Shown: in pieces, positions 1-64,000 of the stretch
Position numbering within the stretch: the stretch's first letter is position 1
Layout: each line of letters begins with the position of its first letter
Assembly (NCBI RefSeq): GCF_000746085.1
Contig: NZ_JQKO01000016.1
Coordinates: 1 to 64,000, forward strand
Length of the DNA: 64,000 bases
Source: Methylocapsa aurea
GTDB lineage: Bacteria; Pseudomonadota; Alphaproteobacteria; Rhizobiales; Beijerinckiaceae
Reading direction: 5' to 3'
Position numbers and translations under genes: made by a program
Notes under the pieces: model-generated
Told to the model about the DNA's origin: nothing
The model's input: the letters and a program-made list of their open reading frames with translations, nothing else
Database searches by the model: none

Positions 1-298
1 GCTCAGCAAACTTTACGAGCGCACCAGCGTCGTCATCACCACCAATCTCAGCTTCAGCGAGTGGGCCGGAGTGTTCGGCGACGCTAAGATGACCACCGCA
101 CTGCTGGACCGGCTGACCCACCATTGCCATATCATTGAGACAGGCAACGACAGCTACCGGTTCAAGGCAAGCGCCGCAGCTCCCAAAACACGAAAGGAAA
201 AATCCGCCGCTTGACCCTCGCCCGCAACGCGGGACACAACATCCACCCGGGTCACTTCTCAATGAAAATCCCGGGTCAGTTCGAAGCGGAAATCAACA
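1..298 (+). mobile_element. Right end of an IS21-family element (continues off the left edge)
   Basis: The window opens inside an IS21-family insertion sequence. It contains the last 70 codons of istB, then a terminal region with tandem copies of a GGGTCA[GC]TTC-type repeat (near 250 and 273), typical of IS21 ends. The element appears to end at 298: read on the minus strand it begins TGTTGATTTCCGC, which fits the TG...CA ends of the family. The base after 298 is genomic and lies inside the minus-strand helicase gene, so this insertion truncated that gene. The other end, target duplication and istA are outside the window. Confidence 0.85.
2..214 (+). CDS. istB: IstB-type transposition helper ATPase, C-terminal fragment
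   Basis: The frame is open from base 2 to a TGA at 212-214. The peptide reads [19 protein letters not shown] followed by an [14 protein letters not shown]-type segment, the conserved C-terminal part of IstB, the AAA+ helper of IS21 transposition. The sensor-like TTN motif and the [11 protein letters not shown] segment are present. The basic Lys-rich tail ([10 protein letters not shown]) is normal for the family. Walker motifs lie upstream, outside the window. Recognition is firm; whether the full gene is intact cannot be seen. Confidence 0.85.
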
Positions 299-2102
299 GA
301 TAGCCCTTCTCGATCGCTTCCCGCTCAGCACGCAACAGGTTGGTATTATGAAAGGCGGTGCCGCCAGCCAAGCAGCCGCGCAGGTCTTGCGAGGCGCCGG
401 TCAAATCCCGCGTCGGCAGCGCCTCGATAACTGTCGTGGCGGGACCGAGGCCCAGTTCCTTCGAGAGGTATCGGGCGCAGCCCTGGGCCGGGCCTCGCAT
501 ATTGCGAAACACGAGCAATTTTTCGCCCTTTGCGACTAACTGCTTCGCCAGCGGCACGATCACATCCTGCGAACTCGGTTTGTCACGGCGCTGCACAATC
601 TGATGCGCCGGGAGCATTGCCTCCGACTTGGTCGCGCCGTCCACATCAACGAACTGAAACGTTCCACGGCGATCGAGTACACCCTCGATCAACGGCACGG
701 GCCGCTCCCGCGACGTGAGCAAAGGCAGATCGAGCCAGCGATCGAAATTATTAAGCTTCCCGATAACAGCCGAGAGGACTACCAACTGGGGCCAAACACC
801 GCGCTGCCGCGCCCTGACCAAAAGTGCGAAGATTAGTTCGACCGTGATTCCGCGATTGGGATCGGTGATAAACTGACCCTCGTCGAGCACCACCAAGCCC
901 AATTGATTGAGCAGGCGCGGCGATCCAAGCGCTAGGTTGAGGAAGGTCTCGTAAGTAAAGAAGCCGAGATCGTAGCGGCCGGTCAGGACCGGACCGACGC
1001 CATCCGCCGCGTCGCCGCTGCACCGGACCACACGCAGGCCAGCCGGCCCATAGCGCTGGCTGAAGTCTTCGAACTTCTCGTTGACCAGGGCACGGTACGG
1101 TAGGAGGAATGCCGCCTTTTTTCCGGCCGTTACGGCCTGGATCGCGGCCACCTCGCCGATCAGTGTCTTGCCCGAGCTCGTCGGCGCGACCACGAGCAAC
1201 GACTTGCCGTCGAGCACCCCATGCTCATTAACTGCCTTGAGCTGAAGAGCGTTGAGCCCGCTCGGGAAGTCCGCCGTCCACTGGCCGACGATATCCTCCG
1301 GAAAGCCGTACGCCGCGAATTCCGCAAACGAGCCGGACATCTCGTGGATCGAAAATGCGGGAAATGCCGCAACGAAGTTGTCGCCGCGTTTGAGCACCGG
1401 GAAGGTCAGGCCGCCCTGGACAGTCCCTAGGAAGACGGGCGTTTGAGTAACACCGATGCGCTCGGCTTCGACCCGGGCAAGCCGGATGATCTCGCCGGCG
1501 ATCTCTGGAAAGCTTACTGACGCCCCTTCGCCCCTGCTCAATGCCTCGATCGTGGCGTATGTGAGCAGCCCATGGCCGGTCCCTGGCTGCTCCCACGCCG
1601 CTTCGCTTGCGGCGCACGCAGCAAGGAGGATGCGCCCCTCGCCATAGATGCCCGCGAGCGCGAAGGCGTTGCGTGGTCGCGCGGCCGTCTCGAGCACACG
1701 CGCTGGCGCCTGGCCGCTAAAGCAACAATCAAGGATGCACAGCACCGCACGTGCCTTGGTGCTCTTGAATGCCTCAGCGAGGGCGGTCATCGACAGCGCA
1801 GTGCCCGCGAGATCCGCAACATCAGTGTCGAACAACACCAGGCTTCCGTCCGGCGAGCCATGGCCCGCGAAGCTGATGACGATCACATCATCTTCCTGCG
1901 CGGTTGATAGCGTTCCCAGAATGGCCTGCGACACCTCAGTGTGGGTCGCGCGGTCGTCGACCAGAAGCCGCGCCGTCATTCCATCGACAGTGTCGGTGAA
2001 CAACGCCCACAACGTCATCGCGTCGCGCCGAGCACCGCCAAGCTCCGGGATCGCGGGGTCCCGATGTTTGTTTATGCCGACGAAGATGGCCCTGACCGCC
2101 AC
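276..2102 (-). CDS. Caspase-like protease fused to DExH helicase, truncated by IS21
   Basis: The protein is 608 residues with a GTG start at 2102 and a GGGAGAG ribosome site. Residues 1-230 look like a caspase/metacaspase (C14) domain: the catalytic His lies in SFAGHG (His81) and Cys in DCCFSG (Cys127). Residues 280-450 are a Ski2-like superfamily 2 helicase core with Walker A APTSSGKT (307-313), DEGQ box (407-410) and LSAV motif III. The second RecA domain starts near 515 but ends abruptly: after KGY the frame runs into the IS21 end at 298 and stops at 276, so motifs V and VI are lost. The start is 14 bp after the SMC-like ATPase stop, so it should be the last gene of the defence operon. Domain calls are by motif; protease or helicase activity is inferred, and the helicase is probably dead. 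Confidence 0.8.
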   Translation of the reverse strand: MAVRAIFVGINKHRDPAIPELGGARRDAMTLWALFTDTVDGMTARLLVDDRATHTEVSQAILGTLSTAQEDDVIVISFAGHGSPDGSLVLFDTDVADLAGTALSMTALAEAFKSTKARAVLCILDCCFSGQAPARVLETAARPRNAFALAGIYGEGRILLAACAASEAAWEQPGTGHGLLTYATIEALSRGEGASVSFPEIAGEIIRLARVEAERIGVTQTPVFLGTVQGGLTFPVLKRGDNFVAAFPAFSIHEMSGSFAEFAAYGFPEDIVGQWTADFPSGLNALQLKAVNEHGVLDGKSLLVVAPTSSGKTLIGEVAAIQAVTAGKKAAFLLPYRALVNEKFEDFSQRYGPAGLRVVRCSGDAADGVGPVLTGRYDLGFFTYETFLNLALGSPRLLNQLGLVVLDEGQFITDPNRGITVELIFALLVRARQRGVWPQLVVLSAVIGKLNNFDRWLDLPLLTSRERPVPLIEGVLDRRGTFQFVDVDGATKSEAMLPAHQIVQRRDKPSSQDVIVPLAKQLVAKGEKLLVFRNMRGPAQGCARYLSKELGLGPATTVIEALPTRDLTGASQDLRGCLAGGTAFHNTNLLRAEREAIEKGYLLISASN

Positions 2103-2116
2103 GTCTCTCCCAATCT

Positions 2117-4549
2117 CTATGCTGCTATGGCCGTATCCGGCTTCCAGATTATTGGTTCGTAGTTCACGATCGTGCCCCCGCTCGCGGTTCGTCCCATTTC
2201 GATCGTAATCAGCCGGTCGTCCTGGAACGCGGGACTAAGCTCAAGCGTCAGGTAGTCGAATAGCGGCTTCTCATGCACAGCGATGATCACCTGGCGGCCG
2301 TGCTGTTTCGATAGGGTCCGAAGAAGGGCCGCGAACTGAGCGATATGCACCTCGTCCATGCTTTGAACCGGATCATCGATCACCAGCCAAGGCAGCGTCG
2401 GCTTGACGGACAGGTGCAAGGCGAGAAAGAGCGTCAATGCAGCCGTATTCAGGTTGCCTGCGCTCAACATCGCACGCGGATTTCCGCCCTTTCCGCCTGT
2501 GCGATAAACCGTCTCGAGGACCGCTTCGACGGGACCACTTTGAGTTTCAGGGAGAGCAAAGGCCGGCACGAAGGGCTCGTCCGGGGCAAGGTGAACAAAG
2601 AGATCGCGCCAAACAGCATTGAGCGAATCATTGAAGACCCGACGCACGATGTTTGTCCGGGCATCGCGTGCGCGCCGTCCGAGTTCGCGTGCCTGCTGGA
2701 TTCGCACATCCGCTTTCTCTTTTGCAGTCGTTAGCCGGCTAAGACGCTCCTCTCCCCCTTTGACGGCGTCGGCCACCCCGCCGCGCCGTGCGACTAAGGC
2801 CTGTCGTTCGCGGAGTTCGATCAAGCCGTCGCGGCGGGCCGACTGCCGCACGACCAAAGTCGTTTCCCGCTCGGCGATGTTGCCTTGGAAGCGTTCGAGC
2901 GCGGTTTCCAAACTCTCTGTCTGCCCAATCGCATCAAGGCTTAGATCCTGCGCAAAGCGGGTCGCGGACACGCGTAACGTCGTTGCTCGTTCGTCGCGGC
3001 TGCGATACTCGGCCAGCCGCTGCGATGCGGCAGCCGCCGCGCCGATCAGTTGCTCACCGGCCGTGGTTGCTAGTGCGATTTCCATCAGAGCTCTCTGAAG
3101 CTCCTCAAGTCGAGCGCGTCGGCCCTTTAGATCGTCGCGCGCCGTCGCGGCGAGTTGGCCGGCCGCGATTGCAGCCCGTTCTCGTTCCGCGTCGGCCAAA
3201 GTCTTGGCTGCATTCGCTCGCTCGCGTGTGAGCGCCTGGAGCCTGCCTGCGCTTTCCGTCAACGCTGCAATATGGTTCGAGACGTGAGCCTGCAGCGACC
3301 CTCCTGACGTCTCGCCAAAGTCACGTCCACACACCGGACAGTCCTCTGAGTGGATGTGCGGAAGTATTCCGGCAAGTGCTTGCGCCAACGTTCCCGCCGC
3401 TGCGGCATGGCCTGCGATCTGATTGTCGAGCACGGCGGCGCGCGACCGAGCCCGTTCCAAGTTCTGATCCAGCGTTGCAATGCGTCCCGTAGCGTCGGCG
3501 TCCCGCGTCAGCACTGTAACGCACCGGTTCAGCTCTGCGTTAAGCGTTTGAAGCGCCGCCGCGCGCGCCCGCTCCGGTCCGACCGCCTGTGGCAAGGCAA
3601 GGTCCGCAAGGAATCCGGAAAGGCGGGCAAAGAGACCCTCAAGGGCACTGCCGGTCGACGACCGCCACGCATCGAGGGCCGCGTTGGCTTCGGTCGAGGC
3701 CCGTTCCGCGCCATCGCGGTCAGCCGCGTCGACAGGTGACTGGATGCTCCGCCATTGATCACGCGTTGCGATGATATCGCGGCGCAATCGCGCCAAGCGT
3801 TGAAGCTCCGGCTCCTCCGGTCGGTTTTCAAAAATATGGGTCAGCTCCGCATCCGCGGGTGTCGGTGTCGACGGCATGTTCAGCGCCGTGAGTTTGTTCA
3901 ATAACCGATCCGTAGCGGCTTTAATCTCTCCATCGAGCCGCAGTTTCTCGGCGGAATCTCGGCGTATGTCCTTCTCAAGAGTTGGGATAGTTTCGCGAGC
4001 GTCCCAATAAAGCGGTACGGACTCACGAAGGCGGCGCACATCGCCCGCATCGTGCAAGCCCTCGATCAAGGCGTCCAGATGATCCAGGCCCAGCAGGTCT
4101 TTGACGAACTTAGTCAGCGGAGAATCGCTCTTCCGCGTATCCTTGTCCTCATAGATTTCCAGCAGCCGGCCAAGGCTAGCCTGCGCCAGGTAACATCGCT
4201 CGCTGTAGAAGTGCGCCTGCTCCCGGGACAGCACCGCATCACCGGAAACACTCGACCGGCCAACGACAATATCGGTCGATCTGGAAGCCCCATTCAATCC
4301 ATCGACGGTCGCGGCGACATGGCCCTCCTTGGCCTCCTTATGGACGAGATGAGCTAAATAGTCGCGATCGAGTCGCGCCAGCGACGGCAGCTGAGCCGTC
4401 AAACCCAGCTCGATCGCCGATAGCAGACTCGTCTTGCCGGTTCCGTTTTGGCCATGGATGAGAACGACAGGCGCATCCAGCGGCACCGTCACCGAGCCCT
4501 TGATGCTGCGGAAATTCGTGACCGTGATGGATCTCAAGAAGCGGGTCAT
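2117..4549 (-). CDS. lmuB: SMC/Rad50-like ABC ATPase of a Lamassu (ABC-3C) defence system
   Basis: An 810-residue ATPase of the SMC/SbcC type. Walker A GQNGTGKT is at 33-40. The ABC signature LSAGN is near 695, Walker B WLVIDDP near 727 with a QSMDE D-loop, and the H-loop His in AVHEKP near 759. Between the lobes lies a long Ala/Arg/Glu-rich coiled coil broken by a CPVCGRDFG zinc-hook-like motif (404-407). This layout matches LmuB, which in Lamassu systems senses unusual DNA and licenses the effector. The start overlaps the stop of the middle gene (ATGA at 4546-4549), so translation is probably coupled. RecN/RecF-like repair ATPases are the alternative, but the neighbours favour defence. Confidence 0.85.
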   Translation of the reverse strand: MTRFLRSITVTNFRSIKGSVTVPLDAPVVLIHGQNGTGKTSLLSAIELGLTAQLPSLARLDRDYLAHLVHKEAKEGHVAATVDGLNGASRSTDIVVGRSSVSGDAVLSREQAHFYSERCYLAQASLGRLLEIYEDKDTRKSDSPLTKFVKDLLGLDHLDALIEGLHDAGDVRRLRESVPLYWDARETIPTLEKDIRRDSAEKLRLDGEIKAATDRLLNKLTALNMPSTPTPADAELTHIFENRPEEPELQRLARLRRDIIATRDQWRSIQSPVDAADRDGAERASTEANAALDAWRSSTGSALEGLFARLSGFLADLALPQAVGPERARAAALQTLNAELNRCVTVLTRDADATGRIATLDQNLERARSRAAVLDNQIAGHAAAAGTLAQALAGILPHIHSEDCPVCGRDFGETSGGSLQAHVSNHIAALTESAGRLQALTRERANAAKTLADAERERAAIAAGQLAATARDDLKGRRARLEELQRALMEIALATTAGEQLIGAAAAASQRLAEYRSRDERATTLRVSATRFAQDLSLDAIGQTESLETALERFQGNIAERETTLVVRQSARRDGLIELRERQALVARRGGVADAVKGGEERLSRLTTAKEKADVRIQQARELGRRARDARTNIVRRVFNDSLNAVWRDLFVHLAPDEPFVPAFALPETQSGPVEAVLETVYRTGGKGGNPRAMLSAGNLNTAALTLFLALHLSVKPTLPWLVIDDPVQSMDEVHIAQFAALLRTLSKQHGRQVIIAVHEKPLFDYLTLELSPAFQDDRLITIEMGRTASGGTIVNYEPIIWKPDTAIAA

Positions 4550-5124
4550 GGTTCCTCGCCCTCCTCTTCATCTGTCATGGGCTCGGCAATGATCGCGTGC
4601 AGGCGCGCCTGCACAGCATCCGCCCCCTTCTGCGCCAAATCAACGAGAGCAGCCACCTCGGGTTCCAGACCTTCCAGTTGAGCCGCGATCTCCGTCAGCG
4701 GATCGGCGAGACTGGCGTTCGCCTCGGGCAAGCTCAGCGGCATAAGCACTGCTAGCCAGTTCCGGAGGGTGATGTCTGGATCTTCATCCAGCACGGCCCC
4801 AATCGGCAAAACACGGCACACCCTGGAGAGCGAATCGAGCGTGGCGGAACTCGGCCGTGGGCCCGCGAGCACGACCGTCACCGGCCGTTTGGATTGCACC
4901 ACATCCATAGCCCGGGCGATGCCCTCGATCTTGCTTAAGATGCGCCTTTCCTCATCGAAGGCCGTATCGGCAACGAGAATGAGATCCGGCGACGGAGCCG
5001 TGCCGATGAAGGCGGCAGGCAAATCGAACTTCAATCCGGCGATTTCGAGCGGCGTCGACAAGCGGCGATACTTGGCACTGGCCAGAACCTCGGCCACACG
5101 ATCGACAGGGGTCGCCGCAGTCAT
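4546..5124 (-). CDS. lmuC: Middle component of ABC-3C/Lamassu system (LmuC-like)
   Basis: A 192-residue soluble, acidic protein with no catalytic motif that I recognise. It lies between the effector and SMC-like genes and overlaps both by four bases (ATGA at 5121-5124 and at 4546-4549), so the three are translated as a unit. Length, place and low conservation match LmuC, the middle component that bridges effector and ATPase in Lamassu/ABC-three-component systems. Visible features are a SPDLILVADTAFDEE segment, a TVVLAGPRP strand and an acidic tail (DEEEGEEP). The assignment depends on context more than on sequence. Confidence 0.65.
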   Translation of the reverse strand: MTAATPVDRVAEVLASAKYRRLSTPLEIAGLKFDLPAAFIGTAPSPDLILVADTAFDEERRILSKIEGIARAMDVVQSKRPVTVVLAGPRPSSATLDSLSRVCRVLPIGAVLDEDPDITLRNWLAVLMPLSLPEANASLADPLTEIAAQLEGLEPEVAALVDLAQKGADAVQARLHAIIAEPMTDEEEGEEP

Positions 5125-6839
5125 AAGGCTATCTCTTCGCGGAACCGCTGGACGAGCTCCGCGCTCGTCGCGACCTCGCTCATCAAATTGGCGATGCTTA
5201 CTTCCCGGAGTCCCAACTTGCCGGTCCGCCCCGGCGCGCCACGCGGCGACCTCGGCAGGCGCAGTGGAACTTCAAGGCTATGAACCAAGATTGCCTCGTC
5301 ACCGTCGACGAGATGCCCGTGGTGCCGCAGACGAAGCGCCGCCTGGCTATTGGCAGCGAAGAACATCTTGGCTGAGGCGGCAGGCGAATTCACACGTATG
5401 GCGCCAGCCGTCGAGTCGGTGGGGTCAGTCACATCCAAGTTCCAAGAGCCGTCCTTGACACCGACGCCAAGAATACCCGTCGCGACGGCGACTTCCCGCA
5501 AGCCTGAGGCAGGAAGGCTCATATCGGCCGCCATTTGCTGCAGGGGCATCGGCGAAATCGGATTGTAAGGCCTCGGCGGGGCTCCCGCATGCCCATCGCG
5601 AAACAACGTGATCGCCCGGCTGCCCTGATCGATCAGGTCGTGCATGAAGGTCAGGCGATCCGGTTCCGCCGCGGCCGCCAATAGATCTCGAACGGCCAGC
5701 ACGCCGTCCTGCAGCGCTTGCTGTTCGCCAGCTCCGAGAGCGCCGGGCGCGAGTTCGATCAACCGCCTCAGCTTCGAGCAAAGTACGTGCAACACCAGGG
5801 CGACGAGGAGCGGTTTGGCGAAGGCGCGGATCAGCGCGCTATCCATGATCCGCTGGCGGCTGACCGCGGTATAGGCCGCCCGATAGACATTTTTCAGCAA
5901 CCCGCGCTGGTCGACGCCAATCACATTCTCGGAAAACACATAGCTCGGCCGATCGCCGGGCCACGGCCAGGCCATCCGCGCCTCCGCGTGCGCAAATATC
6001 GCTTGGATGTTTGCGTCCTGCGCCGACAACCCCATCATTAGGGTTGGCTTGGCGGCGATCAGGTCGATCAGACGATTGACCATGGCGGCATTTTCCGGCT
6101 GTGCCACCCAGCCGTGGATTTGCGACTGCCGGCCGACCAGATAGGGACGAAAGGTCGCTTCATCGCCACAGGCCTTGACTGCGCAACCGTGGAATTTGAA
6201 CAACCGCGCCTTGAGCTCCGGCTCGCGCAGATCTTCGGGCCGGACGCAGACGACCAGTGCGGGCGTTCCGCGTGTCAGCCGTTCGACCGCCTTCTCGACG
6301 AGACCATCCCAATTTGCCGATGCGATCTCCGACGCCAGGCCTTCCAAGATTAGGATGGCAATGCAGATGTGCTCGATATCCGGTTCAAGAGCTGGATCGG
6401 CGAAGGTCGCTGTGATGTTCACACCGTTCCACAGCACGAAATCTTCTGGCTCGCCTTCAACTGGCGTCTCCAGAAGATGCGCGTATTCCCCGATCAGTCG
6501 TTCCGTGATCGCCGTTGCGTCGGGCCAGTCGACGAATGGTCGCGTAAAGTCGATCCGACGCTTTTCGTCGTCGCTCAGGTGGGCGAGGACGAGCGCTTCC
6601 TCAAGCGCCGCTTTGAAACGGCAGACCGGGTCGCCCACATCGATTCGTGCCCGAAGAAACTCAATGACGCGCGGGACAACGTTTTTGAGCCCGTCGACGC
6701 GGCCGAATGAAATGCCGGACCCTAGCCACAGCACATAGCGGTCTTCGGCGACACCTTTGGCGAAAGCTTCAAACTGGCCGTCGAGCAGCGCGAGCGTTTC
6801 GCTGACAGAAATGCTTGCGGCATGCGGGGCGAGGGCCAT
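5121..6839 (-). CDS. lmuA: SIR2-domain effector (LmuA-like, probable NAD-depleting)
   Basis: The first 300 residues form a SIR2 fold: glycine loop LWLGSGIS (about 39-44), the Asn/Asp pair in ANWDGLVE (about 176-178), catalytic-type His in FKFHG (about 217), and GLSAQDANIQ (about 265), the late GxSxxD motif of anti-phage SIR2 proteins. The C-terminal 270 residues are helical with no named domain seen. SIR2 effectors in Thoeris, DSR and Lamassu-Sir2 degrade NAD+ on infection; that role is inferred here. The frame is open to a TTG at 6842, but the adjacent ATG at 6839 sits five bases after GAGGAGC and is preferred. It is the first gene of the operon, ahead of lmuC and lmuB. Confidence 0.82.
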   Translation of the reverse strand: MALAPHAASISVSETLALLDGQFEAFAKGVAEDRYVLWLGSGISFGRVDGLKNVVPRVIEFLRARIDVGDPVCRFKAALEEALVLAHLSDDEKRRIDFTRPFVDWPDATAITERLIGEYAHLLETPVEGEPEDFVLWNGVNITATFADPALEPDIEHICIAILILEGLASEIASANWDGLVEKAVERLTRGTPALVVCVRPEDLREPELKARLFKFHGCAVKACGDEATFRPYLVGRQSQIHGWVAQPENAAMVNRLIDLIAAKPTLMMGLSAQDANIQAIFAHAEARMAWPWPGDRPSYVFSENVIGVDQRGLLKNVYRAAYTAVSRQRIMDSALIRAFAKPLLVALVLHVLCSKLRRLIELAPGALGAGEQQALQDGVLAVRDLLAAAAEPDRLTFMHDLIDQGSRAITLFRDGHAGAPPRPYNPISPMPLQQMAADMSLPASGLREVAVATGILGVGVKDGSWNLDVTDPTDSTAGAIRVNSPAASAKMFFAANSQAALRLRHHGHLVDGDEAILVHSLEVPLRLPRSPRGAPGRTGKLGLREVSIANLMSEVATSAELVQRFREEIAL

Positions 6840-6937
6840 CAACGCTCCTCAGCGCTGCGGACGCCAATAACCAATCTCGTCTTTGCCTTCATGCGCTGTT
6901 CTCCCGATTTCTTTAAGTTAGGCAGTCTTTCGAACGA

Positions 6938-7450
6938 TTATTTGAACATCTCCGTGATGTCCGTCATCGGTCGGAACAGTTTCATCGGCTGATCGGGCAA
7001 TGACAGGAAACTCTCACGCTCGTAAAACCGCCTTGCATTCTCATCCTTGGCTTCGACGATCACAGCAAAGGACGCGATCTCGCTGCGCACCGATCGGAAC
7101 AGCGCGTCGGCCAGCAGGAAGCGCCCGTAACCGTTGCCTTGATGCCGTCGATCCACCGCAAGTCGCCCGAGCAGGGTCGCCGGCACGAGGGGGTAGCGCG
7201 GCAGCTTCCGGGTGATCTGCGCCGGCAACTCCGCCAGGTTCACGCTCGTCGCCGACAAGGTATAGTACCCTCCGATGGCGCCATCGGGCAGCACCAGCAC
7301 GAACGGGGCTGCCATATTCTTTCGAGCATCCTGCCCGGCCTGGACCCGCAAATACCGATCGAGTAGCTCTACACCACTCTCGAACGCGGTGCGATCATGC
7401 TGCGGACCGAGGACCTCGACCCTGAGCGTGTCGTCGCCAGCTCGAGACAC
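6938..7450 (-). CDS. GNAT acetyltransferase toxin (TacT/AtaT-like)
   Basis: A 170-residue GNAT protein. It has the acetyl-CoA binding signature RRHQGNGYG, the preceding beta strand LLGRLAV, and the late RRFYERESF segment. The N-terminus (ELLDRYLRVQAGQDARKN) is characteristic of DUF1778-linked toxins such as TacT and AtaT, which acetylate aminoacyl-tRNA to block translation. The GTG start at 7450 lies three bases after the antitoxin stop, with AAGGA abutting it, so translation is likely coupled. The toxin role comes from family and partner. Confidence 0.88.
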   Translation of the reverse strand: MSRAGDDTLRVEVLGPQHDRTAFESGVELLDRYLRVQAGQDARKNMAAPFVLVLPDGAIGGYYTLSATSVNLAELPAQITRKLPRYPLVPATLLGRLAVDRRHQGNGYGRFLLADALFRSVRSEIASFAVIVEAKDENARRFYERESFLSLPDQPMKLFRPMTDITEMFK

Positions 7451-7453
7451 TCC

Positions 7454-7756
7454 TTAGACACCAGTGACCTGGCGATACCGACGCACCGTGTCGCGCAGAC
7501 GATCGTTGACCGGCTGCGGATTGATCAGGGCTTCCACGAAGGCTTGGCTGTCCCGAACCGATAGGTCGAGGCGCTGGTGCTCTTCGATGGCGCGGCGGGC
7601 GGCTTCCTGCACGCTGGTCAGCACGAAATCGGTGACCGTGCGACCCTGCAGGGCTGCAGCGCGTTCGATGAGACTCTTTTGATCGGCCGTAACCCGCGTT
7701 TCTAGACGCTCGCCACGAATCCGACCGCGAGGGGCGTGAATTGCAGGTTTGGCCAT
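7454..7756 (-). CDS. DUF1778 ribbon-helix-helix antitoxin (TacA-like)
   Basis: A 100-residue antitoxin. The N-terminal half is a ribbon-helix-helix DNA-binding domain (ERLETRVTADQKSLIERAAA, then GRTVTDFVLTS), and the C-terminal part should wrap the toxin. The ATG at 7756 follows AGGAGATTGACG and is preferred to an in-frame start at 7789. It is first in a two-gene operon with the GNAT toxin and probably represses it through the dyad just upstream. Confidence 0.88.
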   Translation of the reverse strand: MAKPAIHAPRGRIRGERLETRVTADQKSLIERAAALQGRTVTDFVLTSVQEAARRAIEEHQRLDLSVRDSQAFVEALINPQPVNDRLRDTVRRYRQVTGV

Positions 7757-7767
7757 CGTCAATCTCC

Positions 7768-7783
7768 TGTACCAACATTGTAC
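7768..7783. promoter_or_regulatory. Possible operator of the DUF1778-GNAT operon
   Basis: The sequence TGTACCAACATTGTAC carries two TGTAC elements 12 bp before the antitoxin start, overlapping the expected promoter. RHH antitoxins of this family bind short palindromic elements at such positions. This is an inference from place and symmetry only. Confidence 0.35.
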
Positions 7784-8508
7784 GGCCAATAGCCGGTAAA
7801 GTCAAGAGATCGGACGATTGCTGTGGCTTTTGCTTCAGGACTTCAATTCCACAACTCCTCATGTTTCCACGAGGGTAGCCCGAATTACAGTTTGCATTTT
7901 TGACTAAGAAGTTCAATTTTAGTAAAGCACTTCAGTTTCCGCTTCCGCCGGCCTCGCATTCCTCCGGCAAAGGCCGCGCGGAGTGAAGGGCGGATCTGAA
8001 CAAGCTCACTTGTCGAAGACGCGGCGCGCCTTGGGCGTAGTTTTCACCACTGCGCTTTCGCTTTTCACCTTGCGGACTCATAACCCCTAAACCGTTGTGT
8101 TGCAAAGGGGTTACGCGGCCTTGCATTGAACTCATTAGGCAACAATCGAGCGCTGAGTTTTGCTTAAGCGATTCAAATTGAAATCCTTAAGCGAGACCGA
8201 CAGCAAGGATTTCCCGTTGCTCGGCGCCCACGCTGGTCTCCGCTTCTGAGTTTAGGGATTATGTCACTGAATTAGCGTGAGGACTATAGCAAAAAAGAAG
8301 TGTATGAGGGGTGTACTTCTGTCACCCGGACGCCTCTTTTCCGCGGCTCTAACTATCGATAATTAGCGTTTATCGATAGTGATAGGGATTGACCCAAATA
8401 ACGTGACGCGCTACGCTTAAAACACTTGGAAAACGGTTGGAAATGGCCGCGAACGCGCCGCGATCGCCCCAATGCGCGCCCAATCGACGCTTGGAGACTG
8501 GACCTTCG
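7784..8508. other. Gene-poor spacer between two toxin-antitoxin modules
   Basis: No convincing gene is visible in about 720 bp. The segment is more A+T-rich than its surroundings. It holds two CTTAAGCG copies 23 bp apart (8163-8170 and 8186-8193) flanking an ATTCAAATTGAAAT near-palindrome, and the 29-bp pdif-like dyad at 8352-8380 that is listed separately. The promoter of the MazE-like/MazF operon should lie at its right end. Confidence 0.4.
8352..8380. repeat. 29-bp dyad with 11-bp arms and 7-bp core (pdif-like site 1)
   Basis: A perfect inverted repeat: ACTATCGATAA, core TTAGCGT, TTATCGATAGT. Arms of 11 bp around a 6-8 bp core are the architecture of a tyrosine recombinase (Xer/dif) site. 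Its right half and part of the core (CGTTTATCGATAG) recur in direct orientation at 9177-9189, on the other side of the MazEF genes. It could also be an operator for the toxin-antitoxin operon that starts 129 bp downstream. Confidence 0.5.
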
Positions 8509-8736
8509 ATGCCCCGCCCCGCCAAAGACGATGGCCATAACCGCGCCAGCCGCTACCGCGCCACCAAGCGCCATCAGGGCATGCGGCTGCTCCGGATCTG
8601 GGTCCCCGACCCGCGCGCCCCGGGCTTTCGCGAGGAAGCCCGGCGCCAGGCCGAAGTTCTGCGCGGCGCCCCCGAAGAGGCCGAGGCGCTGGCATTCATC
8701 GAACAAATCATGGCCGCGGATGAGTCCAGCCGATGA
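8509..8736 (+). CDS. MazE-like antitoxin (DUF3018 type)
   Basis: A 75-residue antitoxin that starts MPRPAKDDG, has the RLLRIWVPDPRAPGF segment typical of DUF3018 MazE-like antitoxins, and ends in an acidic helix (ALAFIEQIMAADE) that should bind the toxin. The ATG at 8509 is chosen because family members begin MPRPAK; an upstream ATG at 8437 would add 24 unrelated residues. It overlaps mazF by four bases (ATGA at 8733). Confidence 0.85.
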   Translation: MPRPAKDDGHNRASRYRATKRHQGMRLLRIWVPDPRAPGFREEARRQAEVLRGAPEEAEALAFIEQIMAADESSR

Positions 8737-9074
8737 GGCGCGGCGATCTGATCGTCGTCGCGGCGCCGGGTGACTACGGGAAACCCCGTCCGGCCGTCAT
8801 TATTCAATCCGACGCGCTCGATGAAACCGGGAGCCTTCTCGTCTGCCTCCTGACCACGACCCAGCGGCCGGCGCCGTTCTACCGGCTGGCGCTCGCGCCG
8901 ACGCCTGAAAATGGATTGCGCGATCCCTCCGACGTCATGGTCGATAAGATTTTCGCCCTTCCGCGCGGCAAATGCGGGGAGCCGATCGGCCGGCTGACCC
9001 GGGCTCAGATCCGCGCTCTCAACTATGCGCTCTCGCTCGTGGTCGGACTGGCCGATCCGGGGATGGTCGATTAA
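8733..9074 (+). CDS. mazF: MazF/PemK-family endoribonuclease toxin
   Basis: A 113-residue toxin with the MazF hallmarks: N-terminal RRGDLIVVA, the GKPRPAVIIQSD strand pair (usual Arg-Pro-Ala-Val core), and a VDKIFALPR segment with the conserved Asp-Lys. It should cleave mRNA (inferred from the family). It is translated from the antitoxin overlap ATGA. The length is normal for the family, so the gene looks intact. Confidence 0.88.
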   Translation: MRRGDLIVVAAPGDYGKPRPAVIIQSDALDETGSLLVCLLTTTQRPAPFYRLALAPTPENGLRDPSDVMVDKIFALPRGKCGEPIGRLTRAQIRALNYALSLVVGLADPGMVD

Positions 9075-9166
9075 AGCGGCGACATGATCGCCCCGATTCG
9101 CCCGGGCGCTGCTGGAGCGAATCGCTGCTTGGGCTCGGCGCTCCGCAAGCTCATCCCGACGAGGAT

Positions 9167-9191
9167 CGCTATCTGACGTTTATCGATAGCG
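9167..9191. repeat. pdif-like site 2 (partial repeat of 8352-8380)
   Basis: This segment shares CGTTTATCGATAG (9177-9189) with the dyad at 8367-8379 in the same orientation, 810 bp away. Its own arms are CGCTATC and GATAGCG. The two copies bracket the MazEF operon exactly. The left arm is less conserved than at site 1, as is usual for XerC-side variation in pdif sites. Confidence 0.45.
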
Positions 9192-9220
9192 AGGAGGTCT
9201 ACGGGTTGACCAACTGGCGT

Positions 9221-9251
9221 TTGCGCCCTAAAATGACGCAAATGGGCGCAA
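9221..9251. promoter_or_regulatory. Operator/promoter region of the Phd-VapC operon
   Basis: An 8-bp perfect inverted repeat, TTGCGCCC and GGGCGCAA, separated by 15 bp, ends 44 bp before the antitoxin ATG. Phd-type antitoxins repress their own promoters through such dyads. The symmetry is seen directly; the binding protein is inferred. Confidence 0.5.
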
Positions 9252-9295
9252 AGAGCGCGTTTCGATCACGCCATTTTTGGAAGGACACACGCGCC

Positions 9296-9541
9296 ATGAC
9301 TCTCACCGTCAAAGTCGCCGAAGCCAAAGCCCACCTGTCCGAACTTCTCGCCAAGGTCGAAGCCGGCGAAGAGGTGATCATTTCCCGGGGGCCCGATCCG
9401 ATCGCCCGCCTCAGCCCCCTGCGCAAGGACAATGACGTCGCCGCGGTCATCGCCGAGATCAAGGCCGGCCGGAACTCCTTCGCGCTGGCTCCGGTCAGCT
9501 TGGACGAGATTCTGGACTGGAAAGCCGAGGGGCGGCGCTAA
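9296..9541 (+). CDS. Phd/YefM-family antitoxin
   Basis: An 81-residue protein with the Phd fold signature: VKVAEAKAHLSELLAKVEAGEEVIISR followed by DPIARLSPL (the longer run spans residues 5-31). The C-terminal part ending ILDWKAEGRR should neutralise the toxin. The ATG at 9296 lies after GGAC in a weak ribosome site. The toxin start follows the stop directly, so the two are co-translated. An inverted repeat upstream is the likely autoregulatory site. Confidence 0.88.
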   Translation: MTLTVKVAEAKAHLSELLAKVEAGEEVIISRGPDPIARLSPLRKDNDVAAVIAEIKAGRNSFALAPVSLDEILDWKAEGRR

Positions 9542-9958
9542 ATGGCGTTCGTCGCCGACGCCTCGATGGTCGCCGCCTGGCTGATGCCGGACGAACAGAC
9601 GCCGGAGACGGACGCGCTCCTCGACCTCTTGCGCGAGAGCCCGGCTTTGGCCCCCGATCTTTTACGCCACGAGATCCGCAGCCTGTTCCTGGCCGCAGTC
9701 AAACGGCAGCGCGTGCGCGAGAGTTTTTTGCCCTGGGCGATGCAGCGGTTCAACCTTTTGCCCCTGCGGCATTTGGGGCCGGGCGAGGACCATGCGGTTC
9801 TGACCTTGGCCAGAGTTCATCAGCTCAGCGCCTATGACGCCGCCTATCTCGCCCTGGCGATCGGCGAGGCCGTCGCGCTCGCGACCCTCGATCGCAAGCT
9901 CGCCGCGGCGGCCCGGCGCGAAAACATTCCCTTGCTTGGACCCTTGGCGGCGCCATGA
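9542..9958 (+). CDS. vapC: VapC-type PIN-domain ribonuclease toxin
   Basis: A 138-residue PIN domain. The acidic residues are in place: Asp6 in FVADAS, Glu44 in LLRHEIRS, Asp98 in SAYDAAYLALA and Asp116 in LATLDRKL. The protein should cut tRNA or rRNA in a Mg-dependent way (family knowledge). It starts at the base after the antitoxin stop, and its own stop overlaps the start of the recombinase gene (ATGA at 9955), so antitoxin, toxin and recombinase seem to form one translational unit. Confidence 0.88.
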   Translation: MAFVADASMVAAWLMPDEQTPETDALLDLLRESPALAPDLLRHEIRSLFLAAVKRQRVRESFLPWAMQRFNLLPLRHLGPGEDHAVLTLARVHQLSAYDAAYLALAIGEAVALATLDRKLAAAARRENIPLLGPLAAP

Positions 9959-11127
9959 GCGATTCCACGCCCGCCCTGTCGCGGAAAAATCCGGCGACCC
10001 GTCGCGCGCTCGAGCTCGACGCCCTGGCGGCGATCCTGCCGATGGATCGACGCGATCGGCTCGCCGAGATTTTGACCGACGACGACGTCGAGACCCTCAA
10101 GCACCTCGCTCGCGAGGGCATGGGTGAGAACAGCCTTCGGGCGCTCGCCTCCGACCTCGCCTATCTCGAGGCCTGGGCGCTCGCCGCCACCGCCAACCCC
10201 CTGCCCTGGCCGGCGCCGGAGGCTCTGGCGTTGAAATTCGTCGCGCATCATCTGTGGGACCCGGCGCAGCGTGAGAGCAATCCGAACCACGGCATGCCGG
10301 CGGACATCGCCGATTTCCTGCGCGCGGAGCAGCTGTTGCGGGTCGAAGGCCCGCATGCGCCGGCGACCGTGCGGCGGCGGCTGTCCAGCTGGACGACCCT
10401 GCATCATTGGAAAGGGACGGGGGGACCCTTCGCCTCGCCGGCGCTTCGCTCGGCGATCCGGCTGGCGGTGCGCGCGGCGGCGCGGCCGCGCGCCCGGAAG
10501 AGCAAGCGGGCGGTCACTGGCGATGTGCTCGAGAAGCTTCTCACGACGTGCACGTCCGATCGCCTGGTCGATGCCCGCGACGCCGCGCTGCTCCTGGTGG
10601 CCTTCGGCTCCGGCGGGCGCCGGCGCAGCGAGGTCGCGGGCCTTCGCGTCGAGCAGCTTGTCGAAGAGGCGCGGGTGCCCTCCGATCCTACGGATGCCAA
10701 CTCCCCCGCCCTGCCCTGCCTGACGATCGTGCTTGGGCGCACCAAAACCGGCCAGGCCGACGAGAATCAGCGCGTGCTTTTGGTCGGTCGCCCGGTTGAC
10801 GTTCTGAACCAATGGCTTCTGCGCGGAGCCATCGCCAAAGGTCCGATATTCCGGGCGATTGATCGATGGGGCAGCGTTGAAGCCAAGGCGCTCACCCCTC
10901 AAGCCGTCAATCTGATTCTGAAGCGGCGCGTCGCCCTGGCCGGGCTCGATCCGAGGGAGTTTTCCGCGCACGGGCTGCGCGCCGGCTATCTCACCGAGGC
11001 GGCGCGGCGCGGCGTCGCCCTGCCCGAGGCGATGCAGCAGTCCCAGCATCGCTCCGTCCAGCAGGCCGCGAGCTATTATAATGACGCCGAACGGCAGATG
11101 GGCAAGGCCGCGCGGCTGGTGGTTTAA
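9955..11127 (+). CDS. Tyrosine recombinase/integrase (XerC/D-like)
   Basis: A 390-residue phage-integrase-family recombinase. The C-terminal catalytic residues are visible: Arg in SGGRRRSEV, Lys in GRTKTG, His and Arg in SAHGLRAGYL, the second His in SQHRS, and the nucleophile Tyr in ASYYND. The N-terminal 170 residues include a SAM-like core-binding domain. Plasmid recombinases of this kind resolve multimers or move cassettes. It is coupled to vapC by a 4-bp overlap, and pdif-like sites lie 0.8-1.6 kb upstream. Whether it acts on them is not shown. Confidence 0.88.
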   Translation: MSDSTPALSRKNPATRRALELDALAAILPMDRRDRLAEILTDDDVETLKHLAREGMGENSLRALASDLAYLEAWALAATANPLPWPAPEALALKFVAHHLWDPAQRESNPNHGMPADIADFLRAEQLLRVEGPHAPATVRRRLSSWTTLHHWKGTGGPFASPALRSAIRLAVRAAARPRARKSKRAVTGDVLEKLLTTCTSDRLVDARDAALLLVAFGSGGRRRSEVAGLRVEQLVEEARVPSDPTDANSPALPCLTIVLGRTKTGQADENQRVLLVGRPVDVLNQWLLRGAIAKGPIFRAIDRWGSVEAKALTPQAVNLILKRRVALAGLDPREFSAHGLRAGYLTEAARRGVALPEAMQQSQHRSVQQAASYYNDAERQMGKAARLVV

Positions 11128-11412
11128 GGGAAACGCGGCTGTGGGCCGCGCCGCCTTTCGCGCTTATTAGCCGCGTCTCGACGGCGGTCACCACGCAATC
11201 GTCTATTCATGTGACCACGAGATGTTTCGGGCGCTACCCTGGAGCTCTCCGTTCTGCGCTGACGTCTCTGTCTTCCTCGAATATGTCGAAAGGTAGCGGG
11301 TTCACAATCAGCTTTTCTCGACTTCCCAGGGGTGGGGTGAGGGCGGGGAGCTACCAAAAAAAGGATCGGGAAGTTTGTAAGGGAGGGGTCAAAAGGTCGA
11401 ACCCATTTTGGG

Positions 11413-11428
11413 GTTGGCATCTGCCAAC
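11413..11428. promoter_or_regulatory. parS-like centromere site 1
   Basis: GTTGGCATCTGCCAAC matches the repABC parS consensus GTTNNNNGCNNNNAAC except for TC in place of the central GC. It is nearly identical to the perfect site 233 bp downstream. RepB should bind it for plasmid partition. Confidence 0.6.
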
Positions 11429-11645
11429 CATGTGGCGGGGGCTCTAATCTCCTCAGAGGATAGCCCAAGCAGCGCAACCCTTCGATGGGCGCTGGTTGGG
11501 GCGCTTCATCTAGTGGGCTAGACCGCCTTCGGGTTCATCGAAATCAGAAAGCAGCTCTGGACTTTTGTTTTATCGCATTTTCTTAACGCGAAACGGCCTC
11601 CTCGTCGCTCGAAAATGCTCTCGTAAAACATACTGCCAACCCAGG

Positions 11646-11661
11646 GTTGGCAGCTGCCAAC
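11646..11661. promoter_or_regulatory. parS-like centromere site 2
   Basis: GTTGGCAGCTGCCAAC is a perfect 16-bp palindrome and a full match to GTTNNNNGCNNNNAAC, the parS consensus of alphaproteobacterial repABC plasmids. It lies 154 bp before the repA start. Confidence 0.75.
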
Positions 11662-11814
11662 ATTGGCGATCTGATCTGCTGACTTTACTTGCGAAGCGAA
11701 TCAAGTGACCTTTCAGCCGCTTGGTTAATTTCCGTTTACAATTTTTATGTTGACGGGCAATGCCGAATCCACAAATCTACGCAAACTAAGCCTCATCTCC
11801 TTCGATTGGCGTTA

Positions 11815-13038
11815 ATGACGGATCAAGCTGCTACCCAAGACATCTCGCGAAGCACTTCGCCGCCGGCGTCAATTGACCAGTTGATCGCCGATAATGCCAG
11901 GGCTTTGTCATCGCAGCTGCACACGCTACGTGCGCGGCTATTCCCGCCAACGGCGCAAAAGGAGCTGCGACTTTTTTCCAGCGCGGAGGCCGCGCGCCTT
12001 ATTGGCGTAACGGATGGATATCTTCGCCAGCTTGCGCTCGGGGGAGGGGGGCCGGCGGCCGAGAGGGGGCCCGGAGGGCGTCGCCTCTATTCACTCGCTC
12101 AAGTTCATGAGCTGCGGCGGTTCCTCGCAAAATCCAAGCCGGGGTATATCCCTGCCCGCGTCGGTTCTGAACATCTGCAGGTAATTGCGGTAACCAACTT
12201 TAAGGGCGGCTCCGGAAAAACGACGGTTAGCACTCATCTCGCGCAATATCTTGCGTTACGGGGTTTTCGTGTCCTGGCCATTGATCTTGATCCACAAGCG
12301 AGCATGTCGGCGCTTTTCGGCTACCAGCCGGAATTTGATATCAAGCCCAATGAAACGCTCTACGGGGCCATCCGGTACGACGGCGATCGTCGCCCCCTCA
12401 AAGAGATAATCCGCCCGACGTATTTTCAGGGTCTCGATATCGTGCCGGGCAATCTTGAGCTTCATGAGTTCGAGCACGATACGCCAAGGATGCTCGCTGA
12501 GGGTAAGAAAGGCGACGGGCTTTTCTTCGCCCGCGTGGCCAAGGCGCTTACAACCGTCGATCAAGATTATGACATTGTTGTCATCGATTGCCCGCCCCAG
12601 CTCGGCTTTCTGACCCTGGGCGCTCTTTGTGCGGCGACAGGCGTTCTCATTACGATTCATCCGCAAATGCTTGACGTTGCGTCGATGTCCCAGTTCCTGC
12701 AGATGACCTCTGGACTCCTGTCTGTGGTTCGAAAAGCTGGCGGGAATCTCCAATACGACTTTCTGCGCTATCTGATTACGCGCTTCGAGCCTAATGATGG
12801 CCCGCAAGCCCAAGTTGTTGGCTTTCTTCGCAATCTTTTTGGCGACCTGGTTTTGACGCAGGCGATGTTGAAGTCGACCGCCGTCTCAGAAGCCGGGCTG
12901 CGCAAACAAACAGTCTATGAAATCAGCCGCGACCAGATCAATCGGCAGACCTATGAGCGAGCCATCGAATCACTCGATGCCGTGAACGGAGAAATCGAGA
13001 ACTTGATTAGGAAAGTGTGGGGGAGGGCGGCTGCATGA
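11815..13038 (+). CDS. repA: RepA plasmid partition ATPase (ParA family)
   Basis: A 407-residue ParA-family ATPase. It has an N-terminal MerR-like helix-turn-helix (residues about 60-110, SAEAARLIGVTDGYLRQLA), deviant Walker A NFKGGSGKTT, Walker A' LAIDLDPQASMS, and Walker B VVIDCPP. RepA drives partition with RepB and represses the repABC operon. The ATG at 11815 gives the usual RepA length; the frame is open to 11689 but those 42 residues do not look like RepA. The stop overlaps the repB start (ATGA at 13035). Confidence 0.92.
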   Translation: MTDQAATQDISRSTSPPASIDQLIADNARALSSQLHTLRARLFPPTAQKELRLFSSAEAARLIGVTDGYLRQLALGGGGPAAERGPGGRRLYSLAQVHELRRFLAKSKPGYIPARVGSEHLQVIAVTNFKGGSGKTTVSTHLAQYLALRGFRVLAIDLDPQASMSALFGYQPEFDIKPNETLYGAIRYDGDRRPLKEIIRPTYFQGLDIVPGNLELHEFEHDTPRMLAEGKKGDGLFFARVAKALTTVDQDYDIVVIDCPPQLGFLTLGALCAATGVLITIHPQMLDVASMSQFLQMTSGLLSVVRKAGGNLQYDFLRYLITRFEPNDGPQAQVVGFLRNLFGDLVLTQAMLKSTAVSEAGLRKQTVYEISRDQINRQTYERAIESLDAVNGEIENLIRKVWGRAAA

Positions 13039-14015
13039 AGCGCCGAAGCACGCTGGCTGATCTTCTAAGGCAAGGTTCCGAGCAGGCGACTGAATTGCCT
13101 CCGGATATGCCCGAACCTGTGGCGTCCGGTGCCTTGCGCGCCATGGGATTTTCGCTCGAGCGGATGTCCGCCGAAGCGGAAACCGCTCGGGATCTTAAGG
13201 CGAAAATAGAAGGCGGCGAATACGTTGTCGAGCTTGATCCAAAGCTGGTGGACGCGTCTTTCGTGAGTGATCGAATTCCCGTCGATCACGACGCCGAATT
13301 CAATGCGTTCCTCAAGAGCATTGAGGAACAAGGCCAACAAGTGCCGATTCTCGTTCGTCCTGACGCGCAGTCCGAAGGACGGTTTCAGGTCGCCTATGGG
13401 CACCGTCGGCTGAAGGCTGCCGCAATTCTCGGGCGTGCAGTCAAGGCCATTGTTCGACCTTTGACCGACATAGAATTGGTCATCGCTCAGGCCAAGGAAA
13501 ACCTCGATCGCCGAGACCTCTCCTACATCGAGCGGGCCCTTTTTGCTTGGCGTCTCGAACAGAGAAAATTTGAGCGCGGGACTATCATGGCGGCGCTCGG
13601 TGTGGACAAAGGGGATATGTCCCGGCTCTTGATGGTCGCGAGCGGCATTCCTTCCGAAATTATTCGGGCTATCGGGCCGGCGCCAAAGGTTGGCCGCCCG
13701 CGTTGGGTCCAGCTCTCCGATATGTTGAAGGCCGCCGGCGCTCAGAAGAAAGCTTGTGCGGTGGTCACCGATCCAGCATTTGGCCGCGCCGATACTAATA
13801 TGCGCTTTAATCTGATCATCCAGGCTCTCGCGGCGGCGCCGGAAAAGGCGCGCTCAACGCCAAAGTCCGTGCTTGGCGTCAGCGGGCAAGTCTTGGCTAG
13901 GATTGAGGAGACTTCGCGGCGAATGGTTTTATCACTCGACGAGCCGCAATTTCGAGCGTTCGTCTTGTCTCGGCTTCCGGCCTTGGTCGAGGAGTTTGAG
14001 CAAAACGCGCCCTGA
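13035..14015 (+). CDS. repB: RepB centromere-binding partition protein (ParB family)
   Basis: A 326-residue ParB/Spo0J protein. The N-terminal nuclease-like domain carries GHRRLKAAAILGR (preceded by RFQVAY), the arginine patch typical of ParB. A helix-turn-helix follows (KFERGTIMAALGVDKGDMSRLL). The extreme N-terminus (MKRRSTLADLL) is the RepA-interaction region of RepB proteins. The ATG at 13035 follows GGGAGGGCGGC and overlaps the repA stop. It should bind the two parS-like palindromes upstream of repA. Confidence 0.92.
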   Translation: MKRRSTLADLLRQGSEQATELPPDMPEPVASGALRAMGFSLERMSAEAETARDLKAKIEGGEYVVELDPKLVDASFVSDRIPVDHDAEFNAFLKSIEEQGQQVPILVRPDAQSEGRFQVAYGHRRLKAAAILGRAVKAIVRPLTDIELVIAQAKENLDRRDLSYIERALFAWRLEQRKFERGTIMAALGVDKGDMSRLLMVASGIPSEIIRAIGPAPKVGRPRWVQLSDMLKAAGAQKKACAVVTDPAFGRADTNMRFNLIIQALAAAPEKARSTPKSVLGVSGQVLARIEETSRRMVLSLDEPQFRAFVLSRLPALVEEFEQNAP

Positions 14016-14092
14016 GGAGAAACTACTTGATCTCTCTCGGCGACTTCCCTTAACCCGCCCCAAACATCCGGGGTGCAATGCAGGAGCAATAG

Positions 14093-14165
14093 GCAAAAGA
14101 AAAAGGCCCCCGCAACGTCACCGTTCCGGAAGCCCCTTTCGTCGTCTGGCAACCTCGAAAGAACC
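14093..14165 (-). ncRNA. Probable counter-transcribed RNA (incA) between repB and repC
   Basis: The repB-repC gap holds a minus-strand intrinsic terminator: a hairpin with AACG/CGTT inner stem and GTGA loop (plus coordinates 14110-14129, one mismatch) followed on the minus strand by a U-rich run (CCTTTTTCTTTT, 14093-14104). A TTGACT box lies upstream on the minus strand near 14185. In repABC plasmids an antisense RNA of about 50-75 nt from this gap controls repC and copy number. Place, strand and terminator fit; the 5' end is a guess. Confidence 0.55.
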
Positions 14166-14243
14166 ACTTCCGCGAATCATAGTCAAGAGTCTTGGCGTCG
14201 TTTCGACGAGCAGATTTTCTTTGCCTGAAACAAGGTGAAGAAC

Positions 14244-15452
14244 ATGCAACCAAATCTTTCAACGACGCCCTTTGGGCGGCGACCGCTGACGCTCGCCATG
14301 GTGGCGAGCCAGGTGGCCGCGAAGGCGCGGCCACCTGAGGCGGTGGTCCATAAATGGCAGGCGTTCCGCGCGATTTGCGAGGGCAGGGCGGCGATAGGGG
14401 TTACCGACCGAGCGCTCGCCGTGCTCAATGCGCTCCTGACCTTCCACCCGGAGACGACGCTGACCGGGGAGGGCGACATCGTCGTCTTTCCCTCCAACGA
14501 GCAGCTCACGCTCCGCTCGCACGGCATGGCTCCGGCGACCCTGCGGCGGCATCTGGCGGTGCTCGTCAACTGCGGCCTGATCATCCGTCGCGACAGCCCC
14601 AACGGCAAGCGCTACGCTCGGAAAGGGCAGGGGGGCGCGATCCAGAACGCATTCGGTTTCGATCTCACGCCGATCGTGGCGCGCGCGGCCGAATTCGAGG
14701 AACTAGCTGAGGCTGCGCGGGCGGAGCATCGCGCTCTGGCACTGGTTCGCGAGAGGATCACGCTGGGCCGGCGCGATATCGTGAAAATGATCGCGACGGG
14801 GATCGAAGAGGATGTGCCGGGAGATTGGCCAGGCTTCCACGCGGCCTATGTCGAGCTTGCCGCCCGGATCCCACGGACGGCTACGCTTGCCGAGCTTGAC
14901 CCCTTGGCGGGCGAAATGACTCAGTTGGCTGAGCAGATCCGCAAGTTGTTGGAAGGGTTCATCAAAACACAAAAAATGAACGCCAATGAGTCTCATAGTG
15001 AGCGGCACATACAGAATTCAAACACAAACCTCAAAATTGAATCTGAACATGGCTTACCAATAAGCCACGGGCCGACCATCGAGCCCAAACCGGATAGGCC
15101 GAGATCGCCGCAACGATCCTATCCGCTGGGAATGGTGCTCGACGCCTGTCCCGATATCGTCGATTACGCAAGGCATGGGATCAATTCATGGCGGGATCTC
15201 GTCGCGACCGCAGGAATGGTGCGATCGATCATCGGGATCAGTCCAAGCGCCTGGGAGGACGCCAACGAGGTGCTTGGACCTGAGGATGCCGCGGTCGCGG
15301 TCGCGGCCATTGTGCAACGATCGGACGCGATCAAGAGCGCGGGCGGCTACTTGCGCAGCTTGACCGAAAAGGCGAGGGCAGGGAGCTTCTCGCTTGGGCC
15401 AGTGCTCATGGCGCTTATCCGCACCAAACGCAAGGATCGGAAACACGGATGA
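14244..15452 (+). CDS. repC: RepC replication initiator
   Basis: A 402-residue replication initiator of the repABC family. It opens with the usual TTPFGRRPLTLAMVASQ, then a winged-helix region (LTLRSHGMAPATLRRHLAVL, GLIIRRDSPNGKRYARK) typical of RepC. The C-terminal part (SWRDLVATAGMVRSIIGISP) matches the second RepC domain. In this family the origin lies inside repC itself. ATG at 14244 follows AAGGTGAAGAAC; an in-frame GTG at 14235 is possible. Expression should be limited by the antisense RNA upstream. Confidence 0.92.
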   Translation: MQPNLSTTPFGRRPLTLAMVASQVAAKARPPEAVVHKWQAFRAICEGRAAIGVTDRALAVLNALLTFHPETTLTGEGDIVVFPSNEQLTLRSHGMAPATLRRHLAVLVNCGLIIRRDSPNGKRYARKGQGGAIQNAFGFDLTPIVARAAEFEELAEAARAEHRALALVRERITLGRRDIVKMIATGIEEDVPGDWPGFHAAYVELAARIPRTATLAELDPLAGEMTQLAEQIRKLLEGFIKTQKMNANESHSERHIQNSNTNLKIESEHGLPISHGPTIEPKPDRPRSPQRSYPLGMVLDACPDIVDYARHGINSWRDLVATAGMVRSIIGISPSAWEDANEVLGPEDAAVAVAAIVQRSDAIKSAGGYLRSLTEKARAGSFSLGPVLMALIRTKRKDRKHG

Positions 15453-15523
15453 TGCATTGTCTTGGGCGGAAGCAGAGCCATTAAAAGTCAGGGCGAATGG
15501 CGCCTGTTATTTGGAGAGCTCGC

Positions 15524-15670
15524 ATGCCTTTAGCTTCGGGCAAAACGCCACGCGGACGCAGGAAACAGCAAAAGACGCGGTCTTTGGTGGCATGTTATGA
15601 GGAATGCGGAGCGTTCGCTCTTCCAAATCAAGAAGCCGGTTCGCCTAATTTCGGGGCGAGGCAAATCTAA
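15524..15670 (+). CDS. Small hypothetical protein
   Basis: A 48-codon frame with ATG at 15524 after TTGGAGAGCTCGC, a good ribosome site. The peptide is basic at the start (GKTPRGRRKQQKTRS) and has two Cys (ACYEECG). It lies between repC and folE. I recognise no family, and it may not be translated. Confidence 0.25.
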   Translation: MPLASGKTPRGRRKQQKTRSLVACYEECGAFALPNQEAGSPNFGARQI

Positions 15671-15724
15671 TGCATTGCGGGTCCTCGGCTGTTCGGGGGC
15701 GGCGATCAATTTGGAGCAAGAGGG

Positions 15725-16297
15725 ATGGCGAAGCCGACCCAGGCCGAGGCCGAAGCGGCCGTCAGGGTGCTCATCGAATGGGCTGGCGACGATCCGCACC
15801 GCGAGGGGCTGATCGATACGCCAGATCGGGTGGCGCGGTCCTATCGAGAACTGTTCGCCGGCTATGCAGCTGATCAGCGCGATTATCTAAAACGCACCTT
15901 CGAGGAAGTTGGCGGTTACGACGAGCTGGTGGTGCTGCGGGACATCCGCGTGGTCAGCTTTTGCGAGCATCACATGCTGCCGGTGGTCGGGCGCGTGCAC
16001 GTCGGTTACCTGCCAACGAATCGAGTAGTGGGCATCTCCAAACTGGTGCGGGTGGTTCACGGGTTCGCCCGTCGGCTGCAGATCCAGGAGAAGCTTACCG
16101 CCGAGATCGCGGAAGCCAGCCAGGACATTCTCGAGCCACAAGGCGTTGGCGTGGTGATCGAGGCCGAGCACAGCTGCAGGACGCTGCGCGGCGTCAACAC
16201 GCTCGGAGCCACCCTGACGACCAGTCGCCTGCTCGGAGTGATCCGCAATGATCCCCGAACGCGTGAGGAGTTTCTGCGCTTGACGCGTGGAGCGTAG
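15725..16297 (+). CDS. folE: GTP cyclohydrolase I (FolE, type IA)
   Basis: A 190-residue enzyme that converts GTP to 7,8-dihydroneopterin triphosphate, the first step of folate and tetrahydropterin synthesis. Zinc ligands are present: Cys and His in SFCEHHMLP and Cys in [10 protein letters not shown]. The segment [17 protein letters not shown] with QEKLT is the family core. The ATG at 15725 follows GGAGCAAGAGGG. It appears to be a single gene; a plasmid copy is probably additional to a chromosomal one. Confidence 0.93.
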
Positions 16298-16392
16298 CGC
16301 ATGCGGAATTGCGGCCGCCGCCCGTCACGTCAACAGCATGAGGCGTTCGGTGCTGCGCGTTCCATTAAAAACCACGAGAGAGGTGTGCCTTG

Positions 16393-16533
16393 ATGACAGA
16401 AAACTCGCCGCTAATCGGCCCGCGACGGGAAGCTGAAAACCTCCGAAGCGCATCGGCGGCGGACGGCGACTCTTCCGCTCGACGGTTGGGACGCGAGCGT
16501 ATCCGCAAGGCCCGCGTGAAGGGGGAGGCATGA
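16393..16533 (+). CDS. Small hypothetical protein
   Basis: A 46-codon, Arg-rich frame (MTENSPLIGPRREAENLR...) that starts after AGGTGTGCCTTG and ends in an ATGA overlap with the next small frame. The overlap and ribosome-site context suggest real translation, but I recognise no family. Confidence 0.3.
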   Translation: MTENSPLIGPRREAENLRSASAADGDSSARRLGRERIRKARVKGEA

Positions 16534-16616
16534 TGCTCTATCGCGATATGACACCTGAAGAGATTGTCGCGCTGACGTTAAGGGCGAGAATTCGGAGCTT
16601 GGAGCGGTTGAATTGA
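16530..16616 (+). pseudogene. Small frame truncated at a repeat boundary
   Basis: An ATG at 16530 after GGGGGAGGC opens a 28-codon frame (MMLYRDMTPEEIVALTLRAR...) that stops exactly where the AATTGACGCTAA repeat begins (16611). It looks like the N-terminus of a gene cut by insertion of the element that carries these repeats. The family is unknown. Confidence 0.3.
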
Positions 16617-16880
16617 CGCTAATTTGAGATAATCGGGCGAAATCGTCTTAGAATTAACGTCAATTATGAGATCGAATTACCCAACGAGAACGTGGGGTTC
16701 GCCACCTCGAAGGCAAAAAACCGACTCCTAAACTGGCTCAACATTTTCCCGCAATCCGTCTCACTATAAAATCAGCGATTGATCGTCAGTATCAGTTTTA
16801 ACGTCAATTGTCTCACGACAGCAATGTCGCCAAGACATTGAAGTTTCATCACCTGGAATCTCGCCAATAACGTCAACCCG
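16611..16880. repeat. Cluster of TTAACGTCAATT repeats
   Basis: The 12-mer TTAACGTCAATT occurs at 16654-16665 and 16798-16809; an inverted near-copy AATTGACGCTAA is at 16611-16622; and a partial copy AATAACGTCAAC is near 16866. Multiple short copies in both orientations near element borders suggest the terminal repeats of a transposable element, here decayed. The IstA remnant begins inside the cluster, which points to nested insertions. Confidence 0.45.
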
Positions 16881-17190
16881 ACACAGACCCTATTCAAATG
16901 TATCCCGACAGCGTCGATAAACGGAACCAGCGGTCCAAGCTTCGGCTTTTCGGGCTCCTTGGTCCGCACGTAGCCAGGCGGCACCGAATAGCGGCACATC
17001 TTGGCGATCGTCTCTCGGCTCAATCCGAAAACCCGCGCCGCCTCGCGCTGGCTCTTTCCCCCGACGAAAATAAACCGTCGAACCGCTGCGTAAGTCTCCA
17101 CCGCAAACATCCCCGGCCGCCCTTCCGAATCAAAATCCGGAAAGGGTCAGCCCCAAAAGTGGCCGGGTTTTACTCCGCCACGCAGCCGCA
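16772..17190 (-). pseudogene. istA: IS21-family istA remnant with element end
   Basis: The first 70 residues of the frame starting at 17110 match the N-terminus of IstA transposases: an RRFIFVGGKSQREAARVFGL helix-turn-helix, then SRETIAKMCRYSVPPGY, then RTKEPEKPKLGP. After FIDAV near 16905 the frame leaves the family and runs through the repeat cluster to 16772, so the catalytic DDE domain is gone. Upstream (to about 17190) lies the IS end-like sequence with the GTAAAACCCGGCCACTTTT motif. It differs from the IS21 element at the left edge of the window. Confidence 0.7.
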
Positions 17191-17234
17191 AAATGCCGCC
17201 GCTCCGTGGCCTAATATTCCGCCGCCGCGTACAC

Positions 17235-17456
17235 CTACTGCAGCACAGAAACATCGCCCCTTACCGGGAAACTCTTGCTTGCCAATTTGGGAATGCCACC
17301 CTCCAGGTTCGCGACTTGATCGAAGTCCAGGTACATTAAGAAATTCGTCGTTTTCAGGCTTCTCCCGCCGACTTGGCAGACCGTGATAAGTTTGCAATCA
17401 CGCGGCAGGCCGGCGAACCGCGACTCCAGTGGAGCCTGTGTTGAGAGGTAGCCCAA
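17235..17456 (-). pseudogene. Rhodanese-domain fragment
   Basis: The 73 residues contain the active-site loop of a rhodanese sulfurtransferase (TVCQVGGRS, catalytic Cys in CxxGxR) and the following LDFDQVANLEGGI segment. The N-terminal half of the domain (DVRE...HIxGA) is absent, so it is a fragment or a very short single-lobe protein. It lies downstream of the thioredoxin-permease operon, same strand, and could once have belonged to it. Confidence 0.6.
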
Positions 17457-17472
17457 TGCTGAGACATAGGCG

Positions 17473-17706
17473 TCAGGTCAGCCACTGCTCAACTTTTTCG
17501 CGGCTTGGCACACCGCCAGCGTGGACGACCTTGCCGTCGACCACGACGCCAGGCGTCGACATAACCCCGTAGCTCATGATCTCGCGAAGCTCTTCGACCT
17601 TCTGCAAGTTGATTGGAAGGCTCTTCTCTTGAGCAACGCGCTCAATGAGCGCGGTGGTGTTCTTGCAGTTGGCGCAACCCGGCCCCAGTACTTTGATGTC
17701 TATCAT
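17473..17706 (-). CDS. Small thioredoxin-fold redox protein (CANC)
   Basis: A 77-residue thioredoxin-like protein with the redox motif GPGCANCKN at residues 8-16 and the cis-Pro in STPGVVVDG. This is the redox-active disulfide protein 2 family that regularly accompanies ArsR regulators and DUF318 permeases. It lies 16 bp after the permease stop. It likely moves electrons or metal/metalloid thiols for the permease; that link is by context. Confidence 0.85.
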   Translation of the reverse strand: MIDIKVLGPGCANCKNTTALIERVAQEKSLPINLQKVEELREIMSYGVMSTPGVVVDGKVVHAGGVPSREKVEQWLT

Positions 17707-17722
17707 GACGATTTGCCTTTCT

Positions 17723-18787
17723 TCAGGAGAAGATCGCGTTGAACAGGAAGCCCACGGCGAGAATGCCCAGGCTTACCACGCCAACAAAGACGGCGATCAG
17801 CTTCACACTCAGCACCTTGCGCAGGATGATCAACTCAGGCAGGGAGAGCGCGATCACCGACATCATGAAGGCGAGCGCGGTGCCGAGCGCGGCGCCTTTG
17901 CCCAGAAGCGCCTCGACCACGGGGATGATGCCGGCGGCGTTCGAATACATTGGGATGCCGATCAGGACAGCGGCGGGTACCGACCACCAGGCGTCCTTGC
18001 CCATGATGGAGGCCAGCAAGTCAGATGGCGCATAACCGTGGATGAACGCTCCGACGGCGATGCCTGCGATGATCCACACCCAGACCTTGCCGACGATTTC
18101 GCGGATCGCCTCGATGCCGGCCTTGATTCGATCGACCAGGGTCAGCCGGTCGGCCGGCAGGTCGACGGCGCCTGAGCGCACACTGCGGACCCATTCCTCA
18201 AGCCAGCCTTCGAGATGCAGCCGGCCTATGACCCAGCCCGAGACAATCGCCACCGCGAGGCCAAACGCGAGATAGGTAAGCGCGACCTTCCAGCCGAGCA
18301 GGGCGAAAAGCAGCCCCAGCGCTACCTCGTTGACCATCGGCGCGGAGATCAGGAACGAGAATGTCACGCCGAGCGGCACGCCGGCCGAGACGAAACCGAC
18401 GAAGAGCGGCACCGCCGAGCACGAGCAGAATGGAGTGAAAATGCCGAGGCCGGCGGCCGCGACATTGCCCAGTCCTTCGCGCCGGCCGGCGAGCAGGACG
18501 CGCGTCCGCTCGGGCGAGAAGAAGCTGCGCACGAGGCCCATGGCGAACACCACGAGGGTCAGCAGCATCAGCACTTTCGGCGTGTCGTAGACGAAAAACT
18601 TGATAGCCTCCTCGAGGTGGGCGCCGCGCACTAGGGGCAGGAGAGACACGATCCACTCCGCGAAGGGAGCGAGTTGGCCGTAGACGGCGAACCATGCCGC
18701 CGCGGCGACGGCCGTCCCGGCCAGCCAGACCGCCGAAGACGGCTCGCGCGGTTGCTTGCGCAGGATCGATGACGCGTTGGCGCTCAT
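17723..18787 (-). CDS. Permease of the DUF318/YraQ (ArsP-like) family
   Basis: A 354-residue integral membrane protein with about eight hydrophobic segments and the family motif TPFCSCSAVPLFVGF (Cys-Ser-Cys). A second internal repeat has the IPMYSNAAGIIPV segment. ArsP, an exporter of trivalent organoarsenicals, and Cu/Zn-linked exporters belong to this family. With an ArsR regulator upstream (ATGA overlap at 18784) and a thioredoxin downstream, metalloid export is a fair guess. The substrate cannot be decided from sequence. Confidence 0.85.
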   Translation of the reverse strand: MSANASSILRKQPREPSSAVWLAGTAVAAAAWFAVYGQLAPFAEWIVSLLPLVRGAHLEEAIKFFVYDTPKVLMLLTLVVFAMGLVRSFFSPERTRVLLAGRREGLGNVAAAGLGIFTPFCSCSAVPLFVGFVSAGVPLGVTFSFLISAPMVNEVALGLLFALLGWKVALTYLAFGLAVAIVSGWVIGRLHLEGWLEEWVRSVRSGAVDLPADRLTLVDRIKAGIEAIREIVGKVWVWIIAGIAVGAFIHGYAPSDLLASIMGKDAWWSVPAAVLIGIPMYSNAAGIIPVVEALLGKGAALGTALAFMMSVIALSLPELIILRKVLSVKLIAVFVGVVSLGILAVGFLFNAIFS

Positions 18788-19083
18788 GCTGCTTTCCTTG
18801 TCGCGGCGTCGGGCAGACTTGCGAGGACGGCATCGACGATTATGCCGAGGTTATCGGATAGATGCGGATTGCGGCGGTAGCGGACCCATTGTGCGTCGCG
18901 GCGGTCGACGACCAGGCCCGCATGCTTCAGCGCCGCCATGTGCCGAGACATGCGCGACTGCGTGGCGTCCAGTTCCCGCATGAGTTCGCAAAGACAATGC
19001 TCCCGGCCGTCCCATAGCAACCGGATGGCTCCGAGCCGCGTCGGCTCGGCGAGAGCGGAGAGAAGGTGAATCGCGGTTTGCAT
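18784..19083 (-). CDS. ArsR-family metalloregulator
   Basis: A 99-residue winged helix-turn-helix repressor. It has LADPTR-like ALAEPTRLGAIRLL, a metal-binding style Cys pair in EHCLCELMREL, and the recognition helix TQSRMSRHMAALKHAGLV. The ATG at 19083 is chosen because it begins the usual family N-terminus; the upstream open frame is not ArsR-like. The gene is first in the operon with permease and thioredoxin, and an inverted repeat lies just upstream. Confidence 0.9.
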   Translation of the reverse strand: MQTAIHLLSALAEPTRLGAIRLLWDGREHCLCELMRELDATQSRMSRHMAALKHAGLVVDRRDAQWVRYRRNPHLSDNLGIIVDAVLASLPDAATRKAA

Positions 19084-19098
19084 GGCTTTTATATATGG

Positions 19099-19126
19099 TA
19101 ATGCGCATATGCGGTCAAGCGCATTA
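19099..19126. promoter_or_regulatory. ArsR operator
   Basis: TAATGCGC and GCGCATTA form an 8-bp inverted repeat with a 12-bp spacer, ending 16 bp upstream of the arsR start. ArsR proteins bind such A+T-flanked dyads over their own promoter; the A+T-rich stretch at 19085-19100 could be the -10 region. Confidence 0.6.
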
Positions 19127-19659
19127 TGTGAGAAGATCCACCGTCGGCTGTCTTCGGGTGGCGTAAGGCAGCCGACGCGTGGACGGGGCCACTCTGAACG
19201 GCGCTCTCGAAATGAGTCGGCGGATGTTGCTCCGGGAACCGCTCGCTCAGATTGATCGCTGGTTGACCCGTTTCGACAATAGTTCGGCGCTTGCTTTCGT
19301 TGGGAATATCGGTCGACGAGATAGCCGACGCGATCGCGGGCTAGGAGCGTCAACTTAATGGAACAGGCTCAGACCCCGTGTCCTTGACACATAACTCATG
19401 GTGCTGGTTGCCTCATCGAAGAACACCTCCACCTGCGGACGCATAATCTGCCCCCTCTCTCGGGGTGGCCACATAAATGCCGATTTCAGATCAAACCTTG
19501 CGCGGCGAATTCAAGCGCTTTGGCCTCATTCGTGCTTTCGTGCGCCAACGCGCTGAAATGAGTGAGAAACAAGAAATTGCTCAATGGTCCGGCTGGGTCG
19601 CAGCCCTGAAAATCAAATTCCTCAATTAGTCCGTCGAGACGGGTTCCGGCCTCACTCGG
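19127..19659. other. Gene-poor region between arsR and sox genes
   Basis: About 530 bp without a gene that I can support. Short frames occur but lack ribosome sites or family features. Near 19555 a 23-codon in-frame tail (MSEKQEIAQWSGW...) resembles a gene fragment. The region may be old insertion-sequence debris. Confidence 0.3.
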
Positions 19660-19980
19660 TCAGATGACAGTCAAATCAGCTTCGTCGCGGTAGGCGGCGC
19701 CATCGTCGTCGGTCCACACGAATTCGAGCTTGCCTGATTGCCTCGCTCGCACAAAGAACGAGATGTAGGGATCGGCGGATACCGCCGGCTGGAGCTCGGC
19801 GACAAAGACCGATTGCCCAAGATAGATACATTCGAACCGGTTGATGATCTTGCGGGGGATGGGGGCGCCATCCGCCGTCTTCCGGAGGCCGGTTTCCATT
19901 GGATGCGAGATGCGGGTCTTCACCTCGATGATCTGGTCAGCTTTCGCTTCTTTGAGGATTCTGATATGAGAGCGCGCCAT
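19660..19980 (-). CDS. soxZ: SoxZ, sulfur-carrier complex subunit
   Basis: A 106-residue SoxZ. It has the immunoglobulin-like fold segments KTRISHPMETG and FECIYLGQSVFVAELQPAVSADPY, which are near-diagnostic. SoxZ pairs with SoxY to carry sulfur intermediates in periplasmic thiosulfate oxidation. It has no signal peptide, as usual; it is exported with SoxY through Tat. ATG at 19980 follows AAGGAAAAGACT-like context (AGGAAAAGACT) and lies 19 bp after the soxY stop. soxA, B, C, D and X are absent from the window. Confidence 0.9.
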   Translation of the reverse strand: MARSHIRILKEAKADQIIEVKTRISHPMETGLRKTADGAPIPRKIINRFECIYLGQSVFVAELQPAVSADPYISFFVRARQSGKLEFVWTDDDGAAYRDEADLTVI

Positions 19981-19999
19981 AGTCTTTTCCTGCTGATCG

Positions 20000-20479
20000 T
20001 CAAATGCCGCCGCATCCCCCGACGGAAACCTTGACGGCGACCGCCATGCGATAGGCTGAGCCGTCATTCATTTCCGCCACTGCGACAACTGTCTGGTCCT
20101 TGGCGAGACGGATGCGGGTCGATACCTCGGCCTTGCCGTTCTGCGGCCCCAAGGCGAAGGAGCAGACACGCGGCCATGGGTTCTCCTGCGCCAGGATGTG
20201 GATTTTCCTCACGTAGTCGCTGTCGCTCATCGGGCTGTCGACGCTGACGGTGAGCGGCACGACGTCGCCGTCTTCAGCGATGGGCGGCAACCTTAAATTG
20301 ACCCGCCCTTCTTTCACGGGCGCCTTCCCAACGAGCTTGCCGATCGCCTCTTCGAGTTCGACCGGCGTCGCCATGGCCGCAGTGCTGACAAGGGTGAGGC
20401 CGGCCAGGGCGACAGCCGTCGCTCCGCTCGCCGCAAGGAGTTCTCGGCGGCTCCATCCCGACAATGGGGAACTCGACAT
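20000..20479 (-). CDS. soxY: SoxY, sulfur-carrying protein
   Basis: A 159-residue SoxY with a Tat signal (SRRELLAASGATAVALAG) and the C-terminal carrier motif VSVGGCGGI, whose Cys binds sulfur intermediates. The core has RIRLAKDQTVVAVAEMNDGS. It forms the SoxYZ carrier with the next gene. The operon order is cytochrome c, DsrE-like, soxY, soxZ on the minus strand. A lone SoxYZ can serve partial thiosulfate or sulfur handling. Confidence 0.92.
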   Translation of the reverse strand: MSSSPLSGWSRRELLAASGATAVALAGLTLVSTAAMATPVELEEAIGKLVGKAPVKEGRVNLRLPPIAEDGDVVPLTVSVDSPMSDSDYVRKIHILAQENPWPRVCSFALGPQNGKAEVSTRIRLAKDQTVVAVAEMNDGSAYRMAVAVKVSVGGCGGI

Positions 20480-20510
20480 TATCTTGGTCCTTCTCGTGTA
20501 ATTACCCTGA

Positions 20511-21005
20511 TCAAGGGTGGATCACGACCCACCCGCGAAGGTGGCGTTCGACCAGTTCAGGGATCGCCGCGGCCACAACTGAAACGCCGTCGATCACGTC
20601 CGTCGCCGATCGCTTTTCGGCCTCTAGAGTGCTGCCGCAGGCAACGAATTCCACGCCATATTCCATCAAGCTTCGAATCCGGTCTGGCGCCGGCGCACTG
20701 TCCTTATAAAGGGCTCGAACGCCGTCGGCATAGGCAAAAACTGCTACTTTGACATTGTCGAGGCCGTATCGCTTTTGCACATTCACGACGTTGAACAGCA
20801 GGTTGTTCACGGCCCTGTGTGAGGCATCGGAAAGCTGGAGCGCGACCCGCCGCGGTGAGTCGGGGGTGGGTTCTGGAACCACAAGGTCGTCGGCATGACC
20901 TCGTGTCGGAATCGCGGAGAGCGTGCTCGCGGCGATGGTCCCGGAGACCACGGTCCCGAGGACATTCCGCCGGCTGACGCTGCGTTGGTCCAATTCTCCC
21001 GGCAT
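20511..21005 (-). CDS. Tat-exported DsrE-family protein
   Basis: A 164-residue protein with a Tat signal (SVSRRNVLGTVVSG) and a DsrE/F-like domain (VALQLSDASHRAVNNLLFNVVNVQKRYG, spanning about residues 53-80; then VKVAVFAYADGVRAL). The Cys in VEFVACGSTLEA sits where DsrE sulfur carriers have their active Cys. The gene stands 31 bp upstream of soxY and probably assists periplasmic sulfur transfer. ATG at 21005 follows GGAGGCAGCA. Confidence 0.82.
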   Translation of the reverse strand: MPGELDQRSVSRRNVLGTVVSGTIAASTLSAIPTRGHADDLVVPEPTPDSPRRVALQLSDASHRAVNNLLFNVVNVQKRYGLDNVKVAVFAYADGVRALYKDSAPAPDRIRSLMEYGVEFVACGSTLEAEKRSATDVIDGVSVVAAAIPELVERHLRGWVVIHP

Positions 21006-21129
21006 TGCTGCCTCCGTTCCGTGAGCTTGTCCTGTGAGCGCCTGCTACGACGTCGGATCGTCGTTGCCTCGATCTAGGCGGTCGTCGTCGCCCGCACAAA
21101 AGAAGCGGCTTCAAGATCAATCCGTTTGA

Positions 21130-21579
21130 TCAGTGAATCCGGTAACTTGCGTGACAAACATTGCAAGCAACGATCATGTCGCTCAGAGAGGCGTTCAGCT
21201 GTTTCATGGCATCGTAGGAGCGTTCCACATCGACGTTTTTCGCCACGATGGCGAAACGACTGGCCGCACGATGAAAGGCGATTCCCGCGTCCTGCATGGG
21301 CTTTGGCATATACGGAGCCATATGCGATGCGTGATGGCGTTCGAGGGAACTCATCCCCAGCCGTTCCTCCGCCACATTTGCCGCGTCATCGTATTTTTCA
21401 GCAGAGATGTCGGCGAGGATCTCCTCCAACGCCTTCAGGTGGTCGCGCATGTTGGTGAGCATATGTTGCTGCATCATTTCCGGCATTTCGACGAGCTGAC
21501 GGTCATCCTCCGCCCGGCTGCCATTGGCCGTTGCTAGAAGAGCAAAAGCCGCAACTCCAAGGGTAAGCGCATTGCGCAT
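21130..21579 (-). CDS. Periplasmic cytochrome c (c'/c-556-like)
   Basis: About 149 residues with a Sec signal (LTLGVAAFALLATANGSRA) and a single C-terminal haem motif CNVCH, the arrangement of four-helix-bundle cytochromes c' and c-556. The helical body is rich in Met and His (MMQQHMLTNMRDHL). The ATG at 21579 is favoured by GAGGACAGAT; an ATG four codons upstream is possible. It is 124 bp upstream of the DsrE-like gene and may be the electron acceptor of the small sox cluster. Confidence 0.8.
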   Translation of the reverse strand: MRNALTLGVAAFALLATANGSRAEDDRQLVEMPEMMQQHMLTNMRDHLKALEEILADISAEKYDDAANVAEERLGMSSLERHHASHMAPYMPKPMQDAGIAFHRAASRFAIVAKNVDVERSYDAMKQLNASLSDMIVACNVCHASYRIH

Positions 21580-21762
21580 ATCTGTCCTCATTTACTTCAA
21601 CTTTGTGATAGCATTAAATCACTTCACAGTCATATGATCGCGATCATATTTAAGGCCGACCACATACTAAACGATTGGGAGCCGAGCAGCGATGCCGTTC
21701 AGAAACCGCCCTGTGCGAATGGCCGCGCGAGCCACTCGCCTCCGGTTCGCTATGCCGTTACA

Positions 21763-22350
21763 TCATCCCCACATGGCGGGCATGCCCTTCATGAGCTCAT
21801 CGGCGGTCTTCTTTTGCTCATCGCTCAGAACGGAATAAAGCGGCTGCAACGCCGCCTTTATCGCGCGCATGTTTTCGAGGTGCATCGTCATATGCTGTTC
21901 CATCATATTGAGCCGCTCAGGAACCTTGGTGGACATCATGGAGCCGTCATGCTCCTTCATCATCGCGCAATGCTGCGCCGCTTTTTGCCCGCTGGCGCGG
22001 AACGCATCGGCGAAGGCATTCCATTGCGGCGTCTGAGCCTCGGCGATCTTCAGCTCGGCTTTGAGATAGGCGAGCCGGCCGTCGATATGCTCTCCCATGC
22101 GGCACATCATCATCCCTGGGCCCATCATGCCTTCATGGCCCATTCCCTCGTGACCCATCTGCATGCCGCCGCCATGCATCATTCCAGGTCCCATCATGCC
22201 TCCATGGCCCATTCCCTCATGGCCCATCGGCATGTCGCCGCCATGCATGCCTTGCTGCGCGTCGGCCGCGCCAAAGCCACTCGCAACGACCAAAACCGCG
22301 GCGACCGCCGCCATCCGCACCTGGCCGATCAGGATCTTATTCCGTCTCAT
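21763..22350 (-). CDS. Met/His-rich Spy/CpxP-like periplasmic protein
   Basis: A 195-residue exported protein. After a signal peptide (VRMAAVAAVLVVASGFGAADA) comes a Gly/Met/His-rich repeat zone (GHEGMGHGGMMGPGMM-type, about residues 40-85), then a helical LTXXQ-type domain (LKIAEAQTPQWNAFADAFR). Such proteins are envelope chaperones or copper-binding factors. The ATG at 22350 is favoured by GTGGAG seven bases upstream; open frame extends to 22461. It sits with a transporter-like pseudogene and a DUF2946-like gene, which suggests copper or other metal handling. Confidence 0.75.
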   Translation of the reverse strand: MRRNKILIGQVRMAAVAAVLVVASGFGAADAQQGMHGGDMPMGHEGMGHGGMMGPGMMHGGGMQMGHEGMGHEGMMGPGMMMCRMGEHIDGRLAYLKAELKIAEAQTPQWNAFADAFRASGQKAAQHCAMMKEHDGSMMSTKVPERLNMMEQHMTMHLENMRAIKAALQPLYSVLSDEQKKTADELMKGMPAMWG

Positions 22351-22665
22351 TGCAATCTCCACAGATTTCATGCCCAATGATGATAGGAAGTCGAATGTTG
22401 CTGACAAAGGCTCGCCGATTTTGAGCGTCGTTTTCAATCTCGATCGAGTAGTAGACGACAAGAATTGTCAGGCCCACCCTATCCGCCTCCATTCGATTAA
22501 GTGAGGAACAATTGAGTCCATATCTCGAATGCGGCCAGAACGAATTGACACACGTCAAGGCGACAACATCAGCCACGGTGGGAATTATGTGCTGGCGCTG
22601 CATTCTAAAGCTCATGGGCGATCAATGCTCGCGGGCGCACAACGCCCTCTCACCCGCAGCCTCTA
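22351..22665. other. Spacer between metal-handling genes
   Basis: No supported gene is visible in these 315 bp. The only frames are short and lack ribosome sites. The promoter of the Met-rich gene should lie in the left part. Confidence 0.3.
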
Positions 22666-23897
22666 TCAAAAGCGGATGCCGAGCGCGACGTTGACCTGCC
22701 ACGCTTTGGCCATCTGCGGCCCGTTCAGAGTCTGGTAGACTGGGGCGCCGGCCTCGACCGCGAACCGCACCGGGGTAACCCCGAAGGCGCGGACTTTGTA
22801 TTCGAGGCCGCCGAACAATTCGATGCGCTGACCGCCGTAGTAGCTGTGGTTGGCGGCCTGCATTGGGCCGGAAATCAGGTAATCATAGCCATAAATGCGC
22901 CTCCACTCGCTCGCCGCCGCGCGCGCCGTCAGATTCAGCCCGTCGATCATCTGGTAGGCCGCCCATCCCGTCACTTCGTTGGAAGGCCCCCAGCAGTAGC
23001 CTTCGCTGTTGACGCCAAGGGCAGCCCGGCCTCTATAGATGAGGCCCCAGGACCAAGGCCCGAGTTTGCCCGTATAGGTGACGCCGTAGAGTGCGTCGTA
23101 GGTACCTGTACCCAGCTGCATGCCGTAATTGGCTCGCATCGTCATCGACTTGCCCATGGGGTTCAGCATGGTCGCTTTTTCCGTGATGCTCCCCGACGGC
23201 ACACTGACGCCGAGGTTCAGATGCACGTGGTTAATCTCATCCTGGTAGAGCCGGACCAGCCCCAGGAACGAGGTATCGCCCCAACCTTCGGTCGAGGACG
23301 AACTGTTGCCAAGAGGCCTCGCGCCCTTCATTCCGGCGAATGTCGTCATGGTCATGCTCTTGCGAATACAGTTGCCCATGACCATGACGTTGACCGTGTC
23401 GGTGAGGCCGAACATCGCGTGAAACATGTTCATCTGGGCGCTCATCGAAGACGGCACGATGCGCAGCGTCGGCGGCTTCATCGACGAGGCGCCGAAGGGG
23501 ACATAGGGACTCTGGGTGGCGATGTACTGCTGCGACACCGTCGACTATCCGATGTAGTTCTTGCTCATGCCCATAAACATCGGCGAGTAGAACAGCATCA
23601 CCGAGTTTGCCTGCAGCATGTGCCCCCGAACACCCCCGCTGGCACAGCCGCATGGGTACCAACGTTCATATTGTGGGCGTCCCCGCTCATATCGTTCATG
23701 CGCGACATGCCATGGCCGGAAACCGACATCAAACCGTCGGCGACGTCGGACATGGCATTGGCTGAGGCAGGAATGACAGCCTCGGCTGGAGGCAGTTCGG
23801 CGGCGGCCGCATGATGGTCGGCCGAGATCAAAGTGGTCAGAACGGCCGCGGCGGCGCAGGCGCACCTACGGCGAGGCATCGTGAGTGCCGGTTTCAT
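22666..23897 (-). pseudogene. Outer-membrane transporter-like protein, frameshift plus nonsense
   Basis: Three pieces join into one protein of about 410 residues: signal peptide and Met/His-rich linker from 23897 (MSGDAHNMNVGTH, VPAGVFGGT), a middle piece (MLQANSVMLFYSPMFMGMSKNYIG), and a beta-rich body (22666-23538, LNLGVSVPSGSITEKA, YGVTYTGKLGPWSWGLIYRG) ending in GIRF, an outer-membrane style C-terminus. A one-base loss near 23632 (ACATG where ACCATG is expected) shifts the frame, and an in-frame TAG follows NYIG near 23548. The family is the MetA-pathway/transporter-like beta-barrels common in copper clusters. Both lesions would need error or recoding for function. Confidence 0.7.
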
Positions 23898-24029
23898 TGA
23901 AGCGCTCGTTTCGAAAGAGGAAGGTTGGCGGGCGGTCGGCCACCTGCGCGCTAAGGGGTCTCCCTAGCATTTGAGTGGGAGCCCCACGGCGTCGTAAGGT
24001 CGTCACGCCCTCGACTCTTGAGGCTTCGC

Positions 24030-24365
24030 TCAGAGTGTTTGCGGAAGGCCGCGCGCGGCGCAATGACACGTCTCCGGCGGGCGCGGTGCGATCGCAGGCG
24101 TTAGGGCCCAGACGAAGAGGGAAGCTGTGGGCGCCGGAAAAACCGCAACACCGGTCGCCACCGCGACATAGCCGCAGCCATCGGCGGCCCAAGCCAGAAT
24201 ACAGCAAAGATTGTGGCGGCGATGCCGTTCGTCGCCCGGCGTTTGCGGGCCCCATCCGTCTTGCGCGCAGCTTATGCCGGCAAGGGACTCGAAGCTTGCG
24301 ACCGGGATGGCTGCGGCAACGAAAGCTTGCAGCAACAGCGCATAGAGCGCGATCACGCTGATCAC
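24030..24365 (-). CDS. DUF2946-like small exported protein
   Basis: A 111-residue protein with an N-terminal hydrophobic segment (VIALYALLLQAFVAAA) and several Cys (GISCAQDG, NLCCILAWAADGCG) ending in a RPPETCHCAARG-type tail, the pattern of DUF2946 proteins found beside copper and TonB genes. The start is uncertain: GTG at 24365 is the first credible codon after an in-frame stop. Its place beside a Met-rich protein and transporter-like gene fits metal handling. Confidence 0.5.
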   Translation of the reverse strand: MISVIALYALLLQAFVAAAIPVASFESLAGISCAQDGWGPQTPGDERHRRHNLCCILAWAADGCGYVAVATGVAVFPAPTASLFVWALTPAIAPRPPETCHCAARGLPQTL

Positions 24366-24526
24366 TACGCTCTTTACAATCGATCGTTGTCGAAACGCTC
24401 CAATTTGAAATTCTTAACACGCGGCATGGCCGCGGCATCGCTCCTGGCGAAGCTTGTTCATTTCTCCGATGAACTCCTAGCTTTTCCGCCAACAAAAACC
24501 GCCCCCAAAACATGGCCAGCCCGCGA

Positions 24527-24763
24527 TCACCCGCCAGGCGGCGGCCGATCGATCCACTGATAAACGTCCCGCCGTTCGCTACAAGGTCCGCCGCAGCCCG
24601 CTTGGCATTGCCCCGCGATATCGAGGCGCGAGACCTTGCCCTTTCGCACCCAATGATCGAGCGCCGCCCGCGCCACCTCCGGCGGAATATCGAAATGCAT
24701 GGCGACTTCGCGGATAAATACCCGCTTGTGCGTTGCCAGGTACTCTTTGATCTCGGTCAGCAT
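24527..24763 (-). CDS. feoC: FeoC-like iron-sulfur winged-helix regulator
   Basis: A 78-residue winged helix-turn-helix protein (MLTEIKEYLATHKRVFIREVAMHF, split across residues 1-24; PEVARAALDHWVRKGKV) followed by a Cys cluster CQAGCGGPC, as in FeoC, thought to bind an Fe-S cluster and protect FeoB. Its ATG overlaps the feoB stop (TAATG at 24761), so it is translated with it. Confidence 0.85.
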   Translation of the reverse strand: MLTEIKEYLATHKRVFIREVAMHFDIPPEVARAALDHWVRKGKVSRLDIAGQCQAGCGGPCSERRDVYQWIDRPPPGG

Positions 24764-27363
24764 TAGGCCCTGGTCGCCACCTTTCGCGCCGGCCCACGCC
24801 TATTTCCCATCCCGATATAGGCGCTCGCTGCGCTCAGGAGAATGAAATAGGTCACAACGCCCAACATCCATGCAATCGACGAGGAGGGGTGCGAGGTAAA
24901 AGTGCCGATCTGGTAGAACAGCACGGCGGCGCCGTAGCCGAGGCTAACGGTCCAAAACACCATGAATCCTGTCCATCGCTGATTGGTCTCGCGAGTGGTC
25001 GCCGCCGTGGTCGCGATACATGGGTAGCAGAGGAGTAAGAGGAGATAGGCGAGCGCTCCGATCTTGCCATCGAACCGATTTGCCAATGCTGGGGCGAGAT
25101 CGCTGCTAACGCCATGCCCGTACCCGTGGTCGCGCGTTTCCGCCGCTTGGTACAGCGTATCGGCGGTTGTGCCGGCTCTGTGGGCGGGCCCGTCGCCGAA
25201 CCCTACCAGGGCCTTCAGATTGTGTGGAATGGTCAGAGCCGCCCGCTTGATCCTTTCGACTATATCGAAGCCTCGATCGGCAGCCGACAGCGGCGTGCGC
25301 TTGGCCTCCAAGTAGATCGATTCCAGAGTGCTCACGATTGCGACCTTATGCAGGACGCCGGTCAAGAGCGCGACCGTGGCCGGCCATTGGTCTTGGCCAA
25401 CACCCATCGGCGCCAACACGGGCGTGATCGCGCGCCCGCCCGCAGCCAGCATCGAGCGGTCGATCGGCTTCTCGTTGAACGACCCGTCGGTCCCCCACGC
25501 GCTCAACACCTTCAGGATAAGCACCATCGGGATGATGAACTTGCCCACGTGAAACACGAAGACCTTGACGCGCATCCACGCATTGATCAGCACGTTCCTC
25601 GGCTTTGGCCAATGATAGGACGGCAATTCAAAAGCGTACAGCGAGAGCTCTTGGGGAAGCAAGCTGTGTTTCATGACGAGCGCGGTGATCATCGCGAAGA
25701 CGATGCCGAGAAGATAAACGCCAAAGATCACGAAGTGGCCTTGGTCTGGGAAAAAGGCTGCGGCGAACACCGTGTACACAGCCAACCGCCCGCCGCAGCT
25801 TATGAATGGGCTCATCAGCACAGCCACGATCCGATCGCGAGGGCGCTCCATGGTGCGCGTCGCCGTGATGGCGGGCACGTTACAGCCAAAGCCTATCACC
25901 ATCGGAACGAACGCGTTGCCCGGAAGACCCAGGGCTTGCATGAGCCGGTCCATGACGAAGTTGGCTCGAGCCATGTAGCCCGACTCTTCGAGCATCGAAA
26001 TGAACAGATAAAGGAATCCGATGATGGGAACGAAATTCACGACCTGGAGAACGCCGTTGCCAAGCCCGTCGGCCAGCAGGGCGGTGAGCCACGCCGGAGT
26101 GTCTACGAAGCTAAGGAGTTGCCGAGGGCCTTCGACGAATAACGTGTCGGAAAGCTGATTGACAAACGGCTTGAAGGCCCGACTGAGCTGAACTGTGAAC
26201 CAGAACAGGCAATACATGACCCCGAGAAAGATGGGAATGCCGAGGAGCCGATTCAACACGACGCCGTCGATCCGGTCCGACATGCTGCGGCCCACTGCGG
26301 CGCGCTTGGGCAGCGCCTCGCCGGCGAGCGCATGGACGAAACGGTAACGGCTGTTGGCGATGAGGGTATCGGCCTCGTCGCCCGCCTCTTGCGCAATTCG
26401 ATTGGCCAGCCTCTCTCGAGCTTCTCTCGCCGCGGGGTCGACCTGATGGGTCGCGAAAGCGTCGCCCTCCAGCAGACGAATAGCCAGCCAGCGGACATCG
26501 AAGCGATTCGCTCCAGAATTTTCGCTGATCGAGTGCGATAGTTCCGACGCCGCATCGTCGATCAACGGCGGGTAGTCGATAGCGAAGCTAGGCCGCGGCT
26601 TTTCCTCAGCCAGCCGCCGAAGCTCTGCTTTGAGTCCCTCGACCTCTCCCCGCTTGGCGGCGACCACCGCCAGCACCGGGCAAGCCAGTCGGCGCTGGAT
26701 GGCTTCGACGTCAAACTCTGCGTCGCTGCCCCTGGCGTCTTCCATGATGTTGAGGATGACGACCAAAGGCGCCTTCATCTCCAGCAATTGAGTTGTCAGA
26801 TAGAGGTTTCGCTCCAGGTGCGAGGCGTCGATGAGATCGATGATGAGATCGGCATCGCCCGAGAGAATGTAATCTCGCGCGATCCTCTCATCGATAGCGG
26901 TGGCCTCGTCATAGGCGTCGAGTGAGTAGATCCCCGGCAAATCCACGACCTCGAAGCGCTTGTCTTCAAACTGATATCGCCCGACCTTTTTCTCCACCGT
27001 GACGCCGGGCCAGTTTCCCACTCGCTGCCGGGTCCCGGTCAGGCCGTTGAACAATGTGCTCTTGCCGCAGTTGGGGTTGCCGATGATCGCGATCTTAAAC
27101 GTATTGCTTTGCCCAAGGGGCGCCTCGGCGCCGACGCGCTCGATCGACAAGGCCGACACCTCGCTCGCACGCATGGTGAGGGACGTTTCGCGCACGCGAA
27201 CCTCGACCGGATCACCGAGCGGGGCAACGCGGACGACGGTAAATTCGACGCCGGGCGTGAGGCCCATGGACAGCAATTTTTGGCGATGGCCGATATCCCC
27301 GGGTTTGAAGCCTATGACGCGGCCTCGCTCACCGACTTTCAGATGGCCAAACTCGATTCTCAT
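24763..27363 (-). CDS. feoB: FeoA-FeoB fusion ferrous iron transporter
   Basis: An 866-residue fusion. Residues 1-80 are FeoA (SH3-like; GDIGHRQKLLSMGLTPGVEF). Residues 90-260 are the FeoB G domain: G1 GNPNCGKST, G2 NWPGVTVEKK, G3 VDLPGIYSL, G4-like LNIMEDA in place of NxxD. The membrane domain follows with Gate motifs GFGCNVPAITATR and PFISCGGRLAVY, each with the conserved Cys. It imports Fe(II) across the inner membrane. In most genomes feoA is separate. ATG at 27363. No clear Fur box was seen upstream. Confidence 0.94.
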   Translation of the reverse strand: MRIEFGHLKVGERGRVIGFKPGDIGHRQKLLSMGLTPGVEFTVVRVAPLGDPVEVRVRETSLTMRASEVSALSIERVGAEAPLGQSNTFKIAIIGNPNCGKSTLFNGLTGTRQRVGNWPGVTVEKKVGRYQFEDKRFEVVDLPGIYSLDAYDEATAIDERIARDYILSGDADLIIDLIDASHLERNLYLTTQLLEMKAPLVVILNIMEDARGSDAEFDVEAIQRRLACPVLAVVAAKRGEVEGLKAELRRLAEEKPRPSFAIDYPPLIDDAASELSHSISENSGANRFDVRWLAIRLLEGDAFATHQVDPAAREARERLANRIAQEAGDEADTLIANSRYRFVHALAGEALPKRAAVGRSMSDRIDGVVLNRLLGIPIFLGVMYCLFWFTVQLSRAFKPFVNQLSDTLFVEGPRQLLSFVDTPAWLTALLADGLGNGVLQVVNFVPIIGFLYLFISMLEESGYMARANFVMDRLMQALGLPGNAFVPMVIGFGCNVPAITATRTMERPRDRIVAVLMSPFISCGGRLAVYTVFAAAFFPDQGHFVIFGVYLLGIVFAMITALVMKHSLLPQELSLYAFELPSYHWPKPRNVLINAWMRVKVFVFHVGKFIIPMVLILKVLSAWGTDGSFNEKPIDRSMLAAGGRAITPVLAPMGVGQDQWPATVALLTGVLHKVAIVSTLESIYLEAKRTPLSAADRGFDIVERIKRAALTIPHNLKALVGFGDGPAHRAGTTADTLYQAAETRDHGYGHGVSSDLAPALANRFDGKIGALAYLLLLLCYPCIATTAATTRETNQRWTGFMVFWTVSLGYGAAVLFYQIGTFTSHPSSSIAWMLGVVTYFILLSAASAYIGMGNRRGPARKVATRA

Positions 27364-28323
27364 CGTCCGACCTTAAGTGAGGGAAAATACTGCCCTGATG
27401 CTAAAACGGCTAAGGAGAGGAAAACGCGACACGGGCCTGGCAAAGCAATTTCTGCTTGAGGTTGCAGCCGAGAGGAATTGGCGAAAGCTGAAACTCTGCT
27501 CTCGTCATCCAACGATCGCAATAGCTCCGCTTCGGCGACCGTCATGGCGCCAGATGGGCTTCTCTTGGCAGTGAGCCAATTCTTCTCGTCGCGTCGGCAG
27601 CCAACCTAATCTTGATTCTTTACGCCATGACCATAGCCAATCTGTAAGAAGTTCCATAATCTAGTTGCGGCTGCAACGGGCGAGCCTGAAGCACGCGCCC
27701 GTTGTTGTTTCTCGCTTTTCGCCGGACTGGATCGGTCAAAGGTGAACTGGCTCGCTCATTTCCGGACTCGACTCGGCTGTCGAGGCGCTGTGTTCCGCGA
27801 ACTGGCGCCAAGTTTCGTGAAGACGAAATCCCGGTTCAGCACGCTCTCGCGCTCGGCGGCCATTTTCCCGAATCGCTGGAGGCGCGTGAGGCGGGAGCGT
27901 CGGCTCAACGGGGTGCTTTCCACAGGTCGTCCGTTTCAAGCCGCCGTTAGTTTCGCAATTGCCGACAAGTGGCGCCCCAATCCGGAAATCACCGGAAACG
28001 CCTACGCCACAGAAACCCAACTGTGGACTTTTCTTTTCGCGACGAGCCGGTTCGGTCTTTTCCAAAAATGGACAGGCGCCGCCGCGTAGACGGCTCCTGC
28101 GCGTCCCTCCGATGCTATGCGTTTTTGGTCTCCCCTCCGCAATTCGGGCGGCGGCGCGCATTGGCGCCTTTTCCGAATTCATCGTCGCTGCGATCAAAAC
28201 GCATCGCGAATGTTTGGAGGGAGAAGTGGCGCTTGCGTGACCGATGTCCTTCACCTTGGCGCCGAAGCTGTCGGAGGGAGGACGGTTTTTTCGATCAACG
28301 AGACGTCGCCGGTTTTGAGTCCC
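27364..28323. other. Gene-free region of about 960 bp
   Basis: I see no supported gene here. A plus-strand frame at 27742-28089 and an antisense frame over the same span both have Arg/Pro-rich, non-family compositions and no ribosome site. The one clear signal is a terminator-like hairpin at 27674-27704 (listed separately). The region separates the feo operon from the TetR/DsrE pair and may be the scar of a deletion. Confidence 0.35.
27674..27716 (+). terminator. Intrinsic terminator-like hairpin
   Basis: CAACGGGCG (27674-27682) and CGCCCGTTG (27696-27704) form a perfect 9-bp stem with a 13-nt loop, followed on the plus strand by TTGTTTCTCGCTTTT. No plus-strand gene ends just before it, so it may be a relic of a lost gene. 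Confidence 0.55.
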
Positions 28324-28893
28324 TTACACGGCCCCGAATAGCTCGTCGGGGAGCGTTTTGAGAAACTCGCGAAATGGGCGCGTCGTTCCCATTCCGCGCG
28401 AAAGGACCAGACTCCCCTGGAGCATGACCACCGCGCGTTCAGCGCGCGTGCTGGCGACTTTCTTGTCCAGTCCCGCATCGACAAGGACTGCGGACAAGGC
28501 ACTGATCCAGGCTTCGAAAACCTGTTTGATCAGCTGTGTGAAGGGGCCTTCATGGATACGGGCTGAAGACAGCATGTTCAAAAGGCAGGCCTGTTTTCCT
28601 CCGGAATAGAACGCGTCGAGTTTCTTGATCATATCCTTGATCCGGTCGTTGGGCGCCCCTTTGCCCTTGAGCGGAGAAAGAATATGCTCGTCGAGCCAAG
28701 CTCCGGCGCTTTCCAGCACTTCCCGCGCCATTTGCTCCTTGCCCTGAGGAAAGCGGTGATAAAGGCTCGCCTTCTTGAGGCCCGTCGCTTCCGACAAGAT
28801 CGTCAGCGTCGCGCCCTCATAGCCAACATCGCGAAACACGGCGCTGAGCCGGGCCATCAGATCTTCTTCTTCGACCGACGCTTTGCGCCCCAT
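28324..28893 (-). CDS. TetR/AcrR-family repressor
   Basis: A 189-residue TetR regulator. The N-terminal helix-turn-helix is clear (TLTILSEATGLKKASLYHRFP), and the C-terminal helical domain (FEAWISALSAVLVDAGL) should bind the ligand. It is divergent from the DsrE-like gene; two dyads of ACCGAACG[AT][CT]CGGT lie between them and are probably its operators. The ligand is unknown. Confidence 0.9.
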   Translation of the reverse strand: MGRKASVEEEDLMARLSAVFRDVGYEGATLTILSEATGLKKASLYHRFPQGKEQMAREVLESAGAWLDEHILSPLKGKGAPNDRIKDMIKKLDAFYSGGKQACLLNMLSSARIHEGPFTQLIKQVFEAWISALSAVLVDAGLDKKVASTRAERAVVMLQGSLVLSRGMGTTRPFREFLKTLPDELFGAV

Positions 28894-28926
28894 TTGGTCC
28901 CCTATCTGCTAAGTCACAAAATAATG

Positions 28927-28940
28927 ACCGAACGACCGGT
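28927..28940. promoter_or_regulatory. TetR operator 1 (ACCGAACGACCGGT)
   Basis: An imperfect 14-bp palindrome 34 bp before the tetR start; 12 of 14 bases equal the perfect copy at 28986. It likely mediates autorepression. Confidence 0.6.
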
Positions 28941-28985
28941 AAATATCGGGTTGACGTCCGCGCTGCGGTCAAGCATCCAAATAAT

Positions 28986-28999
28986 ACCGAACGTTCGGT
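28986..28999. promoter_or_regulatory. TetR operator 2 (ACCGAACGTTCGGT)
   Basis: A perfect 14-bp palindrome 32 bp before the DsrE-like gene. The ACCGAACG-TTCGGT form is the usual operator type for TetR proteins of this size. It likely controls the divergent gene. Confidence 0.7.
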
Positions 29000-29030
29000 T
29001 ATAATCAAGGCTGCGCAAGGAGCATCTTCA

Positions 29031-29408
29031 ATGTCGAAAACAGCAATCGTCGTCTACGCTGATCCAAAGGCTGGTTCGGAGGAAGCGCTCGGACGCCTCT
29101 TCAACGCAATGTTCGTCGCCTACGAGTTAAAGGAGAAGAAGCAGGAGGTCGCGCTTATTTTTCAGGGCGCGGGCGTCCGCTGGGCGAGTGAGGTCATCAA
29201 ACCAGACCACCCCGCTCATGCCCTTTACAATGCGGTGAAGGACACGGTCGTCGGCGCTTGTCGCGGCTGCGCCGACGTCTTTGGCGCAACCGATGCCGTC
29301 AAGGTGACAGGACTGCCATTGATAGATGAAAAGGCGATCCCGGGCACGTCCGGCATCATCGATCTCTCCAAATATCTCGATGCAGGCTACCGGGTTCTGA
29401 CTTTCTGA
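29031..29408 (+). CDS. DsrE-family protein under TetR control
   Basis: A 125-residue cytoplasmic protein with a DsrE/F-like fold: AIVVYADPKAGSEEALGRLFNAM (residues 4-26), EVALIFQGAGVRW, and a Cys pair in VVGACRGCADVFG, which may carry sulfur or a metal. ATG at 29031 follows AAGGAGCATCTTCA. It is a single gene opposite tetR with a palindrome in its promoter. Its role may be a response to reactive sulfur or an electrophile; this is inference. Confidence 0.8.
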   Translation: MSKTAIVVYADPKAGSEEALGRLFNAMFVAYELKEKKQEVALIFQGAGVRWASEVIKPDHPAHALYNAVKDTVVGACRGCADVFGATDAVKVTGLPLIDEKAIPGTSGIIDLSKYLDAGYRVLTF

Positions 29409-29556
29409 ACGGTCGGCTTCGCTGTCGGAGTTCAAGGGCGCCGCGACCAAGCTCGGCGCCCGTCCATCAAAAGTTGGGAGAGTCGGCAAACCCGGTACGA
29501 ACCAAGATTCAATAATGTCGCTTGACGGATGCGTGGATATACACATATTAAAGACA

Positions 29557-30009
29557 ATGTCACAAATTTCCGCACCCTCATATGAAACAGCCCAAATGAT
29601 CGCGAGCAGGTGCCTCTGCTTGCGCATCCAGCGGGCCAGCCGCGCCATCGGGCGTCGTTTCGATGATGCGTTCCGGTCCGTCGGGCTGAACAACTGGCAG
29701 TTTTCCTTGCTGATGAACCTTAGTCGCCCCTCCCCGCTCACCGTCAATGGACTGGCGGAGCAGCTCGGGATGGACCGAACCACGACGACAAAGAACCTGA
29801 GGCCTTTGGAACGTCGAGGGCTGCTGGAGATCCGGCTCGATGAACATGACGCCCGCGTGAGACGGATCGTCCTCACCGACGCAGGCCGCGCCCTGCTGGT
29901 CGAGGCTGTCCCTCACTGGCAAGCCGCCAATGATGCGGTCTCAGCCAGCCTCGAGGAGGCAGACCTTGAGCGTCTCCATTCCGCTCTGGAGGCGATAGCT
30001 TACGGTTAG
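29557..30009 (+). CDS. MarR-family transcriptional regulator
   Basis: A 150-residue winged helix protein with the MarR core: LTVNGLAEQLGMDRTTTTKNL, PLERRGLLEIR and the wing DEHDARVRRIVLTDAG. The N-terminal Cys pair (RCLCLRIQRA) is a pattern that often senses oxidants. The start at 29557 (MSQISAPSYE) is preferred to an upstream ATG at 29515. It stands upstream of the RND efflux pair, same strand, and may control it. Confidence 0.85.
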   Translation: MSQISAPSYETAQMIASRCLCLRIQRASRAIGRRFDDAFRSVGLNNWQFSLLMNLSRPSPLTVNGLAEQLGMDRTTTTKNLRPLERRGLLEIRLDEHDARVRRIVLTDAGRALLVEAVPHWQAANDAVSASLEEADLERLHSALEAIAYG

Positions 30010-30156
30010 ACTGCGCGGATGCGCAATGGGAGTTCCGTATCCCGCGGACGCCAGTTCTTGATGAACGACTATCCGGCGCAAAACCTTACGACCTAATAGG
30101 GGCATATGCACTTAATTGCAGGAAACAAGTCAAAGCGCAAATCAGGAGACAAGCCC

Positions 30157-30354
30157 ATGAGCGACCATGCCGCGATGCCGAACAGCGAAACCTTCTGGGC
30201 GCGCATCGGGCGCCTCATCCGCCAGTTCGGAGAAGCAATGGACCTGGACGAGACCGCCCTGCTCGCCGCGCGCGTCGCCAGGCTCGAGCGAAAGCTTGCG
30301 GAGCTGAAAGACCAACAGGGTGATTCGCTTCCTCGTCCTGCAACTCAACCCTGA
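30157..30354 (+). CDS. Small coiled-coil hypothetical protein
   Basis: A 65-residue soluble protein; its C-terminal half (ALLAARVARLERKLAELKDQ) should form a coiled coil. ATG at 30157 follows AGGAGACAAGCCC, a strong ribosome site. It lies 121 bp before the RND adaptor gene and may share its transcript. I recognise no family. Confidence 0.6.
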   Translation: MSDHAAMPNSETFWARIGRLIRQFGEAMDLDETALLAARVARLERKLAELKDQQGDSLPRPATQP

Positions 30355-30475
30355 GGCGCCCGCCGATGCGCCAGCGGTTGCGCCGCTTCATGCGACGCAG
30401 ACGGCCGATCGAAGCCTCAGCAAGACATTCGCCCTGAGCGGATATTGCGCCCCTCCAGCACGAGCGAGATCACCC

Positions 30476-31561
30476 ATGGACAGCTTCGAGACAGTCCTTC
30501 TTGCCGCCGCTGTGATCGTCGCGGTCGGCGTTGGGGCGGCCGCGGCGGGCGAAAGAGATCCTCGTCAAGGACCGCAGCTTGTCCAAATCGCCATCGTGAA
30601 GCCGGCGGAGCCTTCGGAGCGGGCTTTTACCGGCGTCGTTTCGGCGCGTGTGCAAAGCAATCTGGGGTTTCGCGTTCCGGGCAAGGTGATCGAGCGCCTT
30701 GTCGACATTGGTCAAAACGTCCGCGCCGGGCGGCCGCTCCTGCGGCTCGACCAACAGGATCTCAATCTTGCGCTCGCCGCCAAGGAGCACGCGGTCGTGG
30801 CGGCGCGGGCGCTGGCCGTCCAAGCGACGGCCGACGAGGCGCGCTACCGCCAACTCGTGGCCAAGGGATACTCGACCCGCCAAAGATACGATCAGGCCAA
30901 GGCCGCGTTCGACAGCGCCAATGCGCAATTGGCGGCGGCCGAAGCACAGGCCGAGGTCGCGAGGAACGAGGCCGGGTACTCGTTGCTGCTCGCGGATGCC
31001 GACGGGACCATCGTCGAGACCTTGGCCGAGCCGGGGCAGGTGGTCGCCGCCGGTCAGACCGTGGTGAGGCTGGCGCATGCTGGTCCGCGCGAAGCCGCTG
31101 TGAATCTCCCCGAGGCCGTGCGCCCGGCGATCGGATCTGCCGCGCAAGCCAAGATTTACGGGGCCTCGTCCGCTGCTTCGCCGGCGCGTCTCCGTCAGCT
31201 TTCTGACGCCGCCGATCCCTCGAGCCGGACCTATGAGGCGCGCTATGTCCTTGAGGGCGAGGCTTCGCGGGCCCCGCTTGGCGCAACCGTCACCGTCGGG
31301 GTGGCGACGACCGGCGCGATCGACGCTTCGGAAGTCCCGCTCGGCGCGCTTTATGACGATGGCAAATCCACGGGCGTGTGGGTCGTCGATCCGGCGTCGT
31401 CGTCCGTCGCCTTCAGGCCCGTGCTGGTTCGCCGGCTGGCCGAGGAGACCGCTGTCGCCAGCGGCGTTCGCGCGGGCGAACGCGTCGTGGCGCTCGGCGC
31501 GCACCTTCTTCACCAGGGCGAGCGCGTCCGCATCGCCAATGACAGGATGGCGGCGCAATGA
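30476..31561 (+). CDS. RND efflux periplasmic adaptor (HlyD/MFP family)
   Basis: A 361-residue membrane-fusion protein. An N-terminal hydrophobic segment (LLAAAVIVAVGVGAAAAG) anchors it, followed by the barrel-sandwich halves (GFRVPGKVIERLVDIGQNVRAGRPLLRLD; and DGTIVETLAEPGQVVAAGQTVVRL, both longer than shown here by domain), a helical hairpin of about 70 residues, and a beta-barrel with LGATVTVGV. It links the inner-membrane pump to an outer channel. ATG at 30476 is chosen; the frame is open to 30320. It overlaps the pump gene by four bases. Confidence 0.88.
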   Translation: MDSFETVLLAAAVIVAVGVGAAAAGERDPRQGPQLVQIAIVKPAEPSERAFTGVVSARVQSNLGFRVPGKVIERLVDIGQNVRAGRPLLRLDQQDLNLALAAKEHAVVAARALAVQATADEARYRQLVAKGYSTRQRYDQAKAAFDSANAQLAAAEAQAEVARNEAGYSLLLADADGTIVETLAEPGQVVAAGQTVVRLAHAGPREAAVNLPEAVRPAIGSAAQAKIYGASSAASPARLRQLSDAADPSSRTYEARYVLEGEASRAPLGATVTVGVATTGAIDASEVPLGALYDDGKSTGVWVVDPASSSVAFRPVLVRRLAEETAVASGVRAGERVVALGAHLLHQGERVRIANDRMAAQ

Positions 31562-34500
31562 GCCGCTTCAACCTTTCCGCGCTGGCGGTGCGCGAGCGCG
31601 CCGTCACCCTCTTCTTGATTCTCGCCGTCGCGATCTCCGGAACCTATGCATTTTTGAAGCTCGGCCGCGCCGAGGATCCGTCGTTCACCATCAAGGTGCT
31701 GACGGTGACGACGGTCTGGCCCGGCGCCACCGCGCGGGAAATGCAGGATCTCGTCGCTGAGCCGCTGGAGAAGCGGCTGCAGGAGCTGCGCTGGTATGAC
31801 CGCGTCGAGACGATGACCCGTCCGGGTCTTGCCTTCATGACGCTCACCTTGAAGGACAGCACGCCGCCGGCCGAGGTTCCCGAGCAGTTCTACCAGGCTC
31901 GCAAGAAGCTCGGCGACGAAGCCCGCACCTTGCCCGCGGGCGCCTTCGGTCCCTTCGTCAACGATGAATATTCGGACGTGACTTTCGCCCTTTACGCCCT
32001 GAAGGCGCCGGGCATGGCGCCGCGTCTGCTCGCCCGCCAGGCGGAGACAATGCGCCAGCAATTGCTGCATGTCCCTGGCGTCAAAAAGGTGAACATTTTG
32101 GGCGAGCGGCCGGAGCGGATCTTCGTCGAGTTCACCTATGCGCGCCTCGTCACACTCGGCGTCAGCGCGCGGGACGTCTTCGCCGCGCTCGCGCGCCAGA
32201 ACGCCGTGACGCCAGCGGGATCGATCGACGCCAAGGGACCGCAAATCTTCGTGCGCCTCGATGGCGCCTATGACGATATCCGGAAGATCGCCGACACGCC
32301 CATCGTGGCCGGAGGGCGCAATCTCAAGCTCTCCGACGTCGCCGAGGTGCGCAGGGGCTATGAGGACCCGGCAACCTTCCTGATCCGTCACCAGGGCGAG
32401 CCGGCCCTCGCCCTCGGCGTCGTTATGCAGGAGGGATGGAACGGGCTCGACCTCGGCAAGGCGCTCGAGGCCGAAACCAAGGCGATTTCCGTCAACCTGC
32501 CGCTTGGGATAACCCTGACCAAGATCACGGATCAGGCGGTCAACATCTCAGAGGCCGTCGATGAGTTCATGTTCAAGTTCTTCGTCGCCCTCAGCGTCGT
32601 GCTCGTCATCAGCCTGATCAGCCTCGGCTGGCGCGTCGGCATCGTCGTGGCGGCGGCGGTGCCGCTGACCCTTGCCGTGGTGTTCGTCATCATGCTCGAC
32701 ACCGGACGGGTGTTCGACCGCATCACGCTCGGCGCCCTCATCCTCGCCCTTGGCCTTCTCGTCGACGACGCCATTATCGCGATCGAGGCGATGGTGGTGA
32801 AGCTGGAGGAGGGCATGGGCCGCATCGAAGCGGCCGCCTATGCCTGGAGCCACACCGCGGCGCCCATGTTGGCGGGCACTCTTGTCACCGTGGCCGGCTT
32901 CCTGCCGGTTGGCATTGCGCGCTCCAGCGCGGGCGAATATGCCGGCAACATCTTTTGGATCTTGGGTTTCGCCCTGATCGCCTCCTGGTTCGTAGCCGTG
33001 GCGTTTACACCTTACCTGGGGGTGAAGCTGCTGCCCGAGATCGAGCCGATCGAGGGCGGTCACGAGGCGATCTACGGCACGCCCAATTACCGGCGCCTCC
33101 GCAGCGTGATCGCCTGGTCCATTCGCCACAAAATCGTTGTTGCGGGCGCCGTGGCCGGCGCCTTGGCGATCTCCGGCGCAGGCTTGGGCGGAGTAAAGAA
33201 GCAATTCTTCCCGACATCGGATCGTCCCGAGCTTCTGGTTGAGGTCCAGCTGCCTGAGGGCAGCAGCATCGAGGCGACCAGCGCCGCCACAGCCAAGGTG
33301 GAGGCATGGCTGAAAGAGCAGCCTGAAGCCAAGATCGTCACCAGCTATATCGGCCAGGGCGCGCCGCGATTCTTCTTCGCCTATAACCCGGAGCTGCCCG
33401 ATCCGTCCTTCGCCAAGATCGTCGTCCTGACGCCAGATGCCGAGGCGCGGGAAGCTCTCAAAGTCCGCCTGCGGGCGGCGATCGCCGAAGGCCTCGCTCC
33501 CGAGGCGCGCCTTCGCGTCACTCAGCTCGTGTTCGGTCCCTATTCCCCCTTTCCCGTAGCGTTCCGGGTCATGGGTCCTGATCCCGCCGTGCTGCTCGGC
33601 CTCGCCGGCGAGGTCCAGGAGGTAATGCGCGCCAATCCGAACATGCGGCAGGCGAACCAAGACTGGGGTCAACGGTCGCCGACTGTCCGGTTCGTCCTCG
33701 ATCAGGATCGGCTGCGGCTGATTGGTCTCTCGCCCAGCGAAGCCGCGCAACAGCTGCAATTCCTGCTGACGGGCGTGACGGTCACGCAGGTGCGCGAGGA
33801 TATCCGCACGGTGGACGTGGTCGCCCGCAGCTCCGGCTCGGGCCGTCTCGATCCCGCCCGCCTCGCCGACTTCACTCTCACATCAAATGATGGGCGCATG
33901 ATCCCGCTCGATCAGATCGGCCAGATCAATGTGCGGATGGAGGATCCGATCCTCAAGCGCCGCGATCGCACACCGACGATCACCGTGCGCGGCGACATCG
34001 ACGAAACCCTTCAGCCGCCGGAGGTCTCGACCGAGATCCAGGAGGCCCTCCAGCCGATGATGGCCAATCTGCCCGCGGGTCACCGGATCGAGATGGGCGG
34101 TTCGATCGAAGAGTCGGTCAAGGCGAACACAGCTCTTGCCGCCATCTTCCCGCTCATGCTGGCCTCGATGCTCACGATCATCATGCTTCAGGTCCGCTCC
34201 TTCTCGGCCATGACCATGGTGATGCTCACAGCGCCCCTCGGTCTCGTCGGCGCGGTCCCTGTCCTGTTGCTGTTCCACCAGCCCTTCGGCTTCAACGCCA
34301 TCCTCGGCCTGATCGGTCTGGCGGGGATCTTGATGCGCAACACGCTGATCCTGATCGGGCAGATCCATACCAACGAGGAGCATGGCCTCGATCCCTACCA
34401 CGCAGTCCTCGAGGCCACGGTCCAGCGGGCGCGGCCCGTGATCCTCACCGCGCTCGCCGCCGTTCTGGCGTTCATCCCGCTGACTCATTCCGTGTTCTGG

Positions 34501-34770
34501 GGATCCATGGCCTATACGCTGATCGGCGGCACCGCCGTCGGCACGGTTCTGATCTTGGTCTTCCTGCCGGCGCTATACGCCATCTGGTTCAGAGTGACGC
34601 CAGCTGCGGCGGAATTCGCCGGAGCGGAACAGCCGCCGCAAAACGACATGCCGCTCGAGGCAAGCGCTTCGGCTCCAAACGCGACAGCGTCCGACGCCGG
34701 GGCGGATTGGCCGACGTCGTGGACTGCGGAAACGACTTATCAGGAGGTGCGTGAATTGGACGCTACTTAG
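31558..34770 (+). CDS. RND-family efflux pump
   Basis: A 1070-residue HAE-type RND transporter. TM1 is followed by a large porter loop, then TM2-TM6 (VVLVISLISLGWRVGIVV; LGALILALGLLVDDAIIAIEAM with the TM4 Asp pair for proton relay), a second porter loop and TM8-TM12 (GLAGILMRNTLILIGQI). It uses the proton gradient to expel drugs, solvents or metals; the substrate is unknown. The last 50 residues form a polar tail. No outer-membrane factor gene follows. Confidence 0.92.
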   Translation: MSRFNLSALAVRERAVTLFLILAVAISGTYAFLKLGRAEDPSFTIKVLTVTTVWPGATAREMQDLVAEPLEKRLQELRWYDRVETMTRPGLAFMTLTLKDSTPPAEVPEQFYQARKKLGDEARTLPAGAFGPFVNDEYSDVTFALYALKAPGMAPRLLARQAETMRQQLLHVPGVKKVNILGERPERIFVEFTYARLVTLGVSARDVFAALARQNAVTPAGSIDAKGPQIFVRLDGAYDDIRKIADTPIVAGGRNLKLSDVAEVRRGYEDPATFLIRHQGEPALALGVVMQEGWNGLDLGKALEAETKAISVNLPLGITLTKITDQAVNISEAVDEFMFKFFVALSVVLVISLISLGWRVGIVVAAAVPLTLAVVFVIMLDTGRVFDRITLGALILALGLLVDDAIIAIEAMVVKLEEGMGRIEAAAYAWSHTAAPMLAGTLVTVAGFLPVGIARSSAGEYAGNIFWILGFALIASWFVAVAFTPYLGVKLLPEIEPIEGGHEAIYGTPNYRRLRSVIAWSIRHKIVVAGAVAGALAISGAGLGGVKKQFFPTSDRPELLVEVQLPEGSSIEATSAATAKVEAWLKEQPEAKIVTSYIGQGAPRFFFAYNPELPDPSFAKIVVLTPDAEAREALKVRLRAAIAEGLAPEARLRVTQLVFGPYSPFPVAFRVMGPDPAVLLGLAGEVQEVMRANPNMRQANQDWGQRSPTVRFVLDQDRLRLIGLSPSEAAQQLQFLLTGVTVTQVREDIRTVDVVARSSGSGRLDPARLADFTLTSNDGRMIPLDQIGQINVRMEDPILKRRDRTPTITVRGDIDETLQPPEVSTEIQEALQPMMANLPAGHRIEMGGSIEESVKANTALAAIFPLMLASMLTIIMLQVRSFSAMTMVMLTAPLGLVGAVPVLLLFHQPFGFNAILGLIGLAGILMRNTLILIGQIHTNEEHGLDPYHAVLEATVQRARPVILTALAAVLAFIPLTHSVFWGSMAYTLIGGTAVGTVLILVFLPALYAIWFRVTPAAAEFAGAEQPPQNDMPLEASASAPNATASDAGADWPTSWTAETTYQEVRELDAT

Positions 34771-34957
34771 GAACCCTCTACTTATTTACCCTAGATTCGG
34801 TAATGAGTCGGAAGGTACTCAGTCTCCGAACCCTATCAGGCGTGATTGGCGACTCTGGGTGTGCAGGATCAATACTGCGACCGGGCGCCGCGCGAAAGTG
34901 TGCGTCGAAGTTTTCGACCTCGGCATCGTGTTCGAGGGGAAGGATCATATTTTTCCC

Positions 34958-35611
34958 TCACGCACGAATCGGGCGCCAACGCAGGAGCAGCCTGCCAAAG
35001 CAGCAGCCGACGGTTGTCAACAGCATGACGCTGCCGAACTGCCAGACAAGCACCATCAAGCTCGCATCCTGCGGGTGAAACAGCCTGAGCCCGACGTTGC
35101 CGAGGGCTGCTGCCGCCAGTGCTGCGAGCGCGACTGTGGCGCGGGGCAAGAGGGGCGCGCCACGCCGAATCATCACGGTGATCGCGATGGCGGGAACGGC
35201 GCCGGTTAAGGCGATCGCCGGCAGACACATCCAGTCGGGTTGGAGCGTCAGGCCTTCAGGCCCCAGGCTCAGCCAGTTTGAAAGGCACCCCTGACCCAGG
35301 CTGCCGAGCCATAGGGCGAGTGGCGCAAGCGGCAGAAGCAGTGGCCAACGTGGACGCCCCGGCACGCCAGCCGAAAAAGCGGCGAATGCCGCCGTCAGGG
35401 CGGTGACGACTGCCGCGCCCTGTTCCAGAAGGTAACGGCTTTCGCCGAGCTTTTCGATCAAATCAGGGCGCGGCGACATCACCGCGACCATAATCATGAC
35501 GGAAGGCGCGGCGATGCCGAGCCACAGGACGAGACGTCGCAGCGGCGGGGGCAGCCGCCGCACGGGCGTCGTCTGATCGGACAGGCGTTGGATCAAGACG
35601 TTGGTTCTCAT
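34958..35611 (-). CDS. nrsF: NrsF-type anti-sigma factor (DUF1109)
   Basis: A 217-residue inner-membrane protein with six hydrophobic segments. The family hallmark Cys residues are visible: LGQGCLSNWL, PDWMCLPAI and VGCCFGRLL; in Caulobacter NrsF such Cys sense chromate or cadmium and release SigF. The start overlaps the sigma gene stop (ATGA at 35608), the usual sigF-nrsF arrangement. The metal response is family knowledge. Confidence 0.88.
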   Translation of the reverse strand: MRTNVLIQRLSDQTTPVRRLPPPLRRLVLWLGIAAPSVMIMVAVMSPRPDLIEKLGESRYLLEQGAAVVTALTAAFAAFSAGVPGRPRWPLLLPLAPLALWLGSLGQGCLSNWLSLGPEGLTLQPDWMCLPAIALTGAVPAIAITVMIRRGAPLLPRATVALAALAAAALGNVGLRLFHPQDASLMVLVWQFGSVMLLTTVGCCFGRLLLRWRPIRA

Positions 35612-36177
35612 CCTTGCCTCTCTTCGCCTAGGGCCGCACGCAGGGCCTTGAGCGCCCGGTGCATCGCGACTTTCAAGGCGGCGACGCTCTGGCCGCTCGC
35701 AGCCGAGGCGCCCTTGAGCGACATTTCCTGCAGCTTCAGCATTTCGACCGCCTGCCTCTGCCCAACCGGCAGTTTGGCGATGGCCTCGCGCAACGACTGC
35801 ACGTCGCCCGGACCTTCATCGAGATAATTCGGCTCATGCGCGGAAAAGGTTTCCGGCCATTCGTCGACATTCACCTCGTTCCTCACCTTGCGGACGTAGC
35901 GACGCGCGTTGTCCGCCATCCTGTGGCGGGCGATCGCCATCAGCCAGGGCGTGAACGGGCGCTGCGGATCATAGGTGTGGCGGACGGAATGCATGGATAG
36001 GAGAACGTCCTGAACGAGATCCTCGATGCCCTCGAACCGGCCCCAGCGCCGCCCAATAGCGCCGCGAATAAACGGGGCGAGCTCGAAGAGAAGACTGTGG
36101 TAGGCGGCGCGATCGCCCTGTTGCGCCGCACGCATCAAGCCCACCCATCGCGCCTCGCGGCTATTCACCTTTTCCAC
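35608..36177 (-). CDS. sigF: ECF sigma factor (SigF-like, paired with NrsF)
   Basis: A 189-residue ECF sigma factor. Region 2 has EGIEDLVQDVLLSMHSVRHTYDP and PFTPWLMAIARHRMADNARR (as separate blocks within about 50-95), and region 4 has LPVGQRQAVEMLKLQEMSLKG with a helix-turn-helix after it. I choose GTG at 36177 because GGGAGAG lies six bases upstream and the length is normal; the open frame reaches an ATG at 36306 without a ribosome site. Its promoter matches GTAACC-N16-CGAA, so it should be autoregulated. The regulon seen here is described in the findings. Confidence 0.88.
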   Translation of the reverse strand: MEKVNSREARWVGLMRAAQQGDRAAYHSLLFELAPFIRGAIGRRWGRFEGIEDLVQDVLLSMHSVRHTYDPQRPFTPWLMAIARHRMADNARRYVRKVRNEVNVDEWPETFSAHEPNYLDEGPGDVQSLREAIAKLPVGQRQAVEMLKLQEMSLKGASAASGQSVAALKVAMHRALKALRAALGEERQG

Positions 36178-36387
36178 CTGCGACTCTCCCGAAGACGATC
36201 GCAGAGTGACGTCGACCGCAACGGCGCGCAATCGGTCATTTTCGAGAGTGGAGGGTCGTCGAGGCTGTCGGACATGTGGATGAATCAAATAAAGCTCTAT
36301 TTGCATGGGGTGTTCGCCTCACGCCAAATAGGCGATGGATTGCCAATTCATGCCCGTTCGCTCCTGTCGGCGGCGTCCCGGGAGTTG

Positions 36388-36413
36388 TTCGCCGCGACGA
36401 CCGGAAAGGTTAC
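36388..36413 (-). promoter_or_regulatory. SigF-type promoter of the sigma-nrsF operon
   Basis: On the minus strand GTAACC (36413-36408) is followed after exactly 16 bases by CGAA (36391-36388). This equals the GTAACC-N16-CGAA motif described for SigF targets in Caulobacter. It lies about 210 bp upstream of the chosen sigma start and 80 bp upstream of the alternative start. Confidence 0.75.
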
Positions 36414-36438
36414 AGTCTCGAATAAATTTTCGGCTGGC

Positions 36439-36464
36439 GTAACCTTTTCCGAAGTCCCGGCGAA
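36439..36464 (+). promoter_or_regulatory. SigF-type promoter of the radical SAM operon
   Basis: GTAACC (36439-36444), 16 bases, CGAA (36461-36464), 32 bp before the radical SAM ATG. It is divergent from and 25 bp away from the sigma operon promoter. Confidence 0.78.
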
Positions 36465-36495
36465 GTTCCGTATAGGAAAGGCGAGGATCATTCTG

Positions 36496-37530
36496 ATGCG
36501 TTTCAGCAAGATGCAGGATCTGGCGACTGCCCAACCGATGACGGGCGGCGCGCATCCCGCGATCGAAGCCGCCGCTTGGCCCGGCGTCGCGCGCCCGCTG
36601 CCGCCTCGCGCCAAATTCAGCGATCCCGAATTCACCGCCAAAGGCGAGCGGCGCGCCAGCGTCTCCCTCAGCCGGCTGGAGACCTTGTGGTTCAACACCG
36701 GCACGTTATGCAATCTCACCTGTCACAATTGTTACATCGAGTCCTCCCCCCGGAATGATCGTCTCGCCTATCTCACCCGCGACGAAGTGCTCGGCATCCT
36801 CGACGAGGCCGCGACTCTGACGCCTCCGCCGATCGAGATCGGCTTCACCGGGGGCGAGCCTTTCTTGAACCCCGATTGCCTCGGCATGATCGAGGACAGC
36901 CTGGCGGGCGGCTATCGGGTCCTGGTTCTGACCAATGCGATGAAGCCCATGCAGCGCCTGAAGGCGGTCCTGCTGAACCTCAATGCGCGGTTTCCGGGCA
37001 AGCTGACATTGCGGGTTTCCCTCGACCATTACGAGGCGGCCGGTCACGAGAAACTGCGTGGCCGGCGCTCTTGGCGAACGGCCATCGACGGGTTGGTTTG
37101 GCTTGCCGCAAACCGTTTCAATCTCGCGATTGCCGCCCGCATGGCATGGAATGAGACCGATGCCGCTACGCGCGCTGGCTTTCGCGCGCTCTTTGACGAC
37201 ATCGGCCTCGAGATCGACGCGGATGATCCGACCCGTCTTGTGCTGTTCCCGGAGATGGACGCCGGGGAAGAAGCGCCGGAAATCAGCGAAGCCTGCTGGA
37301 CCATTCTCGGCAAATCGCCCGATCAGATGATGTGCGCCAGCTCGCGCATGGTGGAAAAGCGCAAGGGCGCCGCGCGGCCGGTGGTCACCGCCTGCACGCT
37401 GCTGCCTTACGACCCGCAATTCGAGATGGGAGCGACCTTGGCCGCGGCGGCGCGGCCGGTCAAGCTCAACCATAACCATTGTGCTCGCTTCTGCGTCCTG
37501 GGCGGCGCCTCCTGCAACCCACAAAAATAA
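36496..37530 (+). CDS. Radical SAM protein of the SigF-controlled operon
   Basis: A 344-residue radical SAM enzyme. The [4Fe-4S] motif is CNLTCHNC (near residue 73), followed by GFTGGEPFLNPD (SAM-binding GGE). The C-terminus carries further Cys (VVTACTLLPYDP; HNHCARFCVLGGASCNPQK) that may hold an auxiliary cluster. It differs from the ArsS type (CNxACxHCHV). It heads a tight six-gene operon with a flavin oxidoreductase, TVP38 protein, two transferases and a carboxymuconolactone-decarboxylase-like protein. The product is unknown; arsenic or selenium/sulfur organics are possible. ATG at 36496 is preceded by GCGAGGATC. Confidence 0.82.
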   Translation: MRFSKMQDLATAQPMTGGAHPAIEAAAWPGVARPLPPRAKFSDPEFTAKGERRASVSLSRLETLWFNTGTLCNLTCHNCYIESSPRNDRLAYLTRDEVLGILDEAATLTPPPIEIGFTGGEPFLNPDCLGMIEDSLAGGYRVLVLTNAMKPMQRLKAVLLNLNARFPGKLTLRVSLDHYEAAGHEKLRGRRSWRTAIDGLVWLAANRFNLAIAARMAWNETDAATRAGFRALFDDIGLEIDADDPTRLVLFPEMDAGEEAPEISEACWTILGKSPDQMMCASSRMVEKRKGAARPVVTACTLLPYDPQFEMGATLAAAARPVKLNHNHCARFCVLGGASCNPQK

Positions 37531-37537
37531 GGCGCCC

Positions 37538-38965
37538 ATGACCGACGCGATCACCGTGGATATCTGTATCATCGGCGCCGGTTCGGCCGGTCTGTCGGTT
37601 GCTGCGGGGGCCGCGCGCATGGGGGCGCGCACCGTGCTCATCGAGGCCGGGCGCATGGGCGGCGACTGCCTGAACACCGGCTGCGTGCCGTCGAAATCCC
37701 TGTTGGCCGCCGCCAAGGCGATGCAAGCAATCCGCGCCGCACGGCGTTTCGGCGCCGACGGTCTCGAGCCGCGCATCGATTTCGCCGCCGTGTCCCGCCG
37801 CGTCCACGACGTCATCGAGACCATCGCGCCGCACGATTCCGTTGAAAGGTTCACGAGGCTCGGGTGCAAGGTCATTCAGGCGCATGGCCGCTTCATCGAC
37901 CCCGGCGCGGTTGAGGCCGGCGGGCAGCTTGTGCGCGCGCGGCGTTTCGTCGTCGCCACGGGCAGCCGCGCCGCCGCCCCAGCCATTCCAGGGCTCGGCG
38001 GCGTTCCCTATTTCACCAACGAGACTTTGTTCGACAACATTGTCTTGCCAAACCATCTCGTGGTCATCGGCGCCGGGCCCGTTGGCTGCGAAATGGCGCA
38101 GGCGCATCGTCGGCTCGGCGCGAGAGTGACCTTGCTCGACCTTGGCCCGATGCTGCCGAAGGACGATCCCGAGGCGGTGGCGGTGGTGCGCAAAAGCTTC
38201 GCCACTGAGGGCATTGCCGCCTTCGAAGGGGTTACGATCCTGCGCGTCGAAAGGAGCCAAGGCGGCATTGTCGTGGCTTTGCGGGAAGGGGACGGCGAAC
38301 GCTTGATCGAGGGTTCGCATCTGCTGATCGCCGCCGGCCGCCGGCCCAATGTCGAAAACCTCGGCCTCGATGCCGCAGGGGTCAGGTTCGGCCCCAAGGG
38401 CATCGAGGTGGACGCGCGCCTCCGCAGCAGCAACAAGCGCATTTTCGCCGCCGGCGATGTGGCGGGCTCCTATCAGTTCACTCACTTGGCCGGCTATCAC
38501 GCCGCGATCGTGCTGAAAAACGCCTTGTTCCGCTTGCCAGCCAAAGCAGATACGCGGGCTCTACCATGGGTGACATTCACCGATCCGGAACTGGCTCAAG
38601 TGGGCCTGACGGAGGCGCAGGCGCGAGAACGCCATGGCGATCGTTTCCGTGTGCTTCGGTCGGATTTCGCGGACAATGATCGGGCCCAGGCCGAGGGCGT
38701 CGTCGAGGGTTTCCTCAAGGCGATGGTGACAAGACGCGGCCACGTGCTGGGGGCCACGATCGTCGGCCCCCACGCGGGGGAGCTGATTCAGAGCTGGGTC
38801 CTCGCCGTCGGTCTCGGCCTCAAGATCGGCGCTCTCGCCGGGATGATCGCGCCTTATCCGACGCTCGGCGAAATCAGCAAGCGGGCGGCCGGCTGCTTCT
38901 ACGCGCCGACGCTGTTTTCACCGCGCATGCGCCGGCTGGTGCGCGTCTTGGGGATGTTTGGATGA
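37538..38965 (+). CDS. FAD-dependent pyridine nucleotide-disulfide oxidoreductase (MerA/Lpd-like)
   Basis: A 475-residue flavoprotein. It has the FAD-binding IIGAGSAGLSVA, the redox disulfide GGDCLNTGCVPSKSLL, the NAD(P)H site VVIGAGPVGCEMAQ, the AAGDVAG motif and a C-terminal dimerisation domain (HAGELIQSWVLAVGLGL). It lacks the N-terminal heavy-metal domain and the C-terminal Cys pair of true mercuric reductases. It belongs to the group that occurs beside TVP38 proteins. ATG at 37538 is 7 bp after the radical SAM stop. Substrate unknown. Confidence 0.88.
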   Translation: MTDAITVDICIIGAGSAGLSVAAGAARMGARTVLIEAGRMGGDCLNTGCVPSKSLLAAAKAMQAIRAARRFGADGLEPRIDFAAVSRRVHDVIETIAPHDSVERFTRLGCKVIQAHGRFIDPGAVEAGGQLVRARRFVVATGSRAAAPAIPGLGGVPYFTNETLFDNIVLPNHLVVIGAGPVGCEMAQAHRRLGARVTLLDLGPMLPKDDPEAVAVVRKSFATEGIAAFEGVTILRVERSQGGIVVALREGDGERLIEGSHLLIAAGRRPNVENLGLDAAGVRFGPKGIEVDARLRSSNKRIFAAGDVAGSYQFTHLAGYHAAIVLKNALFRLPAKADTRALPWVTFTDPELAQVGLTEAQARERHGDRFRVLRSDFADNDRAQAEGVVEGFLKAMVTRRGHVLGATIVGPHAGELIQSWVLAVGLGLKIGALAGMIAPYPTLGEISKRAAGCFYAPTLFSPRMRRLVRVLGMFG

Positions 38966-39657
38966 GTCTCGAGCGCGTGCTGCCCTTGCTGGCGCTGGTT
39001 GGTCTTGCCGCCGTTGCCTATGCCTTGCATCTGGAGCGTTTCCTGACCCTGGACGCCTTGCGCGACAACCGCTCCCTGCTGCTGGCGTTCGTCTCCGCCC
39101 ATCGCGTGGGCGCTGCGCTGGTCTTTGTCGTCATTTATATCGGGGTGGTCGCCCTATCGCTGCCGGGCGCGACGATCATGACCCTTGGCGGCGGCTTCCT
39201 GTTCGGCGTCGGCGCGGGAGCGGCGCTGAGCGTCGTCGGCGCCACCTGCGGCGCCGCGGCTCTCTTTCTCATCGCCCGTTCGGCCTTAGGCGAGCTGTTG
39301 CGCCGGCGCGCTGGTCCGTTCCTCGCGCGCATGGCGGATGGCTTTCGCCACGACGCTTTCCATTACCTCCTGTTTCTGCGCCTGGTTCCGGCCTTCCCGT
39401 TCTTCGCGGTCAATCTGGCCGCGGCATTGCTCGGCATGCCGATGGCGTCTTTCGTCGCCGCGACAGCTATAGGCATCCTTCCAGCTGCGCTGATTTTCGC
39501 CGCCTTCGGCGCCGGCCTCGGGCGCATCTTCGACGCCGGCGGCGACGTCGATCTGAAGGATATCCTCAACCCAACCCTGATCGCCGGTTTGATCGGACTG
39601 GGTTTTCTCGCTTTGCTCCCGGTCATTGTGAAACGGATGCGGGAGAACAGGCCATGA
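38962..39657 (+). CDS. TVP38/TMEM64 (DedA-like) membrane protein
   Basis: A 231-residue inner-membrane protein with five or six hydrophobic segments and the VTT-domain features: SLPGATIMTLGGGFLFG, FLRLVPAFPFFAVNLAAALLG (the F/YLRL-P-FPFF block) and GILPAALIFAAFGAGLG. Members are linked to lipid or metal transport and often accompany MerA-like reductases. It overlaps both neighbours by four bases. Confidence 0.87.
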   Translation: MSLERVLPLLALVGLAAVAYALHLERFLTLDALRDNRSLLLAFVSAHRVGAALVFVVIYIGVVALSLPGATIMTLGGGFLFGVGAGAALSVVGATCGAAALFLIARSALGELLRRRAGPFLARMADGFRHDAFHYLLFLRLVPAFPFFAVNLAAALLGMPMASFVAATAIGILPAALIFAAFGAGLGRIFDAGGDVDLKDILNPTLIAGLIGLGFLALLPVIVKRMRENRP

Positions 39658-40319
39658 GCCTGTCGGTCATCATCCCGACGCTGAATGCCGCTGGATCGCT
39701 GCCCGGGACGCTGGCGCGGCTCGATGGAGTCGACGAAGTGATTGTGGTTGATGGCGGGTCCGCCGACGGCACAGTGGAGCTTGCCAGCCGGTTGGGCGCG
39801 CGGGCAATGGCTGCGCCAAGGGGGCGCGGCCGGCAGTTGATGGCGGGAGCCGAGGCGGCCCTTGGCGATTGGCTGCTCCTTCTCCATGCGGACACGCGAT
39901 TGGACCCCGGCTGGAGGGCCGCCGTCGAAACCTTCCGCGTCGATCCGGCGAACCGGAGCAAAGCCGCCGTGTTCCTCTTCGCGCTCGACGATCCGTCGAC
40001 TGAAGCAAGGCGATTGGAGCGGCTGGTCGCATGGCGCGTGCGGTGGATGGGGTTGCCCTATGGCGACCAGGGCTTGCTGATCAGCCGCGATTTCTACCGG
40101 AGCTTAGGCGGGTTTCGCCCGCTTCCGCTGATGGAGGACGTCGATCTGGTGCGCCGGATCGGCCGCCGGCGGCTCGTGATCCTGCCGGTCGCGGCGCGCA
40201 CTTCGGCGGCGCGATGGCGGCGCGACGGCTGGATCAGGCGCAGCCTGCGCAATCTCGTTTGCCTTGCCTTGTATTTTCTCGGCGCGCCGCCGCGCCTGAT
40301 CCAGCGACTTTACGGCTGA
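39654..40319 (+). CDS. Family 2 glycosyltransferase (rSAM/selenodomain-associated transferase 2)
   Basis: A 221-residue GT-A enzyme: SVIIPTLNAAGSLPGTLARL, the nucleotide-sugar site IVVDGGSADGT, DTRLDPGW (DxD-like) and late MEDVDLVRRIG. This is the transferase 2 family regularly found beside a transferase 1 (DUF2064) gene and a radical SAM protein in arsenosugar-type clusters. It overlaps the TVP38 stop by four bases and lies 2 bp before the next start. Confidence 0.86.
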   Translation: MSLSVIIPTLNAAGSLPGTLARLDGVDEVIVVDGGSADGTVELASRLGARAMAAPRGRGRQLMAGAEAALGDWLLLLHADTRLDPGWRAAVETFRVDPANRSKAAVFLFALDDPSTEARRLERLVAWRVRWMGLPYGDQGLLISRDFYRSLGGFRPLPLMEDVDLVRRIGRRRLVILPVAARTSAARWRRDGWIRRSLRNLVCLALYFLGAPPRLIQRLYG

Positions 40320-40321
40320 CC

Positions 40322-40930
40322 ATGTCCCTTCGCCGCCATCTCGTCATCTTCACACGCTGCCCACGCTACGGCGCCGGGAAGCGCCGCCTCGCCGCTGGAA
40401 TAGGGCCGGTGCAGGCGCTGCGGTTCCAGCGGGTGACATTGTCATTGATGCTTCGCCGCCTCGGCGCCGATCCGCGCTGGACCACCTGGCTCGCGGTGAC
40501 GCCAGACCGTTCGGGGCCATGGCCGCCGCGTTTCGGCGTTCTGCCGCAGGGCCAGGGCGATCTTGGCCAGCGCATGGCGCGGGTCGCCAAGGTTCTGCCG
40601 CCGGGGCCGGTGCTGATCGTCGGCGGCGATATTCCGGGCATAGGCGCCGCCGCGGTTGCGCGTGGGTTCCGGGCCTTGGGCGACCATGACGCCGTCTTCG
40701 GCCCCGCAACCGATGGGGGATATTGGGCGGTCGGTCTTCGCCGCCGCCCGCGCTTCCTCGATCCCTTCGAGAAGGTTCGATGGTCCACCGAACATGCCTT
40801 GGCCGATAGTTTGGCCAATCTTTCGGGGCGCTCGGTCGCGAGCCTCGAGGTTCTGGAGGACGTCGATGATGTCGAATCCCTCGCCCGCCAATCCCCATGG
40901 GAGTTCCTCCATGCGCGCCGTCGAAGCTAA
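40322..40930 (+). CDS. DUF2064 glycosyltransferase (rSAM/selenodomain-associated transferase 1)
   Basis: A 202-residue protein of the TIGR04282/DUF2064 family: HLVIFTRCPRYGAGKRRLA at the start, GQGDLGQRMARV, LIVGGDIPGI and FGPATDGGYWAVGLRR. It should be a nucleotidyl- or glycosyltransferase; family members occur with ArsM/ArsS in arsenosugar synthesis. It overlaps the next gene by 20 bp. Confidence 0.86.
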   Translation: MSLRRHLVIFTRCPRYGAGKRRLAAGIGPVQALRFQRVTLSLMLRRLGADPRWTTWLAVTPDRSGPWPPRFGVLPQGQGDLGQRMARVAKVLPPGPVLIVGGDIPGIGAAAVARGFRALGDHDAVFGPATDGGYWAVGLRRRPRFLDPFEKVRWSTEHALADSLANLSGRSVASLEVLEDVDDVESLARQSPWEFLHARRRS

Positions 40931-41477
40931 GCCGCTTGCCTCCTATCCCTGGTTCGTCCGGCTGTTCTTCTGGAAGCAGAAACGCACCTACGGCCGCGTC
41001 CTCGACCCCGGCCTGCTTTGGGGCCGCTCGCCTTGGGTCTTTGCGGCGGTGGCCCTTCTCTATGGCGCATTGGACCGGCGCTCATCGCCTTTGCCGCCGG
41101 CGCTGCGATCGCTGATTACCGTGCGGGTGTCGCAGATCAATCATTGCGCCTTCTGCGTCGATATCAATTCCGCGACGCTGCTCAAACGCGGCGTGGCGAT
41201 GGACAGGATCGACGCCCTGGCGACATGGCGCGAAAGCTCGGCTTTCACCCCCGAGGAACGTCTTGCGCTGGACTACGCCGAGGCGATGACAATCACCGCG
41301 CCAGGGGTCGGCGACGACCTGCGGCGGCGCCTGAAAGAATGTTGGGAGAATGATTTCATCGTCGAACTGACGGGGTTGATCGCTTTCCAGAATCTATCGT
41401 CGAAGTTCAACGCCGCGCTCGACGTGCCGTCGCAGGGGTTTTGCCGCCTTCCAAACGGACGTCCATCCAAGGTTTGA
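40911..41477 (+). CDS. Carboxymuconolactone-decarboxylase-family protein of the rSAM operon
   Basis: A 188-residue AhpD-like protein with the CxxC motif of the family (NHCAFCVDINSA) and a helical core. Family members are peroxidase-like or act as thiol redox partners. It is the last gene of the SigF-controlled operon, starts inside the DUF2064 gene after a GGGAG site, and probably supports the redox step of the pathway. Confidence 0.85.
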   Translation: MRAVEAKPLASYPWFVRLFFWKQKRTYGRVLDPGLLWGRSPWVFAAVALLYGALDRRSSPLPPALRSLITVRVSQINHCAFCVDINSATLLKRGVAMDRIDALATWRESSAFTPEERLALDYAEAMTITAPGVGDDLRRRLKECWENDFIVELTGLIAFQNLSSKFNAALDVPSQGFCRLPNGRPSKV

Positions 41478-41578
41478 TGAGCATTGCCTCTTTAGCGGGC
41501 TGCGGAGAAAGCGTGGACGCAATGGTCGATAAACTCGCTTGGTGCGGCGGTCAGCGAATTTCTTCTTGGAGCCAGGGC

Positions 41579-42217
41579 ATGCCTGCGCGAACCCCAGCCT
41601 TTAAGTCGCCGGCAACGGTCATCGAACGAGAGGCCTCCAGGCGCGCCGTCCTGACAGGGCTCGGCTCCATCCTCGGTTTGGCCGCTGGAACCGGTCAGGC
41701 GCTTCCCGCGGGCGTCGATCCGCCGCCGTTCCAGACGAGGGTTGCGCAGTTCATAGTCTTCGAGCCGGCGCTCGCCGCTCCAGCTATCCGGCTTGAGCGG
41801 ATCGACGGCAAGCTGATCGATCTCGCGGGATTTCGCGGCAAGGCCGTTCTCGTGAACTTCTGGGCGACCTGGTGCCCGCCCTGCAGGCGAGAGCTGCCGC
41901 TCCTCGCCGAACTTCAAGAGATCGTTCGCTCGGAGCCGCTCGAAATCGTCGCCATCTCGATCGACAAGGAAGGAAGCCGGGCGGTGCAGCCTTTTTTGGA
42001 GCGCCTCAACATCAAGCGTCTGCGGCCATATCTCGACCCCAGAGGACAAATAGCAAAAGGCATCGGCGACAATGGACCCGCGCCCTTCGTCCTGTACGGT
42101 CTGCCGATCTCCTACATCATCGACCGAGACGGCTGCGTCGCCGGCTATCTGGTCGGCGAGGCGGACTGGACATCGTCGACGGGACGGGCTTTGCTTCGAT
42201 ATTATACGATGGGGTAG
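41579..42217 (+). CDS. TlpA-like exported thioredoxin
   Basis: A 212-residue protein with a twin-Arg-like signal (ASRRAVLTGLGSILGLAAG) and a thioredoxin domain of the TlpA/ResA type: VNFWATWCPPCRRELP (active site WCPPC) and the late GLPISYIIDRDG with cis-Pro. It should reduce disulfides in the periplasm. ATG at 41579 follows GGAGCCAGGGC. It is 101 bp after the rSAM operon and may belong to it. Confidence 0.87.
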   Translation: MPARTPAFKSPATVIEREASRRAVLTGLGSILGLAAGTGQALPAGVDPPPFQTRVAQFIVFEPALAAPAIRLERIDGKLIDLAGFRGKAVLVNFWATWCPPCRRELPLLAELQEIVRSEPLEIVAISIDKEGSRAVQPFLERLNIKRLRPYLDPRGQIAKGIGDNGPAPFVLYGLPISYIIDRDGCVAGYLVGEADWTSSTGRALLRYYTMG

Positions 42218-42265
42218 CCTTGGGGTCTGATCTTTCGTGGCGCCGCCCGAAACCGGGATGCCTCC

Positions 42266-43051
42266 TCACCCGGCGCTAAGCCCTAGCCTCACCAGCTGTT
42301 CATCAAGCGCGTGGATGTGATCGGCGAGTGAGACGGCTATGATCGACGTGACCTCGAGCCGGCGGTCTTCCAGGACGAAAGTCTCCGGATGGTCTTTTGC
42401 CCAGGCTGCAACTGCTCGGTCGCGTTCGTAAAGAAGCGCCTCGATCTGCGGTCGGAAGAGCCGAATCATCCCCGTGATCCAGCGATTGGCTGGCGTGTCC
42501 GGCGAGCTCATCGCAAAATGAGCGAGCGCTGCGATGACGTCGGCCGCCGGATGCCAGGTTTCGTTCGTCACCCAACGATTCGTCGTGAACAGGGCGAGCG
42601 GTTGCCCAAAAGGATTCATCACGATGCCCACAAGATGAACGAGATCCGCGGTGCTCGGGTTCTGATCAAGCGGATCCATTTCGAGGGGCTCGGACCGCTG
42701 GACCGCGCCCTTGTCGAGAAAAAGATGAAAATGGCCGTGCTCGGACGCCAACCGGCCGGGGCCTGCATGCGCATGATAGAAATATCGGCTGGACTGCATC
42801 GCATCGCGGGCGTCATCCGCTGGATAATGGGCCCATTCCACAAAGCCATCACCTGAGATTGCCAGCAGATCCGCGACGACCTGGGAGCCGCGCGCGGCTA
42901 GCTCGGCCATCGTTTGGACGACAACCCCGGCGGCCGAAGCCATCATCTGCAGCTGCTCCATCGAAGGCATTCCCACGAGGGCGGTCCGCGGCTGCGCAAT
43001 CCCGACATCGTTACAAGACGGAATCGATGCGCCAACGTCTTCAAAAGCCAT
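42266..43051 (-). CDS. DUF6969-family protein
   Basis: A 261-residue protein with a His-rich core HYPADDARD... YFYHAHAGPGRLASEHGHFHLFL (HxHA and EHGHFHLF), which looks like a metal site and matches the DUF6969 pattern as I remember it. No signal peptide. It lies 66 bp after the NPC-repeat gene, same strand, with a strong hairpin between, and is therefore probably in the same SigF-controlled transcript. Function unknown; the His cluster next to a Cys-repeat peptide suggests metal-dependent processing or sensing. Confidence 0.65.
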   Translation of the reverse strand: MAFEDVGASIPSCNDVGIAQPRTALVGMPSMEQLQMMASAAGVVVQTMAELAARGSQVVADLLAISGDGFVEWAHYPADDARDAMQSSRYFYHAHAGPGRLASEHGHFHLFLDKGAVQRSEPLEMDPLDQNPSTADLVHLVGIVMNPFGQPLALFTTNRWVTNETWHPAADVIAALAHFAMSSPDTPANRWITGMIRLFRPQIEALLYERDRAVAAWAKDHPETFVLEDRRLEVTSIIAVSLADHIHALDEQLVRLGLSAG

Positions 43052-43069
43052 CGTTTAGCTTCCTTACAA

Positions 43070-43106
43070 CGCCGACACTGTCGGTTCGGGCTCGACAGTG
43101 TCGGCG
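43070..43106 (-). terminator. 14-bp hairpin between NPC-repeat gene and DUF6969 gene
   Basis: CGCCGACACTGTCG and CGACAGTGTCGGCG form a perfect 14-bp stem with a 9-nt loop. There is no long U-run after it on the minus strand (only TTGTAAGG), so it may be an attenuator or mRNA-stabilising hairpin that lowers expression of DUF6969 relative to the peptide. Confidence 0.55.
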
Positions 43107-43117
43107 TCAGTCGAAAA

Positions 43118-43339
43118 TTATCTCTTCGGAGCGCAGGGGTTCGACTTGTCCGCACGCGGCTTTGATTTAGCGGCGCAAGGATTTGATCTGACCGCACAAG
43201 GATTTGATTTTGCTGAACAAGGATTACGCTTTGCCGAACAGGGGTTTGCTTGAGCAAGCTCAATGGCTGGGGTGGCGGCCTGCGCCGCCGCGACCGCGGC
43301 GGTTGCAAGAGAAAGGGCGGCGAGAGTTTCTTTCAACAT
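43118..43339 (-). CDS. Exported peptide with six NPCxAK heptad repeats
   Basis: A 73-residue secreted protein. A Sec signal (LAALSLATAAVAAAQA) precedes six 7-residue units: NPCSAKR, NPCSAKS, NPCAVRS, NPCAAKS, KPRADKS (degenerate, no Cys) and NPCAPKR. Five Cys and many Lys/Arg suggest metal or thiophilic metalloid binding, or a precursor peptide that is modified. ATG at 43339 follows AGGAAAACTCTT. A SigF-type promoter stands upstream. I know no characterised homologue. Confidence 0.75.
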   Translation of the reverse strand: MLKETLAALSLATAAVAAAQAATPAIELAQANPCSAKRNPCSAKSNPCAVRSNPCAAKSKPRADKSNPCAPKR

Positions 43340-43508
43340 AAGAGTTTTCCTGTAGGAGTTGGCGATGTTCCATCCGACAAAACGCCGACCGGTCGCAAGC
43401 GGGGTCTGTCGAGGCGGCCGGTCGTTACAACGATTTGCGTTTTTGCTCTCGCTGGCTTGCCGTAGGGGACATACAACCGTCGCCACGATGATGACGGCCG
43501 AACTGATA

Positions 43509-43534
43509 TTCGTTTTGGGCGGAGCCCAGGTTAC
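43509..43534 (-). promoter_or_regulatory. SigF-type promoter of the NPC-repeat gene
   Basis: Minus strand GTAACC (43534-43529), 16 bases, CGAA (43512-43509), about 170 bp upstream of the peptide start. The long leader is unusual but the match is exact, including spacing. Confidence 0.7.
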
Positions 43535-43695
43535 GATGCGCCTCAAAAAAATCTCGGGTGGGAGCAATGAGCGGGCTGCTCAATGCCCCTTATCGGGCTG
43601 CGCCACCGGAACATCATCACTCTTCCACTGAGGCCAAACGGCCGCGCGGGAGAACCTGTCGTCGGAAAAATTCCTTTGGACGGCCTTGCCGAGAT

Positions 43696-43721
43696 GTAAC
43701 CATTAGTCTGCGTACGACGAA
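43696..43721 (+). promoter_or_regulatory. SigF-type promoter of arsM
   Basis: GTAACC (43696-43701), 16 bases, CGAA (43718-43721), 40 bp before the arsM start. It is an exact match in sequence and spacing to the three other copies. Confidence 0.78.
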
Positions 43722-43761
43722 CCTCCCTTGCGCGAGCGAGGGAATCGCTAGGGAGATCGCT

Positions 43762-44823
43762 GTGAACGATATGAGCCTCGAGAATGTCCGCGACTATTAT
43801 GGCAAGGTGCTTGGGACCTCGCAGGATCTGCGCACAGACGCCTGCGCGACCGCCGAGCCTCCTTCTCTTCGCGTGCGCCAGGCGCTCGGCCGCGTCCATG
43901 AGGAGGTGAAGGCGCGGTATTTCGGCTGCGGGTTGCTCGTTCCTCCGGCGCTCGAGGGCGCGAGGATCCTCGACCTCGGCTGCGGCTCGGGCCAGGACTG
44001 CTACGTCCTGGCGCAATTCGCCGGCCCGGCCGGCCGCGTCGTTGGCGTCGATGCGACGCCCGAGCAACTCGCCATAGCGCGCCGGCACGTCGAGTCGCAT
44101 CGCCAGCTGTTCGGATTTTCGCAGTCCACGGTGGATTTCATCGACGGCGATATCGCCCGCCTCGACGAGTTGGGTTTCGAGCCGAACAGTTTCGACGTGA
44201 TCGTTTCCAACTGCGTGATCAATCTCGTCGAAGACAAGGGGGCCGTGTTCGCGGCGGCGCACCGGCTGCTGAAGCCCGGCGGCGAGTTCTACTTTTCGGA
44301 CGTTTACGCCGATCGTCGCGTCCCAAGGGAACTCCGCCAGGATTCGGTGCTGCATGGCGAGTGCCTCGCCGGCGCTCTTTATTGGGGCGACTTCATGATG
44401 CTCGCCAAGGCCGCCGGCTTCCTCGACACGCGCCTGGCGTCGGATCGGCCGTTGGCCGTGGGAGACCCGGAAATCGCCGCCAAGGTCGCGCCGATCCGCT
44501 TTTTCTCGGCAACCTATCGGCTGTTCAAGCTCGCGGGGCTGGAGCCCGCCTGCGAAGACTACGGCCAAGCGGTGCGTTACCGTGGCGGCATTCCCGACGC
44601 CGAACAAATTTTCCGGTTCGACAAGCATCATCGCATCGAGGCGGGGCGCATGTTCCCAGTCTGCGGCAACACCTGGCGGATGCTAAAGGAAAGCCGGCTC
44701 GCCGCACATTTCGACTTCTTTGGCGACTTTACACGGCACTATGGGATCTTCGCCGATTGTGGACTGGCCGCGCCGTTCTCCGATCCCATCGAGGCTACCA
44801 GATCGGTTAGCGCCTGTTGCTGA
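43762..44823 (+). CDS. arsM: Arsenite S-adenosylmethionine methyltransferase (ArsM-like)
   Basis: A 353-residue methyltransferase. SAM motif I is ILDLGCGSGQDCYVLAQ, with GVDATPEQL and VSNCVINLVEDK (motif with the conserved arsenic-binding Cys). Other arsenic Cys are in LRTDACATAEPP (near residue 27) and ARYFGCGLLVP. The ArsM C-terminal domain is present and the tail ends SACC. The GTG at 43762 follows GGGAGA by five bases and sits before MSLENVRDYYG. ArsM methylates As(III). A SigF-type promoter ties it to the sigma-NrsF pair. Confidence 0.9.
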   Translation: MNDMSLENVRDYYGKVLGTSQDLRTDACATAEPPSLRVRQALGRVHEEVKARYFGCGLLVPPALEGARILDLGCGSGQDCYVLAQFAGPAGRVVGVDATPEQLAIARRHVESHRQLFGFSQSTVDFIDGDIARLDELGFEPNSFDVIVSNCVINLVEDKGAVFAAAHRLLKPGGEFYFSDVYADRRVPRELRQDSVLHGECLAGALYWGDFMMLAKAAGFLDTRLASDRPLAVGDPEIAAKVAPIRFFSATYRLFKLAGLEPACEDYGQAVRYRGGIPDAEQIFRFDKHHRIEAGRMFPVCGNTWRMLKESRLAAHFDFFGDFTRHYGIFADCGLAAPFSDPIEATRSVSACC

Positions 44824-44862
44824 CCTGGGATATCCGCGCCTGACAGACGCGGATATCCCAGG
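44824..44862 (+). terminator. Hairpin after arsM
   Basis: CCTGGGATATCCGCG and CGCGGATATCCCAGG form a perfect 15-bp stem with a 9-nt loop directly after the arsM stop. A T-run is absent (CTTCCGTT follows), yet the position suggests a terminator or a 3' stabiliser. Confidence 0.65.
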
Positions 44863-44946
44863 CTTCCGTTAACCAGATCGCATGACGTTCGGCTTGCTTC
44901 GAATCCCGGAAGATGAGCTGAACCAGCTTTCGTCATTCGCTATTGC

Positions 44947-45174
44947 TCAACCGGAAGCCGTTTGCCGCGCAAGGACGCGCAGGTCCTCGTCGGTGACGGG
45001 ATTTCCGCCGACGCCCCAGGCGCCCGGCTGAACGTCCTCGATGGTGACCCAGGTCACGTTTCGCAGGCCTTCGCCTTCCACGGACAATACGGCGTCCGTG
45101 ACCTTGCGGATCATATCTTGCTTTTGCTCGAGCGTCAGGTAGCCCCCGACGCCCTTGATCTGAATGAGCGGCAT
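44947..45174 (-). CDS. 4-oxalocrotonate tautomerase-family protein
   Basis: A 75-residue tautomerase. After Met removal the N-terminal Pro (MPLIQIKG) would be the catalytic base; the LTLEQKQDMIRKVTDAV helix and VTWVTIEDV strand fit the family. It lies 27 bp after the AhpD-like gene in a TetR-controlled operon. Substrate unknown. Confidence 0.85.
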   Translation of the reverse strand: MPLIQIKGVGGYLTLEQKQDMIRKVTDAVLSVEGEGLRNVTWVTIEDVQPGAWGVGGNPVTDEDLRVLARQTASG

Positions 45175-45201
45175 TTGTCGTCTCCGTTTGATGATTGTTG
45201 G

Positions 45202-45753
45202 TTACGGAACCTTCGACCAGGCCGCCTCGGCGAAGGCCTGATCGAGCGGCGTATCGGCGATGTGGTTTGTGTAGTTGGAGAGCGTTTTCATCCCGACGCC
45301 GAGCACGACCTCCAGGATCTGCGCCTTCGCGTATCCAGCGTTCAGGAATCTCTTCGTGTCCTCGTCGGAGGGGCGGCCGCGCGTGCTGACCACGCTTGCC
45401 GTGAATCGTCGGAGCGCATCTAGTTTTGCGTCGGCGATCGGGTTGCCTTCACGGATGGCCTGCACGACCTCGTCCGGCACTTTCTGCATCGCGGCAATGA
45501 TGCTGTGAGCCGCGACGCAATATTCACAATCGTTTTCGTTGCTCGTTGTCAGCAGTACGACTTGCCGCTCGGACGGATTGAAGGAGGTTTCGTCGAACAA
45601 GCCCATCGCGGCGCGGTATGCTTTCAAAAGGGCTGGCGCCTCTGACATTACGGCCAGAAGGTTGGGCAGAAAGCCATAGGCTTTACTTGCATCGACGAGA
45701 GCCCCTTTGGCGGCCTCTGGAGCGGATTCAATAGTATGCACGGCATAGGTCAT
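45202..45753 (-). CDS. AhpD-like carboxymuconolactone decarboxylase-family protein
   Basis: A 183-residue AhpD-type protein with the active motif ENDCEYCVAAHS (CxxC...H) and the family helix NPSERQVVLLTTS. Members show alkylhydroperoxidase activity. The ATG at 45753 is favoured by GGGAGAAAGTGA; an ATG at 45768 is in frame. It is first in the operon with the tautomerase and has a 26-bp palindrome just upstream. Confidence 0.87.
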   Translation of the reverse strand: MTYAVHTIESAPEAAKGALVDASKAYGFLPNLLAVMSEAPALLKAYRAAMGLFDETSFNPSERQVVLLTTSNENDCEYCVAAHSIIAAMQKVPDEVVQAIREGNPIADAKLDALRRFTASVVSTRGRPSDEDTKRFLNAGYAKAQILEVVLGVGMKTLSNYTNHIADTPLDQAFAEAAWSKVP

Positions 45754-45775
45754 TTCACTTTCTCCCATTAGTGGT

Positions 45776-45801
45776 ATATCTTGAACGATCGTTCAAGATA
45801 T
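45776..45801. promoter_or_regulatory. 26-bp palindromic TetR operator
   Basis: A perfect palindrome with core CTTGAACGATCGTTCAAG and ATAT outer bases lies between tetR (stop 45817) and the AhpD-like gene (start 45753). A related element, AACGATCATTCAAG, is at 46435 upstream of tetR. Confidence 0.75.
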
Positions 45802-45816
45802 GACCAAAAAAAAAAA

Positions 45817-46398
45817 TTAGTTGAGGCGGCGCATGGCGTCATCGACGATCGAGGAAAGCAATGTCCGGTCGGGGCGGCTGCGAGTCAACACCACAAGCCC
45901 GATCAGCGAAGCCAGCAGACCACGAGCAGCTTCGACGGGCTTTACGTGAGGCGCGATTTCACCTTGCGCTTTCCCTTTCTTGATCATCTGGAGGAAGAAG
46001 GCCTCGATTTCCTTCTGCGAATGGGCCACGATTTGGCCTATTTCCGGATCATGCGCGGCAAGCTCTAATGCGGTATTGGTCAAGAAGCAGCCGCGATTGC
46101 CGCCGCTCTCCGAGACCGGCGCGGTGAACGCGAGGAACAGCTGACGAATGGCCTCACGCGGGCCATGGTTTGCCTCGACCTCATCCAAAAGCTTGCGGCG
46201 CACCTTCTCATCGTACATGCGCAGGGCCGCCACGAAGAGCGCGTGCTTGTCGCCGTATGTCGCGTAAAGACTGCCGCGGTTGATCCCCGTGCAGTCCACA
46301 AGGGCTTGCATCGAGGTCGCCTCATAGCCACGGCTCCAAAATGCCTGCATGGCCTTGTCCAGGACCCAATCGACATCGAACTGCTTCTGCCACGGCAT
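45817..46398 (-). CDS. TetR-family repressor of the AhpD-tautomerase operon
   Basis: A 193-residue TetR regulator of the type with a lone Cys in the first domain: TSMQALVDCTGINRGSLYATYG is the helix-turn-helix (read as two parts, 29-50). The second Cys is in GGNRGCFLTNTALE, as in NemR-like electrophile sensors. The ATG at 46398 precedes MPWQKQF and follows GGAGAAGGAAA. It lies upstream of its target operon, same strand, with palindromes on both sides. Confidence 0.88.
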   Translation of the reverse strand: MPWQKQFDVDWVLDKAMQAFWSRGYEATSMQALVDCTGINRGSLYATYGDKHALFVAALRMYDEKVRRKLLDEVEANHGPREAIRQLFLAFTAPVSESGGNRGCFLTNTALELAAHDPEIGQIVAHSQKEIEAFFLQMIKKGKAQGEIAPHVKPVEAARGLLASLIGLVVLTRSRPDRTLLSSIVDDAMRRLN

Positions 46399-46434
46399 TT
46401 TCCTTCTCCTCGAGAACTTACATAGCGAGAATGG

Positions 46435-46448
46435 AACGATCATTCAAG
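46435..46448. promoter_or_regulatory. Second TetR operator (AACGATCATTCAAG)
   Basis: A copy of the 45776 palindrome core (one base different from GAACGATCGTTCAAG) lies 37 bp upstream of the tetR start, suited to autorepression. Confidence 0.6.
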
Positions 46449-46630
46449 ACATATTTGACCCAGAGAGTGGAAGAAATTGTTGGAGGTCATGCGGCGAGCT
46501 GCAATGTCCCGTCGTGTAGTCGCCCGTCGAGCACGGCGACCCCTGGTTGAGCTCGAGATATTTGTCGAAGTCCTTGATCATCTGCACAAGTCGTTCGATC
46601 TTGCAAACGATCGCACGAGGGTGTGTGCCT
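46449..46630. other. Unassigned fragment-rich stretch
   Basis: A minus-strand frame (46444-46644) reads IERLVQMIKDFDKYLELNQGS and has a coding-like look, but I cannot place it in a family. It probably is one more gene fragment in this decayed zone. Confidence 0.25.
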
Positions 46631-46741
46631 GCGTTCCGGCTCATCGCGTACGATCAGGTCTCCGCGATCCTCTTGGCGATCCTCGCTTGTGTTGTGGTTG
46701 TCGACGCGATCGGCGCTTGGATGCGCGGCAAGCTTAAATAG
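46631..46741 (+). pseudogene. ptxC: C-terminal fragment of phosphonate/phosphite ABC permease
   Basis: The frame reads FRLIAYDQVSAILLAILA then VDAIGAWMRGKLK and stops at 46741. This is the last transmembrane segment of PhnE/PtxC permeases. Everything before about 46631 is lost. The stop lies 10 bp before a PtxD-like start, the natural ptxC-ptxD order. Confidence 0.65.
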
Positions 46742-46751
46742 GAGTCGGCCA

Positions 46752-46974
46752 ATGCGCGACCTGCCGAAGATCGTGGCGCCCAACAGAGTTTTCCCTGAGA
46801 CTCGGCTGTTGCTGGACAGTAACGCCCGCACGGAACTCAACACGACGTCCGATCCCTGGCCATATGAGGAGCTGAAGGGTCGCTGCCGCGATGCGTTCGG
46901 CCTTTTGGCGTTCACGCCTGAAAGGATCGACAAGGCGTTTCTGGATGGCTGCCCGGATCTCGAGATTATCGGTT
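46752..46974 (+). pseudogene. ptxD: N-terminal fragment of phosphite dehydrogenase-like gene
   Basis: ATG at 46752 follows AGGAGTCGGCCA. The first 74 codons (PKIVAPNRVF; ELKGRCRDAFGLLAFTPERI; FLDGCPDLEIIG) match the N-terminus of PtxD/2-hydroxyacid dehydrogenases. After LEIIG the similarity ends at a junction near 46974; the NAD-binding and catalytic parts are missing. Confidence 0.65.
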
Positions 46975-47403
46975 CATCCTCAATCTCTGTTGCGGAACAG
47001 CCCTCAGGACGGTTGTCGTGTTGCGCAGCCAGATGCCAAACGATGTCTTCGGCGCAAACCATCCGCCGAATTTTTCGGCCATCGCCTGCTTCGCATCAAC
47101 GTACGGTTTGAATCGCGCTTGGTAGGCGCTAAATGCTCCCTCGTAGGCGCCCTCCGACGCCGTGAGCTCTCCGGCGAGGATATAGGAGCCCGCCATCGCG
47201 AGGGCAGATCCTTCACCTGCCAAAAGCGACGGACAGAAGCAGGCGTCTCCGACGAGAGTGATCCGACCATTGGACCAAGCATCCATTCGGATCTGGCTGA
47301 CTGCGTCGAAGTAAAGATCGTCGCACGCGTTCAAGGCTTCTAGGATCGTGGGACATTCCCAGCCAGCGCTGCCTCGATCGGCCGGGAGGGACCGACCGTT
47401 CAA
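46966..47403 (-). pseudogene. C-terminal fragment of a FAD-dependent monooxygenase
   Basis: The 145-residue frame has the late flavin motif GRITLVGDACFCPSLLAGEGSALAM (GD motif; residues about 46-70) and a following helical segment. The N-terminal FAD fold (GxGxxG) is missing, so the gene is broken at about 47403. It meets the ptxD fragment tail to tail at 46970, which marks a recombination junction. Confidence 0.6.
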
Positions 47404-47502
47404 GTTGGCGCTTCGATCATGTATGCGATGGGTAGGCGCGCGCTTCGCCCGTTCACACGCAGTGCAGCCCGGGCTAGCGCATGACTATCGCACCGGGCGG
47501 CG

Positions 47503-48978
47503 TTACGGTATGAACAGCCATGTGACTACGGCGAAGACTGGCAGAAGGATCGCGCTGGAGCAGAGCATGTAGCCAAGAAAACTCGGCATCTTCACGCCAG
47601 AGCGCCGTGCGATGGCGTAGACCATGAAATTTGGTGCATTGCCGATATAGGTGTTGGCGCCCATGAACACCGCGCCGAGAGAAATCGACTCCAATGTTTC
47701 GCGCAGCGGGCCCATGAGCGTCGTCGGATCGCCGCCGGCGAGTTCGAAAAAAACGAGATAAGTTGGCGCATTGTCGAGAAAGGATGAAAGCAGGCCGGTC
47801 GCCCAGAAATAAACAGGATTATTCGGCGCGCCATCCCCAAGTGTAAGAAGTCGACAAATCCCGGCAAACGGTCCGTCCATCCCGGCCTGAAGCATGGCCA
47901 TGACGGGAATAATGCAGATGAAAATGCCGGCGAAGAGATAGGTGACCTCCTTGATCGGCTCCCATTCGAAGCTATTTTCCGCCCGCACCCGCGCGCTCGT
48001 CAAGGCGAGCGAGGCGAGGCCGACGCCGATCATGACCACCTCGCGAACCAGGTTTTGCAGTTCGATCCTCGCACCGAAAAGGTCGAAGTGGATGCCGGGG
48101 CGCCAGATTCCGCTCACAATGATGGCGGAGATTGCCACGGCGATCAGCCAGATATTTATAGTGCCGCTGACGCGGAGACGACCGCCTTGGGCGGAAGCCG
48201 CCGCAGTCGGATCTTCCAGAGATTTCCCAAAATCGCAGAGAGGATAACCATTTTCCCGGGAATGAAAGTAGAAATCGATAAGAAAGAAAAGCGCGAGCAA
48301 GACAGATACCACGAAGAAGGTCTGCGGCCAAAGAACGCGCGTGGTCCAGAAGAAGTCGATGCCTCGTAGGAAGCCGAGGAAAATCGGCGGATTGCAGAGA
48401 GGCGTCAAGCCGCCGCCGATGTTTGAGACGAGAAAAATAAAAAAGACCACGACATGCGCATTGAAGCCGCGGCTTTCATTGGCGCGAATGAGCGGCCGGA
48501 TCAAAATCATCGAAGCGCCGGTTGTCCCGATAAGGCTGGCGAGCGCAGCGCCAAACGCGAGGATTGCACAGTTGAGAACCGGTGAGCCGGCAAGTCTGCC
48601 GCAAATCAAAATGCCTCCCGCCGTGGTGAACAACGCGAAAAGCATGAGAATGAAAGGCAAATATTCGAGCGCCATGCTGTGCGCGAAAGCCGCCGCCGTC
48701 GCGGCTGGACCCTCAATATAAGTGAGGCCGGCGATCGTCAGGGTTGCCCAGAAAACTGCCGCCTTCTCGTAGTGGATATGCCACCATTCCTTGACGACGA
48801 GCGGGCCAAAGGCGATCGAAAGCAGAATGCCGGCGAAGGGCAGGGCGAGCGGCCAGGGGAGGTGCGCTCCGTGGAGCGGTTCAGTCGCAGCGGCGGGGCT
48901 GGCGATCGCCATGAAAGTGACCGCTCCGGCCACGACTGCGACCGCAGTCGCTGCGCGTTTCGGCGCGTGAACGGCCAT
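47503..48978 (-). CDS. NhaD/CitMHS-like sodium:proton antiporter
   Basis: A 491-residue membrane protein with about twelve hydrophobic segments. NhaD-type motifs are seen: SLIGTTGASMILIRP, SNIGGGLTPLCNPPIFLGFL and the C-terminal repeat SSFLDNAPTYLVFFELAG with MGANTYIGNAPNFMVYA. It should exchange Na+ for H+. ATG at 48978. A single gene; the upstream 400 bp hold no gene. Confidence 0.9.
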   Translation of the reverse strand: MAVHAPKRAATAVAVVAGAVTFMAIASPAAATEPLHGAHLPWPLALPFAGILLSIAFGPLVVKEWWHIHYEKAAVFWATLTIAGLTYIEGPAATAAAFAHSMALEYLPFILMLFALFTTAGGILICGRLAGSPVLNCAILAFGAALASLIGTTGASMILIRPLIRANESRGFNAHVVVFFIFLVSNIGGGLTPLCNPPIFLGFLRGIDFFWTTRVLWPQTFFVVSVLLALFFLIDFYFHSRENGYPLCDFGKSLEDPTAAASAQGGRLRVSGTINIWLIAVAISAIIVSGIWRPGIHFDLFGARIELQNLVREVVMIGVGLASLALTSARVRAENSFEWEPIKEVTYLFAGIFICIIPVMAMLQAGMDGPFAGICRLLTLGDGAPNNPVYFWATGLLSSFLDNAPTYLVFFELAGGDPTTLMGPLRETLESISLGAVFMGANTYIGNAPNFMVYAIARRSGVKMPSFLGYMLCSSAILLPVFAVVTWLFIP

Positions 48979-49378
48979 GTCTAGCTATGCGTTCCTTGAT
49001 TGCTAAGCGTTATTTCCGGAAACTCGTCGCAGGTTTTCGAAAAAATGACGCAAAGTCGAATGCCCTAAGCGAGATTCCAGCGCCTTTCCGACGCAATCTT
49101 GCCTAGAGCTACTTTAAGTGAAGCAAATGCAGTTTGGCGTCAACAAAATGTGGGCAGCATAATAGAACGGTGAGACCGCAAGATCGGCGAATGCCGAAAC
49201 CTTTGACGAAGGCGAGGGTCGCCGCACATCCGAGTGTGATGGGAGCGCGCGTAGAATTGGTTAGCGTTGGACAAAGTCCGGAGCCTTCATGTCGCTCTCA
49301 GCGGGTCAGCGCCGATTTCGTCGCGGCCCGATAGACCGCGTCGCCAATAGTCAGTACATTTAGTACGTAAAGGCTCAA
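48979..49378. other. Intergenic region upstream of the antiporter and tam
   Basis: No gene is visible in 400 bp. The left part should carry the antiporter promoter (minus strand). A short frame at 49134-49334 has no ribosome site. Confidence 0.3.
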
Positions 49379-50151
49379 ATGACAGATTGGGACGCGACTC
49401 AGTACTTGAAGTTTGAAAAGGAGCGCACGCGACAATCGATCTCCTGGCCCGAATATCCCATGAGAATCCCCGGACATGTGTGGACATGGGCTGTGGACCG
49501 GGCAACAGTACCGAACTGCTGGTCAATTGCTTTCCTAGGGCGAGCATTACAGGACTCGATCAATCGCCTGGCATGCTGGCGGCGGCCAAACTCAGATTGC
49601 CGTTCGTCAACTTCGAAGAGATCGATCTAACCCATTGGCGGCCGGACAGGCCTTACGACGTCATCTTCGCCAATGCGAGTCTACAATGGCTGCCTGACCA
49701 CGAAGCACTTTTTCCGCGGCAGGTTTCGCTGCTCACGGTCGGTGGCTGCTTCGCCGTGCAGATGCCGGACACTCTTCAGGAGCCGCTTCGCGCGCTCATG
49801 CGCATGGTCGCCGCCGATGGACCATGGAAGGCAAAGCTGATGTCGGTTGCCAAATCTCGACCGAGAATCGGCACGATTAATGATTACTATGACATGCTCG
49901 CGACCACGTGCGGTTCAATCGATGTTTGGCGCACTACCTACTTTCATCCGCTTGATAACGCTTCAAAAATCGTGGAATGGATGAAGGGGTCTGGCCTCGG
50001 CCCATTTCTCGCTCCGCTTGATCAAGACCACCGTCGAAGGTTTCTCGAAGAATACGAAGCACGAATCATCGCGGCTTACCCGCCGCAAATTGACGGCAAA
50101 GTTCTCCTTGCCTTTCCGACGCTGTTCATCGTCGCTCGACGAAGCATTTGA
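49379..50151 (+). pseudogene. tam: Trans-aconitate 2-methyltransferase-like gene, frameshifted
   Basis: The first piece (MTDWDATQYLKFEKERTRQ) and a second piece in another frame (from 49480: DMGCGPGNSTELLVNCFPRA, LQWLPDHEALFP, the SAM-binding domain) together form a Tam-type methyltransferase of about 255 residues. The linking region near 49440-49480 is altered and shifts the frame by two. The downstream piece has no good start of its own, so it is probably inactive. Confidence 0.7.
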
Positions 50152-50220
50152 ACCCGATAGTGAGCCTATGAGTTCCATAACAGAAATTATGCGAATAGAA
50201 ATTGTAAGCGCAATATTGTG

Positions 50221-51691
50221 ATGACACCATTCAGCAAGGTTGAAATGGCACTCTCCCTCCTTTCGGAGTTACGGGAGGACGTGCCAGATGGCGGTGGTGT
50301 CAATGAGCGACAAAGAGTTTTCGCGGCTTGATGTTCTTCTCGATGTCGCGGCTGGGCGGATGTCAGTCCGGGAGGCCTGCGCGCTATTGGGGATGGGACG
50401 TCGGCAGGCGTTTCGATTATTGGCGGGGTTCCGCGCCGACGGCGGGGCTAGCCTGATTTCCAAGCGCCGCGGACGGCCGAGCAACAACCGTCTGCCCGAC
50501 GCGGTGCGCGATCTGACGATGGGCCTGGTCAAGGCTCATTACGCTGATTTTGGTCCGACGCTGGCGTGCGAGAAGCTCGCCGCGCTTCACGACTGTCGCG
50601 TTTCGCGAGAGACGCTGCGCAAATGGATGATCGAGGACGGCTTGTGGATCGACCGGCGCCGCCGCCTGCCCTCGGTGCATCAGCCCAGGAACCGGCGTGA
50701 GCGCACGGGCGAACTGATCCAGATCGACGGCTCAAAACATTTCTGGTTCGAGAACCGCGGCCCCCAATGCACGCTGATCGTCTATATCGACGATGCGACG
50801 AGCCGGATTCTCCATGCGGCCTTTGTCCCGTCCGAATCGACGCTCGATAATTTGCGCGAGACCCGAGCCTATGTGGAGCAGCATGGGCGTCCGATCGCTT
50901 TTTATTCGGACAAGCACGCCATCTTTCGGGTCAACAAGCGCGACGCGGCCGGCGGCGACGGCATGACTCAGTTTGGGCGCGCGCTGCACGAGCTCAACAT
51001 CGATATTCTCTGCGCCAATTCGGCTCCGGCGAAGGGCCGGGTCGAGCGCTCTTTCGGGACCTTGCAAGACCGCTTGGTGAGGGAGCTGCGGCTCGCGAAC
51101 GTAGCGACGCTCGAGGCGGCGAATGCGTTCCTGCCGGGTTTTCTGGAAGCGCATAACGCGCGGTTCGGCAAGCCGCCGTTCGCCGCCGCCGACGCCCATC
51201 GTCCGCTGCAGGAAAATGTGGCGATTGAGGATGTTTTCGCCTGGAAGGAGGAGCGCACGGTCTCGAACAACCTGACGCTGCAGTACGACAAGATTCTCTT
51301 CATCCTGGAGCCGAACGAGGTGACGCGGCCGCTCGCCCGCAAGCGCGTGACGGTTTTCGACTATCCCGATGGCCGCCTGGCGATTAGCCATCAAGGTCGG
51401 GATTTGCCCTATCGCATGTTTGATCGGCTGCAGCAGGTCGACCAGGCGGCAATCGTCGAAAATAAGCGGCTTGGCCCAGTGCTGGCTTATGTGGCCGAGC
51501 GGCAGAAGGAGCTCGACATGGCGCGCTCGAAAAAGGCGCCGCGGCGGAGGGGCCAGGCGGAGCGGCATATGTTCAAGGTCGGCTGAGGGCTTTGGCGCCG
51601 AGCGAGACCGGGGGCGGCCGCGGCTGCGCAACCCGACCAGCTACGCCGCGGCTGCCCCCTCGCCCAGGTTGTGAGAACGGCTTGGTGTCAT
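50221..51691 (+). mobile_element. ISNCY-family insertion sequence
   Basis: The element carries one transposase gene. ATGACACCA at 50221 recurs inverted as TGGTGTCAT ending at 51691, about the expected distance outside the gene; these are the likely terminal repeats. Longer inverted identity and the target duplication could not be fixed by eye, so the ends are approximate. Confidence 0.65.
50288..51586 (+). CDS. ISNCY-family transposase
   Basis: A 432-residue DDE transposase. A helix-turn-helix opens it (MSVREACALLGMGRRQAFRLL), then the rve integrase core: IQIDGSKHFWFE (first Asp), FYSDKHAIFRVN (second Asp) and SAPAKGRVERSFGTLQDRLV (Glu region). The C-terminal basic tail is normal. ATG at 50288 is chosen after GGGAGGACGTGCCAG; the frame is open to 50240. 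It looks intact. Confidence 0.88.
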   Translation: MAVVSMSDKEFSRLDVLLDVAAGRMSVREACALLGMGRRQAFRLLAGFRADGGASLISKRRGRPSNNRLPDAVRDLTMGLVKAHYADFGPTLACEKLAALHDCRVSRETLRKWMIEDGLWIDRRRRLPSVHQPRNRRERTGELIQIDGSKHFWFENRGPQCTLIVYIDDATSRILHAAFVPSESTLDNLRETRAYVEQHGRPIAFYSDKHAIFRVNKRDAAGGDGMTQFGRALHELNIDILCANSAPAKGRVERSFGTLQDRLVRELRLANVATLEAANAFLPGFLEAHNARFGKPPFAAADAHRPLQENVAIEDVFAWKEERTVSNNLTLQYDKILFILEPNEVTRPLARKRVTVFDYPDGRLAISHQGRDLPYRMFDRLQQVDQAAIVENKRLGPVLAYVAERQKELDMARSKKAPRRRGQAERHMFKVG

Positions 51692-52109
51692 TTGAAAATT
51701 GCTGCTGCGGCGCCATTTGTGATTTGCGGCGACAGAAATTATTAAGAGAAATCAATAGAGTATATCATTAGCGTGCCATAAATCTGTAATCCGACGCAGC
51801 GTCGGCGTATCCGGGTCCGCTGGTGAAATTGCCGAGGCCAGGTTTCACGAATTGGGTTCACAAACTTTGGAACTGCAGCGCGCGACAAAAGCCCTTCTTC
51901 ACAGGCTTTCTCCGCCCCACGCGCTTCAATTATCAGATCCTGTCGGTTCGCGAACCCGGCACATTCGGAAGCCGGAACGAAAACCTGGAACCGACACGCC
52001 CCTGACAACCCGTTGGAAAGACTTGTATCCCTGCCTCCGCCGACGCGCTATGGCCGGAAACGCTGATCCTGTTTTGGGGCGCTCGGCGCAGCGCAAAGGG
52101 CCTGCCCCA
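51692..52109. other. Gene-free region after the IS element
   Basis: No supported gene is found in about 420 bp between the IS end and the LysR-type box at 52110. The GC content drops right after the IS. Confidence 0.3.
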
Positions 52110-52126
52110 GATAGCGTCTGGCTATC
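52110..52126. promoter_or_regulatory. LysR-type box A
   Basis: GATAGC, five bases, GCTATC: a perfect dyad 106 bp upstream of the cupin gene. The same dyad and spacing occur at 54854, 57459 and (one base changed) 58486. Confidence 0.75.
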
Positions 52127-52231
52127 GACTCGAAAGCCATTCGATATTTCACCCCGCCTCCCATTTCCTTGATGCTGCATTCGAGCCGACGCCGATTCCC
52201 TGGCTCGGCGTCAGAGACCGGAGATCAAGAA

Positions 52232-52702
52232 ATGAAAAGGCAAAAGTTCTTCCTCCCCGCGGCGCTGCTCGCCGGCGCGGCCGCATTGCTCGTCACCTCG
52301 GCCGAGGCCGGCCAATGCCCTGCCGACAAGGTCAGAGCGGATGCGACGAAACCCGTCGCCACGCCGGGCAAGGGCGTCAGCGACACGGTGCTGGCGGCGA
52401 TCGACTTGGCGCAAGAGCCCGCGAACATCGCCGATCGCAAACTACGCCTGCGCAAGCTCGTTGTGCGGCCGCAAGGCGTCGTTCCCTGGCATAGCCACGG
52501 AGATCGGCCCGCCATCATCTATATCGTCGAGGGGACAATCACCGAATACGCCAGCAATTGCGCCGTGCCGATCGTGCATAAGGCCGGCGACGTCGCCCGC
52601 GAAGCGAGCGCGACTTCGCATTGGTGGAAGAACGCCGGACATTCGCCGGTCACGCTGCTCTCCGCCGACGTTCAGCACGACGAGCGTGATCAGAACATGT
52701 GA
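52232..52702 (+). CDS. Exported cupin-domain protein
   Basis: A 156-residue periplasmic cupin with a Sec signal (FLPAALLAGAAALLVTSAEA). The metal-site block is VVPWHSHGDRPAIIYIVEG with His, His and later His in SATSHWWKNAG. Such proteins are of unknown enzymatic role. ATG at 52232 follows GGAGATCAAGAA. It precedes the MFS gene and has LysR-type box A upstream. Confidence 0.83.
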   Translation: MKRQKFFLPAALLAGAAALLVTSAEAGQCPADKVRADATKPVATPGKGVSDTVLAAIDLAQEPANIADRKLRLRKLVVRPQGVVPWHSHGDRPAIIYIVEGTITEYASNCAVPIVHKAGDVAREASATSHWWKNAGHSPVTLLSADVQHDERDQNM

Positions 52703-52789
52703 TCTGCCGATGCAGCGCTCTTGGGGCCCGAATATTGTCGGGCGCCAAATCGTCGCCCTTTCTCGGCAGCTCGTCGGGAGCATTGTGAA

Positions 52790-54031
52790 ATGCCGTATCA
52801 AGCAAAATATCCGACAGTTGGTCCAGCAGGTCGCGCCAATCGAAGTTCCGAGCGCTCGCAGTTGGCGTTCTTCATGCGGGCGCTGATGATCGGACTTGTC
52901 GCCTTTTTTACCCTGGTGGATCTCTTCGCCACGCAGGCCATTCTTCCGCTGCTGACGAAAGCTTACGGCGTAAGTCCCGGAGAGATGGGCCTCGCGGTCA
53001 ACGCGACGACGCTCGGCATGGCGATCGCGAGCCTTGGCGTGGCGTTTTTCAGCCGCGCGATCGATCGCCGCCTCGGCATCCTCGTGAGCCTCGCGCTCCT
53101 CGCCTTGCCGACATTGCTGCTCGCGCACGCCCCCGATCTGTCGACCTTCGCCGGGCTTCGCATCGCGCAGGGGCTCTGCATGGCGTCGGCTTTCACTCTG
53201 ACGCTTGCCTATCTCGGCGAAAATTACAGCGCGCGCGAGACAGCGGGCGCCTTCGCCGCCTACATCACCGGAAATGTCGCCTCCAACCTATTCGGGAGGC
53301 TCATGGCTGCGGGCGTCGCCGACCATTTCGGTCTTGTCACTAATTTTTATGTCTTCGCCGGCCTGAATCTCGCGGGCGCGATCCTCGTCTATTTCACGAT
53401 TGACCGGGCTCCCCCGATGCCGGCGGCCGCGGCGAAGCAGGGCTCCGCTTTCGACGCGCTCGCGATGCATCTTCGCGACCGTGCGCTCCGAGCGAGCTTC
53501 ATGATCGGCTTTTGCATCCTCTTTGCCTTCATCGGAACCTTCACCTACATCAATTTCATCCTCGTCCGCCCGCCGATCGCGGTTGGCATGATGACCGTGG
53601 GTTTCATCTATCTGGTCTTCGCGCCGTCCATTGTCACGACGCCGCTGGCCGGCGGGGCAGTCAGCCGTTGGGGGACGCGGCCGACCTTGTCGGGCTCGCT
53701 AGGGCTCGCCGGCCTCGGCCTGCCGCTGGTGTTGGCGCCGCGTCTCGAAGCGGTGGTCGCGGGCATGGTTCTGATCGGTGTTGGAACGTTTTTAGCGCAA
53801 GCGGTCGCAACGGGATTCGTCGGGCGCGCGGCTACGAAAGATCGCGGCGCCGCGAGCGGCATCTATCTCGCGAGCTATTTTTGCGGCGGCCTCGCCGGTA
53901 CGGCGGTTCTGGGCTTGATTTTCGACCATTTCGGCTGGCCGGCCTGCGTCCTCGGCATCGCTGTCGCGCTCGCGGCGGCGGCGTTTCTCACATCGCGGCT
54001 GACGATCGAGTCGGGTCGCATGGCGGTATAG
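52790..54031 (+). CDS. MFS transporter
   Basis: A 413-residue major facilitator with twelve hydrophobic segments; the loop 2-3 region reads FFSRAIDRRLGILVSLALL and TM4-5 has GLRIAQGLCMASAFTLTLAYL. It resembles the YnfM/arabinose-efflux type. Substrate unknown. ATG at 52790 follows GGGAGCATTGTGAA. It lies 87 bp after the cupin gene and likely shares its promoter. Confidence 0.88.
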   Translation: MPYQAKYPTVGPAGRANRSSERSQLAFFMRALMIGLVAFFTLVDLFATQAILPLLTKAYGVSPGEMGLAVNATTLGMAIASLGVAFFSRAIDRRLGILVSLALLALPTLLLAHAPDLSTFAGLRIAQGLCMASAFTLTLAYLGENYSARETAGAFAAYITGNVASNLFGRLMAAGVADHFGLVTNFYVFAGLNLAGAILVYFTIDRAPPMPAAAAKQGSAFDALAMHLRDRALRASFMIGFCILFAFIGTFTYINFILVRPPIAVGMMTVGFIYLVFAPSIVTTPLAGGAVSRWGTRPTLSGSLGLAGLGLPLVLAPRLEAVVAGMVLIGVGTFLAQAVATGFVGRAATKDRGAASGIYLASYFCGGLAGTAVLGLIFDHFGWPACVLGIAVALAAAAFLTSRLTIESGRMAV

Positions 54032-54085
54032 GGCCAAGGGCGGCAATAACAGTCTTTAGGCTCATCTGAAGAATGTAAACGCGCT

Positions 54086-54800
54086 TTGGTCGAATGCCAT
54101 GAGCAAGCCGTGAAGCCATTCGTCAGCCTCGCCGAAGCCCTGTCGCAAATCATCTGCCTGGACACGCGGATGCGTCAACGCCTCGCCGCTTTTGTCGGCG
54201 CGCAAGGTCAGATCAATGCTCCTTTGGCCGAAGTCTATGATCAGCTGGTCGCGCGCCTGGTCAAGGCCAGGGTCGGATAAAGCGCGCCGCAGACTGGCGA
54301 CCCCATGCCTCCTTTTTTCTGTCCGGACCAAAGCGGCAGGCTCGTGACGCTGGAGGACTTGACGGGCGTCGGCCGCACGATCTTGAGCTTTCATTGCGGC
54401 CACTTGCGCCCAATCCGCCAAATCGAGCTACACGGCCTTATCGAGGCCAAGCCCGCCTTCGCGTCTCTTCAAGCGACAGTCGTATCGATCATTCCGGAGC
54501 CGCAAACATGGACGGGGCCTTTGGCGCATGACCTCGATGAGGAACTGATCCTCCTATCGGATGTCGACAACGCGTTCGCGTTTTCGACCGGCTCGTTTAT
54601 TGGGTCGGCGACAATGCCATTGACTTGATGAAAGCGTGCGGATTGAACCTCAGCCAATATCAAGGCAACGGCAGCTGGACGCTGCCGTTCCAGCGACCTT
54701 CGCGCTCGATCGAAAACTGCTGCGTTATCGCGCGCTTGGTCAATCCTGATTTTCGCACCCGCATGGAGATCGATGAAATCTCGCGGCCCTCGCGCGCATA
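54086..54800 (+). pseudogene. Decayed peroxiredoxin paralogue
   Basis: Pieces in three frames align with the intact peroxiredoxin at 59583: an N-terminal helix (MRQRLAAFVGAQGQ), DQSGRLVTLEDLTG, LLSDVDNAFAF, then frame changes near 54590 and 54690 before SQYQGNGSW and RLVNPDFRTRM. The active site HWCPYC of the intact copy reads CGHLRPIR here, so both catalytic Cys are gone. It lies just upstream of LysR-type box B. Confidence 0.75.
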
Positions 54801-54853
54801 GCCCATCCGGCTGCGATCACGACGTCCCGTCCAAAGCGCCGGGGGAGCCTCGC

Positions 54854-54870
54854 GATAGCCGGCCGCTATC
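54854..54870. promoter_or_regulatory. LysR-type box B
   Basis: GATAGC, five bases, GCTATC (extended CGATAGC...GCTATCG), 118 bp before the small secreted protein gene. Confidence 0.78.
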
Positions 54871-54987
54871 GAAGTCCAAGCCAAAGGATATTTCAACTTC
54901 GTCGGCTGATTGCTCATAGTTCATGCGTCGGTGCGGGCCGACGACGGCTCCGGCCGCGACGATTGATCGGACAACAAGGAAACGACC

Positions 54988-55260
54988 ATGCAACGCAAGC
55001 TTCTTTTCCCTGCGATAATGGCGGGAACCATCGCAGTCGCCATGGCGCCCTACGCATTGGCGGAAGCCGTAAAACCAGGAACTTTCCGTACAGAGGCAAT
55101 GCACTATATGAAATCCATGAAAGTGCCGTTGAGCGAGGACAGGTCCTTGAATGTCCACATCCTCGAGATGGACGGCAAGCGGATGGCGCTCGTTCCCATA
55201 GAAGAGCTCAACGCGCTCCTGAGCCGCGCCGAAGGCCACAGCATGAACATCGGAAATTAG
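54988..55260 (+). CDS. Small secreted protein of the LysR regulon
   Basis: A 90-residue exported protein: signal peptide (FPAIMAGTIAVAMAPYALA), then a short polar domain (AMHYMKSMKVPLSEDRSLNV; MALVPIEELNALL). ATG at 54988 follows AAGGAAACGACC. I recognise no family. Box B upstream suggests oxidant or related stress control. Confidence 0.72.
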   Translation: MQRKLLFPAIMAGTIAVAMAPYALAEAVKPGTFRTEAMHYMKSMKVPLSEDRSLNVHILEMDGKRMALVPIEELNALLSRAEGHSMNIGN

Positions 55261-55618
55261 GGGAGAGTCGATCTTTCGGTAGTCCCGGGCGCGGCAATGG
55301 CGCTCGGGCGCGCCGGTTTCACAAGAGGTCGACGCCTTGCCAATGGAGCGCGATGGCGTTTTCGCGGTGAGCGGAAGAAATCAGCGTCTCATGGATCCGG
55401 CCGTTGGCGGCCGGGGCGCGCCAAGATCGCCGGCCCCGGGCGTGGCTCCAAATCATCTCCCTGGCGCCAGACGTAAGGGAGGCAAATCCCGGAACTTGGA
55501 AGCCGCAGGAGGCACTGCCGTATGCTGGCGCTCTGGCGGGCAGTTCAACGAGACGTATTGAGGTCGGGATCAGGAAATTCACACCGCTCCAACGCAATGA
55601 CGCGCTCGTCCTCGTCCC
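55261..55618. other. Gene-free region
   Basis: No supported gene in 358 bp. Frames on both strands are short and lack ribosome sites. It separates convergent genes and may hold their terminators, but I see no strong hairpin. Confidence 0.3.
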
Positions 55619-56806
55619 TCACCCCATCGGCTCGGTCGCCGGACGGCATTCGTGGAGGTAGAAGCCTTCGATAGGATCGACTTCCGCTTCCCACGGTGCG
55701 CCCTCGATCACCCGCCGTGCGTCGTCATAACCGGCCGCCCAGCGCGCGCGGATTCCTTTGCGGCTGAAGTCGATGTCCTTGGTGTGGTCCTCGCCTTCGA
55801 GCGGCGGCGCGAGGAGCCGGACCACGTGCATGCGGGTGAGGCAACCATAACTCGCCATATCGCGCGTGTCGTTGGCGTTGCGTTCGTTCTCCGGCAAGCG
55901 CATGGCCAGTTCGGCGATGATATGGCGCAAGCGGTGAATTTGCTTTTGCCGCCTGATGTGGCTGATGGCGCGGCTCGAATATTGAATATCCTTCTGGCGG
56001 TTCAAGATCGCCGTGATATTGTCCGGCTCTGGCCCATCCGGGTTCCACATATGAACCGCGAACACCAGCGAGTCGCGGCGGCGGGCGTCGTCGAAGATCG
56101 CCTCCACCGGAGTGTTGGAGACGATGCCGCCGTCCCAATAGAGTTCGCCGTCGATCCGCACCGCCGGAAACGCCGGCGGCAGAGCGCCCGAGGCCATCAC
56201 ATGGCGCACCGTGAGCGCCTCGTCGCGGCTGTCAAAATAGCGCATTTCGCCCGTCCGAATATTTGCCGCGCCGACGGTGAGCCGCGTCGGACCGCTGTGA
56301 ATCGACCCGAAATCGACGAGTTCCGACAAGGTGTTTTCGAGCGGGAGGGTGGAATAATAGCCGGCCGCGTCGACTGGCAAGCGGACGTTCGCTCCAAAAA
56401 AGGCCAGCGGATTGGGTTTGAAGAAGGCCGGGATTCCGGCCGCCAAGGTCAGCCAATTCGCCCAGGCGCGGCCGACGCCCGGAACGCACGAGGCGGCTTC
56501 GAAAGCAAGATCATGCGCCACGCGGCTCCAGAATTCGTCGAGCTTCGCCAGACGTTGGTCCGGCGCGTTGCCGGCGATCAGACTGGCGTTGATGGCGCCG
56601 ATCGAGGTGCCGATCACCCAGTCCGGTTCTATTTTGGCCTCGTGCAGGGCTTGATAAACGCCCGCCTGATAAGCGCCGAGCGCGCCGCCGCCTTGCAGCA
56701 CAAGGACGACCTGGCCGAAATCGGCGATGTTCCGCCGCGCGGCGGCGCCGTTTCCGGCGCGTCCGACAGCCTTGCCCGGATCATCGAACGGTTGAGCCTG
56801 CGTCAT
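55619..56806 (-). CDS. Patatin-like phospholipase
   Basis: A 395-residue patatin-fold acyl hydrolase. The oxyanion loop is LQGGGALGAYQAGVYQAL, the nucleophile is in GTSIGAINAS (GxSxG) and the catalytic Asp in YWDGGIVSNTP. A C-terminal DUF3734-like helical part follows. ATG at 56806 follows GGAGGGGCGACA. It lies 55 bp downstream of the DUF302 gene, same strand, so it should share LysR-type box C. Such enzymes remodel phospholipids or PHB; the latter fits the nearby 3-hydroxybutyrate dehydrogenase. Confidence 0.88.
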   Translation of the reverse strand: MTQAQPFDDPGKAVGRAGNGAAARRNIADFGQVVLVLQGGGALGAYQAGVYQALHEAKIEPDWVIGTSIGAINASLIAGNAPDQRLAKLDEFWSRVAHDLAFEAASCVPGVGRAWANWLTLAAGIPAFFKPNPLAFFGANVRLPVDAAGYYSTLPLENTLSELVDFGSIHSGPTRLTVGAANIRTGEMRYFDSRDEALTVRHVMASGALPPAFPAVRIDGELYWDGGIVSNTPVEAIFDDARRRDSLVFAVHMWNPDGPEPDNITAILNRQKDIQYSSRAISHIRRQKQIHRLRHIIAELAMRLPENERNANDTRDMASYGCLTRMHVVRLLAPPLEGEDHTKDIDFSRKGIRARWAAGYDDARRVIEGAPWEAEVDPIEGFYLHECRPATEPMG

Positions 56807-56861
56807 TGTCGCCCCTCCAAAGCCTGGCTTCCTCGATTTTACCGGCGTAAGCGCGCCAAGC

Positions 56862-57353
56862 TTACTTGGCGGCCACGCTCGATGTGATCGAGGCGACGAC
56901 TTTGGAGGCCATCTTGAACGCGCCGTCCCGGTCCGCGATGTGGTGGCGGCGCGCGATCCAGGCAAAATCCGTATAGACGGCCCAAACGCGTCCCTTGGCG
57001 TCCTGCGTTACCAGCAAGCGCACTGGCCAGTCGAGCCCGGCGTTCGGGTTCGACGTTAGGAACTGGATGCCCAGCGGCGGGTTGCCGAAAGTCAGCAGGG
57101 TCGAGGGACGAAGCTCGATGCCGGCGTCGGCGGCGAGCTGAGCCTGGTCGATCGCCGAGAAGAACTTGATGCCCTTCTTCTCGACATCCGCCTTGATCCG
57201 GCTGATCGCTTCCTCGACGCCATATTGGCTTTCGACCCTGACGATCCCATTGCCGGCCGACGCGGCGTCGGCCGGCATCGCCTCCGGCTCGGTCAGAACG
57301 AGCCCCGTCGCGATCGCTAGGGCGGAAACAGCAAGCTTGAGGCGTTTCGACAT
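56862..57353 (-). CDS. Exported DUF302-domain protein
   Basis: A 163-residue periplasmic protein with signal peptide (LAVSALAIATGLVLTEPEA) and a DUF302 domain (EEAISRIKADVEKKGIKFF, then IDQAQLA and LLTFGNPPLGIQFL). DUF302 proteins are often induced by oxidative or sulfur stress; function unknown. Box C lies 106 bp upstream. Confidence 0.86.
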   Translation of the reverse strand: MSKRLKLAVSALAIATGLVLTEPEAMPADAASAGNGIVRVESQYGVEEAISRIKADVEKKGIKFFSAIDQAQLAADAGIELRPSTLLTFGNPPLGIQFLTSNPNAGLDWPVRLLVTQDAKGRVWAVYTDFAWIARRHHIADRDGAFKMASKVVASITSSVAAK

Positions 57354-57458
57354 TGGGCGCTCCGATCATTCAACCAACGCGCGGACGTCGCGCGAGGCGC
57401 AGCGGCGGAGAATGGCGAACGGACGCTCCGAGTTGAAATACAGAGTGGCTTTCAAGTC

Positions 57459-57475
57459 GATAGCGGTTTGCTATC
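57459..57475. promoter_or_regulatory. LysR-type box C
   Basis: GATAGC, five bases, GCTATC, 106 bp upstream of the DUF302 gene (minus strand). It equals boxes A and B in sequence and spacing. Confidence 0.78.
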
Positions 57476-57507
57476 GCCGCGCGGAACCGAATGCCCCCCG
57501 CTTCCGA

Positions 57508-58425
57508 TCAAGCGGCCTCGACTCGCGACGAAGCCCCTTTTCGGATCTCGGCCGGCCAATCACCCGCCCGGAGGAGATTCATGAAGGCGCCGACCGCCCC
57601 CGACCTTTTCCGTCCGGCCACGGCATACATGACGATGGCGCGGCCGAGTTCGAGCCCTTCGACCGGCGCGAAAGTCAGGCAGTTCGACAGAACCGCGCTT
57701 TCGGGCATGAGCCCGACGCCAAGGCCGGCCTCGAGCAAAACGAGATGATCATGTTCGGAAACGATTTCATGCGAGACCTTCGGGCCTATTTGCCGGTTTT
57801 TCAAAAACGCGGCGAAGTCCCGGGTCGCCTCGCAGCACGACCGGACGATCAGGCGCTCGCCGGCGAAATCCTCGGGCTCGACGGCATTGCGTCCCGCGAA
57901 CCGATGGGTCTTACCGACGACGACCTGGACGCGCTCGGAAAAAAGCGGCCAGGATTCCAGCCGGTCCCAGGATTCGGCCAGCGGCCCCGCGAGGGCGATG
58001 TCGGCCTCTCCTTGGCGCAAAAATCCGGCGATCTCGTCGCGGGCGCCGCGCAACAGCCGCAGCTCGAGGCCATCGAAGGCCCGGCTCAGTTCGGTCAGAT
58101 GCGAGACGAACAGCGACAGACCGAGAGAATGCGAAAGCGCGAGCGTCATAGGCGCGACTGCGCCTTTTTTCAAAGAGGAGGCGAGGTTTTTCGCGGCGGC
58201 GGCGCTGTCGTGGCACTGCTGCAGAAAAGGCGTCATGCGCCGACCGAATTCGGTGAGATGGGTGAGGTTGCGCTCCCGCCGGAAAAGATCGTCGCCGAAT
58301 TCTTCCTCCAATTGCTTGATGGCGCGCGTGAGCGAGGGCTGCGCGACATTGCATTCCTCAGCCGCGCGGGTGAAATTGAGCAGGCGCGCCGCCGCGAGAA
58401 AGTAGCGAACCTGGTGCATTTCCAT
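57508..58425 (-). CDS. LysR-family regulator
   Basis: A 305-residue LysR protein. N-terminal winged helix-turn-helix: FLAAARLLNFTRAAEECNVA, QPSLTRAIKQLEEEFG, LFRRERN. The effector domain has Cys residues in RLIVRSCCEATRDF, close to where OxyR/CynR relatives place sensor residues. ATG at 58425 (MEMHQVRYF) is the usual start. It is divergent from the SDR gene with box D between them; the same dyad marks three other promoters, so it is the likely regulator of this region. It may sense an oxidant. Confidence 0.9.
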   Translation of the reverse strand: MEMHQVRYFLAAARLLNFTRAAEECNVAQPSLTRAIKQLEEEFGDDLFRRERNLTHLTEFGRRMTPFLQQCHDSAAAAKNLASSLKKGAVAPMTLALSHSLGLSLFVSHLTELSRAFDGLELRLLRGARDEIAGFLRQGEADIALAGPLAESWDRLESWPLFSERVQVVVGKTHRFAGRNAVEPEDFAGERLIVRSCCEATRDFAAFLKNRQIGPKVSHEIVSEHDHLVLLEAGLGVGLMPESAVLSNCLTFAPVEGLELGRAIVMYAVAGRKRSGAVGAFMNLLRAGDWPAEIRKGASSRVEAA

Positions 58426-58485
58426 CGGCGCCCCCGCCTCCATTCAAGTCTCGCGGCCCAATGGCCCACCGCCATTGCCCCGCGC

Positions 58486-58502
58486 CATAGCCTATCGCTA
58501 TC
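58486..58502. promoter_or_regulatory. LysR-type box D
   Basis: CATAGC, five bases, GCTATC: one base from boxes A-C, in the lysR-SDR gap, 61 bp from the lysR start and 118 bp from the SDR start. It can serve autoregulation and activation of the divergent operon. Confidence 0.75.
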
Positions 58503-58619
58503 GAACCCTGCCGCAAACGCTATTTCAACCGCACTTGCGCCACCGTTAGGCTTGCCGCCGGATATTTGGCGCGCCCCGGACCGCGAATTCGGGGCGTCGA
58601 TGGCAAGTGGAGTTTTTCA

Positions 58620-59447
58620 ATGAACACTATGAGCAAATCCCAATCGGCCAATGGAGTGCGCGGCGAACTCGCCGGCAAGGCCGCGATCGTCACCGGATCG
58701 ACGAGCGGCATTGGCCTGGGGATTGCTCGGGCCTTGGCCTCGGCCGGCGTAAACGTCGTGCTTAACGGCTTCGGCGACGCCGCCGGAATCGCTCGGATCC
58801 GCAGGGATCTGGAGCAATCCTTTGGCATAAGCACAATCTATTCGGCCGCCGACATGTCGATGCCGGCCGACATCGAAGGAATGGCGGAAGCGGCGCGACA
58901 GACCTTCGGCAAGGTCGACATCCTCATCAACAACGCCGGCATCCAGCATGTGGAGGCGGTCGAGACCTTTCCGCCGGCGAAATGGGACGCCATCATCGCC
59001 ATCAATCTTTCCGCCGCGTTCCACGCCATCCGCGCGGTCGCCCCGGAAATGAAAGCGCGCAAATGGGGCCGCATCATCAATATCGCTTCAGCGCATGCGC
59101 TGGTCGCCTCGCCTTTCAAGTCGGCCTATGTCGCGGCCAAACATGGCGTCGCTGGCTTGACCAAATCGGTCGCTCTCGAAATGGCCGAACATGGCGTCAC
59201 GGTCAATGCGATCTGTCCCGGCTACGTGCTGACGCCCTTGGTTCAAAAGCAGATACCCGAAACGGCAAAGGCGCGCGGCTTGACCGAAGAGCAGGTCGTG
59301 AGGGACGTGCTCCTGCACGCACAGCCGACCCGGCAATTCGTCACGACAGAACAAATCGGCGCCCTCACCCTATTCCTCTGCACCGCGGCAGGCGCCTCCA
59401 TCACCGGCGCGGCGCTGCCGATCGACGGAGGATGGACGGCGCAATGA
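58620..59447 (+). CDS. 3-hydroxybutyrate dehydrogenase-like SDR
   Basis: A 275-residue short-chain dehydrogenase: TGSTSGIGLGIA (NAD site), ILINNAGIQHVE, active Ser in IINIASAHALVASP and SAYVAAKHG (Tyr and Lys). The late ICPGYVLTPLVQKQI matches BdhA-type 3-hydroxybutyrate dehydrogenases. ATG at 58620 follows GTGGAGTTTTTCA. It heads an operon with the peroxiredoxin under LysR-type box D. Confidence 0.88.
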   Translation: MNTMSKSQSANGVRGELAGKAAIVTGSTSGIGLGIARALASAGVNVVLNGFGDAAGIARIRRDLEQSFGISTIYSAADMSMPADIEGMAEAARQTFGKVDILINNAGIQHVEAVETFPPAKWDAIIAINLSAAFHAIRAVAPEMKARKWGRIINIASAHALVASPFKSAYVAAKHGVAGLTKSVALEMAEHGVTVNAICPGYVLTPLVQKQIPETAKARGLTEEQVVRDVLLHAQPTRQFVTTEQIGALTLFLCTAAGASITGAALPIDGGWTAQ

Positions 59448-59582
59448 AAATTAACTTATCCGCCGCGCTTGGCTTGGCTCGTGATGCGCTCCCTATCCAA
59501 ATTTGCGTGCGGCGTATAGTCTTCGGGGCCAATGCGCTCGTCGGCTGGTTGGCGGGCCACGCTGTCCGTTGAGAAGCATCGC

Positions 59583-60290
59583 ATGAAAGAACTGACGCTT
59601 TCCCAGATTCTCGAAGAGGCGTTCGAGCGCGCGCGCGACTTGGACGCGCCGCTTGGCGCCCGTCTTGAATCCTTCGCGGAATCCGTTCGCATGGCGAGCC
59701 CGGCGTTTGCCGAAGCGGTGGACCGGCTTGTCTTGCGGCTCAATCTCAACGGTTCTGGCGCCACGGCTCCGGCTGTCGGCGATCCAATGCCGTCCTTCAT
59801 GCTGCCAGACGACCAGGGGCGTCTCGTCACCCTCGAAGCACTGCTCGCCAAAGGCCCTGTGGCGGTGTCCTTTCATCGGGGGCATTGGTGCCCCTATTGC
59901 CGGATCAATACAAATGCTCTGGCCCAGGCGCAATGCAATGTTGAGCCTATCGGCGGTCAGATCGTCGCCATCACGCCCGACTTGCAGCATTTCACGACCG
60001 CGCTCAAATCGGACGCCGCGGCAAAGCCGTTTCCAATCCTGACCGACGTCGACAATGGCTACGCGCTTTCGCTCAATCTCGCGATTTTTGTCGGTCAGGA
60101 GATGCAGAAGTACATGAAGAACGCCGGTTGGGACATTGCTCCCTATCAAGGCAACGACGCTTGGATCTTGCCAATCCCCGCGACTTTTGTCGTCGGCCGC
60201 GATTCCATCATCAGAGCCCGCTTTGTCGATCCCGACTACAGGAAACGTATGGCGATCGACATCATCGTCGACGCTCTAAAAGCTTGCTAG
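59583..60290 (+). CDS. Peroxiredoxin-like (AhpC/TSA) protein
   Basis: A 235-residue thiol peroxidase: FHRGHWCPYCRINT is the active site with two Cys (CxxC), preceded by MLPDDQGRLVTLEAL. The C-terminal half includes FVVGRDSIIRARFVDPDY. ATG at 59583 after GAGAAGC. It is 135 bp after the SDR stop. A decayed copy lies at 54.1-54.8 kb. Confidence 0.87.
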   Translation: MKELTLSQILEEAFERARDLDAPLGARLESFAESVRMASPAFAEAVDRLVLRLNLNGSGATAPAVGDPMPSFMLPDDQGRLVTLEALLAKGPVAVSFHRGHWCPYCRINTNALAQAQCNVEPIGGQIVAITPDLQHFTTALKSDAAAKPFPILTDVDNGYALSLNLAIFVGQEMQKYMKNAGWDIAPYQGNDAWILPIPATFVVGRDSIIRARFVDPDYRKRMAIDIIVDALKAC

Positions 60291-60641
60291 CGAGGGTTCC
60301 GTTCGCCGCGAATTTGTGATCCGCGCAGTCGCACAATGTCTTGAAAAAGTGCTGAATAGCAACCGCTTCGACCATCGCAGCGAGGCTGCTTGCGGCCCGA
60401 TCTGGCTGAACGAAAGCCGGAGGCTATGAAGTTCATAGCTATTCGATAGTTCCTCGAACCCCTGATTTCGCAGATCCTGTCATCGTTGACGCTGGTTAGT
60501 CATGCCTAGGCGTATGGACACGACATTGACAATGGATCACCGCCGTCTCGTCAGCGGTCTCCCGTCGGGCCCGCATGCCGCCGAAGCGTCGTGCAGCCAA
60601 GCGGAGCGCCAGGACCGATCTCGAACCGGGGAGAGCCAGGT
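60291..60641. other. Gene-free region before the msr cluster
   Basis: About 350 bp without a gene. It contains CTATGAAGTTCATAG (60424-60438), a 15-bp dyad, and a CATAGC-N5-GATAGT element (60434-60450), which is half similar to the LysR-type boxes. This may be a promoter region for the genes that follow. Confidence 0.35.
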
Positions 60642-60761
60642 ATGAAAATCGCCGTCAAATTCTTGTTGGCCGCGGGAATTGCTTTCGCCTTGCTCACGCT
60701 TCGCGTCGCTGCGGCCTATTCGGCGTGGAGCATTTCCCTAAATGACGGAAAGGCGCGATGA
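60642..60761 (+). CDS. 39-residue single-helix membrane peptide
   Basis: ATG at 60642 follows GGGAGAGCCAGG, a strong ribosome site. The peptide is MKIAVKFLLAAGIAFALLTL-like with one hydrophobic helix and ends LNDGKAR. It stands upstream of the msr genes. It may be a real small membrane protein or a leftover signal sequence. Family unknown. Confidence 0.4.
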   Translation: MKIAVKFLLAAGIAFALLTLRVAAAYSAWSISLNDGKAR

Positions 60762-60917
60762 ATCGAATTCTTCCGCGAGGGCTTTCTCGGAACACGCAAA
60801 GTTTATCGTCCCGATCTGTAATCAAAGACGGCGCGGCGGCGAATATCTTGTTGTGGGCGCGACGCAAGCCCACCGTTCCGAAGTCCGTTCCAACCTAAGG
60901 ATCGTAGGCAGACCACC

Positions 60918-61665
60918 ATGCAGATGCATTCCTGTCATTCGCCACACTGCCGCCTTCGCGTGACGAGGGCCCGCCTGAATGTCTTTCTAACCGCGCTCGG
61001 CGTCATCGGCTTAAGCAGTCTCGGAAGCCCGGCGGCGGCCGAGCCTGCTGCGCTGATCAACCCGCCGTTCGTCGACGTTCCGAGCGCGACTCAGAGCGGA
61101 ACCGAAAAAGCGGCTTTTTGCCGGCGGCTGCTTCTGGGGCGTTCAGGCCGTGTTCCAGCATACAAAGGGCGTGACGAGCGCGGTTTCGGGATATGCCGGC
61201 GGTGCCTCGGCCGCCCCAAGTTACGAGCAGGTTAGCTCCGGCGCCACGGGACACGCGGAATCGGTCGAGATCACGTTCGATCCAAAGCAGATCTCCTTCG
61301 GTCGCTTGCTGCAGATCTATTTTTCCGTGGCCCATGACCCAACGCAGATGAACCGACAGGAGCCCGACGAGGGCACGCAATATCGATCCGAGATTTTTGC
61401 CGTCAGCGACGCTCAGCAGCGCGTAGCCGAGGCTTATATCGCGGAGCTCGACAGGGCGCATGCGTTCGGCCGCCCGATCGTGACCAGGGTGGAGCCGCTG
61501 ACGGCGTTCTACCGCGCTGAACCCTATCATCAAGACTATGCGACGCTCCATCCCGGCAACGCCTATATCGCGCATTACGATCTGCCCAAGGTCGCCAATT
61601 TGAAAAAGCTCTTCCCGGAGCTCTATCGCGAACGGGCGGTGCTGACCGACGGCAATCGCCAATAA
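60918..61665 (+). pseudogene. msrA: Exported methionine sulfoxide reductase A, frameshifted in a T-run
   Basis: The first piece encodes a signal region (VFLTALGVIGLSSLGSPAAAEP) and SATQSGTEKAAF. One extra T in GGCTTTTTGCC near 61115 shifts the frame, and the second frame continues AGGCFWGVQAVFQHTKGVTS (nucleophile Cys in GCFWG) to a normal MsrA C-terminus at 61665 (YRAEPYHQDY present). Removing one T restores one MsrA of about 248 residues. This could be a sequencing error or a phase-variable site. Neighbours msrB and the Met-rich peptide fit envelope oxidant repair. Confidence 0.8.
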
Positions 61666-61681
61666 CGATGGAGTCCTGACA

Positions 61682-62164
61682 ATGCAACGGCGCGACCTAT
61701 TGCTGATGTTGATCGTGGCGGCGTGTGGCGGCGCGGCGCTGCCTGCTTGGCGGCGGGCCAAAGCGGCGGAGTTCGAGGTGACGAAGACCGATGTAGAATG
61801 GCGGGCCGCGCTCACGCCCGCCCAATATCAAGTGCTTCGGCATGAGGCGACGGAGCGGCCCGGCAGCAGCCCGCTGCTTCATGAGCATCGCAAGGGCGTG
61901 TTTGTTTGCGCCGGCTGCGAACTGCCGCTCTTCAGGTCGGAGACCAAGTTCGAGAGCGGGACCGGCTGGCCGAGTTTCTGGCGTCCGATGGAGGGCGCGG
62001 TAGGCGAGAATGTTGACCGGAGCCTCGGGATGGAGCGCACCGAGGTGCATTGCCGGCGCTGCGGCGGGCATCTTGGCCACGTCTTCAAGGACGGTCCGCC
62101 GCCGACCGGCTTGCGCTACTGCATGAACGGCGTCGCCTTGAAATTCATATCGGAAGAAAGCTGA
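61682..62164 (+). CDS. msrB: Exported methionine sulfoxide reductase B
   Basis: A 160-residue MsrB with a Tat-like signal (QRRDLLLMLIVAACGG). The zinc pairs are FVCAGCELPLF and HCRRCGGHLGHVF, and the catalytic Cys is in LRYCMNGVALKF. It reduces methionine-R-sulfoxide. ATG at 61682 is 16 bp after the msrA stop. Confidence 0.92.
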   Translation: MQRRDLLLMLIVAACGGAALPAWRRAKAAEFEVTKTDVEWRAALTPAQYQVLRHEATERPGSSPLLHEHRKGVFVCAGCELPLFRSETKFESGTGWPSFWRPMEGAVGENVDRSLGMERTEVHCRRCGGHLGHVFKDGPPPTGLRYCMNGVALKFISEES

Positions 62165-62327
62165 CGGTTCGATCAAAGCGGTCGGATCTCTCTTAATAGC
62201 TTCGGGACTCGCGGTCCTGCCTAGGCAAGTCTCGCGTTAAGTCCTCAAGACGCCGGCCCGAAGTCATCTCCGCGCGGCGGAGTTGCGCGCGCCCGCCGTG
62301 GCGTAGATATGTTGAGGAGTAAATGCC

Positions 62328-62582
62328 ATGAACGCCAAATATGCTATCACCCGCTGCGCCGCTTTGGCCTTTGTCGCCGCCGGCTTGATGTTCGCCGGCG
62401 CCGCTTCCGCCGAGGACAAGATGAAGCCCGAAGGTGCGACACAGGACAAGATGAAACCCGACGCCATGAAGACGGATGCGATGAAGCCGGGCGCCATGAA
62501 GTCCGGCTCGGACGCGATGAAGGGCGATGCGATGAAATCCGGCCATATGGGCGGCGACGCGATGGGCGGCGAGAAAAACTGA
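62328..62582 (+). CDS. Met-rich periplasmic peptide (MrpX-like)
   Basis: An 84-residue exported peptide. After the signal (CAALAFVAAGLMFAGAASA) the mature part of about 56 residues contains 9 Met in repeats such as KPDAMKTDAMKPGAM and SDAMKGDAM, many Lys and no Cys. It is followed by cytochrome b and molybdoenzyme genes, as mrpX is linked with yedZ1 and yedY1 in Azospira, where the peptide absorbs hypochlorite and is reduced again. ATG at 62328 follows GAGGAGTAAATGCC. The sacrificial role here is inference. Confidence 0.78.
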   Translation: MNAKYAITRCAALAFVAAGLMFAGAASAEDKMKPEGATQDKMKPDAMKTDAMKPGAMKSGSDAMKGDAMKSGHMGGDAMGGEKN

Positions 62583-62668
62583 TTCCATGCGACGAGCGCC
62601 TGCTCCGACCTCTGGCGCTGGAGCGGGCGCTCGGACGCCGAACAAACGAAGAAAACCGGGGAACAGTC

Positions 62669-63538
62669 ATGACTGAAACTCCAGAAACAGGCCTGGCGAC
62701 GCCGTCGCAGAGGCCGCGTCGGCTGGCTGTTTACCGGCACGCGCGCGTCACCCGGTTAACCCATTGGATCAATTTCCTCTGCGTGAGCGTGCTGTTGTTC
62801 AGTGGCCTGCAGATCTTCAACGCCCATCCGGCTCTGTATTGGGGGCAGTTTGGCGCCGACTCCGATCCCTCAATATTCGAGCTTGGAGCCGATGAATCGA
62901 GGGCCGGCCCGCCGGTGGGGTTCGCCAGGATTGGTTCGTCAACTTTCGACACAACCGGGATCCTTGGCCTCTCGCGCAACGCCAGCGGCGGATTCGCGCA
63001 GCGCGGATTCCCCGCGTGGTTGACGCTTCCAAGCTGGCGCGATCTTGCCATGGGGCGCCGGTGGCACTTCTTCTTTGCTTGGCTGTTTGTCGCCAACCTC
63101 CTGGTTTATGTCGCGGCCGGACTAGCCAACGGGCATCTTTGGCGCGACCTCCTGCCCAGCTGGCGGCAGCTGCGGCCGAGGTCTCTTCTCCAAGATGTCG
63201 CAGATCACCTACGGCTGAAATTTCCGCGCGGCGAGGCGGCGCGCCATTACAATCCGCTCCAGAAACTGACCTATCTGGGCGTCATCGGCGTGCTGTTGCC
63301 GGCAATGATTTTGACTGGCCTCGCCATGTCGCCGGGGATGGACGCTATCCTGCCGTGGCTTGTTGATATGTTCGGTGGACGCCAATCCGCGCGGACCATC
63401 CATTTCATCGCAGCCAGCCTGATCGTGCTTTTCGTTTTTGTTCATGTCGCGATGGCGCTTCTGGCCGGACCAGTGAATGAGCTGCGCTCGATGATTACTG
63501 GCCGATTCCTCATTTCCGTCGAGGATAAACATGAGTAG
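62669..63538 (+). CDS. Cytochrome b561/YedZ-like membrane subunit
   Basis: A 289-residue cytochrome b with at least four membrane helices and haem His candidates: RLTHWINFLCVSVLLFSG, GRRWHFFFAWLFVANL, PLQKLTYLGVIGVLLPAMILTG and HFIAASLIVLFVFVHVAMALL. It should pass electrons from quinol to the molybdoenzyme. It overlaps that gene by eight bases. ATG at 62669 follows GGGGAACAGTC. Confidence 0.87.
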   Translation: MTETPETGLATPSQRPRRLAVYRHARVTRLTHWINFLCVSVLLFSGLQIFNAHPALYWGQFGADSDPSIFELGADESRAGPPVGFARIGSSTFDTTGILGLSRNASGGFAQRGFPAWLTLPSWRDLAMGRRWHFFFAWLFVANLLVYVAAGLANGHLWRDLLPSWRQLRPRSLLQDVADHLRLKFPRGEAARHYNPLQKLTYLGVIGVLLPAMILTGLAMSPGMDAILPWLVDMFGGRQSARTIHFIAASLIVLFVFVHVAMALLAGPVNELRSMITGRFLISVEDKHE

Positions 63539-64000
63539 AATTCAACTCCCCCGGCGCCGGTTTTTGGCTCTGAGCGCGGCGGGCCTCGGCGGCGCGCTGC
63601 TCGCTGGCTGCGACCGCCTCTCTGAAACCTCGGAGGTCCAGGAGGTTCTGTCCTCAGCGGAGTCGCTGACCTATCGCGTTCAGCGTCTGCTCGGCGGCCG
63701 CGATGCGCTCGCCCGTGAATTCACCGAGGCTGATCTCTCGCCGGTGTTTAAGGTGAATGGCAGCAGCATGCCTGAGGGCGAGGACTATGCGGCCCTGCTG
63801 GAAGGCAATTTTGTCGACTGGCGCTTGCGCGTCGAGGGGCTGGTCGCCAATCCGCTGGATTTGTCGCTTGAGGATCTGCGCAAACTGCCGCAACGGACGC
63901 AGATCACGCGCCATGATTGCGTCGAAGGATGGAGCGCCATAGGCAAATGGCGGGGCGTTCCGCTCGCCATTGTGCTTCAGCGCGCTTCCCTTCTACCCAC
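63531..64000 (+). CDS. Molybdopterin oxidoreductase (sulfite oxidase/YedY-like), cut by window end
   Basis: At least 156 residues are visible. The start has a twin-Arg-like stretch (PRRRFLALSAAGLGGALLAG) ending in Cys (LLAGC, a possible lipobox). The cofactor-ligand Cys is in TRHDCVEGWSAIGKWRGVPL. ATG at 63531 follows GAGGATAAAC. With the b-type cytochrome it should reduce or oxidise a periplasmic sulfoxide; the Met-rich peptide is the likely substrate. The rest lies beyond the window. Confidence 0.86.
   Translation, partial: MSRIQLPRRRFLALSAAGLGGALLAGCDRLSETSEVQEVLSSAESLTYRVQRLLGGRDALAREFTEADLSPVFKVNGSSMPEGEDYAALLEGNFVDWRLRVEGLVANPLDLSLEDLRKLPQRTQITRHDCVEGWSAIGKWRGVPLAIVLQRASLLP

Follow-up and report, generated by a model that had tools for sequence, protein, structure and literature searches.

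Control of bacterial arsenic genes is commonly attributed to ArsR repressors. The 64,000-base stretch of Methylocapsa aurea DNA that we analysed, hereafter the window, raises the question of whether an ECF sigma factor and its NrsF-family partner might instead govern arsM and a radical SAM operon through a shared promoter, as an earlier note on its sequence had claimed. The motif concerned, GTAACC-N16-CGAA, is not new: ECF16/SigF-NrsF sigma factors are known to use it as their promoter, as described by Kohler 2012 (PMC3511200), while the ECF16 consensus in a passage of PMC8315932 ends at GTAAC and leaves the sixth base unfixed. What is novel is the set of genes that the motif seems to control.

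Four promoters and the genes behind them

A scan of both strands recovered four exact matches in the window against 0.04 expected, a number reached by none of 100 shuffles. These are the sites that the earlier note had read by eye, arranged as two divergent pairs, and its statement that the window holds no other copy stands even with the sixth base left free (GTAACN-N16-CGAA). The features of the locus are:

34958..35611, minus strand: NrsF-family membrane anti-sigma factor (PF06532; Cys129 kept, residue 179 His)
35608..36306, minus strand: ECF16/SigF-type sigma factor (Pfam Sigma70_r2 and r4_2; tree)
36388..36413, minus strand: SigF-type promoter of the sigma-nrsF unit, exact motif, GTAACCTTTCCGGTCGTCGCGGCGAA
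36439..36464, plus strand: SigF-type promoter of the radical SAM operon, exact motif
36496..37530, plus strand: radical SAM protein with CxxxCxxC and six conserved C-terminal Cys (PF04055; likely start 36496)
37538..38965, plus strand: MerA-like FAD/NAD(P) disulfide oxidoreductase (profile searches)
38962..39657, plus strand: VTT/TVP38-type membrane protein (PF09335)
39654..40319, plus strand: TIGR04283 'arsenosugar biosynthesis' glycosyltransferase (214 bits, cutoff 182)
40322..40930, plus strand: TIGR04282-like glycosyltransferase, DUF2064 (127 bits, cutoff 134; PF09837)
40911..41477, plus strand: CMD/AhpD-like protein (PF02627)
41579..42217, plus strand: TlpA-like thioredoxin-fold protein (profile matches; probable operon member by position)
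42266..43051, minus strand: DUF6969 protein (PF22308, 225 bits), second gene behind the 43509 promoter
43118..43339, minus strand: NPC-repeat peptide (ORF list), N-terminus signal-peptide-like by eye
43509..43534, minus strand: SigF-type promoter of the NPC peptide/DUF6969 unit, exact motif
43696..43721, plus strand: SigF-type promoter of arsM, exact motif
43762..44823, plus strand: arsM, As(III) S-adenosylmethionine methyltransferase (phmmer 5evj 330 bits, 4fr0 270 bits)

Varying the spacer from N10 to N23 added just two matches in the window, one at N11 and one at N21, to the four at N16. A whole-genome scan, which the earlier note had proposed as a check, returned the four window sites plus seven further exact copies; as this total of 11 in 3.97 Mb compares with eight for a reversed control pattern, the seven beyond the window are no more than chance would give. 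Six of the seven lie inside ORFs of at least about 215 codons and one is intergenic, a weak test given that over-long ORF starts cover the four window sites too. Two were inspected as candidates and counted as chance: the intergenic copy on contig C17 (L010), beside a polysaccharide-export-like ORF, and a copy on C20 (L011), inside an ORF and 49 nt ahead of the next ORF in its direction. These near-control numbers could suggest that the window sites too are chance resemblances. However, the low expectation in the window, a Poisson probability of about 2e-9 for four sites within 7.3 kb (post hoc, at the reversed-control density) and the identical motif at identical spacing in related clusters leave that explanation practically negligible.

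The sigma gene product contains sigma-70 regions 2 and 4 as its sole Pfam domains, as expected of the ECF16/SigF type; alignments with its relatives begin at about residue 48 of the 232-residue ORF or beyond, so that translation may actually start downstream of 36306. The adjacent protein belongs to the NrsF/DUF1109 anti-sigma family (PF06532, 107 bits against a cutoff of 26.8), scores 24.5 bits against the 300-bit cutoff of the NrsF equivalog model NF042994, and is proposed to be the membrane anchor of the sigma factor. The GTAAC...CGAA promoters of ECF16/SigF-NrsF systems are likewise present. The arsM product resembles solved ArsM over nearly its full length (residues 5-331 of 350 for 5evj). 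The motif and these gene families are established.

Behind the second promoter the earlier note had placed an unknown radical SAM pathway. The SigF-type promoter holds, but the operon encodes an arsenosugar-type glycosyltransferase scoring above the TIGR04283 cutoff, and the pathway is probably an organoarsenical one. That it may synthesize arsenosugars is a reading drawn from family names: the radical SAM protein reaches 50 bits against the curated 300-bit cutoff of the ArsS model TIGR04167, and solved structures searched with it gave no useful match. The ArsM-ArsS arsenosugar pathway of Synechocystis, as cited in a passage of PMC8552651, likewise combines ArsM with a radical SAM enzyme; the window enzyme differs from it in falling far below the ArsS cutoff and in its partners (MerA-like, VTT and TIGR04283 proteins).

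The third promoter had been assigned to the NPC-repeat peptide; site and peptide are both there, but the unit is a pair, with the DUF6969 gene 66 bases beyond the peptide gene. Similar peptides are found in two radical-SAM loci (L025 and L034) and in DUF6969 loci, 15 of 33 of which carry an NPC ORF. A GTAACN-N15-17-CGAA site precedes DUF6969 in the window and L025 (exact), in L024 (GTAACT) and in L041 (N15), while the remaining 52 DUF6969 rows have no such site. By this comparison, the NPC gene is one half of a more widespread NPC-peptide/DUF6969 pair, most copies of which have no SigF-type promoter.

It is conceivable that the radical SAM enzyme matures this co-regulated peptide in a RiPP pathway and does not act on arsenic: its six conserved C-terminal Cys besides CxxxCxxC could hold auxiliary clusters, and NPC proteins lie near radical SAM genes in the window, L025 and L034. 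However, a pattern search of 81 radical-SAM loci, a good number of which are short contigs, found NPC proteins in only three, and this radical SAM gene occurs within about 1.5 kb in none of the 33 DUF6969 loci (in the window itself the distance is larger). What recurs beside it in the core loci described below is instead a set of glycosyltransferases, MerA-like and VTT proteins, and in Roseomonas a phosphonate-type ABC transporter. We therefore consider peptide maturation improbable and retain the organoarsenical reading.

Conservation of the motif and of arsM across related clusters

We compared 17 other loci with the radical-SAM/MerA-like core to 63 radical-SAM loci without it. The former contain 18 exact matches at N16, spread over nine loci and absent from the other eight, while the latter contain one. 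Across spacers from N10 to N23 the core loci gave five matches at N15, three at N17 and none or one at each other spacing. A mechanical ORF caller placed nine of the 18 inside ORFs of at least 100 codons and nine outside, a split that speaks neither for nor against them because the caller over-extends ORFs in G+C-rich DNA. We used the exact motif since copies of a relaxed form, G[AT]AACC-N16-CGAA, fall within sigF at a conserved peptide (window 35828; L221-L224, L234) and look like coding coincidence; its 37 matches in core loci were set aside. Ahead of the radical SAM gene, the exact motif occurs in L025 and GAAACC-N16-CGAA in L012, L013, L014, L019 and L041. Speaking against the regulon, L019 has sigF, nrsF and the cluster with no GTAACN-N16-CGAA site, and conservation fails for the motif in sense to sigF, which among seven C-type radical-SAM loci the window alone has.

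With a threshold of 350 bits, ten arsM copies are present in seven of the 15 core genomes: five in a sigF-nrsF-arsM run (four genomes), two directly behind the exact motif, two behind the radical SAM gene and one unlinked. In L219 and L220 the exact motif stands about 40 nt ahead of arsM. Counting against this association, eight of the 15 genomes have only distant arsM-like genes. The motif is thus conserved with the cluster, and arsM with sigF-nrsF; these comparisons give good support to the idea that this SigF/NrsF branch is wired to both arsenic methylation and an arsenosugar-like cluster, and they sustain that part of the regulon put forward in the earlier note.

Alternatively, ArsR might run the arsenic response here, with the SigF-type promoters serving mainly oxidative or copper stress. 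The window does encode an arsR-arsP pair (17723-19353), and the known ECF16 systems, in the passages cited here, answer Cr, Cd, Cu or HOCl. Conversely, among the six genomic matches to PF01022, a single ArsR model, the closest to the regulon is this same arsR, about 15.9 kb off, though ArsR can act at a distance, and the sigF-nrsF-arsM runs link the sigma factor to arsM. We regard this alternative as doubtful, though worth weighing, and favor sigma control of arsM.

In the open-access literature we found no paper joining an ECF sigma factor with arsM and arsenic, none on arsenosugars, radical SAM and a sigma factor together, and none on an arsenosugar ArsS-ArsM gene cluster. A search for arsM with anti-sigma factors led to Cupriavidus papers whose passages do not name NrsF; in one (PMC9045368), Cupriavidus metallidurans arsM is reported to be under non-RpoD control, unlike the neighbouring ars operon, a likeness to the control proposed here; the passage names neither SigF nor NrsF.

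The NrsF-family protein and a second SigF/NrsF pair

The Caulobacter crescentus SigF-NrsF system, which answers Cr, Cd and Cu according to passages of PMC3511200 and PMC8224329, shares with the window a SigF-type sigma factor, an NrsF-family anti-sigma factor and the identical motif. Its targets are DUF2282-DUF692-DUF2063 (now bufferin) operons and a YedY/MsrP-like gene, whereas the targets proposed here are arsM, the NPC peptide and the radical SAM cluster. Brucella BcrS-AbcS has the same sigma and anti-sigma families and GTAAC...CGAA promoters but targets the HOCl-resistance genes bcrXQP (passages of PMC8315932). Caulobacter and Brucella NrsF have two conserved Cys (C131/C181 and C129/C179), the second being the likely direct detector according to a passage of the Brucella paper. 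The window protein has Cys129 and a His at 179, in an alignment guided by the contig C1 NrsF (with Cys129 and Cys179) in place of Caulobacter NrsF. As the proposed signal-sensing Cys is replaced, metal sensing by this protein is unproven, and the earlier assertion of it was not borne out. A His at this position is not confined to arsenic-linked systems: it also occurs in the bufferin-linked L157, L147 and L197, with a Phe in L158.

The genome encodes a second SigF/NrsF pair, on contig C1 (L113), with the same protein families and a divergent promoter pair. It differs in having GTAACG on both promoters, an NrsF that retains both Cys, and other targets (DUF2282, MbnB-like DUF692, DUF2063 and DoxX); the DUF692 (MNIO) and DUF2282 genes of a bufferin operon adjoin this sigma gene and have no match in the window. 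Across 94 sigma loci, the sixth -35 base largely tracks sigma ancestry and whether sigma position 216 is Lys or Arg, which suggests that the two circuits may be insulated. Within the C1-type clade every one of the 53 labelled rows has G or A, and on the other side 13 of 15 have C. The base also differs between the radical-SAM clusters of the two sigma types, according to sigma clade: those near C1-type sigma factors carry 13 GTAACG, one GTAACA and no GTAACC (2x2 test, p 4e-8, post hoc, with the single GTAACA left out and sites not independent). The Lys/Arg link may reflect one deep split of the sigma tree, and L169 and L201, which are labelled G but fall outside the C1-type clade, speak against it by carrying Lys.

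These base preferences, together with GTAACG on both C1 promoters, bear on the possibility that the C1 SigF serves the four promoters partly or wholly, both pairs forming one common metal-stress regulon. Both sigma factors are indeed SigF-type with NrsF partners, and the published consensus leaves the sixth base free, but the preferences run the other way and we judge shared use unlikely. A tentative reading, somewhat short of an even chance, is that one cell keeps two SigF/NrsF circuits separated by one -35 base, and that the cluster was captured by both sigma types with the matching letter. GTAACC would be read by the arsenic-linked sigma factor with Lys in the region 4 recognition helix, and GTAACG/A by the bufferin-linked one with Arg. 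The arsenic-linked clade would have changed the second NrsF Cys to His and added Cys elsewhere; given this changed sensor, a copper-peptide stress switch might have been rebuilt, in this branch toward organoarsenicals.

A proposed arsenic regulon and its meaning

We consider the following explanation, drawn from sequence comparison, to be probable as a whole. The sigma factor would be held at the membrane by the adjoining NrsF-family protein and released by a signal, for which arsenicals or some other thiol-reactive stress are the likeliest candidates. Once free, it would use the GTAACC-N16-CGAA promoters to transcribe the operon in which it is encoded and, as targets, three further units: arsM, the NPC peptide with DUF6969, and the radical SAM/MerA-like/VTT/glycosyltransferase operon. 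This would probably serve to detoxify arsenic: ArsM would methylate As(III), the radical SAM enzyme and glycosyltransferases may convert the methylated form to something like an arsenosugar, and a possible role of the NPC peptide is to bind the metalloid in the periplasm.

If this is true, and arsM and an organoarsenical cluster are switched on by a sigma factor and anti-sigma factor at the membrane, the envelope would be a further place from which cells respond to arsenic. Little is understood of the radical SAM/MerA-like/glycosyltransferase cluster, which would gain a testable context, and the GTAACC/GTAACG pair would be an example from nature of paralogous sigma factors in which a single base and a single residue may suffice to prevent cross-talk.

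The promoter motif and the genes behind it

A motif scan found the four GTAACC-N16-CGAA sites proposed in the earlier note to be exact and at the coordinates it had given. Its claim of no further copy also held, as these are the sole GTAACN-N16-CGAA sequences in the window. The sites and the genes concerned are:

34958-35611 (-), nrsF
35608-36306 (-), sigma factor gene (sigF)
36388-36413 (-), motif before sigF-nrsF
36439-36464 (+), motif before the radical SAM gene
36496-37530 (+), radical SAM gene
42266-43051 (-), DUF6969 gene
43118-43339 (-), NPC-repeat peptide gene
43509-43534 (-), motif before the NPC-repeat peptide and DUF6969 genes
43696-43721 (+), motif before arsM
43762-44823 (+), arsM

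Against the 4 copies present, 0.04 are expected by chance in the window, and the Poisson chance of 4 copies in 7.3 kb is ~2e-9 at control density (a post hoc figure). The suggested whole-genome scan (3.97 Mb) gave 11 exact copies versus 8 for the reversed control. Six of the 7 copies elsewhere lie within ORFs of at least ~215 codons and one is intergenic; since mechanical ORF calling, owing to over-long starts, also overlaps the window sites, we rely on site density rather than ORF position.

In Caulobacter crescentus, SigF recognizes GTAACC-N16-CGAA; there, primer extension mapped the sigF promoter, 5'RACE two target promoters and pattern a third (PMC3511200). GTAAC...CGAA is also used by Brucella BcrS, with the ECF16 consensus quoted as (T/C)GTAAC-N17-CGAA (PMC8315932). 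As the window sigma and NrsF genes fall in the SigF/ECF16 and NrsF families, and the window motif is identical to that of Caulobacter SigF, the motif is already known rather than new. The SigF/NrsF regulon itself, as claimed in the earlier note, is well supported by sequence comparison.

The first promoter pair serves sigF-nrsF on one side and, on the other, a run encoding the radical SAM protein, a MerA-like oxidoreductase, a VTT membrane protein, a TIGR04283 glycosyltransferase (214 bits, cutoff 182), a TIGR04282-like protein (127 bits, below the cutoff of 134) and a CMD protein; a TlpA-like protein is probably part of this run. The second pair serves arsM on one side and, on the other, the NPC-repeat peptide with DUF6969 behind it. 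ArsM matches the solved structures 5evj (330 bits, covering residues 5-331 of 350) and 4fr0 (270 bits), and by these matches its identity is secure. The radical SAM protein has a CxxxCxxC motif and six more cysteines, conserved in 97-98 of the 98 rows aligned, and scores far under the ArsS cutoff; we infer its chemistry from the neighbouring genes. On a Roseomonas plasmid (L299), a relative adjoins genes for a phosphonate-type ABC transporter, for another radical SAM protein and for a TIGR04282 protein. Elsewhere in the window, an arsR-type regulator and an ArsP permease (PF03773, 232 bits) at 17723-19353 (-) form a separate arsenic unit, ~16 kb away from the regulon. Efflux genes of the HlyD and AcrB types (30320-34770) adjoin nrsF. 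Both groups lack the motif.

The motif and arsM in related loci

A radical SAM scan recovered 80 loci, 17 of which (the core loci, 323 kb in total) also have a strong MerA-like match (>400 bits). The exact motif occurs in these 18 times at N16, 5 times at N15, 3 times at N17 and no more than once at any other spacing between 10 and 23, with one N16 copy in the remaining 63 loci (912 kb, some being short contigs). The 18 matches are spread over nine of the 17 core loci, which are partly dependent (one Afipia genome contributes two, and L021 is close to L033); the exact N16 motif is absent from the other eight. A mechanical caller places 9 matches within ORFs of 100 codons or more and the other 9 outside them, a split given little weight either way because at least one such ORF crosses a homology-identified gene (DUF6969 in L025). 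Upstream of the radical SAM gene itself, the exact motif is found in L025 and GAAACC-N16-CGAA in L012, L013, L014, L019 and L041. L021 and L033 (Afipia, Acidiphilium) are SigF/NrsF loci in which bufferin-type genes occur together with the radical-SAM cluster, with the motif preceding a DUF2282-like gene.

The arsM search covered 15 genomes, which account for 16 of the 17 core loci (all but L039); it found 10 copies of 350 bits or more, in seven of these genomes. Five copies, from four genomes, belong to a sigF-nrsF-arsM run (L221-L224, L234), and another two follow the radical SAM gene (L225 and, judging from coordinates, a copy in L014). The two copies in L219 and L220 have an exact motif ~40 nt upstream; over longer stretches of these loci, a mechanical ORF overlaps the motif in L237 (from L219) and none does in L241 (from L220). 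For the L235 copy neither sigma nor motif was found within 17 kb, and none of the other eight genomes has an arsM-like match that reaches 85 bits. A Cupriavidus arsM is reported to be under non-RpoD control, the available part of that source naming neither SigF nor NrsF (PMC9045368).

A second SigF/NrsF circuit and its divergence

The genome has a second SigF/NrsF pair on another contig, C1, adjoining a divergent bufferin operon:

L113 7083-11584, operon of the bufferin type (two DUF2282 peptides, DUF692 (PF05114, 338 bits), DUF2063 and DoxX), with a SigF/NrsF pair of its own

The C1 promoter pair reads GTAACG-N16-CGAA. Because the five other sampled genomes of the genus have one NrsF apiece and no radical SAM match, and because 90 of 149 family genomes (own included) have NrsF and 11 a near relative of the radical SAM protein (E <1e-90), the arsenic-linked copy looks like an accessory addition.

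The sixth -35 base was read from G[AT]AACN-N16-CGAA sites at most 500 bases upstream of the sigma in 94 sigma-nrsF loci (90 different sequences; 68 labelled). Within the 64-row clade that includes the C1 sigma, 53/53 labelled rows have G or A at this base, and outside it 13 of the 15 labelled rows have C; on a quick tree the base changes 3 times versus 12.1 in shuffles, with 0/500 as low. The window sigma falls in a 19-row clade (support 99) that contains seven radical-SAM-cluster loci as well as bufferin-linked ones, and since this clade mixes the two, ancestry should not be equated with target. A radical SAM/MerA-like cluster also lies within ~16 kb of a C1-type sigma in three genomes (G110, G117, G137); these five stretches hold 13 GTAACG, 1 GTAACA and 0 GTAACC, and the seven C-type loci, window included, 18 GTAACC and 1 GTAACG. 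Position 216 of sigma region 4, which we take to lie within the recognition helix, is Lys in 13/13 C rows and Arg in 53/55 G/A rows, with both exceptions carrying Lys. This pattern fits contact-based insulation, though it may instead reflect ancestry.

In NrsF, the first conserved cysteine is kept in 106/106 rows (96 different), and the second position holds 73 Cys, 31 His, 1 Phe and 1 gap. The C1 protein has Cys129 and Cys179, numbered identically in the Brucella NrsF-family protein, whereas the window protein has Cys129 and His179; in the Brucella paper, Cys179 is called the likely direct detector (PMC8315932). Among 14 further rows listed as linked to arsM or to the radical-SAM core, 13 have His (L221 and L222 repeat L019 and L025, and the L029 and L030 sigmas are off the tree) and the remaining one, L152, with a C1-type sigma, has Cys. 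Within the same clade, bufferin-linked relatives likewise have His (L157, L147, L197) or Phe (L158), so the loss of the second cysteine marks the clade and not arsenic alone.

The NPC-repeat peptide and the proposed circuit

The NPC-repeat peptide and DUF6969 (window 42266-43339; L247-L278) are a recurrent pair in the class. Of 385 genomes from the class, 90 encode DUF6969; of 149 from the family, 3 do. Within ~1.5 kb, 15 of 33 DUF6969 loci, window included, have an NPC-repeat ORF (by a simple pattern; the L248 frame is doubtful) and 0/33 a radical SAM gene. GTAACN-N15-17-CGAA precedes DUF6969 in four of 56 rows (window, L024 with GTAACT, L025, L041 at N15) and is absent from the other 52, some of which are overlapping stretches of one gene. 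The pair is a wider system drawn into the SigF regulon; arsenic binding by the peptide is a guess. By eye, NPC repeats are fused to c-type cytochrome-like CxxCH segments in L025 (15368 onward) and L034 (3373-4254).

Neither arsenic targets nor a two-circuit split of SigF/NrsF was found in the open-access literature searched. In the circuit that we propose, envelope stress would most likely release the sigma from NrsF, and the freed sigma would transcribe its own operon and three target units; ArsM would then methylate arsenic, and the radical SAM protein and glycosyltransferases would process the ArsM product further.
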